In this document: positions 1-35,240 of the stretch, piece by piece
Layout of the letters: each line of letters opens with the position of its first letter
How positions within the stretch are numbered: position 1 is the stretch's first letter
Source: an uncultured Geobacter sp.
GTDB taxonomy: Bacteria > Desulfobacterota > Desulfuromonadia > Geobacterales > DSM-12255
NCBI GenBank assembly: GCA_937871715.1
Contig: CALMOE010000106.1
Coordinates: 1 to 35,240, forward strand
Direction of reading: 5' to 3'
Length of the DNA: 35,240 nucleotides
The notes under the pieces: generated by a model
The model's input: the letters and a program-made list of their open reading frames with translations, nothing else
What the model was told of the DNA's origin: nothing
The model's database searches: none
Program-made: the position numbers and the translations under genes

Positions 1-45
1 GTATCATCCGCCGGGGGCCTTTTCAATGTGCAGTATGGTAGCGGC

Positions 46-2463
46 TTACTTGGAGACGCTCACGCCGACGGTGTTGGCGTTTCCCTGGAGGAGGGATGCG
101 GCATTCAGGGCCTGGTAGTGGTAGGGGGCGAAGAGGAGCCCCGGCTGGACCCTCGGCGATACCTGCGCCTGCCCGGATATCTTCCCTGCCGCTGAGGTGA
201 GGGTGACGGTCGCGCCATCCGCTACCCCAAGCCGTGCCGCGTCGGCTGCGGAGATCTCGATCACCGGGGTGCCGGCGACGCTCATGTTGTTCTCCGAGGC
301 CACGGTGCTGCTGCCGCTATGCTTGAGGATCGGGCCGACCAGCAGGGTCATCTCCGCCGCTTTGGCCCCAGTCGCCGAGACGGTGGCAAAGGCCGGTGCT
401 GCTGAAACGGCGCGGCTGGCGCTGCTGCCGTAGAGGGGGTTTGCCGCCTCGATCTGGGCGCCGACCTCCGCGGCGGTTGCCGCGATTGGAGAGCCGCCGA
501 TGCGGCCGATGAGATCGGCAATGATGGCCAGATCTCCCCTGGCTTCGCCCGGCGCTGAAATCGCCTGCTGCAGGGCCTGGACCCGGCCGTCTGGGGTGGT
601 GAAGCTGCCGCACTTCTCTGCGGCTGCCGCCCCGGGGAGGACGATGTGGGCCATGGCGGTCAGCTCGTTCTCCATTATGTCCTGGACGATGAGGAGGTTG
701 AGCTTCTCCAGCGCCCTCCTGATCCTGCCGTTTTCGGGGAAAGTCACCAGTGGGTTGCTCCCCAGGATGTAGAGCCCCTTGATGCTGCCATTCTCGATCC
801 CCTCGATGATCCCCCACAGCTCTTTGCCGTTCTCGGCGGGGACACCCCCCATCTCCAGCATGCCGAGGGTGTTGTTCTTCTCGTCCACCGGGAAGATGCC
901 TCCGGCGTCCTTGCCGAGGGCTCCGAGGAGGATCGCCAGGTTGGCCACGGCGCTTACCGCCTCCCCGGGTTTTGCGCTTCTGATGATGTCCGCCCCGAAG
1001 ATGATTGCCGGCTTGCTGCTAGCGGCAAGGAGCCTGGCCGCCGCCGTCAGGTCGGTCTCGGCAACCCCTGCGGCAGTTGCCAGTTCGGCGAGGGAGAGTG
1101 CGCCCAGGGAGGAGGCGAATGCTTCGGCACCATCTCCCGCAGGCGTCACGCCTGAATCGATGATCGCCTTGGCAAGTCCGGCGAGGAGGGGGAGCTCTCC
1201 GCCGGGGAGATACTGCAGGTAGCCGTTGGCGAACTTGCGCAGCTTGACGGAGCGCATGTTGGCGACGACGATTTTGGCGTCGTTCCTGGAGGCCGCCTTG
1301 ATGACCCGGTACTCCATGCCGGTGGACTCGGCGTTCAGGTCGCAGCCGAGCACCAGGATGGCGTCGGCCGAGTCGATCCGGTCGATGGTGGCGCTGGCGC
1401 CGTCGATCCCCAGTTGCGACTTGAGCTTTGCCACTGCCTGGGCGAAGCCGAGGCGCGCCTCCGAGTCCAGGTTGGGGGAGCCGATGGTCCCCTTGATCAG
1501 CCTGGAGAAGAGGAAGTTCTCCTCGTTGGTGACCCGCGGGGAGGCTATGGCGGCAAAGGAGGCGGGTACGAACGCCTTGATCCTCTCGGCTGCCGCGCTA
1601 AGGGCCTGATCCCAGCCGCTGGCCTTGCCGTCGACGCGGGGAGCGGTCAGCCGGCCGGGGGCGTTCAGGTAGGCGTAGCCGAAGCGGCCGTTGATGCAGA
1701 GGTTCCCCTCGTTAAACGTCGAGTCGTCGCTGGTGGTACGCTCCACGCGGCCATCCTTGCTGTGGTACTCGATCTGGCAGCCGGAGCTGCAGAAGGGGCA
1801 GACGCTCTGGGTTGCGTTGAAGGTCCATGGGCGCCCCTTGAATTTGAAGGGCTTGCTGATCAGGGTGCCGGTCGGGCAGACGGCGACGCAGTTGCCGCAG
1901 AACTCGCAGTCCAGGGGCTTGCCGCTGGCGGTGTCGATGATGGTGTTGTCCCCACGGTCGATGATGTTGATGGCATTGCAGCCGACGATCTCGTGGTCCA
2001 CCTTGACGCACTTCTCGCAGAGGATGCAGCGGTTCGGGTCCGACTCCAGCAGCTGCCAGTCGTAGCGTATGGGGAGGCGCTGCAGCACGGCGCCATACCC
2101 GGTCCTGTTCACTTCAAGGCCGTAGCAGTTGTCCTGCAGGTCGCACTCGCCGCCGGCGTCGCACACCGGGCAGTCCAGGGGGTGGTTGACCAGCATCAGC
2201 TCCATCACCTTCTTGCGGATGGCGGTGAGCTTCTCCGACTGGGTGGTCACCACGATCCCCTCTTTGACCGGGGTGTTGCAGGCGGTCATGGGGCGGTCGA
2301 CCCCCTCCACCTCAACCACGCAGATGCGGCAGGCGCCGGTGGGGGAGACCTTCTCCAGCCAGCAGAGGGTCGGGATCCTGATCCCCAGTTCCCTGGCTGC
2401 GGCGAGGATGGTTGTGCCGTGGGCAACGCTGATGGTTTTACCGTCGATGGTCAAGCTGATCAT
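46..2463 (-). CDS. sfrA: SfrA, NADPH oxidoreductase/Fe(III) reductase alpha subunit (NuoG/formate dehydrogenase-like)
   Basis: This is an 805-residue cytoplasmic iron-sulfur protein that pairs with SfrB just upstream. In Geobacter sulfurreducens SfrAB was isolated as a soluble NADPH-dependent Fe(III) reductase and is thought to reoxidise NADPH made during acetate metabolism. In order I see a [2Fe-2S] domain (C34, C45, C48, C62), a NuoG-type His/Cys cluster (H94, C98, C101, C107), two ferredoxin-type clusters (C146/149/152 with C162, and C186/189/192/196), a molybdopterin-oxidoreductase [4Fe-4S] motif (C222, C225, C229, C256), a molybdopterin-oxidoreductase-like body, and a molydop-binding-like domain from about residue 690. 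In the segment where formate dehydrogenases carry the catalytic Cys/Sec (around 331-345, beginning NLDSEARLG) there is no Cys, so formate dehydrogenase activity is unlikely. The ATG has GAGGAG nine bases upstream. The gene lies 173 bp downstream of sfrB on the same strand. Confidence 0.93.
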   Translation of the reverse strand: MISLTIDGKTISVAHGTTILAAARELGIRIPTLCWLEKVSPTGACRICVVEVEGVDRPMTACNTPVKEGIVVTTQSEKLTAIRKKVMELMLVNHPLDCPVCDAGGECDLQDNCYGLEVNRTGYGAVLQRLPIRYDWQLLESDPNRCILCEKCVKVDHEIVGCNAINIIDRGDNTIIDTASGKPLDCEFCGNCVAVCPTGTLISKPFKFKGRPWTFNATQSVCPFCSSGCQIEYHSKDGRVERTTSDDSTFNEGNLCINGRFGYAYLNAPGRLTAPRVDGKASGWDQALSAAAERIKAFVPASFAAIASPRVTNEENFLFSRLIKGTIGSPNLDSEARLGFAQAVAKLKSQLGIDGASATIDRIDSADAILVLGCDLNAESTGMEYRVIKAASRNDAKIVVANMRSVKLRKFANGYLQYLPGGELPLLAGLAKAIIDSGVTPAGDGAEAFASSLGALSLAELATAAGVAETDLTAAARLLAASSKPAIIFGADIIRSAKPGEAVSAVANLAILLGALGKDAGGIFPVDEKNNTLGMLEMGGVPAENGKELWGIIEGIENGSIKGLYILGSNPLVTFPENGRIRRALEKLNLLIVQDIMENELTAMAHIVLPGAAAAEKCGSFTTPDGRVQALQQAISAPGEARGDLAIIADLIGRIGGSPIAATAAEVGAQIEAANPLYGSSASRAVSAAPAFATVSATGAKAAEMTLLVGPILKHSGSSTVASENNMSVAGTPVIEISAADAARLGVADGATVTLTSAAGKISGQAQVSPRVQPGLLFAPYHYQALNAASLLQGNANTVGVSVSK

Positions 2464-2526
2464 ATGATTTTACTCCTCGATAATTCAGAGCGTACTGTTG
2501 AAACTGTTAATCCTGCCGGGTGAGAT

Positions 2527-2624
2527 TTTTTCGCAAGGTCAAGGCGTGCAAGAAATCCCGCGGAGGCGTAGCAGCGCTACGCCGCACAAGGGATTTCGCA
2601 GCACAACGCAGAGATTGCGAAAAA
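2527..2624. repeat. Long imperfect palindrome between sfrB and sfrA (REP/MITE-like intergenic repeat)
   Basis: About 98 bp fold back on themselves in three nested blocks. The outer arms are TTTTTCGCAA (2527-2536) and TTGCGAAAAA (2615-2624). The middle arms are GAAATCCC (2552-2559) and GGGATTTC (2590-2597). The inner arms are GGCGTAGC (2565-2572) and GCTACGCC (2576-2583) around a 3-nt loop, and the stretches between blocks also pair partly. The element sits 12 bp after the sfrB stop and about 60 bp before the sfrA ribosome-binding site, so it would be transcribed inside the sfrBA message. Its outer arm ends in a run of T on either strand, so it could act as a partial terminator or an RNA-stabilising stem. 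Its form suggests a dispersed palindromic repeat; copy number cannot be checked here. Confidence 0.7.
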
Positions 2625-2636
2625 GGCTCGTCCGGT

Positions 2637-4655
2637 CTAGACGGCGAGCATTGCCATGCGGTAGCAGCGCAAGCACCGCTCCGCCTCCGTCACCGCCTGC
2701 TGGTTGGTGAAGCCGAGCTCCACCTCCTGGTAGTTCCCCTTGCTGGCCCGCTCCTTGCCGTGGACCTCGGCCTGGTGGGCGCGCTTGACGGCGTCGAGCC
2801 AGGGGACCTGCTCGTTCTTGTCGTAGACCGGCAGATTGGTGAGGATGTCCTCGAACAGTTCGTCGTCGGTGATGTAGGCCTTCCCCTCTTCCAGCCAGCG
2901 CTGGATGACCCTGGCGGCCCGGTGGCCGTTGCCGACGCAGGCAACCACGGTCAGGGGCCCGATCTCGGCGTCGCCGCTGGCGAAGACGCCGTCCAGGTCG
3001 GTGATCAGGGTCCGGGCCAGCTCGTTCCCCATGCCGTCCTTGAGGTTCTTGCCGTCGGCCCCCTTGAGGGGGACGAACTTGGTGACAACCGTGTTCCACT
3101 TGGTGATGTCGATGCCGCAGTCGTTGGGGATGAAGGAGAGGTCAGGGTCCTGGCCGATGGCCGGGATGACCGTGTCGCACTCGATGACGAATTCGCTGCC
3201 TGCCACCGGTTCGGGGCGACGGCGGCCGGAGGCATCGGGCTCGCCAAGGGCCATGCGGACGCACTCCACGCCGGTGATCTGGTTGTTTTCGTCGGCAATG
3301 ACCCGGGTGGGGAGCACCTGGAACTCGAACTGGACACCTTCGTCGTCCGCCCCATCCACTTCCCAGACGTCGGCGGGCATCTCCTTGCGGGAGCGGCGGT
3401 AGACCAGGGTGGAGGCTTCGGCTCCTTCCCGCAGGGCAACCCGGACGCAGTCGATGGCGGTGTTGCCGCCGCCGACCACCACGACTTTGTTCCCCATGCC
3501 GGTGGGGCGCCCCATGTAGGCCTCGCGGAGGAAGTCGATCCCCCCCTTGAGGAACCCCTTGTAGCCGGCGTCCTCACCCTCGACCCCCATCGGCTTGGAG
3601 CGGTGGGCCCCCGGGGCGAGGAGGACTGCGTCATACTTGGCCTTCAGGTCGGCCAGGGAGATATCCTTGCCGACGCGGGTGTCGTAGATGATCTCAACCC
3701 CCATGGAGGCGATGATGTCGATGTCCCGCTGCAGCAGGTGGCGCGGCATCCGGTACGGCGGGATGCCGACGGCGATCATGCCGCCACCGTACCCCTCGGG
3801 GAGCGCCTCGTAGATGGTGCAGGGGTAACCCTCCAGGGCCAGGTAGTAGGCTGCCGCCAGGCCGGCCGGGCCGGCGCCGACGATGGCCACGGTCTTGCTC
3901 TTGCGGGCTTTCGGCTGCATCGGCGGGGCGATGTCGTGCTGCCACTCGTAGTCCGAGGCGGTCCGCTTGAGCACCATGATGCTGACCGCGTCATCGACAT
4001 TCTTCCTGCGGCAGGCGGTTTCGCACGGGTGGGGGCAGACGCGGCCGCAGACGGACGGCAGGGGCATGTTGTCCCGGATGATGGCCAGGGATTCGTCGTA
4101 GCGGCGGTCACGGATCGCCTCGATGTAGGCCGGGATGTCGATGTGGGCAGGGCACTTGTCCTGGCACGGCGCGGTGTACTTGTGGATGAATCGGTGCCCC
4201 TTCACCGCCGGGGCGCTCCCTGAGAGCCTGGCGACGAAGTCGCCGCGGAAGTGCTTCACCGCGTCGAACACCGGGACGGTGGATGTCTGGCAGAGGGTGC
4301 ACTTGCAGTTCTTCAAGAGGTCGGACAGATCGTCGACTACTGCCAGGTCGGCCTCCTTGGCGGTTCCACCTATCACGGACGCCAGCAGGTCGGCAAGTAC
4401 CTTTGTCCCCTTCTTGCCGGGGGTGCAGCGGCCGCAGCAGTAGAGACTCTGTACCCTCTGCATGTATTCGGCGGCCATGGCCGGAACATCCACATCCCTG
4501 TCGAAGATGATGATCCCGTCCCACCCCATGAACGCAGCCATGGGGGTTTCGCCGTCATGGGCCACCGGAAGCCGGAAGACCGCATCCTTGGCCTCCCCTT
4601 CACGCCGATTGTCAACAATATTTCTTCCCCAGCTGGAAAAAACCACCTGTGCCAC
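2637..4655 (-). CDS. sfrB: SfrB, NADPH oxidoreductase beta subunit (NuoF-like cluster fused to GltD-type flavoprotein)
   Basis: This 672-residue partner of SfrA is expected to bind FAD and NADPH and to pass electrons to SfrA. The N-terminal ~150 residues resemble the C-terminal iron-sulfur part of NuoF, with C73, C74, C77 and later C117, C119, C122. The rest resembles the glutamate synthase small subunit: a double [4Fe-4S] N-domain (C164, C168, C203, C207, C211, C215), an FAD-binding GAGPAG loop at 260-265, and a second nucleotide fold beginning VVVVGGGNTAID, expected to bind NADPH. A CLRCY motif lies close to the C-terminus. The start is GTG at 4655-4653 with GGAGG five bases upstream. It is the first gene of the sfrBA unit. 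In the NuoF-like motif the usual third Cys is Gly (CGRCTPG), so cluster ligation may differ from complex I. Confidence 0.93.
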   Translation of the reverse strand: MAQVVFSSWGRNIVDNRREGEAKDAVFRLPVAHDGETPMAAFMGWDGIIIFDRDVDVPAMAAEYMQRVQSLYCCGRCTPGKKGTKVLADLLASVIGGTAKEADLAVVDDLSDLLKNCKCTLCQTSTVPVFDAVKHFRGDFVARLSGSAPAVKGHRFIHKYTAPCQDKCPAHIDIPAYIEAIRDRRYDESLAIIRDNMPLPSVCGRVCPHPCETACRRKNVDDAVSIMVLKRTASDYEWQHDIAPPMQPKARKSKTVAIVGAGPAGLAAAYYLALEGYPCTIYEALPEGYGGGMIAVGIPPYRMPRHLLQRDIDIIASMGVEIIYDTRVGKDISLADLKAKYDAVLLAPGAHRSKPMGVEGEDAGYKGFLKGGIDFLREAYMGRPTGMGNKVVVVGGGNTAIDCVRVALREGAEASTLVYRRSRKEMPADVWEVDGADDEGVQFEFQVLPTRVIADENNQITGVECVRMALGEPDASGRRRPEPVAGSEFVIECDTVIPAIGQDPDLSFIPNDCGIDITKWNTVVTKFVPLKGADGKNLKDGMGNELARTLITDLDGVFASGDAEIGPLTVVACVGNGHRAARVIQRWLEEGKAYITDDELFEDILTNLPVYDKNEQVPWLDAVKRAHQAEVHGKERASKGNYQEVELGFTNQQAVTEAERCLRCYRMAMLAV

Positions 4656-4744
4656 TTATGCCTCCGGAGAACTTTTTAAGAATAAAATACGGTGTTAGCA
4701 AGCATAACCTGCTGAATTGGCTGAATAAATTTCGTTGGCGATAT

Positions 4745-4778
4745 TGTATACAGTATGCAGTTTTAGCACAGGTGTCAG
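4745..4778 (-). promoter_or_regulatory. Candidate sfrB promoter with overlapping TGTATACA palindrome
   Basis: On the minus strand CTGACA (4778-4773) and TACTGT (4755-4750) are 17 bp apart and could be the -35 and -10 boxes. The perfect palindrome TGTATACA (4745-4752) overlaps the -10 end, where a repressor would block polymerase. The same octamer also occurs upstream of the PEP carboxykinase gene (30516-30523). The -10 match is weak, and the assignment is an inference from spacing. Confidence 0.35.
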
Positions 4779-4818
4779 CGGCAAATCAAGGAAAAATTAA
4801 ATAGTTGAAGCAGAGTCG

Positions 4819-4847
4819 TTGCTTCGCTGCCGCGCCTTTGTTATATG
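4819..4847 (+). promoter_or_regulatory. Candidate promoter for the M29 aminopeptidase-coaE unit
   Basis: TTGCTT (4819-4824) and TATATG (4842-4847) are separated by 17 bp. Transcription would start near 4854. This places the ATG at 4845 inside the -10 box and supports translation from the later ATG at 4890. Confidence 0.4.
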
Positions 4848-4889
4848 AATTTGATTGCCCCCGGAAGGGGATGTTCGGGCGGAGGTCCC

Positions 4890-6020
4890 ATGGAAAAGCT
4901 GCAGGGTGCGTTTGCGTCACTTTTCGAGATCAATATGGGTGTCAGCAGTGGGGAGCGGATCGTGGTGTTCTCTGATCTGGTCCGGCCGGAGGAGTCCCCC
5001 GGCAGCGCGGAGCTGGATCGCCGCAACAGGCTCCACGCAACTGCCAGGGGGGCGGCAGATTTCGCCGCCCGGGTCTACGGCAACGCCTGCTTCGTGGATT
5101 TTCCGGCAACGCCGGCCTCCGGAGCCGAGCCGCCAGTGGATCTCTGGCGTGCGGTATTCGGCGAACCATTGGTCGACAAGCTTGCCGAGGGGGGGGTGCT
5201 TGCCCGCCTGCTGGCCAAGGAGGCAACTCCGGCGGACCTGGAGTCGGCAAGCGAGTTGGTGAAGGGGCGCAGCCAGGAGGTCGCCCGAGTGGTGGTCGCC
5301 ATGGCGAACAACTCCACCAGCCATACCCGTTTCCGTCATCTGGTGAATATGGCCGGCGGACGGTTTGCCAGCCTCCCCCACTTCGATCCGGAGATGTTCC
5401 ACTCCTCCATGGCCGTGGACTGGCGGGCGCTGGCGGAGCGGACAGCCCGGCTGGCTGCGGAGGTGAACCGGGCCGAGGGGCTGACCCTCTCGACTCCCAA
5501 CGGCACCCGCCTCTCCTTCAGCATGGCAGGCCGCCGTGCCGAAGGGGACGACGGCCTGCTCATCGCTCCCGGCAGCTTCGGCAACCTCCCGGCCGGGGAG
5601 GTTTACCTCGCCCCCCTGGAGGGGAGCGCCGAGGGGGAGCTGGTGCTGGAGTATGCCCCCACGCGCCGGCTGGAGAGCCCCTTGCGTCTTCTGGTCAGGG
5701 GTGGGGAGGTGGTCGAAATAGTCGGCGACGACCCGTATCGCCACTGGCTGGAGGAGAAGTTTGCCGCCAGCCGCAAGAACAGGAATATCGCCGAGCTGGG
5801 TATCGGCACCAACGACCGGGCCAGCAGGGCGGACAATATCCTGGAGGCGGAGAAGATTCTCGGCACTGTTCATGTGGCCCTGGGGGACAACTCCGGGTTC
5901 GGCGGTACCGTATCCACCCCTTTCCACGAGGACTATGTATTCTACGGTCCTACCCTGAAGGGGGCTCTTGCCGGGGGTGGGGAGCTTCTCCTCCTACGTG
6001 ACGGTACCCTGCTTGTCTAG
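4890..6020 (+). CDS. M29-family aminopeptidase (AmpS/AmpT type)
   Basis: This is a metallo-aminopeptidase of peptidase family M29, predicted to be cytoplasmic and to trim N-terminal residues from peptides with a dinuclear metal centre. Numbered from the longer frame that begins at 4845, the expected ligands are visible: E252 in the AGEVYLAP segment, E317 in NIAELGIGTN, H343 in GTVHVALG, and H361 and D363 in FHEDY. I start the protein at ATG 4890 (376 residues) because GGAGG lies four bases before it. The ATG at 4845 has no ribosome-binding site and falls within a likely -10 box. The tyrosine that many M29 enzymes carry shortly after the ligand histidine is not obvious here; the segment reads GDNSGFGG. 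coaE follows after 15 bp and is probably cotranscribed. Confidence 0.85.
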   Translation: MEKLQGAFASLFEINMGVSSGERIVVFSDLVRPEESPGSAELDRRNRLHATARGAADFAARVYGNACFVDFPATPASGAEPPVDLWRAVFGEPLVDKLAEGGVLARLLAKEATPADLESASELVKGRSQEVARVVVAMANNSTSHTRFRHLVNMAGGRFASLPHFDPEMFHSSMAVDWRALAERTARLAAEVNRAEGLTLSTPNGTRLSFSMAGRRAEGDDGLLIAPGSFGNLPAGEVYLAPLEGSAEGELVLEYAPTRRLESPLRLLVRGGEVVEIVGDDPYRHWLEEKFAASRKNRNIAELGIGTNDRASRADNILEAEKILGTVHVALGDNSGFGGTVSTPFHEDYVFYGPTLKGALAGGGELLLLRDGTLLV

Positions 6021-6035
6021 GCCAAGGGGGTGGGG

Positions 6036-6638
6036 ATGCGAGTAATCGGACTGACAGGGGGGATCGCCTCGGGGAAGAGTACCGTTGCCAGGATGCTGGC
6101 CGAGCGTGGCATCCCGGTAATAGATGCGGACCAGTTGGCCAGGGATGCGGTGGAGCCCGGCAGGCCGGCGCTCGATGCCATCGTGGCGCTGTGCGGAGCG
6201 ACTGTCTTGCAGGGGGACGGTACTCTCGACCGCAAGGAGCTGGGGGGGAGGGTGTTCGCCGATCCGGGGCTGCGCCGCCGGCTGGAGGCGATTCTGCATC
6301 CGGCCATCAAGGCCCTGGCCGAGGAGCGGTTGGCCGAGCTGCGCCGCAAGGGGGAGGCGGTGGCGGTGTACATGGCCCCCCTGCTCATCGAGGCCGGGGC
6401 AATTGATCGGGTGGACGAGCTCTGGGTCGTCTATGTCGACCGTGAAACCCAGATAACTAGGGCGATGGAGAGGGATGGAATAAGTCGCGAGGAGGCTGGG
6501 CAGCGTCTTGCCGCCCAGATGCCGATGGATGAGAAGCGAGCCCATGGCCGGGTGGTCATCGACAATTGCGGCACGCTGGGCGATCTGGAGGAGAGGGTGC
6601 TGGCGCTCTGCCGTGAAGAGCTGGGGTTGAGGCGGTGA
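6036..6638 (+). CDS. coaE: Dephospho-CoA kinase
   Basis: CoaE catalyses the last step of coenzyme A synthesis, ATP-dependent phosphorylation of the 3'-hydroxyl of dephospho-CoA. The 200-residue protein begins MRVIGLTGGIASGKST, a typical CoaE P-loop (residues 8-16), followed by the IDAD segment that binds the acceptor. The length is normal for the family. I use ATG 6036, with AAGGGGG about five bases upstream, rather than the GTG at 6030 that overlaps this ribosome-binding site. It follows the M29 peptidase gene by 15 bp and ends just before a strong hairpin. Confidence 0.95.
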   Translation: MRVIGLTGGIASGKSTVARMLAERGIPVIDADQLARDAVEPGRPALDAIVALCGATVLQGDGTLDRKELGGRVFADPGLRRRLEAILHPAIKALAEERLAELRRKGEAVAVYMAPLLIEAGAIDRVDELWVVYVDRETQITRAMERDGISREEAGQRLAAQMPMDEKRAHGRVVIDNCGTLGDLEERVLALCREELGLRR

Positions 6639-6644
6639 AAATGA

Positions 6645-6682
6645 GAAGGGGGCGAAAGGAGAACTCTCCTTTCGCCCCCTTC
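6645..6682. terminator. Bidirectional hairpin between coaE and the IclR gene
   Basis: A perfect 18-bp stem (6645-6662 with 6665-6682) has a 2-nt loop. It lies six bases after the coaE stop and about 20 bases after the end of the converging IclR gene. On the minus strand it is followed by a T-rich stretch (TTCTCATTTT reaching back to 6637). On the plus strand there is no T tract. It therefore looks like a good terminator for the IclR gene and a transcript-end stem for coaE. Confidence 0.8.
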
Positions 6683-6701
6683 CCGTCTGCAGTGGCTCGA
6701 A

Positions 6702-7484
6702 TTACTTGTGGAAGCCGAGCTTGACGGAGATGTCCTCCCCGGCCCGCTGCACCAGCGGGATGAGCTCTTTCTCCATCCTCTCCATGGAGAAGCGCATGGA
6801 GGGGCCGGAGATGCTGACTGCGCCGATGATCCTGCGAGTGTAGTCGCGGATCGGGGCGGCTACGCAGCAGACCCCCACGTCCAGCTCCTCGTTGTCTATG
6901 GCGTACCCCTGATCCGCAATCTTGCGCAGGTGGGTCTTGAAGTCGTCACGGTCGGTGATTGTGTTGGAGGTGTACCCCTTCAGCTCCTTGGACGGGAGAT
7001 AGTGCTCCAGTTCCTCGTCGGTCATGTAGGCCAGCTGGATCTTGCCTGCGGCGGTGCAGTAGGCGGGGAGCCTGGAGCCGACTCTGGGGACGACGCGTAC
7101 GGTGAGGTCTGTCTCCACCACGTCCAGGTAGACGATGTGCGACTCCTTCAGAATCGCCACGTAGGTCGTCTCGTTGCACTCCCTGACCAGCCCTTCGAGA
7201 ATCGGCCTTGACTGGCGAAGGAGCCCCATCTGCTTGATGAAGGTCTGTCCCAGTTCCAGGGTTTTCAGCCCGAGCCGGTAGTTTTCCGTTACCCTGTTCT
7301 GTTCGATGTAGTTCCTGGATTCAAGGGTTGCCAGGAGGCGGAAGACGTTGTTCTTGTGCAGCTTGAGTCTCTTGCTGAGCTCGGTTACTCCCAGTTCGTC
7401 CACGTCTCCATGGAACTGTTCAAGGAGGTCGAGGGCATGGTCGACCGCCTGGATGATATATTCCGATTTGTCTTTTTTTGCCAT
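6702..7484 (-). CDS. IclR-family transcriptional regulator
   Basis: This 260-residue protein has the IclR layout: an N-terminal winged helix-turn-helix (about 10-72, with DELGVTELSKRLKLHKNNVFRLL-type spacing) and a C-terminal effector-binding domain (about 85-255) with the conserved stretch around YCTAAGKIQLA and the late DVGVCCVAAPIRD segment. IclR proteins usually repress neighbouring metabolic genes and are released or strengthened by a small ligand. The position next to coaE, a usp gene and sfrAB resembles the G. sulfurreducens regulator in which a point mutation improved growth on lactate through derepression of succinyl-CoA synthetase. Orthology is inferred from memory of that neighbourhood. 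The start codon ATG has only a weak GGGG ribosome-binding site. It is divergent from the usp gene. Confidence 0.9.
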   Translation of the reverse strand: MAKKDKSEYIIQAVDHALDLLEQFHGDVDELGVTELSKRLKLHKNNVFRLLATLESRNYIEQNRVTENYRLGLKTLELGQTFIKQMGLLRQSRPILEGLVRECNETTYVAILKESHIVYLDVVETDLTVRVVPRVGSRLPAYCTAAGKIQLAYMTDEELEHYLPSKELKGYTSNTITDRDDFKTHLRKIADQGYAIDNEELDVGVCCVAAPIRDYTRRIIGAVSISGPSMRFSMERMEKELIPLVQRAGEDISVKLGFHK

Positions 7485-7516
7485 GGCACTATCCCCATAA
7501 ATTTTTCAAACAGAAT

Positions 7517-7546
7517 CAAATAACGCATTTGACGAAAAATAGTCAA
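7517..7546 (-). promoter_or_regulatory. Candidate promoter and inverted repeat upstream of the IclR gene
   Basis: On the minus strand TTGACT (7546-7541) could be a -35 box, with TATTTG (7522-7517) 18 bp further on as a poor -10. An inverted repeat TTGAC-8 nt-GTCAA (7529-7533 and 7542-7546) overlaps the -35, a plausible place for autoregulation. The whole region 7485-7803 is AT-rich, so several promoter readings are possible. Confidence 0.3.
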
Positions 7547-7596
7547 GGAATTTAACTCAAAATAAGTAAAAAATCAGTGTAAATTAACCACTCGTC

Positions 7597-7606
7597 GCGT
7601 ATACGC
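7597..7606. promoter_or_regulatory. GCGTATACGC palindrome in the IclR/usp divergent region
   Basis: This is a perfect 10-bp palindrome in the middle of the 319-bp AT-rich intergenic stretch 7485-7803, about 113 bp upstream of the IclR start. It shares the GTATAC core with the site in the sfrB promoter, but its flanks differ. It may be an operator. Apart from this and the candidate promoters, I see no small gene or structured RNA in the stretch. Confidence 0.3.
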
Positions 7607-7744
7607 TCCCTATTATGGATATTCCCGTTTTATTTCATTATAAAAAGTGAGCATGTATTTTAGTTGCACTTAAACAAATGCTGAAAAAAGTCAAAAATAT
7701 AGAGTGTATTTGCTATGTTCAAATTATAAAATAATGTTTTATGG

Positions 7745-7773
7745 TTGTCAATCGACTAGAATAAGGATATTTT
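7745..7773 (+). promoter_or_regulatory. Candidate promoter of the universal stress protein gene
   Basis: TTGTCA (7745-7750) and TATTTT (7768-7773) are 17 bp apart. Transcription would start near 7780, giving a leader of about 24 nt that contains GGAGG (7792-7796). Confidence 0.5.
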
Positions 7774-7803
7774 ACTTTTCAGCCCGGTTGTGGAGGAAAC
7801 GCC

Positions 7804-8259
7804 ATGCTAACCCTGCGAAAGAAAATACTTGTCGCCATCGACGGCTCTCCCATGTCTGACAAGGCTGCTGAAGAGGCGGTCCGGCTGGCTGCCTGCAACA
7901 CTGGCCAATTTCGAAGCAAGGTGTATGCCATGCTGGTACTGCCCAGTGCGCCAAGGACGACATTCACCGATTTTGTCCCGCCGAAGCCGGTAACGGAAAC
8001 CGAACAGTGGGGGGAGTTGCGGGACAAGATATTCTATGTGGTGGAAAAGAGTGCCGAGGAGTCCGGTGTGCTCCTGGAGGTCAAGGTGGAATTCGGTGAG
8101 CCGGCCGAGGAGCTGCTCTCATTCGCCTCCCGCGAGGAGGTGGATGTGATCGTCATCGGCAGCACCGGCAAGGGTTTCCTCAAGAGAAAGCTTCTCGGCA
8201 GCGTGTCCGACAAGGTGGTGCGCAACGCCAAATGCTCGGTCTATGTTGTCAGGGGGTAG
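7804..8259 (+). CDS. Universal stress protein (UspA family, ATP-binding type)
   Basis: This is a single 151-residue Usp domain. The ATP-binding signature G-x2-G-x9-G-S is present at G119, G122, G132 and S133, and the early Asp (D13 in AIDGS) that contacts the adenine is in place. It is therefore of the nucleotide-binding MJ0577-like class. Such proteins are small cytoplasmic dimers induced by starvation or stress; the target is not evident. GGAGG lies seven bases before the ATG. The gene is divergent from the IclR regulator, which may control it. It ends only six bases before the end of the converging gspB-like gene. Confidence 0.93.
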   Translation: MLTLRKKILVAIDGSPMSDKAAEEAVRLAACNTGQFRSKVYAMLVLPSAPRTTFTDFVPPKPVTETEQWGELRDKIFYVVEKSAEESGVLLEVKVEFGEPAEELLSFASREEVDVIVIGSTGKGFLKRKLLGSVSDKVVRNAKCSVYVVRG

Positions 8260-8265
8260 GCGGAC

Positions 8266-8889
8266 CTACTTCATGCCGCCGGCATAGCTGATTTCAAAGG
8301 TTTTCCCGCTTCTTAGGAAGCGCACCCGGTTTTCCCTGATCTCCACGACTCTGGCACCGGCAATTTCCCCCCCCTCACCCAGTAGCGATCCGTTCACCAC
8401 CACTCTGCGCAGTGCTCTCTCCTCCTGCCAGGCAATTCCGGAAATAATCAGATTCCCATCCCCTCCGGCTGCTGTTTGATCCTCGCCTGTTGCTTGGGTT
8501 ACCGGGGACGCCTGCTTTGCCGGCGTACTCTTTTGATCCGGCGCACTCGCTGTTCGCTGTGGGGTGGCTGCTCCGCTGCCGCTGGTAGGGGTGGCTGGGG
8601 TTGATGGTGCAGCTGCATGGGCGCTCTCCATAATCTGTGACTGCCTGGCAGTCTGATCGATCCCTCCCCCCTCTCCGTTGCTGGAGGTCCCCCTTTCCCG
8701 GAGTAGTGGGATGGCCAGGGTGCCGAGAAGTAGTATGGCTGCGATCAGGACGGGTATGGTCCGCCTCTTCCTGGAGGGTGGGTGGGTAGGGCGATAGCTG
8801 AGGACATTGCTCCTGACATCTGAGTCGCCGGGGCGTCTTGTCCTGCGCTCCTCCTCGATTTTTCGCAGTGCGTCCAGTATCAGGCTCAT
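8266..8889 (-). CDS. GspB-like secretion accessory protein (T2SSB domain)
   Basis: This 207-residue protein begins MSLILDALRKIEEERR, the hallmark N-terminus of GspB/ExeB proteins. One membrane segment follows (about 45-63), then a long Pro/Ala/Thr-rich periplasmic linker (about 66-140) and a C-terminal beta domain (about 145-203) with a VVVNGSLLGEGG segment, typical of T2SSB. In Aeromonas, ExeB works with ATPase ExeA to place the secretin in the outer membrane through peptidoglycan. Here the GspA-like ATPase gene lies four bases upstream, so the two form a pair, but no other type II secretion genes are in the window. The ribosome-binding site AGAGG lies within the end of the preceding gene. 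Confidence 0.82.
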   Translation of the reverse strand: MSLILDALRKIEEERRTRRPGDSDVRSNVLSYRPTHPPSRKRRTIPVLIAAILLLGTLAIPLLRERGTSSNGEGGGIDQTARQSQIMESAHAAAPSTPATPTSGSGAATPQRTASAPDQKSTPAKQASPVTQATGEDQTAAGGDGNLIISGIAWQEERALRRVVVNGSLLGEGGEIAGARVVEIRENRVRFLRSGKTFEISYAGGMK

Positions 8890-8893
8890 GGGT

Positions 8894-10096
8894 TTACCTC
8901 TGCTTGTTGGTGTCGGCCCGCGGTGAGGATATCGCCGGGAATCTGCCGCCGGTCTTCTGGTAGAGGCGCAGCAGGGTCTGCCCCCCTGGCCTGCCGTCTA
9001 TCTTGATCCGCTCCGTTTCCTGGAACCTGCGCACCCCCTCCTCCGTTCTGGCGTCGAAAATGCCGTCAGGGCTCCCCTGGTAGAATCCGGCCGAGCGGAG
9101 CATCTCCTGGAGATGCCTTACCCCGCTCTGCTCCGACTCTTTTGCGGCTGGAGCCGCCTGATTTGGCGTTGGAGGGGGGGGAGGGGTGGCGGAGTCCCTG
9201 CCGACCGTGAGGAAGATGACCGCCGCTCCCAGGGAGAGGATTGCGGCTGTTGCCGGGAGTATCGGCCTTCTCCTCCGCGGTTCATCGGCCTGCATCAGGT
9301 CGGCGATCGCCCTGGCAGCCATGTCAGCGGAAATCTCGTGACTCTCCATTGTGTAGGCCAGGAGCAGTGTACGGTCGCAGCATCCGTTTATCAGGCGGGG
9401 GAGTCCACCCGAGTAGGCAGCAATTTTCCTCACTGCCGCCGGGGAGAGTGTTACCGGTTCCCTGCCGGCAGCGGCAACCCTGATGCGGTGGCGGATATAG
9501 GCGTGGATATCGGCGTCTTCCATCGGCCGGAGGTGGTAGCGGACAGTGATCCTCTGTCTCAGCTGGCGCAGCTCCTCGCGGCCGAGAAGCTCCTTGAGCT
9601 CCGGCTGGCCTACCAGGACTATCTGGATCAGTTTCTCGCGGGTTGTCTCCAGGTTGGAGATGAGGCGGACCTGCTCCAGGACCAGTGGGGAGAGGTTCTG
9701 CGCCTCGTCGATCACCAGCACTACAGTCCGGCCGGCACTGTTTTCCCCAAGGAGGAAGTCGTTAAGGGCCTGGTGAAGCTCACGGGTCTCGTTGCTGGCC
9801 GAGAAGATGCCGAACTCCCGGTTGATCTCCTGCAGGAGCCCGAGGGGGGAGATGGCAGGGTTGAAGATCAGGGCGCTGCGATGGCTCTCGGGCGAGAGTT
9901 GTCCCAGGAGGGTGCGGATAATGGTCGTCTTGCCGGCCCCCACCTCTCCGGAGAGCTCGATGAAGCCGGCCCTGGTTTCGATGGCGTAGAGCAGGTGGGC
10001 GTAGGCTTCCTGGTGGCACCTGCTCAAGAAGAGGAAGTCGGGGTTGGGGGTAAGGGTGAATGGTGGCTCCCTGAAGCCGAAATAGTCCCAGTACAT
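8894..10096 (-). CDS. GspA/ExeA-like AAA ATPase with peptidoglycan-binding domain
   Basis: This 400-residue protein starts MYWDYFGFREPPFTLTPNP, the classical ExeA start. The Walker A motif GEVGAGKTT is at 50-58, and the Walker B motif with VVLVIDEAQNL is around 125-134. A membrane helix sits at about 282-300, and a PG_binding_1 domain at about 325-385 includes the LQEMLRSAGFYQG segment. The ATPase part would be cytoplasmic and the peptidoglycan-binding part periplasmic. Together with the GspB-like product it probably helps a secretin, for type II secretion or type IV pili, cross the cell wall. GAGGAG lies four bases before the ATG. Confidence 0.9.
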   Translation of the reverse strand: MYWDYFGFREPPFTLTPNPDFLFLSRCHQEAYAHLLYAIETRAGFIELSGEVGAGKTTIIRTLLGQLSPESHRSALIFNPAISPLGLLQEINREFGIFSASNETRELHQALNDFLLGENSAGRTVVLVIDEAQNLSPLVLEQVRLISNLETTREKLIQIVLVGQPELKELLGREELRQLRQRITVRYHLRPMEDADIHAYIRHRIRVAAAGREPVTLSPAAVRKIAAYSGGLPRLINGCCDRTLLLAYTMESHEISADMAARAIADLMQADEPRRRRPILPATAAILSLGAAVIFLTVGRDSATPPPPPTPNQAAPAAKESEQSGVRHLQEMLRSAGFYQGSPDGIFDARTEEGVRRFQETERIKIDGRPGGQTLLRLYQKTGGRFPAISSPRADTNKQR

Positions 10097-10108
10097 TTAC
10101 TCCTCGAA

Positions 10109-10930
10109 TCAGAGCCAGATTCCCTGCATTTCGGCTTCCCTAAGTGGCTTGCCGGTCTCATGGCGCAGGTAGGCAAGAATTTCAGCCAGGCTTGCCCGGA
10201 TGATCTCTTCGTCACGGGGGAACTCGTGGGGTGAGAGTTCCAGGGTCAAGGTGTCGTTGTAATCCGTGTTGCGCAGGTGATTCAGGAACCGGGTGAGCGG
10301 CAGCATGCCATGGCCGGGAATCAGGTGCTCCTTGCCGTGACCGTAGTCGGAGAAGTGGATGTTCCTGATCCTGCCGCTGTTGTAGCAGAGGTAGAAGTCG
10401 TTGATGAAGTTGGCCTTGCCCGAACCCATGTGGGTGGTGTCGAAGGTCATGTAGAGATTTCTTTCCGTAATGAACTCCAGCATCTTGTGGGTATCGGCGA
10501 GAATGTTCGGATTGATCTTGTATTTCCCTGTCCAAGGCATGTTTTCCAGGGTGATGGTTACTGCCCCCTGGCCGATCTCCTCCTGAAAGTCGTTGATCCG
10601 GTAGAGCCAGCGCCAGAAGCGGAGCTCAAGTCCGAGCCAGGATGGCGGGTGGAAGTTGACAAGGGGGACCCCGGCTTCAGCGGCTATCTCGACTGCCCTT
10701 TTGAGGGAGTCTATCTGGTCTCCCCAGCCGAACAGCGGCATGAATGGGGCGTGGATGGAGAGGATAGGCATGATCCCGGAGAGCTCTTCAAGCAGATCGC
10801 GTACATTGACCCTTTCGAAGTCCTGGTTGATTATCAGCTCCAGTCCATCGAATCCAGCCTCACGGGCTATTTCGAAGTTCTTTCTCAGGGGGAAGACAAA
10901 GAGTGTCCCTGATGAAATGGAGATCTGCAT
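10109..10930 (-). CDS. Sugar phosphate isomerase/epimerase-like TIM-barrel protein
   Basis: This 273-residue protein belongs to the xylose isomerase-like/endonuclease IV superfamily (AP_endonuc_2). Likely divalent metal ligands include H60 (SIHAPF), H94 (NFHPPS), E129 (LENMP), D164 and H167 (FDTTH), H192 (IHFSD), H207 (PGHG) and E231 (TLELSP), in the family order. The substrate cannot be told from sequence. The HxLIPGHG segment is common to this superfamily and does not by itself mean DNA repair. The gene lies between the DUF294 protein gene and gspA with short gaps, so it is probably part of the same transcript, with no obvious functional link. Confidence 0.75.
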   Translation of the reverse strand: MQISISSGTLFVFPLRKNFEIAREAGFDGLELIINQDFERVNVRDLLEELSGIMPILSIHAPFMPLFGWGDQIDSLKRAVEIAAEAGVPLVNFHPPSWLGLELRFWRWLYRINDFQEEIGQGAVTITLENMPWTGKYKINPNILADTHKMLEFITERNLYMTFDTTHMGSGKANFINDFYLCYNSGRIRNIHFSDYGHGKEHLIPGHGMLPLTRFLNHLRNTDYNDTLTLELSPHEFPRDEEIIRASLAEILAYLRHETGKPLREAEMQGIWL

Positions 10931-10979
10931 TCAGTCACTTCTCCCGTGTCGGCGGCAAAACCGTCATCACTTTAACCCA

Positions 10980-12053
10980 TCAGGTGGAGATAAAGTCAAG
11001 CAGATAGCGTTTGCGGACAATTTGCAGGAAACAGTCGATCCCCTTAAGGGCGGTCCTGAACTGCTCCCTTTCCTTAGCCGGCATGCATCTGGGGTCCACA
11101 TGGTTGGATGGTGGAGTCCTGGCGGCAATTTCCTGCAGCTGCGACTGGACACGAAGTCTGACCAGAAAAGAGAAAGCCGCCTCGATTCTCTTCAGATCGC
11201 CGGCGGAGATCATCCCCAGCTCCCCCAGGAGAGAAAGCTTGTCCCAGGTATTCCCACCGACGAAGCCTGCCTCGAGTGCCATGAGAGTTGAGCCCAGGGT
11301 TACGGCGAAGATGCCGGACCTCTTGACGTCGACCTTCCCCCGCTGCTCTCCCCTTCGCTCGACCCGGATACGACGGAAAAAGGTGAGCGGCGACGGGAAG
11401 CGCGTCGCATGGCGTGCCAGGTTGGGGAAGAAGTGTGGGGTGAGCCAGACGGCGCTGCGGATATGGTCGCGCAGCTCCTTGCATAGCCCATCGTCGCCGT
11501 GCAGGGGGCTGAGATCCTGTAAGAGGCAGAAGTCGAGAATGTTTTCAGGGGTAGGGGCTATTATCCACTCTTCGACGAGCTGCTTCCATTCGCTGACGCT
11601 GTGGCACCAGCGGGGGTTGCTGGCCATGACGTTGCCAGGGCAACGGGGAACGCCGATTGCGTCGAGCGAATCGACCAGGCGAGTGGCAAAACGGTTGACC
11701 TCGATCAGCTTTTCCGCCGGGAAGTCGTCCGGGTAGACGATGGCGCTGTCCTGGTCTGTGCGCAGGGTCTGCTCTCCCCGCCCTTCACTGCCGAGGGTGA
11801 GGTATGTGGCCCCATCGGGCAGGCAGATCCCCTCATTGATTTCCAGCAGGGCGATGAGTCGCCGGGAGATGGTGTAGTTGACCTTGGCGATCATCTGCAC
11901 GATGCTTTTGGCATCGACTGGCACGGTAATGATGCACCCTACCGTGTCGAGCATCTTTATGCCGAGCTCCTTCAGAACCTCGATGGATTTGGCGGCCTCT
12001 ATCTCGCGATAAAGCTGGAGAGGCGTGATAATCTCATTGTCGTTGACGGGCAT
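10980..12053 (-). CDS. DUF294 nucleotidyltransferase with intact active site
   Basis: This 357-residue protein has a GlnD-like nucleotidyltransferase domain (PF03445-type) followed by the helical DUF294 C-terminal domain. The active-site motif is complete: G88-S89 in TLGSEGRGEQT, then D100 and D102 in RTDQDSAIVY for metal binding. The C-terminal half includes DLSPLHGD and RRGEQRGKVDVKRSG. Related proteins often carry N-terminal CBS or cyclic-nucleotide domains; this one has only a short helical N-terminus. The family is predicted to transfer a nucleotide onto a protein or small molecule, but its substrate is unknown to me. It ends the cluster led by the symporter genes and lies 33 bp after the symporter-kinase. 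A TGAGG ribosome-binding site precedes the ATG. Confidence 0.85.
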   Translation of the reverse strand: MPVNDNEIITPLQLYREIEAAKSIEVLKELGIKMLDTVGCIITVPVDAKSIVQMIAKVNYTISRRLIALLEINEGICLPDGATYLTLGSEGRGEQTLRTDQDSAIVYPDDFPAEKLIEVNRFATRLVDSLDAIGVPRCPGNVMASNPRWCHSVSEWKQLVEEWIIAPTPENILDFCLLQDLSPLHGDDGLCKELRDHIRSAVWLTPHFFPNLARHATRFPSPLTFFRRIRVERRGEQRGKVDVKRSGIFAVTLGSTLMALEAGFVGGNTWDKLSLLGELGMISAGDLKRIEAAFSFLVRLRVQSQLQEIAARTPPSNHVDPRCMPAKEREQFRTALKGIDCFLQIVRKRYLLDFIST

Positions 12054-12086
12054 AACAACCTCATCCGCGTCCGCATCTTCAGGAAA

Positions 12087-15000
12087 TCAACTCTGCTGAA
12101 TGCCGCCGTCAATCCCTTCGGCAAAGGGGACGGTGAAGGAGAATACCGCTCCGGCCCCCAGTTCGCTTTCGACCCATATCTTGCCGCCGAGTTTCTCCAC
12201 GATCTCCCTGGAGATGGTCAGGCCCAGTCCGGTGCCGAGGGGATGGGACTTCTGGGGATCGCGCACCTGGTGGAAGCGGTCGAAAACCTGCTCCAACCGG
12301 TCTGGCGGGATGCCGGGTCCTTCGTCCGTCACGCTTATCAGGGCGAACATCCCCTCTCTTCTGCCGTTGATATGCACCTTCCCCCCTTCGGGTGAGAACT
12401 TTACCGCATTGGTGAGGAGGTTCGTCAGTACCTGGTGGAGCCAGTCCGCGTCAGCATAAACGGGGGGGAGGCCGCTTTCGATCGTGCTCTCCACCAAGAT
12501 CCCCTTCTCCACCAGAATGGGGTGGGTGGTGCCGAGCGCCCTGGCAAATATCGGTTCCAGCTCCAGAGGTTCGGAGTGCAGCTCCATGCGGCCCGCCTCG
12601 ATCTTCGAGAGATCGAGCAGGTCGTTGATCATCCGGGTCAGCCGCTCCGCCTCGCTGTGGATGATGCCGACGAATTTCCTCCGTTTGTCCGCGTCGTCAA
12701 CCTCGTAGCGAAGCAGGATCTCGGAAAATGACTGGATGGAGGTCAGGGGGGTGCGCAGTTCGTGACTCACTGTGGAGAGGAAATCGCTCTTGAGACGATC
12801 CAGCTCCAGCAGGCGGGCATTGGCCTTCTCCAGTTCGGCCGTGCGCCGGGCCACCTTCTCCTCCATGGCATGGCTGTATGCCTGGACTTCGGCGTAGAGC
12901 TGAGCATTGACCGCCGCCATGGCGAGCTGGTTGGCCAGGGCGGCGAAAAGCCCGACAAACTCTTCGGTGAAGTGCATGGGGCCGCGGGTCGCATAGGCGG
13001 TGAGTACGCCGATCACCCGTCCCTCGTAGGTCATGGGGGCGTGGATGAAGGCGCTGACCGGCACGTCCTTGACCAGTCGGGAAAACTGCAGCGGCTTGTC
13101 GATCTCCCGGGTATCCCCCACAACCACCGGCTTGGCATCGAGGAAGCAGAGGCCGAAGTAGGTCTCCCTGGAGGGTACCATGGCGGAGCCCTCCACGAAA
13201 TCGGCGGTTAGCCCGACATGGCTGCGGATCCTCAGGATGCCGTCGTCGTTCTGCAGCCGCACCGCCAGGTGCTCGAAGCCGAACTCCCGTTGGATCAGCA
13301 GGAGCACCTCCTGGATGAGCGTGTCGATATCCAGGCTTCTCGAAAGGGCGTGGGATGCCTCGTGGAGGACCACCAGCTCCCGCAGCCGCCGTTCCAGGGC
13401 ATCCCGGCTTTCCGCCAGGGTCAGGGAGACCCCGCCGAAGATGTCCAGGATCTCCACGGCCCGGTCCCTGGGCCAGGCGAGGGTGCTGTTGATGATCATC
13501 CTCGCCGACGGTGCGCCGATGGCGCTGGCCAGGCAGCGCTCGGTAGTTTCGAGCAGCAGCTGGGGGGATGAGCGTTCCGGAAGGGCTCCCAGCACATCAT
13601 GTGCCATTCTGGCGCCGACGAATCGCGCCAGAAGCTCTTCCAGGTCGGCCCTGGTGGCCCATGCGGCCGGGAGTTCGGTACGGCTGGATTCCTCCTTCGG
13701 GGGGGGGGAGAGCAGGCTGAAGGTGATGAAGGCCCCCAGGTTGAACACCAGGGACCAGATCAGGGCATGGGTCCAGGTGTCGAAGCCATGCAGCCCGAAG
13801 AGCGCCCTGGGGCGGAGCAGCTCGACCCCCCACGGCCCGTGGGTCAGGAGCGATGCGTCTATCCAGCCGGAATCTACGAAGCTGGGGACGAGCAGGGTAT
13901 AGGTCCATACGCCGAAGCCTGCAACCAGTCCTGCCAGCGCGCCGGTCCGGGTCCCCCCTTTCCAGTAGAGGCCGAGAAGAACGGCGGGGGCAAACTGGAA
14001 CACGGCGGAGAAGGAGAGCAGGCCGGTGGCGACCAGGGTGTGGGACTCGCCGATCCACCTGTTGAAGCCGTAGCCGAGCAGCACCACGCCGAAGATGACG
14101 GCCCGCTTGGTGTAGAGTAGCGGGCGGGAGATGTCCACCCCCCCAGCGCGGAACTCCGGGAAGACGCTCCCCACTAGGGCGACCCCGTAATGGTGAAGAA
14201 TCATGGTAGCAAGGGCGACCGCCTCGACGATGACCATGCTGGTAGCGGCGGAGAACCCCCCCAGGTAGGCGAGAAACGCCAGGCCGGTATGCCCCCTGGA
14301 TAGTGGCAGGGAGATCATGAAGAAGTCCGGGCTGAGGTTTCCTCCGTAAAGGCGCCCGACCAGGGCCACCGGGAGCACGAGGAGGTTGATGAGCAGCAGG
14401 TAGGCCGGAAAGGCCCATGTCGTTGTCAAGAGGTGCCTCTCCCGCACGTTTTCGACGGCAAGCATATGGAACTGGCGGGGGAGGAGGACCACGGCCGATG
14501 CGGAGAGCACGCTCAGCGCTGCCCAGGCGGAGAGGGATGTTCCCGACCCCTCGCCGAGCAGGAAGAGGCGCGACAGGTTCTGGTCCGCCATTGCCCGCTC
14601 GAACACCTCGAACAGCCCGCCGCCAATGCCAAAGGTGATGTAGAGGCCGATCACCAGGAAGGCGCCGAGTTTCACCGCGCTCTCGAAGGCGATCGCCGCG
14701 ACCATCCCCTCGTGCCGCTCGGTGGCGACCAGGCTCCTGGCACCGAACAGCCCGGCAAAGATCGACAGCCCCATGGCGGCCCAGAAGGACGCATCGTCGA
14801 AAATACCAGATGCCGCGGCTCTCCCGGTGAGCAGGTTGAAGGTGTAGCCGACCGCCTTTAGCTGGAGCCCTATGTAGGGGGTGATGCCGACCACCATCAG
14901 GGTAGTGGCGAGGGCACCCACTGCCCACCCCTTGCCGTACATGACTTCGAGCAGGTCGGGGAGGCTGGTGACACCTTCGGCCCGGCAGTAGGAGACGAGG

Positions 15001-15266
15001 CGTTTCAACAGGGAGGGTGCCAGGAGGAAAATGAGGGTCGGGCCAATATAGATCGGAAGAAATCCAAGGCCAGTCGATGCCGCCAGGCCGACGCTGCCGT
15101 AATAGGTCCAGGAGGTACAGTAGACCGCCAGGGAAAAACTGTACACCCATGGGTTGTCCACCGGGCTGCGCCCCATCTCCCTCGCCTTGTCACTGGCGTA
15201 AGCGATGGCGAACAGGCCGAGGAGATAGACGAAGCCGAGAAAGGCGACCCAGAAGGTATTGCTCAC
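12087..15266 (-). CDS. Sodium:solute symporter-histidine kinase fusion (CbrA/CrbS/MxtR type) with GAF domain
   Basis: In this 1059-residue sensor kinase, the first ~520 residues form a multi-pass membrane domain of the sodium:solute symporter family. A GAF-like domain follows (about 640-790), then a short coiled coil (about 800-825) and the kinase core. The phosphoacceptor is H835 (VSHELRTPL), the N box is around N953 (NLLTNAVKF), and the G boxes are DEGPGIP near 981 and GTGLGLT near 1011. Relatives (CbrA, CrbS, MxtR) sense amino acids or acetate and phosphorylate a DNA-binding regulator. No such regulator is adjacent here, only a free receiver at 18255-18626. Its ATG overlaps the end of the small membrane protein gene by 4 bp, so translation is coupled. 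Confidence 0.92.
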   Translation of the reverse strand: MSNTFWVAFLGFVYLLGLFAIAYASDKAREMGRSPVDNPWVYSFSLAVYCTSWTYYGSVGLAASTGLGFLPIYIGPTLIFLLAPSLLKRLVSYCRAEGVTSLPDLLEVMYGKGWAVGALATTLMVVGITPYIGLQLKAVGYTFNLLTGRAAASGIFDDASFWAAMGLSIFAGLFGARSLVATERHEGMVAAIAFESAVKLGAFLVIGLYITFGIGGGLFEVFERAMADQNLSRLFLLGEGSGTSLSAWAALSVLSASAVVLLPRQFHMLAVENVRERHLLTTTWAFPAYLLLINLLVLPVALVGRLYGGNLSPDFFMISLPLSRGHTGLAFLAYLGGFSAATSMVIVEAVALATMILHHYGVALVGSVFPEFRAGGVDISRPLLYTKRAVIFGVVLLGYGFNRWIGESHTLVATGLLSFSAVFQFAPAVLLGLYWKGGTRTGALAGLVAGFGVWTYTLLVPSFVDSGWIDASLLTHGPWGVELLRPRALFGLHGFDTWTHALIWSLVFNLGAFITFSLLSPPPKEESSRTELPAAWATRADLEELLARFVGARMAHDVLGALPERSSPQLLLETTERCLASAIGAPSARMIINSTLAWPRDRAVEILDIFGGVSLTLAESRDALERRLRELVVLHEASHALSRSLDIDTLIQEVLLLIQREFGFEHLAVRLQNDDGILRIRSHVGLTADFVEGSAMVPSRETYFGLCFLDAKPVVVGDTREIDKPLQFSRLVKDVPVSAFIHAPMTYEGRVIGVLTAYATRGPMHFTEEFVGLFAALANQLAMAAVNAQLYAEVQAYSHAMEEKVARRTAELEKANARLLELDRLKSDFLSTVSHELRTPLTSIQSFSEILLRYEVDDADKRRKFVGIIHSEAERLTRMINDLLDLSKIEAGRMELHSEPLELEPIFARALGTTHPILVEKGILVESTIESGLPPVYADADWLHQVLTNLLTNAVKFSPEGGKVHINGRREGMFALISVTDEGPGIPPDRLEQVFDRFHQVRDPQKSHPLGTGLGLTISREIVEKLGGKIWVESELGAGAVFSFTVPFAEGIDGGIQQS

Positions 15267-15454
15267 GGTTCATTCCTCCGGGTGAGCAGCCAGCTGGCCA
15301 GCACCAGCACCAACCAGACCATGAACAGATAGAAGGGGAGGGTCGGTATGCCCAGCAGGCTGCCCGGCTGGTTGAATGCCCCAAGCAGAGGGGAGTAGAG
15401 GGCCACTAGCCCCAGGGAGAAGAGAGCGGCAAGTCGGCGCGAGCTTGGATTCAT
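15263..15454 (-). CDS. Small two-helix membrane protein paired with the symporter-kinase
   Basis: This is a 63-residue protein with two hydrophobic segments (about 7-27 and 38-56) and a basic C-terminus ending RRNEP. Its stop overlaps the start of the symporter-kinase gene in ATGA. The layout mirrors the DUF4212 small subunit that precedes the true symporter in the same cluster, so I infer a subunit-like role, although sequence similarity is slight. I use ATG 15454, which has GGAG eight bases upstream, rather than the GTG nine codons earlier. The exact family is not recognised. Confidence 0.75.
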   Translation of the reverse strand: MNPSSRRLAALFSLGLVALYSPLLGAFNQPGSLLGIPTLPFYLFMVWLVLVLASWLLTRRNEP

Positions 15455-15482
15455 CTGCAGATCTCCATAAGTGCTTTTCACT

Positions 15483-15514
15483 GTTCAAGGTTTAGGGCAC
15501 TGTTGACCTTGAAC
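15483..15514. promoter_or_regulatory. Inverted repeat between the exonuclease gene and the small membrane protein gene
   Basis: GTTCAAGGT (15483-15491) and ACCTTGAAC (15506-15514) form a 9-bp stem with a 14-nt loop in the 71-bp gap between the two genes. It has no T tract, so it may be a processing or attenuation stem or a protein-binding site rather than a standard terminator. It is the main intergenic structure inside an otherwise tightly packed cluster. Confidence 0.4.
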
Positions 15515-15525
15515 CTGTGAACGCC

Positions 15526-18255
15526 TTAAAATTTCGACGTCTGCCAGCGCAGGAGCAGATGCTGATCGCAGAAGGACTTTGCCTCTGCAAGGGTCCTGAC
15601 CCCACGCCCCGGCAGCAGTATCATGAGTCCGAGGAAGATCTGCGCCGCTGCGCGGGCATCTCCCAGGGAGCTGTGCCGCCCCTCGATGGTGATCCCCATC
15701 CGCTCTGCAATGGCATCCAGGCTGTGCCCCTCGATCTCCTTGTGAAGGGCATAGGAGAGGAAAATGGTGTCGAGGACCGGGTTGTCGATCGGGGGGAGCC
15801 CGGTCTCGGCTGCGGCCATGTCCAGGCACTGCTTGTCGAATGCCGCGTTGTGGGCCACCAGTATGGAGTTCCCCAAGTATTCGACAAACTGGGGATATAC
15901 TTCGCTCATGGCCGGGGCATCTGCCACCATCCGGTCATCGATCCCGTGGATTTCCGTCGACTCTGGGGGTATTGGCCTCCCCGGGTTTACCAGGGTGTTG
16001 AAGATGTCGCTGTTCTGAATCCGCCCCCTTTGGATGCGTATCGCGCTGATGCTGACGACCCTGTCCCCATGGGAAAGCTGCAGCCCGGTGGTCTCGGTGT
16101 CGACAACCACGTAATCCAGATCCGCCAGCTCTGCCTGGAGCAGATCTTCCCGCTCCAGAACCGGCCTCGGCAGAAACAGGTCGAAGTTGTAAAATTCCGG
16201 CTCCCCCTCGATCAACCCCACTGCACAGTTTGATTCCGCAGCGGCGGTCGCCTGAAGCAGGGCCAACCGGACCTCCATCGACTCTCCCGAGGAGCGGGTC
16301 CAGAGCTCTCCATGGTTTCTGCGCACCGCCTCTCCCAGGGGGATCGGCTCTTCCCCGGCAGACACGAGTTCAAGTGATTCCAGTTCGTTTGGGTCTCCGG
16401 CAAAGGGACCACTGACCCGGAAGGTCGTCACCACGGCCCCGTCCTCCACCTTCAGGTTTGCGCCAATCCCTATCTGGCCGGCACCTCTCTGCTCAAGCCA
16501 GTGAAGGGTGCATCTCAAGGAGGCCACCCAGGAGAAAGGCTCCACCAGCACAGCGGGAATCGGCTGGTCGCTGCCGATCTCGATGGAGATTCCAGGAAGC
16601 GAACTCACCGCTTCCTCAAGAAGTTCCCTGGGATTGGAGGGGACGGCGGGCCAGCGCGACGTCCGGGCACTGCTTGCGGCCTCCTCAATGGCCGTCAGCC
16701 GTACGCTCAGTCGGTCCATCTCCTCTGCCAGCGCAGACAGAAACTCCCGTTGTTTCTCAGCCGACATCTGCTGATGGCGCTGCAAGGTTTCGATCAGCGC
16801 ATGGGAGGTAGCCACCGGTCCCCTCAGGAGAAGGGGCATCTCCAGCAGGGTCTCCTCGAACCGCGTGTCTTCCCCGGAGAGAGCGTTCAGATTCCTGAAG
16901 ACCAGGAGAAATCCGGCCCTTTCCCCGCCTGGGCCGGGGATGACCGACAGGGAGCCTTTCAGGAGCTTTCCGTCCCTGAGGGGGAAAATCACCTCTTCAA
17001 CAGCCTCCCGCCCCGGCTCCCATCCCCGGCGAAGCCGGTCCATGTGGAAACCGAGACGCTCACCGGGAAAGATGCGTGACAGGGGGGATCCTATGCCGGA
17101 ACTGTATCCCCGCCCAAGGATGATCCGGGCACGGGGGTTCATCAGTATCGTTTCTGCGGCCTCGTTGGCCACGATCACGCCATCGACCATGGTACGGAGC
17201 ACGGTCGCCAGGCGATTACGTTCCTCCTGCAGGGTCATGGTAGCATCGCGCACGCGCCCTTCCAGTTCATTGTACGCCTTGCCCAGGTTCTCGGCCATGA
17301 GGTTGAACTCGATGGCCAGCTCTTTGATTTCATCCCCGGCGTCTATCTTGATGCGGTGATCCAGGTTGATGCGGGAGATTATCTCGGCACCACGGGTTAT
17401 CTCCAGGATGGGGCGCATGTACTGATCCGCCATCCACCAGGCCATGGTGGCGACCAGGATGACGAAGAGGATGGTGAACAGGGCAACCTGGCGGCTAACC
17501 ATATATAAATGCCCGAACACCTGGGAATCCGGTTGGACCACGGCGAGAAACCAGCCCTTCGGAACTGTGCCCCCCGGGGGGGCCACGGCAGTGACTCCGG
17601 CTAAATAGGTCGCGTTGCCTGATTTGAAGGTTGTCCAACCGGGTTCCAGCTCTTCAGGGGGGGGGAGTGGCGTTGCCTGGCCCCCCGCCAGGCGCTCACC
17701 CCTGGCAGTGAACAGCACCACTTCCCCTGTCTTCTCCTTGCCGGGCTGCTCAATGGCCCATCTGACCCCTTCCGGGATAAAGTATATCGCCAGAGTACCG
17801 ACTGGGCTACCGCTGCTGCCCGCTACTGCCACCCGGTAGGCAAGCTCCTTTCCCGTTGTCGATACAAAGGGGGAGCCATTGCCGGGCGGGACCGAGCCGC
17901 CTCCGGGAACCAGGTCGATTCTCACTGTGCCGGGAACGGATTTCCTCGCCGAAGAAATGAGCTGTTCCGGAAACGGTCCCGACTCCGCCAGGTATGAGAC
18001 CACCTCGGGAGAGGCCGCCAGCCCGGTGGCCGCTTGCTGAACGAGGTGCAGTTCTCCGCGCAGTTGATCCGTCAGCTGCCTCGCTTCATGGGCGAGCTGG
18101 TTGCCGCGGATCCCCTCGATATCGCTGCGGACCATGAAGAAGAGGGACGCCAGCGCAGCCAACAGGGGGAGAACCGCCAGGCCGGTGAGGGAGACGATCA
18201 TCCGGTGACGCAGGCTTCTTTTCTTGGGGGATGAACCGGCCTGTCTGGCAATCAT
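15526..18255 (-). CDS. Membrane sensor (periplasmic-HAMP-PAS-degenerate histidine kinase) fused to a DEDDh 3'-5' exonuclease
   Basis: This 909-residue fusion is numbered here from the ATG. Transmembrane helices at about 20-42 and 256-274 flank a ~210-residue periplasmic sensor domain. HAMP (about 276-330), a coiled coil and a PAS-like domain (about 345-455) follow. A kinase-like dimerisation region (about 460-530) reads PLLLRGPVA where active kinases have HELRTPL, so the phosphoacceptor His is missing, and the ATPase-like region (about 540-670) lacks clear N and G boxes. The C-terminus is a DnaQ/RNase T-type exonuclease with all catalytic residues: D719 and E721 (DTETTG), D807 (HNAAFD), and H861 and D866 (RHSSLGDAR). 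The nuclease should face the cytoplasm. The ATG overlaps the stop of the receiver gene (TGATG), and a GTG one codon earlier is the alternative start. DnaQ-like nucleases and DUF294 proteins are recurrent neighbours of acetate-type symporters in other proteobacteria. Confidence 0.88.
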   Translation of the reverse strand: MIARQAGSSPKKRSLRHRMIVSLTGLAVLPLLAALASLFFMVRSDIEGIRGNQLAHEARQLTDQLRGELHLVQQAATGLAASPEVVSYLAESGPFPEQLISSARKSVPGTVRIDLVPGGGSVPPGNGSPFVSTTGKELAYRVAVAGSSGSPVGTLAIYFIPEGVRWAIEQPGKEKTGEVVLFTARGERLAGGQATPLPPPEELEPGWTTFKSGNATYLAGVTAVAPPGGTVPKGWFLAVVQPDSQVFGHLYMVSRQVALFTILFVILVATMAWWMADQYMRPILEITRGAEIISRINLDHRIKIDAGDEIKELAIEFNLMAENLGKAYNELEGRVRDATMTLQEERNRLATVLRTMVDGVIVANEAAETILMNPRARIILGRGYSSGIGSPLSRIFPGERLGFHMDRLRRGWEPGREAVEEVIFPLRDGKLLKGSLSVIPGPGGERAGFLLVFRNLNALSGEDTRFEETLLEMPLLLRGPVATSHALIETLQRHQQMSAEKQREFLSALAEEMDRLSVRLTAIEEAASSARTSRWPAVPSNPRELLEEAVSSLPGISIEIGSDQPIPAVLVEPFSWVASLRCTLHWLEQRGAGQIGIGANLKVEDGAVVTTFRVSGPFAGDPNELESLELVSAGEEPIPLGEAVRRNHGELWTRSSGESMEVRLALLQATAAAESNCAVGLIEGEPEFYNFDLFLPRPVLEREDLLQAELADLDYVVVDTETTGLQLSHGDRVVSISAIRIQRGRIQNSDIFNTLVNPGRPIPPESTEIHGIDDRMVADAPAMSEVYPQFVEYLGNSILVAHNAAFDKQCLDMAAAETGLPPIDNPVLDTIFLSYALHKEIEGHSLDAIAERMGITIEGRHSSLGDARAAAQIFLGLMILLPGRGVRTLAEAKSFCDQHLLLRWQTSKF

Positions 18256-18626
18256 CACGGTTCTATCATTTCGCGGATCTTTTCCAGCAGTTCCGCGGCA
18301 TTGAAAGGTTTGGTAATGTATTCATCTGCACCTACCTCCAGACCTTTCTTTCGTTCGAGGGCCTGCCCCTTGGCGGTGAGCATGACCACCTTTGTCCCGG
18401 CAAGCTCATCGCACCCCTTGATGATTCTGCATACCTCGTAGCCATCCTTCCTGGGCATGCTTATATCCAGCAGAATCAGATCCGGCCGGATGCGCCCGGC
18501 CACTTCCAGGGCCTCTTCCCCGTCCCGTGCCGTATGGACTTCATACCCCTCCATGTCCAGGATAAACTCAATTGACATCAGGATGTTTGGTTCGTCGTCC
18601 ACGGCAAGAATCTTTTTCTTCCCCAT
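18255..18626 (-). CDS. Stand-alone response regulator receiver (CheY-like)
   Basis: This is a single receiver domain of 123 residues without an output domain. Acidic residues D10 and D11, phosphoacceptor D54 (LLDISMP), T84 and K106 (TKPF) are all present, so it should be phosphorylated. Its likely kinase is the symporter-kinase (H835) in the same cluster. The degenerate kinase encoded directly downstream cannot donate phosphate but could receive this protein as a partner. The stop overlaps the start of the exonuclease gene, indicating translational coupling and probably functional pairing. GGAG lies eight bases before the ATG. Confidence 0.93.
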   Translation of the reverse strand: MGKKKILAVDDEPNILMSIEFILDMEGYEVHTARDGEEALEVAGRIRPDLILLDISMPRKDGYEVCRIIKGCDELAGTKVVMLTAKGQALERKKGLEVGADEYITKPFNAAELLEKIREMIEP

Positions 18627-18659
18627 TAGCTACTCTCCGGATTTAGATATAGTTTCCCA

Positions 18660-19943
18660 TTACTGGCTGACTTCAGCTATCTGCTGATAAAGAAGCCGCT
18701 GCAGAGTGGTCAGGTCCTCCAGCCCGGACTTCAGGCGCTCCCTGGAGACGTGGCCGAGAACGTCAGGATTGAGGAAATACTCCTCCCCCTCTCCGCCGTG
18801 GGCGATCTCCAGCTTGATCTGGCAGCGGACGAATTCGTTCAGGGCGAGCAGAAGGCGGTCGGCTATGGCAACCCCCAACCCTCCCCCTGCCAAAAGGGCC
18901 CTGATCCTTGCAGCAGTTGATGTCTCCCTGATGCCGGATAGGATGGCCAGCATCCTTACCGAGGCGACCAGGGGCCTGGTGGCCATCTCCTCCATTGAGA
19001 ATTGGCCACGGTGACTGCCGCTTCTTGCGGTGCGGAAGCGGCCGAACATCCCCAGGGCGACTGGCATGGTCGCCACCCTGCGGGCAAGCTGGCGGAACTC
19101 CTCCCTCTGACTCTCCCAGGCAAGGAAGGCGGCGGACATCTCCATGACACGATCGCTCAGATCCTTGTCCCCCCATATGGGGCGAAGGTCGGCGATCAAC
19201 TCTATGCCCCTGTCATAGGGGGTGGCCATGGCAGGATCGAATTTACCCCCCCCGCCACTCTGCCCCGGGACCATGGGGCCGATGGAGTCAAGCAACTGCT
19301 CCCGCCAATTGCCGATGGAGCCGTGCCAGAATATGGTGCCGCCACCTCTCAGCCCTGGCTGAGTCGGGATGCCGCAGTCGGCGAGGATCGCCATGAGCCT
19401 GATGGCGAGGCGGTGGAAATACTGATGACTCTGCGCGTCGCTCTCTTCGTGTGCGAGGATGATGCAATTCTGCCCACCGAGGGTGCTCTCCATTCGCCCG
19501 AGAGAGTCGGCAGCCAGCAGGCACCAGGAGCCCTGCGGCGCCGGCTCCCCCTCCTGGCGAAGGTGCTCCACGGCAATGGTGCAGGAGGTGATGAGCAGGG
19601 TTTCGAGGGTGGTGCTGAGGAACTCCTGGAAAGTCCCTGCGGAAGAGCGTGTGGCGAAATGCCGTCTGGAGGTGTCGCACAGTCTCGCGTAAAGTGGGGG
19701 GAGTTCATGGGCAAGGCGTGCTTCCGACAGTTTTGCCATGGTGGCGTTGAACTCCGCGGCCATGCTGCTGTCCAGGCTCTCTTCACTGAGTAGTTCATCC
19801 CTGATCCTGCGCAGCAGGGCAAGGCTCTCCCCGGTCTCAAGCTCCGCCATCCTGAAGGCAAGGCGCTTCTGTATACTCTCCAGCAGGCGTCTGCTCCCTC
19901 TGGATGACAACGTCTTTTCCGTATCTTGGCTGACCGGGATCAT
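18660..19943 (-). CDS. DUF294-like protein with degenerate nucleotidyltransferase site
   Basis: This 427-residue protein aligns with the intact DUF294 protein of the same cluster. Its ~135-residue helical N-terminal region is followed by a nucleotidyltransferase-like segment reading DSLGRMESTLGGQN, and then by a C-terminal domain with DLRPIWGD (compare DLSPLHGD) and a GSHRGQFSMEEMATRP segment. The Gly of the GS motif is D146, and the two metal-binding aspartates are replaced by Q158 and C160. Transferase activity is therefore unlikely, and it may act as a scaffold or regulatory paralogue. Similarity to DUF294 is read by eye. It lies 32 bp after the symporter gene and 33 bp before the receiver gene. 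Confidence 0.75.
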   Translation of the reverse strand: MIPVSQDTEKTLSSRGSRRLLESIQKRLAFRMAELETGESLALLRRIRDELLSEESLDSSMAAEFNATMAKLSEARLAHELPPLYARLCDTSRRHFATRSSAGTFQEFLSTTLETLLITSCTIAVEHLRQEGEPAPQGSWCLLAADSLGRMESTLGGQNCIILAHEESDAQSHQYFHRLAIRLMAILADCGIPTQPGLRGGGTIFWHGSIGNWREQLLDSIGPMVPGQSGGGGKFDPAMATPYDRGIELIADLRPIWGDKDLSDRVMEMSAAFLAWESQREEFRQLARRVATMPVALGMFGRFRTARSGSHRGQFSMEEMATRPLVASVRMLAILSGIRETSTAARIRALLAGGGLGVAIADRLLLALNEFVRCQIKLEIAHGGEGEEYFLNPDVLGHVSRERLKSGLEDLTTLQRLLYQQIAEVSQ

Positions 19944-19975
19944 CGTCCTCGCTTTCCCTCCAATGTGTGCTCTGC

Positions 19976-21505
19976 CTACTGCAGGTTTCCGTGAACCTCA
20001 TCGGCGAGGAAGCGCCTTATCTCCATTGAAGGTGGTTCACTGAACCTGGAGACGACGATCATTATGGCAAGAACCAGAGGGGCGCCGCAGAGGGCGGAGG
20101 CAGTCAGGGGGAAGAGGGTGTTCACCAGGGGTAGCACTCCGCCAAGGAGGGGTTGGGCAAATGTGACGAGAACACCGGTGAGCATTCCGCAGATTACCCC
20201 CATCCTGGTGGTGCCGCTCCACCATATGCCGAGGAGGAAGGCCGGGAAGATGGTGTTGCCGGCCAGGGCGAAGGCGACTGCCGCTATCTCCGCTATCAGC
20301 CCGGGGGGCTTGAGTGAGCCCAGGAGTACCAGGGCTGCCAGCAATAGGGTTGCCCCCTTGGCCAGCTTCATCCTGCGCCCCTCGCTGGCCCTGGGATTCA
20401 CCAGGCGGTAGTAGATGTCGTAGGAGATGGAAGCCGCGCCTGTCATGAGGAGCCCGGCAACGTTGAAAAAAGCGGCGCTGACCGCACCCGCGGCCAGCAT
20501 CCCCACCAGCCACTGGGGGAGGCCGCCGAGGAGGGCGGTACGCACCACCACGTTGTCGGCCATGGCGCGGGCCGCCTCCGGGGTGAGGTTGATGCCGCCT
20601 CGGGCTTCGATGAGCCTGCCGAAGACGGCGTAGGCCGGAGCCGACCAGTAGATCAGGGCGATGAAGAACAGCCCCCAGACCACGCTCCAGCGGGCGTCGC
20701 GCACGTTGGAGACGGTGTAGAAGCGGGAGAGGACATGGGGGAGGCCGGCTGTGCCGAGCATCAGGGTGAAGCAGAGGGCGGTCCAGTGGAAGGGGCCTGA
20801 GTGAACAAAGGGGGAGGCCATGTTGATGTTGAATTCCCTTGAGAGGTCGGCAATGGCCGTGCCGTAGCCGAACTGGGGCATTATCCAGAAGTAGCCGAGA
20901 CGCTTTGCGAGGAACATCAGTGGGAGGATGAAGGTGACGATGAGGACCGAGTACTGCAACTTCTGGCTGCGGGCAACGCCGAGGCTGCCCGAGATGACGA
21001 TGTACCCCATGAGGATGCAGGCGCCGAGGATCACCCCGCTGGAGTAGTCGATGCCGATCAGCCAGGCGAAGAGGATGCCGATCCCCTTGAACTGGGCGAT
21101 GCTGTAGATGAGTGTTATGGCTATGGAGATGGCGGCCGAGATCAGCCGGGCTGCGTTGGATTCGTAACGTTCGCCGATGAAGTCCGGTGCGGTGTACTTG
21201 CCGAAACGGCGGAGCTGGCCGGCGAGGAGCACCAGGAGGAGGACGTAACCCCCGGTCCAGCCGATGACGTAGGCAAGGGCCGAGTAGCCGTAGAGGTAGA
21301 TCAGGCCGGCTATGCCGAGGAAACTGGCCGCGCTCATCCAGTTGCTTGCAATGGCAGCGCCGCCGCCGATCCTGCCGGTATAGCGCCCGGAGACGCCGTA
21401 CTCCGAGCTCTCCCTGGTCTTGTAGAGCAGCCCGGCGATGACGAAGAGGAGGAGCACGCCGAAGACGAAGAGCATGGGAACCAGTTTCTGCCCGGTGTCA
21501 GTCAT
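19976..21505 (-). CDS. Sodium:solute symporter (acetate permease ActP-like)
   Basis: This is a 509-residue integral membrane protein of the sodium:solute symporter family with about 13 hydrophobic segments. Segments such as SNWMSAASFLGIAGLIY near residue 55 and GTAGLPHVLSRFYTV near 255 are typical of ActP-type monocarboxylate (acetate, pyruvate) permeases, so import of acetate or a similar short acid with Na+ or H+ is likely. Geobacter relies on acetate, which fits. The gene starts 8 bp inside the end of the DUF4212 gene, and the two products are expected to work together. Confidence 0.9.
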   Translation of the reverse strand: MTDTGQKLVPMLFVFGVLLLFVIAGLLYKTRESSEYGVSGRYTGRIGGGAAIASNWMSAASFLGIAGLIYLYGYSALAYVIGWTGGYVLLLVLLAGQLRRFGKYTAPDFIGERYESNAARLISAAISIAITLIYSIAQFKGIGILFAWLIGIDYSSGVILGACILMGYIVISGSLGVARSQKLQYSVLIVTFILPLMFLAKRLGYFWIMPQFGYGTAIADLSREFNINMASPFVHSGPFHWTALCFTLMLGTAGLPHVLSRFYTVSNVRDARWSVVWGLFFIALIYWSAPAYAVFGRLIEARGGINLTPEAARAMADNVVVRTALLGGLPQWLVGMLAAGAVSAAFFNVAGLLMTGAASISYDIYYRLVNPRASEGRRMKLAKGATLLLAALVLLGSLKPPGLIAEIAAVAFALAGNTIFPAFLLGIWWSGTTRMGVICGMLTGVLVTFAQPLLGGVLPLVNTLFPLTASALCGAPLVLAIMIVVSRFSEPPSMEIRRFLADEVHGNLQ

Positions 21506-21821
21506 AAAAACCGTCCCTTCGCCTGCTCTGCCGTTCGCTGAGCCGGTCGATCCCCAGGTTGAACAGGGCGCAGATTATGATGAACCATAGTGGGAGCATC
21601 TGGGCGGTGAACCAGAAGTGGAAGGGGAGGCCAAAGAAGTTGAACTCGGTCAGCCAGCTCCCCTTGTCATATACGTTGACTAGCGCCAGGAGCAGCTGGA
21701 AACCGAAGGTGACCACCCCCCAGCCGAGGAGGGAGGCAAGCATGATGGTCACCTCCCCCTTCATCTGCTCTCCCTTGGGGCGGAGCAGGTTTACCCGGCA
21801 GCTTTCTGGCTCTTTTTGCAT
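21498..21821 (-). CDS. DUF4212 small subunit of the sodium/substrate symporter
   Basis: This 107-residue protein has two membrane helices (about 27-47 and 72-92) separated by a segment containing FFGLPFHFWFTAQ, typical of DUF4212 proteins that accompany SSS-family symporters. It most likely stabilises or tunes the permease. AAGGAGG lies eight bases before the ATG, the best ribosome-binding site of the cluster, and the gene overlaps the permease gene. It is the first gene of the transporter/signalling cluster. I found no clear promoter in the 63-bp gap to truD. Confidence 0.88.
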   Translation of the reverse strand: MQKEPESCRVNLLRPKGEQMKGEVTIMLASLLGWGVVTFGFQLLLALVNVYDKGSWLTEFNFFGLPFHFWFTAQMLPLWFIIICALFNLGIDRLSERQSRRRDGFYD

Positions 21822-21884
21822 GACATTATCCTCCTTCTTGAGGGGATATGGGGACGGCAGTCGGAGAGTTTCCTGGTGGGAGCG

Positions 21885-23087
21885 TCACTTGACGATCTCC
21901 CGCAGCACGGATGTGGCGTAGGCCCCCTTGGGGAGGGCAAACTCCAGCAGCAGGCAATCCCTCTCCTGGCTGACAACGGGATCGTGGATAGGGACCCTCA
22001 GGGGGCGCCTCTCCCCTTCGAGCCTGAGCCCCCCATCCCGGCTGAACAACTCGGCGGTGAGACCGGCCTCTTCCAGGATGCGGGCCTCCACTGCGGCGGC
22101 AACCCCTTGGGGCCGGAGCATCTTCCGGCCGAACATCGGCCCGGTTGCCGAGATCTCGAAGGCTGCCACGCGCGGCATGGCCTCCTCTGTCTCCTCCACC
22201 AGGAAGCAGGCAGCGTTGGCATGCTTGCAGGCGATGTCACCCGGCAGGATGGCGTCGATTTCACCGATGCGGGCTGCCACCACCCGATCGAAAAGCTCGG
22301 ACTGGCTGGCGGAGAGGTAGAGGGAGAACAGGCGCGGGTGAATGCACTTGACGGCACGTTGCCAATCCCCCGGCCTGCGCAGCAGGCTCCTGACTATCTC
22401 CCTTTCCGTGCGGCAACTCCCGGGGAGGAGCTCCAGCGACTCGGCCAGTTCGCCGCGGATGAATGCGGCAATCCCCTGCTGCCAGCGTTCGTCCCTCACA
22501 CCTTCGGGGTTGCCGATGATAGCCCTGATCGCCCCCTCGTCATCCCCCTGGAGGAGCCTTCGCCCGACCAGGCCAGAGTTCCCCTGGCTGCCGTAGCGCT
22601 GCTCGCCGAAATAGTTCGGCACCCCCCGCCTTGCCAGGATATCCACCACCGCCTGGGCACTCTGGCTGGCCCCCTCCTTCACCTGGCGCAGCCTGATGCG
22701 GAACCTGTTGCCTGACAGGTGGCCGAGGCGCAGCTTGTTGATGTGCCGCTCGGCGGAGAGGATGCGCACCCCGGGGATCTCCAGCTTGAGGAGCTCCTCC
22801 GGCGGGATGCGGGGGATGGACACCGTCTGCCTGGTGACCCCGCGGGCATCCTTCATCCCGGCGTAACCCAGCTCCCGCTCCGGCAGATTGACCCCCCTGG
22901 CCAGGCGGCGGAGCATCTCCAGGGTTGTCATCCCCCGCTTCTCCACCAGGGCGTAGGTGTGCTCTCCGCTGCCGCACGGTGCGTAGAGGGGGAGTTCGTT
23001 TACCTCGAAATCCTCGGCGCTCTCCTTGAAGATGCCGCCGCTGCCGGGTATCTCCACTGTCAGGAATGGGTATGCCGTGGTAATCAT
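21885..23087 (-). CDS. truD: tRNA pseudouridine synthase D
   Basis: TruD converts uridine 13 of certain tRNAs to pseudouridine. The 400-residue protein has the catalytic Asp at D80 in [14 protein letters not shown], the same number as in E. coli, and later family segments such as [12 protein letters not shown]. The frame is open for another 139 codons upstream, but that stretch is antisense-like and overlaps trmB. The true start is ATG 23087 with CGGAAG before it, overlapping the trmB stop by 4 bp (ATGA). Coupled translation with trmB makes a tRNA-modification pair. Confidence 0.94.
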
Positions 23088-23704
23088 ATCTTCCGGTAGT
23101 GGACGAAGTGGATTTTCTTCCCTTCGGCCATGAATTTCAGCATGTACTTGGAGCGGTGGTAACCCTCGAGCTCGTGCCTGTACAGGTCGGGCTTGAGCAG
23201 GTTGGTGAAGCCGGCGACCTGCGGCATGAAGGCGGCCACGTCCTGGCCGTAATCCTCGAAGTCGGTGGCGAAGTGGAAGTCTGCCCCGGCTGCCAGGTAA
23301 GGGTGGAGGAACTCCAGAAAACTGCTGCTCACCAGGCGCCGCTTGCGGTGGCGCTTTTTCGGCCAGGGGTCTGGGCAGTTTATGTACACCGCCGTAAGCG
23401 ACCCCTTGGGGATGTGGGTGGTGATGAACTCCCGTGCCTCCACCCGCAGCACCCGTACGTTGGTGAGGCCGCTCTTCTCCAGGCGGCGGCAGGTCTTGTC
23501 GCACCCCTTGTTGTAGTAGTCGATGGCGATGAAGTTGATACCGGGCTTTTCTGCGGCGGTCTTGGCGATGAAGTCGCCGATACCGCAGCCGATCTCCAGG
23601 GCAATGGGGTTGTCGTTGCCGAATGCCTTAATCCAGTCTATGGGGCTCTCCAGCTCTTCCGGGCGGAGGAAGAGGGGGGAGCTGATTTCAATCATGGTTT
23701 GCAT
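23084..23704 (-). CDS. trmB: tRNA (guanine-N7-)-methyltransferase
   Basis: TrmB methylates G46 in the variable loop of tRNA, using S-adenosylmethionine. The SAM-binding motif [10 protein letters not shown] and the family motif [14 protein letters not shown] are both present. I take the start at ATG 23704 (206 residues, [13 protein letters not shown]), which has GAGG upstream. The open frame extends to 23818, but the extra 38 residues look unlike TrmB and would overlap the preceding gene. It is followed by truD with a 4-bp overlap. Confidence 0.94.
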
Positions 23705-23814
23705 GGTTGCTGTCCTCGGTAAACGGTAAGCTGGGCTATAAATAGCACAGGACCGCACCATGCCGGAAGGGGAAATTGGTGCAGCTAATGTGGTGATGCT
23801 TGCCTTATGCCACT

Positions 23815-25209
23815 TCACATGTCGACGAAGTAGAGTTGCCAGGCATCGTCCATGCTCTCCCTGGTCATCACCGGCGGCTGCCTGTAATAGCGGGCGTTCA
23901 CCAGGATATGGCTAACCAGGTCCCGGGGATGGCAGGCATTGAAGTTTACGGCGAGACGCCGGTAGTAGTGGGAGACCAGATAGTCGAACACTTCTGCCTT
24001 GAACTCCACGCCGCTGGCGCTGCAGACCCTGATGAATATCTCCCTGAACTGCTCCACTGTCGGGTGGTCGATCTTGATCTTGTACTGGATGCGGCGCAGG
24101 AAGGCCTCGTCAACCAGCTGCCTCGGCTCCAGGTTGGTGGAGAAGATCACCAGCATGTCGAAGGGGATGGCGAACTTCATCCCGGTATGCAGGGTCATGT
24201 AGTCCACCCCCCTGTCAAGGGGGACGATCCAGCGGTTCAAAAGGTGCTGGGGGTCGATCTGCTGCCGGCCGAAGTCGTCGATGATGAACATCCCGTTGTT
24301 GGCCTTCATCTGCAGGGACGCCTCGTAGTATTTGGAAACCGGGTTGAAGTCCAGGTCGAGCATGCGCAGCACCAGCTCTCCTCCGGCGATGATCACCGGC
24401 CTGCGGATCTTCACCCAGCGCGGGTCTCCGCCATGATCGCCGTCGACCGGCTGGTGGTTCACCGGGTCGAAGATGGCGATGATCTCCCCTCCGACCGTGA
24501 TCGCATGGGGGATGAAGATGCTGTCCGGCAGGATGTTGCCGATGGTTTCTGCTATGGCCGTCTTGCCGTTGCCGGCCGGGCCGTAGAGGAAAACCGCCCT
24601 CCCCGAGCTGATGGCCGGGCCGAGGAGCTTGAGGGTTTCATCGCCAATGATCAGGTGGGAGAATGCCTGCTGCACGCTTTCGCTGGAGACGATGGCGCTC
24701 CTGATGGTCTGCAGTTCCGCCATCTCCCGGTAGGAGGTTAGGGTGACCGGGGCCGGTCCCACGTAGCGGCAGACTTCGAGGAGCTCTTTCCCCCTGCTTC
24801 TGCCGCTGTCGGACAGCTTGTAGGTGTAGGTGACCGCCGCGTACCCTCCCCCCCCCAGCACCTCGACGAGCTTGTCTCGGCGCAAAATCTCCATGAGCCG
24901 TTCGCAGACGCCGAGGGAGAGCCTGACCCGTTCCGCCACATCGGCCAGCCTGAACTCCCCCATGAAGAGGAGGTGCTTCAGTACCAGGTCCAGCAGCTGT
25001 CGGCTCTCCAGGCCGGTCTCCTCGATTGTCTGGGGGGGGGGAGGGGTCAGCATGAAGAAGCGGCTGAGTTCGCTTTCCGACAGATAACCCAGTTCCACCA
25101 GGTTCTGGCCGATTCTCCCCCCGCAGCGGCGTTGCCGCTCGCAGGCCGCATCGAGCTGCTCCCTGGTAATCACCCCCTCCTTCAGCAGCCTGCTTCCCAG
25201 CTGTTCCAT
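23815..25209 (-). CDS. AAA ATPase with tandem MshEN/GspE-N-like N-terminal motifs
   Basis: This is a 464-residue protein. Residues 3-26 and 32-55 form two copies of the 24-residue L/I-G-x2-L-x3-G-x-L/I-T/S pattern separated by five residues (RRCGG), which is the layout of MshEN (T2SSE_N) domains. A proline run follows (56-59), then a winged-helix-like helical part (about 70-135) and an AAA+ domain with Walker A GPAGNGKT (210-217), Walker B FIIDDF (about 308-313) and STNLEPRQL as sensor 1. Some MshEN domains bind cyclic di-GMP, and the adjacent upstream gene encodes an HD-GYP protein. The ATG at 25209 has AGGAGGT upstream and is preferred over the ATG 15 codons earlier. The target of the ATPase is unknown. 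Confidence 0.78.
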
Positions 25210-25293
25210 GGGACCACCTCCTATGGGCACGGCAGTGCCTCTCTTCTGCTCCATAGTGCAGATTATTGCCGGGCAACTACAACGACGAATGCT

Positions 25294-26745
25294 TCATGTC
25301 TGGTTTTCACACTGGGTGCTGGTCGCTTCCTTGCCGGCAGCCGGGCCTGTATCCTGGTTTGCGAAACCTGCCCCTCTGCTTCGCAGGATGCACTTGAAGG
25401 CCTGCAGCAGCCCCGGATCGTACTGGGTCCCGGCAAAGTCGTCCATGATATCCATCACCTTGGCTGGGTCCATCCCCTTGCGGTACGGCCTGTCCGAGGT
25501 CATGGCGTCAAAGCTGTCGGCAATGGAGATGATGCGCGACGGAAGCGGGATCTCCTCCGCCATGCTCATATCCGGGTACCCCTTGCCGTCATAACATTCA
25601 TGGTGGTGCTTTATCCACTCCATGACCTCCTTTAGCTCTTCGATGTTGGAGAGTATCTGTGCCCCCTGCAGCGGGTGCTCCTTGATGATCTCCATCTCTT
25701 CCGGCTTCAGTTTCCCCGGTTTCTGCAGGATATGCTCGGGGGTCCCTATCTTGCCGATGTCATGGAGCAGCGCTGCAAGCTCGATGGGGAGAATCTTCTC
25801 CCGCGGCATCCCGATCTCCTCGCAGATGGCGGCGGATATCTTGGCCACGCGGCGCGAGTGTCCGTAGGTGTAGGGGTCCTTGGCGTCTATCGCCGAGGCC
25901 AGTGCTTCAACGGTGTTGATGAAGAGCTTCTGGATCCTCTCATAGAGCTGGGCCTTCTTGATTGCCGCGGCGATCTCCCCGGAAAGGGCATCCATCAGCT
26001 TGATCTCCTGGGAGCGGAACCCTTCTCCGGACTTCTTGTCGCTGGCAATGAGGATGCCGATATTCTTGTCATCGGTTACCAGCGGCACGCAGAGAGATGA
26101 CCCCGGCAGAAAGGGGAGCTCTTTGGGCAGTTTCTTGACTGTGGCCACCTTTTTCCGGGCGAGGATGTCGCTGAAAGGGTCTGCTCCGGCATCGAAGCGC
26201 ATGCCGCGGATTGCCTCTCCTGCCGAACCTATGCCGGACTGGACGTTGAGCATGCCGCTCCTGTCGTCCAACAGGAGGATGATGATGCTGTTAACCTCGA
26301 TGGCGGAGCCGATCTCTTCCAGCGCCTGTGCGCAGATGGTGTCGATGTCGAGGGCGCTCCCCAGCTTGTGGGAGAGGGAGTAGATGAGGGAGAGCTCCTG
26401 GTAGAGGCGGACGATTTCGGAGGAGAGGTCTTCCAGCTCGGCTTCCAGGCGAAAGGCGTTCTCCATGCAGAATGCGGCCATTTTCAGCAGCGGATCGAGT
26501 TGCTCCCCCACTCCTCGGCAGGAGATGCTCCCCACCTTCTCCTCGCCGAACAGTACAGGCACCTCTCTTGACGGGAGGGAACTGCTCTTCGCCCCCTCCG
26601 CCAGTTCACCGGGGGGTGTCGCTGCCATGCTGTTCCCCTCCATGTCGGTGAAAATGATGGAAATCCCGCTGATGGCGGCCAATCCGTCTAGGATTCTGTG
26701 CAGGTTCTGCCCGGAAGGTGTAGTGGGTCTGATGCCCATTGTCAT
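25294..26745 (-). CDS. GAF-HD-GYP protein, probable cyclic di-GMP phosphodiesterase
   Basis: This 483-residue protein has a non-conserved sensor-like N-terminus (1-105), a GAF domain (about 125-265) and an HD-GYP domain (about 275-450). The metal-binding HD is H328-D329 in LLHDIGKIG, and the family signature HHExxDGxGYP ends at G389-Y390-P391 with all residues present, so phosphodiesterase activity against cyclic di-GMP is expected. AAGGAG lies five bases before the ATG, and the preceding histidine kinase gene ends 10 bp upstream. The receiver, kinase and HD-GYP genes therefore look like one signalling unit. Confidence 0.92.
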   Translation of the reverse strand: MTMGIRPTTPSGQNLHRILDGLAAISGISIIFTDMEGNSMAATPPGELAEGAKSSSLPSREVPVLFGEEKVGSISCRGVGEQLDPLLKMAAFCMENAFRLEAELEDLSSEIVRLYQELSLIYSLSHKLGSALDIDTICAQALEEIGSAIEVNSIIILLLDDRSGMLNVQSGIGSAGEAIRGMRFDAGADPFSDILARKKVATVKKLPKELPFLPGSSLCVPLVTDDKNIGILIASDKKSGEGFRSQEIKLMDALSGEIAAAIKKAQLYERIQKLFINTVEALASAIDAKDPYTYGHSRRVAKISAAICEEIGMPREKILPIELAALLHDIGKIGTPEHILQKPGKLKPEEMEIIKEHPLQGAQILSNIEELKEVMEWIKHHHECYDGKGYPDMSMAEEIPLPSRIISIADSFDAMTSDRPYRKGMDPAKVMDIMDDFAGTQYDPGLLQAFKCILRSRGAGFANQDTGPAAGKEATSTQCENQT

Positions 26746-26755
26746 GGCAACTCCT

Positions 26756-28636
26756 TCACTTCAAGATTGCTCGCTCTATTTCATGGATAAGGGGTGAAAG
26801 CCCGAAAATAAGCGGCTTATCGTCCTGATGCGGGGCCGAAACCAGCCGCAGGTTGCCGTGTGGTTTTTCGTCCAGAACGAGGAGTAGGGGGGTGCCGGCC
26901 AGCTGCGGAACTTTCTTCAGGGCGGAGATGATCGTGTCGAGCTCCTCCTCTGCGTAGGTGCCTATGATTACGGCATTCGGGCCGAATTCGGTGCAGGAGA
27001 TGGGGAGCCTTGTGTTGTTGCCAATGAGGGTGACCTGATACCCTTCGATACCGAGAAGCATCTGCAGTATACGTGACTCTTCGCTGTTTTTCGAAATGAT
27101 GGCGATCCTTTTCCGCCCCATCTTCAGCGGCTCCATGGCCTGCAGCAGCTGGTTGCGCTCGAACGGCTTCCATATGTAGCCGTTGAAGGCGATGCTGATA
27201 TCCTCCTGCGGTTCGACGTGGAAGTGGGCGAGGAAAAACGGGGTTCCCTCATCCTGCACGGCGGAGGCCAGGGTTTCCACCCCGGCTCTGTCGTCGGCCG
27301 TCTCCCCGATGATCAGATCAATGGGGGAATATTTGATCAGGTCGCAGGCCTTGTCATAGCTGACGGCGCCATAGGTACTGTAGCCCACGTTTTCCAGGGA
27401 TTTTCTCAGGCACATCCTCTTCACCGTGTTCCTCACCACAACTAGGATCGGCCTGACCTCACCGGGCGAATGTCTGCTCTTCTCTCTAAGGGGGATTCCC
27501 CTGTCATGGAGTACTCCGTTGAAAAGAGGGATGGTGAAGCTGAAGGTGCTCCCTTCGCCTATGCGGCTCTCCACCCTGATGGTGCCGCCATGGATTTCGA
27601 CGATCTTCTTGCAGATGGAAAGTCCCAGCCCGCTGCCGGCTGGCCGTTCCGGCACGTTGTCCAGGACCCTGTAGAATTCGTCGAAAATCTTCTCCTCTTC
27701 ACCGGGGAATATCCCCTCTCCGGTGTCCCCCACGAAGAACTCTGCGAATTCAGTCCCCTTCCTAAAGCCGAGGGTGATGCTCCCCCGGCTGGTGAACTTG
27801 ACCGCATTGCTCAGCAGGTTGATGATCACCTGGGTGATCTGCCCCCTGTCGGCCCTGACGGCGACAGGCTCAGGCGGAATATCCGACGTGAGCTCCAACC
27901 CCCTTTTCTCGGCGGCTGGTTGCATGACCTTCATCCCGGCGGTGATGAGCTCGGCGGCATCAACCATGCCGATGGCCGGCTCATGCTTGCCAGTCTCGAT
28001 CTTGATGAGATCGAGCAGGTCATTGACCAGATTTGTCAGGCGCAGGCTTTCGCTCTGGATAACCTCCATGAATTCCCTCTCCGTCTCCCTGTCCAGGTCG
28101 CCGTAGCTGAGGAGAATCTCGGAGTAGGAGCGGATACCGGTGAGGGGGGTCCTGATCTCGTGGGCTATCTTGGCGAGAAAAGCGGTCTTCTCGCTGTCCA
28201 GGCGCTGAAGCCTGGCGTGCGCCTGGGAAAGGGCGTCCAGGGTGGCCTGCAGGTTCATGCTTCTGCGGCTAAGCTCGTTGCTCAGCCCCTGGAAATTTGT
28301 CTCCGCAAGGCGGAAGCGGCTCTCCTCTCCGGCAATGAAAGAGGCCACTTTCGCGGCGCACCAGCTGGTGAGGAGGTATGCTGTCAACTCGGCCGTGACT
28401 GGAAGGAGGTCCCCTGCCCCACTGGCATCCCCCATGAGTGCCATCAGGGCATAAAAGGCTGAGAATGACGCTCCGACTAGGAGTATGGCTGGGGGGGGGA
28501 GGCGGAGGGAGGTCAGGGCCATGAGCGGGAAGAAGGCAAACCTGAACTGGCTCCCTGCTCCGCCGCTGTAAAGGCAGATGGAGAGCAGGGGGATTAGCCA
28601 CACCGAGGGGAGAAATTTCAGGATGCCTTCTTTCAT
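26756..28636 (-). CDS. Membrane histidine kinase with two degenerate C-terminal receivers
   Basis: In this 626-residue protein, the N-terminal 100 residues contain several short membrane helices with almost no periplasmic part, so it may sense membrane or intracellular cues. A coiled coil leads to a complete kinase core: H159 (IAHEIRTPL), N277 (NLLSNAVKF), DTGEGI near 304 and GSGLGLS near 335. Two receiver-like domains follow (about 396-505 and 509-626). Neither has the acidic pocket or phosphoacceptor Asp; the first keeps the lysine K490 (WKPF). They are probably pseudo-receivers used for binding. The ATG overlaps the stop of the receiver gene (ATGA), which makes that receiver the likely phosphorylation target. 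Confidence 0.9.
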   Translation of the reverse strand: MKEGILKFLPSVWLIPLLSICLYSGGAGSQFRFAFFPLMALTSLRLPPPAILLVGASFSAFYALMALMGDASGAGDLLPVTAELTAYLLTSWCAAKVASFIAGEESRFRLAETNFQGLSNELSRRSMNLQATLDALSQAHARLQRLDSEKTAFLAKIAHEIRTPLTGIRSYSEILLSYGDLDRETEREFMEVIQSESLRLTNLVNDLLDLIKIETGKHEPAIGMVDAAELITAGMKVMQPAAEKRGLELTSDIPPEPVAVRADRGQITQVIINLLSNAVKFTSRGSITLGFRKGTEFAEFFVGDTGEGIFPGEEEKIFDEFYRVLDNVPERPAGSGLGLSICKKIVEIHGGTIRVESRIGEGSTFSFTIPLFNGVLHDRGIPLREKSRHSPGEVRPILVVVRNTVKRMCLRKSLENVGYSTYGAVSYDKACDLIKYSPIDLIIGETADDRAGVETLASAVQDEGTPFFLAHFHVEPQEDISIAFNGYIWKPFERNQLLQAMEPLKMGRKRIAIISKNSEESRILQMLLGIEGYQVTLIGNNTRLPISCTEFGPNAVIIGTYAEEELDTIISALKKVPQLAGTPLLLVLDEKPHGNLRLVSAPHQDDKPLIFGLSPLIHEIERAILK

Positions 28637-29013
28637 CCTCTATCCGATGCGAGCAGTTGGTGTACCCTCTCCAGCACCTCCCTAGGGCTGAAGGGTTTTG
28701 TCATGAACTCGTCGGCCCCGGCTTTCATGCAGTTCTCCCGGTCGATCTCCTGCCCCATGCAGGTGAGGATGATGATGTGGGGAGAGCGTGAGCCGTTGGC
28801 CGATTTGAGTTGTCTGCAGAGGTGGAAACCGTCCATTTTCGGCATGATGAGGTCGAGGAAGACAACCTTTGGGGCAATCTCCCGGCATTTTGCCTCAGCC
28901 TCCTCGCCGTTCCGGGCTGTCTCGATGTCGTAACCCGCCTTGCTGAAGATAAAGCTGAGGGCGCGAACAATATGTGGTTCGTCGTCGACAACAAGAATAT
29001 CAGTTTCTCGCAT
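28633..29013 (-). CDS. Stand-alone response regulator receiver
   Basis: This is a 126-residue receiver domain without output. D10, D11, D54 (FLDLIMP), T84 and K106 (TKPF) form a complete phosphorylation site. It is the first gene of the long minus-strand run, overlaps the next gene (histidine kinase) by 4 bp and is most likely its substrate. It closely resembles in layout the other free receiver of the window (18255-18626), but the two differ in most surface positions. GAGG lies eight bases before the ATG. Confidence 0.93.
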   Translation of the reverse strand: MRETDILVVDDEPHIVRALSFIFSKAGYDIETARNGEEAEAKCREIAPKVVFLDLIMPKMDGFHLCRQLKSANGSRSPHIIILTCMGQEIDRENCMKAGADEFMTKPFSPREVLERVHQLLASDRG

Positions 29014-29090
29014 TGGTTGATCCTCGACATTTTGCGCTCCCCGCGGCTGCCGGACGGGGGTGGATGCACCTTATGCTGCAGCCAGTAAGA

Positions 29091-29118
29091 ATTATCCCAC
29101 AAATTCGGGGTTGGGCAA
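29091..29118 (-). promoter_or_regulatory. Candidate promoter of the receiver-kinase-HD-GYP unit
   Basis: On the minus strand TTGCCC (29118-29113) and GATAAT (29096-29091) are 16 bp apart. The -10 box is one base from consensus. It lies about 80 bp before the receiver start and is divergent from the helicase promoter. Confidence 0.45.
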
Positions 29119-29157
29119 CGGGGCGGCTGCCGGATGCGTTTTTCAGGCACTGCTACG

Positions 29158-29186
29158 TTGCGCTAATCCATTCCCTGTGGTATAGC
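29158..29186 (+). promoter_or_regulatory. Candidate promoter of the DEAD-box helicase gene
   Basis: TTGCGC (29158-29163) and TATAGC (29181-29186) are 17 bp apart. Transcription would start near 29193, directly at the alternative TTG start (29194), which supports the ATG at 29224 as the real start with a ~30-nt leader. Confidence 0.4.
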
Positions 29187-29223
29187 TATCTGCTTGAAAT
29201 ATCGCCAAGAACGGGAAAATGCC

Positions 29224-30510
29224 ATGAAATTTACGGAACTACAGCTCCCCGAGACGGTGCAGCGAGGCATTGCCTCCACCGGTTTCACCGACTGCACCCC
29301 CATCCAGGAGAAGACCCTCCCCATCGCCCTTTCCGGCAAGGATCTGGCCGGCCAGGCCCAGACCGGCACCGGCAAGACAGCAGCCTTCCTCATCGCCATG
29401 TTTGCCAGGCTTCTCACCCAGGAGCGGCGCGGGGACAAGCGCCAGCCAAGGGCATTGATCCTTGCCCCCACCAGGGAGCTGGTGGTGCAGATCGAAAAGG
29501 ACGCCCAGCAGCTTGGAGCCCACTGCGGCTTCACCATCCAGGCGATCTACGGAGGGGTCGACTACATGCTGCAGCGCAATGCCCTGCGGGAGGGGGCCGA
29601 CGTGGTCATCGGCACCCCGGGGCGGCTGATCGACTACCTGAAGCAGAAGGTCTACACCCTTGGGCAGATAGAGGTGCTGGTCATCGACGAGGCGGACCGG
29701 ATGTTCGACATGGGGTTCATCGCCGATCTCCGCTTCATTCTCCGCCGCCTCCCCCCCTTCGACAAGCGGCAGAACCTGATGTTCTCCGCCACCCTGAGCC
29801 AGAGGGTGATGGAGCTGGCCTACGAGTTCATGAACGTGCCGGTGAAGGTTGAGGTAACCCCGGAGCAGATGACCGCCGAGAGGGTAGAGCAGGTGCTCTA
29901 CCACGTCTCCCGCAGGGAGAAGTTCCCCCTCCTCCTGGGGCTACTGCGGCGGGAGGGTATGGAGCGGACCATGGTGTTCGTCAATACCAAGAAAGAGGCG
30001 GAGTTCCTCCACGACCGCCTCAATGCCAACGATTTCCCCTGCCGGGTGATCTCCGGCGACGTGGAGCAGAAGAAGAGGCTGCGCATCCTGGAAGACTTCA
30101 AGAGCGGCAAGCTCCCGATCATGATCGCCACCGACGTGGCGTCCCGTGGCCTGCATATCGAGGGGGTCTCCCACGTCATCAACTACGATCTCCCCCAGGA
30201 TGCGGAGGATTACGTCCACCGCATAGGCCGTACCGCCCGGGCAGGGGCCGAGGGGAAGGCGATCTCCCTGGCCGACGAGGATGGCGCCTTCCACCTTGAG
30301 GAGATTCACGACTACATCAAGGAGAAGATCCCGGTGGAGTGGGCCGAGGACGAGCTCTTCGTTCACGACTACAAAAGGACCAAGCCGAACCTGAAGAAAC
30401 TGGAGAGCCACCCCCACGGCGATGGGAAGAAGAGGGAGGGGGCCCCACCCAAGCGTCGCCGCCGCCCTCGTCAAAAAGGGGGGGAGAAACCCTCCGGCGG
30501 CACTGCATGA
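29224..30510 (+). CDS. DEAD-box ATP-dependent RNA helicase (RhlB/RhlE-like)
   Basis: This 428-residue helicase carries the standard motifs: Q motif near Q28, motif I AQTGTGKT (45-52), PTREL near 82-86, DEAD at 155-158, SAT at 188-190, and the later VASRGLHIEGVSHVINYD and HRIGRTARAG segments. A lysine/arginine-rich tail (about 395-428) would aid RNA binding. Such enzymes unwind short RNA duplexes in ribosome assembly or mRNA decay; the exact paralogue (RhlB or RhlE) cannot be fixed. I start at ATG 29224, as the TTG ten codons earlier has no ribosome-binding site and coincides with the predicted transcription start. Confidence 0.93.
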   Translation: MKFTELQLPETVQRGIASTGFTDCTPIQEKTLPIALSGKDLAGQAQTGTGKTAAFLIAMFARLLTQERRGDKRQPRALILAPTRELVVQIEKDAQQLGAHCGFTIQAIYGGVDYMLQRNALREGADVVIGTPGRLIDYLKQKVYTLGQIEVLVIDEADRMFDMGFIADLRFILRRLPPFDKRQNLMFSATLSQRVMELAYEFMNVPVKVEVTPEQMTAERVEQVLYHVSRREKFPLLLGLLRREGMERTMVFVNTKKEAEFLHDRLNANDFPCRVISGDVEQKKRLRILEDFKSGKLPIMIATDVASRGLHIEGVSHVINYDLPQDAEDYVHRIGRTARAGAEGKAISLADEDGAFHLEEIHDYIKEKIPVEWAEDELFVHDYKRTKPNLKKLESHPHGDGKKREGAPPKRRRRPRQKGGEKPSGGTA

Positions 30511-30537
30511 TTTCTTGTATACAGCTGCCGCTTTTTT
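30497..30537 (+). terminator. Rho-independent terminator of the helicase gene
   Basis: GCGGCACTG (30497-30505) pairs with CAGCTGCCGC (30522-30531) with one bulged base, and six T follow (30532-30537). The left arm is inside the end of the helicase gene and its stop codon lies in the loop. The octamer TGTATACA (30516-30523) lies in the loop and right arm. Confidence 0.7.
30516..30523. promoter_or_regulatory. TGTATACA palindrome upstream of the PEP carboxykinase gene
   Basis: This perfect 8-bp palindrome is identical to the one overlapping the sfrB promoter (4745-4752), with the same flanking T and G. It could be an operator for a regulator of central metabolism. It is also part of the helicase terminator and lies about 50 bp before the likely pckG promoter, so coincidence is possible. 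Confidence 0.25.
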
Positions 30538-30572
30538 CGACTATTGCCGCATATTAACCTTTTTTTTTCGGC

Positions 30573-30602
30573 TTGCTTATGGTATTTAAGCGAGGGTAAA
30601 AC
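30573..30602 (+). promoter_or_regulatory. Candidate promoter of the PEP carboxykinase gene
   Basis: TTGCTT (30573-30578) and TAAAAC (30597-30602) are 18 bp apart in the AT-rich gap 30538-30639. The matches are moderate. Transcription would begin about 30 bp before the ATG. Confidence 0.3.
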
Positions 30603-30639
30603 TTTGCTTTATCCAATTACAAGGGGGAGGTAGTTTTGT

Positions 30640-32490
30640 ATGGGGTACGAAGTAACCAACAAGCAACTTCTGAAATGGGTTGAGGAGATTGCGGCTCTCT
30701 GCAAGCCGGCCAATATCCACTGGTGCGACGGTTCACAGGAGGAGTACGACGGTCTCTGCAATCTTCTGGTGCAAAGCGGCACGTTCCGCAAGCTGAATCC
30801 GGAGAAAAGGCCCAACAGCTATCTCGCCTGGTCCGATCCGATCGACGTCGCCCGGGTGGAAGACCGTACCTTCATCTGCAGTCTCTCCAAGGATGATGCC
30901 GGCCCGACCAACAACTGGATGAACCCCAAGGAGATGAAGGAGAAGCTCAGCAAGCTCTTCAGCGGCTGCATGGAGGGGCGTACCATGTACGTCATCCCCT
31001 TCAGCATGGGCCCCCTGGGCTCCGACATCGCCAAGATCGGTGTGGAGATCTCCGACTCCCCCTACGTTGCAGTCAACATGCGCATCATGACCCGCATGGG
31101 GAAGCAGGTGCTGGACGTACTTGGTGACGGCGAGTTCATCCCCTGTATCCACTCCGTCGGTGCACCACTTGCCCCGGGGCAGCAGGATGTGGCCTGGCCG
31201 TGCAACAAGGAGAAGTACATTGTCCACTTCCCGGAGGAGCGGGCGATCTGGTCCTTCGGCTCCGGCTACGGCGGCAACGCCCTCCTCGGCAAGAAGTGCC
31301 TCGCCCTGCGCATCGCCTCCAAGATCGGCAAGGACGAGGGGTGGCTGGCCGAGCACATGCTCATCCTCGGCGTAGAGGCCCCGTCCGGCGAAAAGTCCTA
31401 CGTGGGTGCCGCCTTCCCCAGCGCCTGCGGCAAGACCAACTTCGCCATGCTCATCCCCCCCAAGAGCTTCCAGGACAAGGGGTGGAAGGTTACCACCATC
31501 GGCGACGACATAGCCTGGATCAAGCCCGGCGCCGACGGACAGGTCTACGCCATCAACCCCGAGTACGGCTACTTCGGCGTTGCCCCCGGCACCAACTACA
31601 AGACCAACCCCAATGCCATGATCTCCTGCGAGAAGAACTCCATCTTCACCAACGTGGCCTTGACCTCTGACGGCGACGTCTGGTGGGAGGGGATGGATGG
31701 TGAGCCCCCAGCAAGGCTGACCGATTGGCAGGGTAACGAATGGACCCCCGGCTGCGGCCGCCCTGCAGCCCACCCCAACGCCCGTTTCACCGCCCCGGCC
31801 TCCCAGTGCCCATGCATAGATCCCGACTGGGAGAATCCCAAAGGGGTGCCGATCAGCGCCTTCATCTTCGGCGGCCGTCGCAAGGATACCGTTCCACTGG
31901 TTTACCAGGCATTCAACTGGAATTTCGGCGTCTATCTGGCGGCGACCCTCGGTTCCGAGACAACCGCCGCGGCGGTTGGCGCCACCGGCAACGTGCGTCG
32001 CGACCCCTTTGCCATGCTCCCCTTCTGCGGCTATCACATGGCGGACTACTTCGGCCACTGGCTCCAGTTCGGCCGCTCCATCCCCCGCCCGCCGCGGATC
32101 TTCAGCGTCAACTGGTTCCTCAAGGATGACGACGGCAAGTTCGCCTGGCCCGGTTACGGCGAAAACATGCGTGTCCTCAAGTGGATCATCGATCGCGTAC
32201 AGGGTCATGCCGGGGCGGTCGAGTCCCCGCTGGGTTGGATGCCACGCTACCGGGACATGGAGTGGGATGGGCTCGACATCAGCAGGGAGAAATTCAACGA
32301 GCTCATGTCCGTTGACCGTGACGTCTGGCAGAACGAGGTCATCTCCCACGAGGAGCTGTTCGTCAAGATGTACGATCGTCTGCCGAAGGAGTTCCTCCAT
32401 ATGAGGGAGCTGATTCTCTCCAGCCTCTGGCGCTCTCCGGAGCACTGGGAACAGATCGGCGACGCCCATCCCGAGGGGTGGAACGAGTAA
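30640..32490 (+). CDS. pckG: Phosphoenolpyruvate carboxykinase (GTP)
   Basis: This 616-residue enzyme interconverts oxaloacetate and GTP with phosphoenolpyruvate, CO2 and GDP. It has the GTP-class features: the P-loop with reactive cysteine FPSACGKTN (C263, K265, T266), metal ligands near K219, H239 (AEHM) and D290 (GDDIAW), the substrate segment [11 protein letters not shown], and the late NWF segment ([12 protein letters not shown]) of the nucleotide site. The length matches the GTP class (~600 residues) and not the ~530-residue ATP class. In an acetate-using Geobacter it would serve gluconeogenesis from TCA intermediates. GGGGGAGG precedes the ATG by about nine bases, and a strong terminator follows. 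Confidence 0.96.
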
Positions 32491-32509
32491 CAGTTCCGCA
32501 ATGCCCAAC

Positions 32510-32546
32510 AAAAAAGCCCCCGCCAGCAAAGGCGGGGGCTTTTTTT
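32510..32546. terminator. Bidirectional Rho-independent terminator between pckG and elbB
   Basis: GCCCCCGCC (32516-32524) and GGCGGGGGC (32531-32539) form a 9-bp GC stem with loop AGCAAA. It is flanked by a run of A before (32510-32515) and seven T after (32540-32546), so it ends transcripts from both converging genes. Confidence 0.95.
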
Positions 32547-32563
32547 GCGTCTGCAGCTGGCAG

Positions 32564-33220
32564 TTAGATCAGGTCGATGACCGCCTTGACGGTCTTCTCG
32601 ATCCCCTCGGCCGCCTCGCCGATATGTCCGGCGAGCATGTAGGCCGGGGTGGATACGATCCTGTTCTCGCTGTCCACCACGAACTCGGTCACCGGGCACT
32701 CCACGTGGCAGCTGCCTGTGGCGTTGATGGCCGCAGCTGTAGCGGCATCGTTGCCGATGGTCAGCTTGGGGGAGCACTCCTTCCCCAGGATGGCGGCGAT
32801 CAGTGCCGGGGCGATGCAGATGGCGCCGATCGGCTTCCTCGCCGCGACCATCTCCTTTACCAACCGGGCCACATCCGGGTTGGGGGCCGCGGCCGCACCT
32901 TTCACGGCGAAGTCGCACAGGTTCTTGGCAGCTCCGAAGCCACCGGGGAAGATGATGGCATCAAGGTCGGTTCCCTTAACATCCGCGATGTTTTTGATCT
33001 TCCCCCGGGCGATGCGGGCCGACTCCACCAGGACGCTGCGCTTGCCGCCGGTAGGGGCTCCCGCCAGGTGGTCAACCTCGTCCAGCAGGATGTTCGGGGC
33101 CATGCATACCGCCTCGGCGCCGTTTCTGTCGATCGCCAGGAGGGTGAAGACCGCTTCATGGATTTCGCTGCCGTCGTAGACGCCGCAGCCGGAGAGAACC
33201 ACACCTATTTTCTTCTTCAT
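32564..33220 (-). CDS. elbB: ElbB-like DJ-1/PfpI-family glyoxalase-type protein
   Basis: This 218-residue protein of the DJ-1/PfpI superfamily matches the ElbB (enhancing lycopene biosynthesis 2) group. It starts KKKIGVVLSGCGVYDGSEIHE, with E19 in the usual position, and has the nucleophile cysteine C135 in AICIAPAL. ElbB proteins have been reported with glyoxalase activity, detoxifying glyoxal-type aldehydes; the effect on isoprenoid yield is indirect. The length is typical. The XRE-cupin regulator gene lies 44 bp upstream on the same strand and is probably cotranscribed. The converging pckG gene is insulated by a terminator. Confidence 0.9.
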   Translation of the reverse strand: MKKKIGVVLSGCGVYDGSEIHEAVFTLLAIDRNGAEAVCMAPNILLDEVDHLAGAPTGGKRSVLVESARIARGKIKNIADVKGTDLDAIIFPGGFGAAKNLCDFAVKGAAAAPNPDVARLVKEMVAARKPIGAICIAPALIAAILGKECSPKLTIGNDAATAAAINATGSCHVECPVTEFVVDSENRIVSTPAYMLAGHIGEAAEGIEKTVKAVIDLI

Positions 33221-33264
33221 ACCCTTTTACCCCCTTTGCATTATTGCACCGCAGTGATTATGTT

Positions 33265-33852
33265 CTACTTGGAGAAGAGGACCGCCACCGCCCTGGCATT
33301 CTTCTCCCCGAGGGAGATGTAGCCGTGGGGTTCGGCGGAGTTGTAGTAGATGCTGTCACCTGGTCTGAGTACCATGACCTCGCTGCCGTAGTGGAACTCC
33401 AGTTCCCCTTCCAGGAGGTAGATGAACTCCTCGCCTTCATGGCTGTAGAGCTTGGAATCGTCCCAGGCTCCGGTCTCGAAATCCACCAAGAACGGCTCCA
33501 TGGACTTGTGGCGCATCCCCGGGGCGAGGGAGTGGTAGAGGTAGGCCTGTGGTGAGTCGTTGCCGGAGCGGCGGCGGCTGAACTTGGAGTGGTCTCCCCG
33601 CATCAGCACCACCTTGCGCCTGTCCTCCTCCTCCTCGAAGAAGAAGTGGATGCCGACTTTCAGCCCCTTGGCGATCTTCAGCAGGGTGGCGAGGGGGGGG
33701 ATGACCTGGCCATTTTCTATCTGGGAGAGGAGCGGCTTGGAGAGTCCGGAGAGATCGGACAGCTCCTGCAGGGTAAGCCTCTCCTCCTGGCGGCGGCGGC
33801 GGATCTTTATCCCCAGATTGAGGTCTTTGACGTCGGTATTCTGCGTGCTCAC
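33265..33852 (-). CDS. XRE-family regulator with C-terminal cupin domain
   Basis: This 195-residue protein has an N-terminal XRE helix-turn-helix (about 13-70, with LQELSDLSGLSKPLLSQIE) and a C-terminal cupin_2 domain (about 115-190, with HEGEEFIYLLEGELEF and PGDSIYYNSAEPHG). Regulators of this type control small metabolic operons, and the cupin part binds a ligand or metal. The start is GTG at 33852 with AAGGAG eight bases upstream. It probably controls its own unit with elbB and perhaps the divergent protease gene 141 bp away. Confidence 0.92.
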   Translation of the reverse strand: MSTQNTDVKDLNLGIKIRRRRQEERLTLQELSDLSGLSKPLLSQIENGQVIPPLATLLKIAKGLKVGIHFFFEEEEDRRKVVLMRGDHSKFSRRRSGNDSPQAYLYHSLAPGMRHKSMEPFLVDFETGAWDDSKLYSHEGEEFIYLLEGELEFHYGSEVMVLRPGDSIYYNSAEPHGYISLGEKNARAVAVLFSK

Positions 33853-33871
33853 TCACGTTTCTCCTTGAGGA

Positions 33872-33900
33872 TTTATAGAATAAAGATCAGCAGGGGTCAA
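33872..33900 (-). promoter_or_regulatory. Promoter of the XRE-cupin/elbB unit
   Basis: On the minus strand TTGACC (33900-33895) and TATAAA (33877-33872) are 17 bp apart, each one base from consensus. The leader would be only about 13 nt and would consist largely of the ribosome-binding site. Confidence 0.65.
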
Positions 33901-33926
33901 TAGGCGTTTTTCCTCCTCCCCCCGCG

Positions 33927-33955
33927 TTGACAACCGGGGGCAATTTGGCTAACCT
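33927..33955 (+). promoter_or_regulatory. Promoter of the HtrA-like protease gene
   Basis: TTGACA (33927-33932), a perfect -35 box, is followed after 17 bp by TAACCT (33950-33955), a weaker -10. Transcription would begin near 33962, about 32 bp before the ATG. Confidence 0.5.
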
Positions 33956-33993
33956 TGGCTGAGTTTTACCCTGCAACATAAGAAGAGGTATTC

Positions 33994-35240
33994 ATGAAAT
34001 TACGGGTCATTACGGCGATGCTGGTGATTTTCGCCATCACCCTCGGCGGCTGCAAACAGAAGGAGAAGAACGTCTTCTACGAATCGGGGCGTAGCGAGGC
34101 GCCGGTGAAGGATGTCCCCAGGGACATCCTCGCCACCCAGCAGGCCTTCACCAACCTGGTGAAGGTGGTCACCCCGGCGGTGGTGAACATCTCCACGGTC
34201 AGCAAGAGGCGGGTGGTCGACCCCTTCTTCGAGCTCTCCCCCTTCTTCGGCGACATGTTCGGGGATACCCCACGCCCCCGCTACCGCAAGGAGTCGAGTC
34301 TCGGCTCCGGCTTCATCATCAACAGGGACGGCTACATCATCACCAACTCCCACGTGGTCAAGGATGCCGACAGTATTCAGGTGAAGCTCTCCAACGAGAG
34401 CGTCTACGACGCCAAGGTGGTTGGTGCCGACCCGAAGACCGACATCGCCGTCATCAAGATCAACGCCCGGGATCCGCTGCCGATGGCGGTCCTGGGAGAT
34501 TCGGACAAGCTGCAGGTGGGGCAGTGGGCCATCGCCATCGGCAACCCCTTCGGCCTGGACCGGACGGTGACCGTCGGGGTGGTATCCGCCACCGGCCGCT
34601 CCAACATGGGGATCGAGACCTACGAGAACTTCATTCAGACCGACGCCTCAATCAACCCGGGGAACTCCGGCGGCCCTCTCCTGAACGTCCATGGCGAGGT
34701 CATCGGCATCAACACCGCCATAGTCGCCGCCGGCCAGGGGATCGGCTTCGCCATCCCGGTGAACATGGCCAAGAGGATCGTCGACCAACTGGTGAAAAAA
34801 GGGAGCGTAACCCGGGCGTGGCTCGGGGTTGCCATCCAGCCGGTCACCGAGGAGATCGCCGCCTCCTTCGGCCTGAAGAAGAGTCGGGGTGCCCTGGTGA
34901 GCGACGTTATGGCAGGCAGCCCGGCGGAGAAGGCGGGGCTGCGCCAGGGGGATATTCTGGTCACCTTCGACAACAAGGAGGTCAGGGACGCCCGCCAGTT
35001 GCAGATGGCCGTGGGGGAGGCTGACGTGGGGAAGCAGGTGGTGGTGGAGTACTTCCGGGATGGCAGGATGGCGAAGGCGACAGTGACCCTGGCCAGCGGG
35101 GAGAGCGCCGCCGCATCCAGGCCCCGCCCCCTGGGGGGGGAGGAGCTCTGGCTAGGCCTGGCTGTCGAGGAGCTGCCAAACTCCCGCAGGGGTGAGGGGG
35201 GGGTGCTATGCAATGTCGAAGGACGCCGCTTCATGCCTGA
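33994..35240 (+). CDS. Lipoprotein HtrA/Do-family serine protease (C-terminus cut off by the window)
   Basis: The first 415 codons of a periplasmic serine protease of the DegP/HtrA family are present, and the frame is still open at the window end. The N-terminus is a lipoprotein signal peptide (hydrophobic 4-18, lipobox LGGC with C20). The catalytic triad is H120 (TNSHVV), D150 (KTDIAVIK) and S225 (NPGNSGGPL), all intact. A first PDZ domain (about 265-365) follows, and a second appears to begin near residue 383. HtrA proteins degrade or refold misfolded envelope proteins. The lipid anchor would hold this one to a membrane. AAGAGG lies five bases before the ATG at 33994. Confidence 0.93.
   Translation, partial: MKLRVITAMLVIFAITLGGCKQKEKNVFYESGRSEAPVKDVPRDILATQQAFTNLVKVVTPAVVNISTVSKRRVVDPFFELSPFFGDMFGDTPRPRYRKESSLGSGFIINRDGYIITNSHVVKDADSIQVKLSNESVYDAKVVGADPKTDIAVIKINARDPLPMAVLGDSDKLQVGQWAIAIGNPFGLDRTVTVGVVSATGRSNMGIETYENFIQTDASINPGNSGGPLLNVHGEVIGINTAIVAAGQGIGFAIPVNMAKRIVDQLVKKGSVTRAWLGVAIQPVTEEIAASFGLKKSRGALVSDVMAGSPAEKAGLRQGDILVTFDNKEVRDARQLQMAVGEADVGKQVVVEYFRDGRMAKATVTLASGESAAASRPRPLGGEELWLGLAVEELPNSRRGEGGVLCNVEGRRFMP

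Follow-up and report, generated by a model that had tools for sequence, protein, structure and literature searches.

The closest described systems to the locus analyzed here are CbrXA and CrbS/R, the latter together with its P. putida targets PP_0353 and PP_0354. In CbrXA/CbrB, a Pseudomonas system with an SLC5-STAC histidine 'transceptor', cryo-EM shows the two-helix hairpin protein CbrX packed against the SLC5 domain of CbrA (PMC13022988), and CbrX is translationally coupled to CbrA (PMC6591292). CrbS/R (MxtR/ErdR) brings together an SLC5-kinase, an ActP-like symporter, a DUF294 protein and a 3'-5' exonuclease in carboxylate use, by way of its targets actP, PP_0354 (CBS-DUF294) and PP_0353 (RNase_T) (PMC9927547, PMC5715377). 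On pyruvate, the nuclease mutant PP_0353 of P. putida is impaired and the transferase mutant PP_0354 is not, the deletion of PP_0354 having no phenotype on either acetate or pyruvate (PMC9927547). A further counterpart is found in Caulobacter, where the pseudo-histidine-kinase DivL is addressed by a phosphorylated response regulator, DivK~P:DivL being a precedent for a lone receiver that works through a pseudokinase (PMC4853435).

Here, we analyzed a window of 35,240 nucleotides, which is one whole contig of the 3.43 Mb draft genome of an uncultured Geobacter sp. An earlier sequence-only reading had listed eight genes in it, and our analysis recovered all of them in the same places, on the minus strand and with the same domains (Table 1). 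The overlaps it had reported between each small membrane-protein gene and the following gene were also borne out (8 nt for sm1/sym1 and 4 nt for sm2/slcHK), and the rr and exonuclease genes overlap by 4 nt. It had further described two modules that repeat one gene order, namely small membrane protein, symporter and DUF294 nucleotidyltransferase. The first genes of both modules do have the two-helix topology, but they do not belong to the same family: sm2 gave no DUF4212 match, nor a match to any other Pfam or NCBIfam family, and the "same" first gene therefore denotes a topology in common only. Upstream of trmB, a receiver, a histidine kinase and a GAF/HD-GYP protein are encoded in a row (window 25294-29013).

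Table 1. Features of the window that are considered in the text.
Gene	Coordinates	Strand	Product	Match
sm1	21498..21821	-	small two-helix DUF4212 protein, module 1	PF13937 1.5e-16, TIGR03647
sym1	19976..21505	-	VC_2705-family (ActP-like) sodium:solute symporter, module 1	TIGR03648 476 bits (cut-off 320.75)
ntD	18660..19943	-	DUF294 pseudo-nucleotidyltransferase, module 1; GlnE-like predicted fold, catalytic Asp pair gone	
rr	18255..18626	-	lone receiver with phospho-acceptor Asp, without output domain; cassette gene 1	PF00072 1.5e-30
pseudo-histidine-kinase-exonuclease	15526..18258	-	TM/sensor, HAMP, PAS, predicted DHp-CA fold without H-box His, DEDDh 3'-5' exonuclease; cassette gene 2	
sm2	15263..15481	-	CbrX-like two-helix hairpin; cassette gene 3; likelier start is the ATG at 15454	
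slcHK	12087..15266	-	SLC5 domain-GAF-HisKA-HATPase 'transceptor' histidine kinase; cassette gene 4	
ntI	10980..12053	-	intact DUF294 nucleotidyltransferase, without CBS or cNMP domain; cassette gene 5	PF03445 1.2e-37, PF10335 3.4e-36
TIM-barrel (AP_endonuc_2) protein	10109..10930	-	far flank of the insertion	
truD	21885..23504	-	longest-ORF coordinates, real start internal; conserved neighbor upstream of module 1	PF01142 1.2e-112

Comparison across the order revealed that the window holds two neighboring, independently inherited units: module 1 and a five-gene cassette (in the order rr, nuclease fusion, sm2, slcHK and ntI) that has been inserted into it. Across 60 regions of the order, module 1 had either the recurrent context trmB-truD-sm1-sym1-ntD-TIM barrel or a place beside a further symporter/DUF294 pair, symB-ntB, and relatives without the cassette have the TIM-barrel counterpart immediately after ntD. 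The tRNA modification genes truD and trmB (window 21885-23818) lie directly upstream of module 1 in many relatives. The symB-ntB pair, which often adjoins module 1 in related genomes, is the third such pair of the source genome, where it occupies another contig (L054, 6640-10028) and encodes a 670 aa symporter and an intact transferase. More than 40 genomes of the order possess module 1 and lack the cassette, as does a genome of the same genus (G005), and most carriers have the cassette elsewhere. The nuclease fusion, including its kinase-like part, was detected in 19 of 141 genomes and an slcHK orthologue in 18, all 18 being common to both (P about 8e-22, a rough value since the genomes are related); the odd carrier, G044, has a kinase without SLC5. 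In a sample of the phylum, 15 of 345 genomes encode a fusion relative in which the kinase-like part is present. The gene-neighborhood check proposed with the sequence-only reading thus found the five cassette genes together, but did not find modules 1 and 2 as one unit.

The window, two relatives (one being Geobacter argillaceus, NZ_VLLN01000001.1, L131) and G052 have the cassette flanked by ntD and the TIM-barrel gene, whereas in G064 it separates sm1 from sym1, so that it is found inside the module 1 locus in five genomes and at two different insertion points; other carriers mostly have it elsewhere or on a contig too short to tell (G021). With module 1 conserved across the order and the cassette separate and patchy, the twin layout is best described as a juxtaposition. 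This pattern does not support the proposal of one eight-gene system, in which sym1 would transport, slcHK would report, and the transferase would add and the nuclease remove a nucleotide on a shared target. Most genomes have either module without the other; in addition, known DEDDh enzymes cut nucleic-acid 3' ends, and the differing phenotypes of the P. putida PP_0353 and PP_0354 mutants (PMC9927547) do not fit a simple opposition. Some tie between the modules is still plausible because they stand side by side in five genomes at two insertion points, and the eight-gene proposal also draws on three separate gene families in which DUF294 is paired with an SLC5-type symporter and on the GlnE adenylyltransferase/removase fold of DUF294 (see below). 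Taken together, we consider it quite improbable.

Within module 1, sym1 scores above its family cut-off and is accompanied by the TIGR03647/DUF4212 partner gene, while ntD carries the DUF294 and DUF294_C domains in Pfam. The contrast drawn earlier between a ruined and an intact active site was confirmed in the corresponding segments of ntD (SLGRMESTLGGQNC) and ntI (SEGRGEQTLRTDQD), with Gln and Cys at the DxD catalytic Asp positions of ntD. At least one catalytic Asp is missing in 50 of 52 module 1 DUF294 copies. Universal loss of the active site was ruled out by two relatives in which both Asp residues align (L024 and L028, by motif), and the loss consequently seems to have been repeated. A decaying pseudogene was also ruled out, as dN/dS of ntD ranged from 0.11 to 0.25 in 16 pairs of relatives (0.05-0.09 for the intact, symB-linked copies). 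The module 1 DUF294 protein is therefore an order-wide pseudoenzyme lineage under purifying selection. Since the predicted GlnE-like fold is kept and the catalytic aspartates are lost, ntD probably serves the symporter as a pseudoenzyme with a binding or regulatory role, and module 1 would thus consist of a sodium:carboxylate-type symporter, its DUF4212 partner and a DUF294 pseudoenzyme.

The intact transferase ntI likewise consists of DUF294 and DUF294_C, and its motif GSEGR..TDQD retains both the GS..R and the DxD signatures; the Asp pair is kept in all 31 symB-linked and cassette DUF294 copies of the order. A sequence search found no solved DUF294 homologue. The ntD model (pLDDT 88) matched both halves of E. 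coli GlnE, with Z 28.9 for the adenylyl-removase half and Z 28.2 for the adenylyltransferase half, as well as DrrA (Z 23.7). Both GlnE and DrrA are protein adenylyltransferases, and their scores lie far above any RNA enzyme listed among the structure matches of the DUF294 model. As judged from these fold matches, a protein is the likelier target of the DUF294 enzymes. Unlike GlnE, however, DUF294 forms a single catalytic unit that is paired with transporters, and ntD is devoid of the catalytic Asp pair. The protein adenylyltransferase fold argues against a scheme in which ntI would lengthen RNA at the 3' end and the nuclease would shorten it again in response to nutrients, to which the proximity of the DEDDh fold to DnaQ and RNase T lends some weight, as does the speculation by the authors of the P. 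putida study that PP_0353 degrades metabolic mRNAs (PMC9927547); we hold RNA tailing and trimming to be very unlikely.

The long nuclease had been described as a sensor-exonuclease fusion. The fusion was upheld, but its sensor part also contains a complete, catalytically dead histidine-kinase core that had gone unseen. Pfam recognized HAMP, PAS and RNase_T (PF00929, 8e-36) and nothing between PAS and the nuclease, whereas an AlphaFold2 model of residues 330-910 (pLDDT 82) displayed the PAS domain followed by a two-helix hairpin and an alpha/beta domain. In a Foldseek search, the kinase-like part of the model matched WalK (9e-17, the best value), HK853 and PAS-HK structures. The C-terminal part matched PolC/DnaQ exonucleases (Z 24.9). 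The VIA-align output for this long model was filled by the exonuclease domain, and the kinase assignment therefore rests on Foldseek and the secondary structure of the model. The predicted structure thus identifies the protein as a PAS-DHp-CA pseudokinase joined to an exonuclease. Across 82 fusion proteins, the H-box His was absent from its position three residues before the conserved Arg in every case, this H-box Arg being itself R or K in all 82, and the DEDDh residues (D720, E722, D808, H862 and D867) were intact throughout. Judging from these alignments, the kinase fold of the nuclease has lost the usual His as a site of phosphorylation. The periplasmic part of the fusion is variable and is missing in several relatives.

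A shorter family of TM-PAS-DEDDh exonucleases (L117-L122, 524-562 aa) has no kinase-like part; these paralogues were ruled out as carriers of the system, as none of the six has an SLC5-kinase or DUF294 neighbor. A search with defence-specific models, made to consider an anti-phage defence system, returned only generic matches, namely DEDDh-domain ones and one marginal ATPase-domain match.

The kinase slcHK bears the Pfam domains GAF, HisKA and HATPase_c. Its SLC5 part had no Pfam SSF match, yet residues 10-463 aligned with PDB 10ed chain A ('histidine kinase') at 1.3e-71, a homology that is one of the likenesses to CbrXA. Residues 464-640, searched for a STAC domain, yielded no match; the alignment to the PDB chain stops at 463. 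Another likeness is the overlapping two-helix hairpin gene ahead of the SLC5-histidine kinase gene: sm2, whose two helices are inferred from sequence, is like CbrX in its size, its topology and the overlap of its gene, and a profile of 16 sm2 proteins searched against the PDB gave no chain of the CbrX kind, only a chance match. In contrast to CbrXA/CbrB, slcHK has a GAF domain before HisKA, a lone receiver replaces the sigma-54 regulator CbrB, and a nuclease and a transferase belong to the cassette. Two further SLC5-kinases of the source genome (L112 and L113) have no DUF294 or nuclease neighbors. The H-box His is present in 43 of 43 slcHK relatives, and the phospho-acceptor Asp of rr is kept in 73 of 75.

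These features bear on a conventional two-component route, in which slcHK and rr would signal to an unlinked transcription factor, with the nuclease and transferase as no more than co-regulated metabolic genes. It has precedents in Pseudomonas, where actP and the PP_0354/PP_0353 operon are under direct CrbS/R control (PMC9927547, PMC5715377) and SLC5-kinases act via DNA-binding regulators. In the CrbS/R system the parts are linked by transcription via CrbR, unlike the linkage proposed for the cassette, and PP_0353 is described as an RNase_T-family exonuclease, the pseudokinase part found in the cassette fusion being unmentioned. Against this route, a partner regulator with a DNA-binding part is not encoded alongside slcHK, rr being a bare receiver with no output domain; in most loci its gene overlaps or abuts that of the pseudokinase-nuclease, and the nuclease is itself built on a receiver-docking fold. 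We regard the conventional route as unlikely, though to be taken seriously.

The cassette extends well beyond the order. A scan with an alignment of twelve fusions yielded 80 loci in Desulfobacterota, Alpha-, Beta- and Gammaproteobacteria, Myxococcota, Calditrichota and others, with rearranged versions across Pseudomonadota, Myxococcota and Deferrisomatales. Among 56 distant loci that were scored, rr was present in 38 (within 300 bp in 36), a kinase in 33, DUF294 in 31 and sm2-like proteins in 27, in many gene orders. Chance would account for about 0.5% (kinase) and 0.8% (DUF294) per locus, an estimate that uses approximate copy numbers, assumes a 4 Mb genome and treats related loci that are not independent; the observed excess is very large. 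In Paracoccus denitrificans PD1222 (PDEN_RS25395-RS25415), DUF294, small protein, SLC5-kinase, receiver and nuclease follow one another as overlapping genes in one run, and Cupriavidus necator N-1 has the order symporter, SLC5-kinase, nuclease and DUF294. Some loci have a soluble kinase in place of the SLC5-kinase, or no adjoining kinase; in L134 and L147-L149 the adjoining kinase lacks the SLC5 domain. Four distant loci have neither rr, kinase nor DUF294, three of them on short contigs and one (L183) on 22 kb. A sizeable share of the loci, some of them truncated, showed no DUF294 next to the fusion, and this gene may therefore be accessory. Distant-locus copies of DUF294 carry CBS and sometimes cNMP-binding domains. 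Two Desulfobacterales nuclease loci (L150, 12013-13835; L164, 14384-15478) encode a spore-photoproduct-lyase-like radical SAM protein, and L150 also an SNase-domain protein.

These data strongly support the five-gene cassette as a functional unit. The association of SLC5 proteins, DUF294 transferases and DnaQ-like nucleases that had been suspected from the window alone is seen far beyond the source clade, and the notion of a sensing module with an SLC5-kinase gained support. We found no description of the combination in the open-licence literature; the cassette is real and widespread and, as a system, apparently undescribed, its components and the general SLC5-kinase link being already known.

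For the wiring, that is, the phosphotransfer partner, the docking, the direction of control, the ligand and the substrates of nuclease and transferase, we infer the following. The SLC5 domain of slcHK, with its attached CbrX-like hairpin, would sense, and perhaps transport, a small carboxylate and thereby control autophosphorylation; a carboxylate ligand is suggested by analogy with CrbS/R and by the pyruvate phenotype of PP_0353. The phosphoryl group would pass from slcHK to rr, which could also serve other kinases, and the phosphorylated receiver would dock on the pseudo-DHp of the membrane-bound pseudokinase-exonuclease, switching its DEDDh 3'-5' exonuclease together with the HAMP/PAS input. 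Such docking has its parallel in DivL, which, unlike the cassette fusion, has no nuclease and targets the kinase CckA. The GlnE-like ntI would also serve this response, and nucleotidylylation of a protein is its most likely role; the lack of a phenotype of the P. putida PP_0354 deletion on acetate and pyruvate (PMC9927547) speaks against the reading. Kinase to receiver to pseudokinase is the simplest wiring because the kinase marks are intact, the receiver has no output domain and the nuclease sits on a dead-kinase fold; and, as the proposed chain ends in a nuclease and a transferase, its output would be enzymatic, not transcriptional. We assign a probability of about 50% to this reading as a whole, i.e. 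two independent units, with an SLC5 kinase acting through a lone receiver on a pseudokinase-gated nuclease and the transferase in the same response. A more specific form, in which the receiver is an allosteric gate on the tethered exonuclease, and exonuclease and GlnE-like transferase together mark a transporter or a metabolic enzyme reversibly with a nucleotide, is speculative and rather doubtful.

If the proposed chain is correct, a histidine-kinase fold would have been converted to control a nuclease in a phosphorylation-dependent manner, a two-component output that is undescribed in searchable papers. It would also give a reason why SLC5 sensor kinases, DUF294 transferases and DnaQ-like nucleases associate in carboxylate metabolism, and it offers a common testable hypothesis for P. 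putida PP_0353/PP_0354 and the compact five-gene operon of P. denitrificans.

Follow-up and report, generated by a model that had tools for sequence, protein, structure and literature searches.

A widespread protein family joining a degenerate histidine-kinase core to a predicted DEDDh exonuclease, encoded in Geobacter beside a receiver-only regulator and an SLC5-type kinase

The window analyzed here, a stretch of 35,240 nucleotides from an uncultured Geobacter sp., contains a gene for a 909-aa protein in which a transmembrane (TM) helix, a variable periplasmic part, a second TM helix, a HAMP domain, a PAS domain, a degenerate histidine-kinase core, and a DEDDh exonuclease domain follow one another. 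This gene belongs to a cassette with the order receiver-only regulator, nuclease, CbrX-like micro-ORF, CbrA/CrbS-type SLC5 kinase, and DUF294, and the cassette is flanked by 2 DUF294 proteins, one encoded upstream (18660–19943) and the other downstream (10980–12053). The features of the locus are the following:

21498..21821, minus strand: DUF4212 small symporter subunit (profile match)
19976..21505, minus strand: VC_2705-family (ActP-like) sodium:solute symporter (TIGR03648, 1e-142)
18660..19943, minus strand: second DUF294 protein, with a degenerate metal-binding motif, GGQN (Pfam and motif)
18255..18626, minus strand: receiver-only response regulator, 123 aa, acceptor D54, in TGATG overlap with the nuclease gene
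15526..18255, minus strand: sensor pseudokinase-exonuclease, whole gene, 909 aa, ATG at 18255 and stop at 15526
18130..18186, minus strand: transmembrane helix 1, residues 24–42 (hydropathy peak)
17506..18120, minus strand: periplasmic region, residues 46–250, variable, with about 15 residues left in 4 of 11 aligned close relatives
17431..17487, minus strand: transmembrane helix 2, residues 257–275 (hydropathy peak)
17284..17418, minus strand: HAMP domain, residues 280–324 (Pfam PF00672, 7.5e-8)
16891..17217, minus strand: PAS domain, residues about 347–455 (weak Pfam score, under the curated cut-off; dN/dS 0.10)
16666..16863, minus strand: DHp-like region, residues 465–530, with the His replaced (HELRTP to LLLRGP)
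16252..16638, minus strand: CA/GHKL-like region, residues 540–668, with the N, G1, and G2 boxes lost
16174..16194, minus strand: family signature FYNFDLF, ahead of the nuclease domain
15634..16110, minus strand: DEDDh exonuclease domain (RNase_T, Pfam), with D719, E721, D807, H861, and D866
15263..15454, minus strand: membrane micro-ORF, 63 aa, at the place of CbrX, in GTGA overlap with the kinase start
12087..15266, minus strand: CbrA/CrbS-type kinase with an SLC5-like part, GAF, HisKA, and HATPase_c, all boxes intact
10980..12053, minus strand: DUF294 putative nucleotidyltransferase with an intact TDQD motif (Pfam and motif)

The sequence-only reading of this locus had proposed that a single polypeptide joins a sensor, HAMP, PAS, and a kinase-like region to a nuclease. 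This architecture was borne out by the 909-aa open reading frame on the minus strand, by the Pfam matches to HAMP and to RNase_T (PF00929, residues 716–874, 8e-36), and by the recurrence of the fusion. The PAS match is weak in the window protein, yet repeatable among homologues (Pfam), and the motif FYxFDL stands ahead of the nuclease domain in most family members. The full-length AlphaFold model has a mean pLDDT of 51, its usable parts being the periplasmic and CA-like regions only, and the CA/GHKL-like region has, at moderate model confidence, the beta-alpha order of a GHKL fold. A fusion produced by chance or by assembly was ruled out because the same fusion is present in dozens of independent genomes.

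By its domain match and its 5 catalytic residues, the C-terminal domain is a DEDDh exonuclease domain. All 5 residues that had been recognized in the window protein (D719, E721, D807, H861, and D866) were confirmed there and found in each of the family members tested (67/67); the active site is complete and 3'-5' exonuclease activity is predicted. The closest solved sequences to this domain are proofreading-type PolC/DnaQ exonuclease domains, which likewise consist of a DEDDh catalytic domain with all 5 residues. The family nuclease differs from DnaQ/PolC in its fusion to a membrane region, HAMP, PAS, and a pseudokinase, and is separated from the DnaQ-like relatives in a nuclease-domain tree, in which the soluble and DnaQ-like rows are long-branched and their placement is unsure. 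In this tree, the window protein clusters with its Geobacteraceae relatives (support 99/94), the Paracoccus and Cupriavidus proteins form a second group, and the standalone Desulfuromonadia proteins form a third.

No HisKA or HATPase_c match was obtained with Pfam in the 909-aa protein, and a genome-wide HisKA scan returned 48 sites, the nuclease-fusion gene not being among them. When a family profile of the region ahead of the nuclease was compared by hhalign with 12 active kinases encoded in this genome, the two aligned over 211 columns with a probability of 97.7% and an E-value of 2e-12. As judged from this alignment, the kinase-like core is a true kinase homologue, related to the active enzymes by common descent. 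To score lost residues, we used the columns that are invariant among the 12 active kinases in a joint alignment. The H-box phosphoacceptor His was present in 0 of the 63 members with a kinase-like region, its column being occupied most often by Asp (21 members), Glu (18), and Gln (11), and by Leu in the window protein. Each of the 2 N-box Asn residues and the G1 Asp were also present in 0/63 members, and a Gly close to the end of the core is retained in 60/63. The loss of the phosphoacceptor claimed by the sequence-only reading was thus found across the family, and the alignment with histidine kinases that it had proposed as a check revealed the loss of the H-box His and of both N-box Asn, plus that of the G1 Asp. 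An intact phosphoacceptor elsewhere in the domain was considered and rejected: the H-box position is without His, and nearby His residues occur in single members only. With these residues missing family-wide, phosphorylation and ATP binding by the kinase-like core are improbable across the whole family, and phosphate can hardly be the signal carrier within the nuclease-fusion polypeptide itself. The kinase-like core is not a relic and is under purifying selection, because its dN/dS in the window's subfamily is 0.18 in the DHp-like and 0.22 in the CA-like region; the values for the PAS, nuclease, and periplasmic parts are 0.10, 0.11, and 0.43, respectively (rough Nei-Gojobori estimates, with synonymous sites near saturation in some pairs). 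A sequence search with the pseudokinase profile against solved structures gave no meaningful match.

Among 11 aligned close relatives, the window protein included, the stretch between the 2 membrane helices ranges from about 205 residues (window protein and L033) to about 15 residues (L006, L008, L009, and L010), and in several other lineages a short loop only stands in place of the periplasmic part. With its dN/dS of 0.43, this is the fastest-evolving part of the protein in the window's subfamily. The periplasmic sensor is dispensable, and periplasmic ligand sensing was rejected as a conserved function because the region is lost and its dN/dS is high. The proposal that this sensor provides the input is therefore not upheld.

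The fusion had also been regarded as unusual, but it is common in the class to which the window belongs and occurs in other groups. The family profile was matched at E <= 1e-40, mostly over the full model, by 131 of the 277 genomes of this class, some of these 131 containing soluble relatives only, and family matches were found in 22 of 297 sampled genomes from other classes of the phylum. The fusion is also present on alpha- and betaproteobacterial plasmids, and plasmid-borne family members were found in Paracoccus, Cupriavidus, Neorhizobium, and Marivivens. Shorter forms (479–562 aa and 485–487 aa) consist of a membrane part, a PAS-like part, and the nuclease, without the kinase-like core. 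In short homologues of this kind (L047–L052), the PAS region contains a cluster of the C-x2-H-x2-C-x2-C type (e.g., HCDQHDECIQC), which could be a metal-binding or redox site, and in 3 of these genomes (L047, L050, and L051) a pdxA-like gene, assigned by eye, immediately precedes the one for the short membrane-bound nuclease. Within a single family of the class, the fusion is directly adjoined by an acs-like gene and by another exonuclease, which is soluble and has about 240 aa (L136, 5200–5742; L137, 5413–5955; L148, 8468–9010). The neighbors of the standalone clade yielded no functional lead, those that are conserved (purC, a PpiD/SurA-like gene, and mreB, by eye) representing synteny only. 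A literature search for a nuclease-pseudokinase fusion, or for DUF294 with an exonuclease, found no description of a nuclease-pseudokinase fusion. The pseudokinase reader, the SLC5 kinase pathway, and the DEDDh nuclease are known parts, and we did not find their combination described; the fusion family is widespread and uncharacterised.

Within the cassette, the receiver gene's stop codon and the ATG of the nuclease gene overlap in the sequence TGATG. The 123-aa regulator is a receiver domain only, with no DNA-binding output domain detected by Pfam, unlike the cognate regulator of the CrbR type. The H, N, G1, and G2 boxes are retained in the window kinase, whose N-terminal part matches the SLC5-STAC structure of CbrA (10ED, E 8e-71). 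The upstream DUF294 protein, with its GGQN motif, looks catalytically dead. Loci of the window type have the order receiver, nuclease, SLC5 kinase, followed by DUF294 in most of those in which the contig is long enough, and the order receiver, nuclease, SLC5 kinase is also found in remote classes of the same phylum. In Paracoccus, P. denitrificans PD1222 among others, the order is DUF294, micro-ORF, CrbS-type kinase, receiver, and nuclease; Cupriavidus plasmids have a CrbS-type kinase, receiver, nuclease, DUF294, and acs; and in P. yeei the genes run acs, DUF485, symporter, DUF294, receiver, and nuclease. Symporter, DUF294, or acs genes lie nearby in several lineages. In 2 of the distant members of the phylum, L165 (3769–7702) and L166 (4796–8699), the receiver and nuclease genes are followed by a GAF kinase without the SLC5 part, and both triads adjoin cobalamin-type genes (by eye).

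A receiver gene lies directly upstream of 29 of the 63 members with a kinase-like region and of 0 of the 12 without it (Fisher P 0.002, kinship ignored, with manual assignment of 5 receivers that over-long ORFs had hidden from the automatic distance test and manual reclassing of one short member). Several deeply separated lineages have the receiver directly upstream, in most cases with a 4-base overlap with the nuclease gene. The acceptor Asp is kept in all receivers examined (27/27) and the other active-site residues in nearly all. The 34 members that have a kinase-like region and no adjacent receiver belong almost all to one clade, the largest, and for this reason the receiver would there be either unneeded or encoded elsewhere.

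Several known systems resemble parts of this arrangement. In Caulobacter crescentus DivL, a kinase fold without catalysis reads DivK~P, and PAS domains add phospho-specificity (PMC4211667). The fusion resembles DivL, which reads a single-domain receiver, in combining PAS with a histidine-kinase fold that lacks kinase activity: a kinase fold, a lost His, and a PAS domain ahead of it were all found here, the link to the receiver being one of gene adjacency. DivL differs in having Tyr at the His position, in acting on another kinase pathway, and in having no enzymatic output, whereas the fusion has lost the ATP-site residues too and its output would be a nuclease. The cassette kinase is of the same type as the SLC5-STAC kinases of CrbS/CrbR and CbrA/CbrB and has over its start a micro-ORF that is CbrX-like by position and length, just as the CbrX micro-ORF overlaps the start of CbrA (PMC13022988), but the regulators of those systems bind DNA, while the cassette receiver is without an output domain and lies beside a nuclease. 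A known relative, by gene neighborhood, is the P. putida RNase_T protein PP_0353, a target of MxtR/ErdR (= CrbS/CrbR) that forms an operon with the CBS-domain/nucleotidyltransferase-type PP_0354, whose deletion slows growth on pyruvate and for which mRNA degradation has been speculated by the authors of that study (PP_0353 in both cases; PMC9927547). Both systems include an RNase_T nuclease and a nucleotidyltransferase-type CBS-domain partner linked to an ActP-type symporter and a CrbS-type kinase; PP_0353 differs in being a transcriptional target of the two-component system and has not been described as a protein with a membrane sensor.

We tentatively suggest that the 909-aa protein may be the effector in a two-component pathway that deals with small organic acids of the acetate or pyruvate class. 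The SLC5 kinase would sense the transported substrate and phosphorylate the receiver, which, once phosphorylated, would dock on the DHp-like helices of the pseudokinase by analogy with DivK~P on DivL. The movement of the PAS and pseudokinase parts would then open or close the nuclease, possibly tuned via the membrane region, and the nuclease would trim nucleic acid close to the membrane, RNA being the likeliest substrate, thereby adjusting the uptake and use of organic acids post-transcriptionally. Because an intact SLC5-type kinase and a receiver that has all its phosphorylation residues flank the gene in a conserved cassette, phosphate transfer probably takes place one step upstream, with the pseudokinase reading its result. 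The earlier idea that the signal is not passed on as phosphate is thus supported within the polypeptide, where the core is dead, but a purely conformational route that is wholly phosphate-free is not supported with this kinase and receiver next to the gene. Small organic acids are suggested as the biological setting because genes for symporters, DUF294, and acs are repeatedly found next to the fusion and because deletion of PP_0353 slows growth on pyruvate. Linkage to DUF294 or symporter genes is also found without the kinase-like region and the receiver (L078, L152, L154, L168, L170, and L171), so that the core function of the nuclease would be independent of the proposed switch.

Alternatively, the pseudokinase could be a dimerization and spacing scaffold, with a signal of redox, metabolite, or membrane state going straight from HAMP/PAS to the nuclease, and with the receiver and SLC5 kinase as co-regulated neighbors that have other partners. 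The large Desulfuromonadia clade in which the fusion is found alone, with no adjoining receiver or kinase, is consistent with this, and so are a PAS domain as constrained as the nuclease (dN/dS 0.10 versus 0.11) and the short relatives that do without the kinase-like part entirely. We nevertheless find this explanation somewhat doubtful, since the directly upstream receiver, mostly with its 4-base overlap, occurs in several deeply separated lineages and never adjoins forms that lack the kinase-like part.

The remaining explanations give the neighbors or the nuclease a different role. DUF294 could write a nucleotidyl mark, carried by a transporter, an enzyme, or the 3' end of an RNA, and the DEDDh domain could erase it, with the pseudokinase setting the balance; we consider this improbable. 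In its favor, DUF294 proteins with an intact nucleotidyltransferase motif adjoin many architectures, both those that have the kinase-like part and those that lack it, but DUF294 was not found beside most of the standalone clade and, to our knowledge, no DEDDh enzyme removes nucleotides from protein, which counts against it. The operon of PP_0354 with the soluble nuclease PP_0353 and the predicted action of the related Pflu5625 by nucleotidylation (PMC5715377) agree with a writer and an eraser, yet deletions of PP_0353 and PP_0354 gave different phenotypes (PMC9927547). A reversible nucleotidylation cycle of DUF294 and nuclease, with an RNA end, an enzyme, or a transporter as its target and balanced by the two-component phosphate signal via the pseudokinase, seems quite improbable. 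Very unlikely, finally, is an ordinary exonuclease of DNA/RNA repair or turnover that is membrane-bound by chance and carries a decaying sensory relic: its nearest solved structures are indeed proofreading-type DnaQ/PolC domains, but purifying selection acts on the PAS, DHp-like, and CA-like regions (dN/dS 0.10–0.22), which are retained across classes and phyla, and the neighbors are transport and acetate genes, not repair genes.

The usual end point of a two-component system is DNA binding or a second-messenger enzyme. If the cassette ends in a nuclease that is read through a dead kinase, as in the two-component reading that we tentatively favor, carbon-source sensing would have a post-transcriptional (or nucleotide-based) output, and what the phosphate signal of a sensor switches may be a nuclease rather than a gene. 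The same reading offers a context for the pyruvate phenotype of PP_0353, which is so far unexplained. The idea is readily testable because this large family, spread over several classes, includes cultured model organisms, among them Paracoccus denitrificans PD1222, Cupriavidus necator, and Geobacter argillaceus. Elsewhere in the window, a second kinase gene (26756–28636, minus strand) is directly preceded by a gene for another receiver-only regulator (28633–29013, minus strand), and a gene on the plus strand (30640–32490) resembles, by eye only, a GTP-type phosphoenolpyruvate carboxykinase, which fits acetate-type growth.
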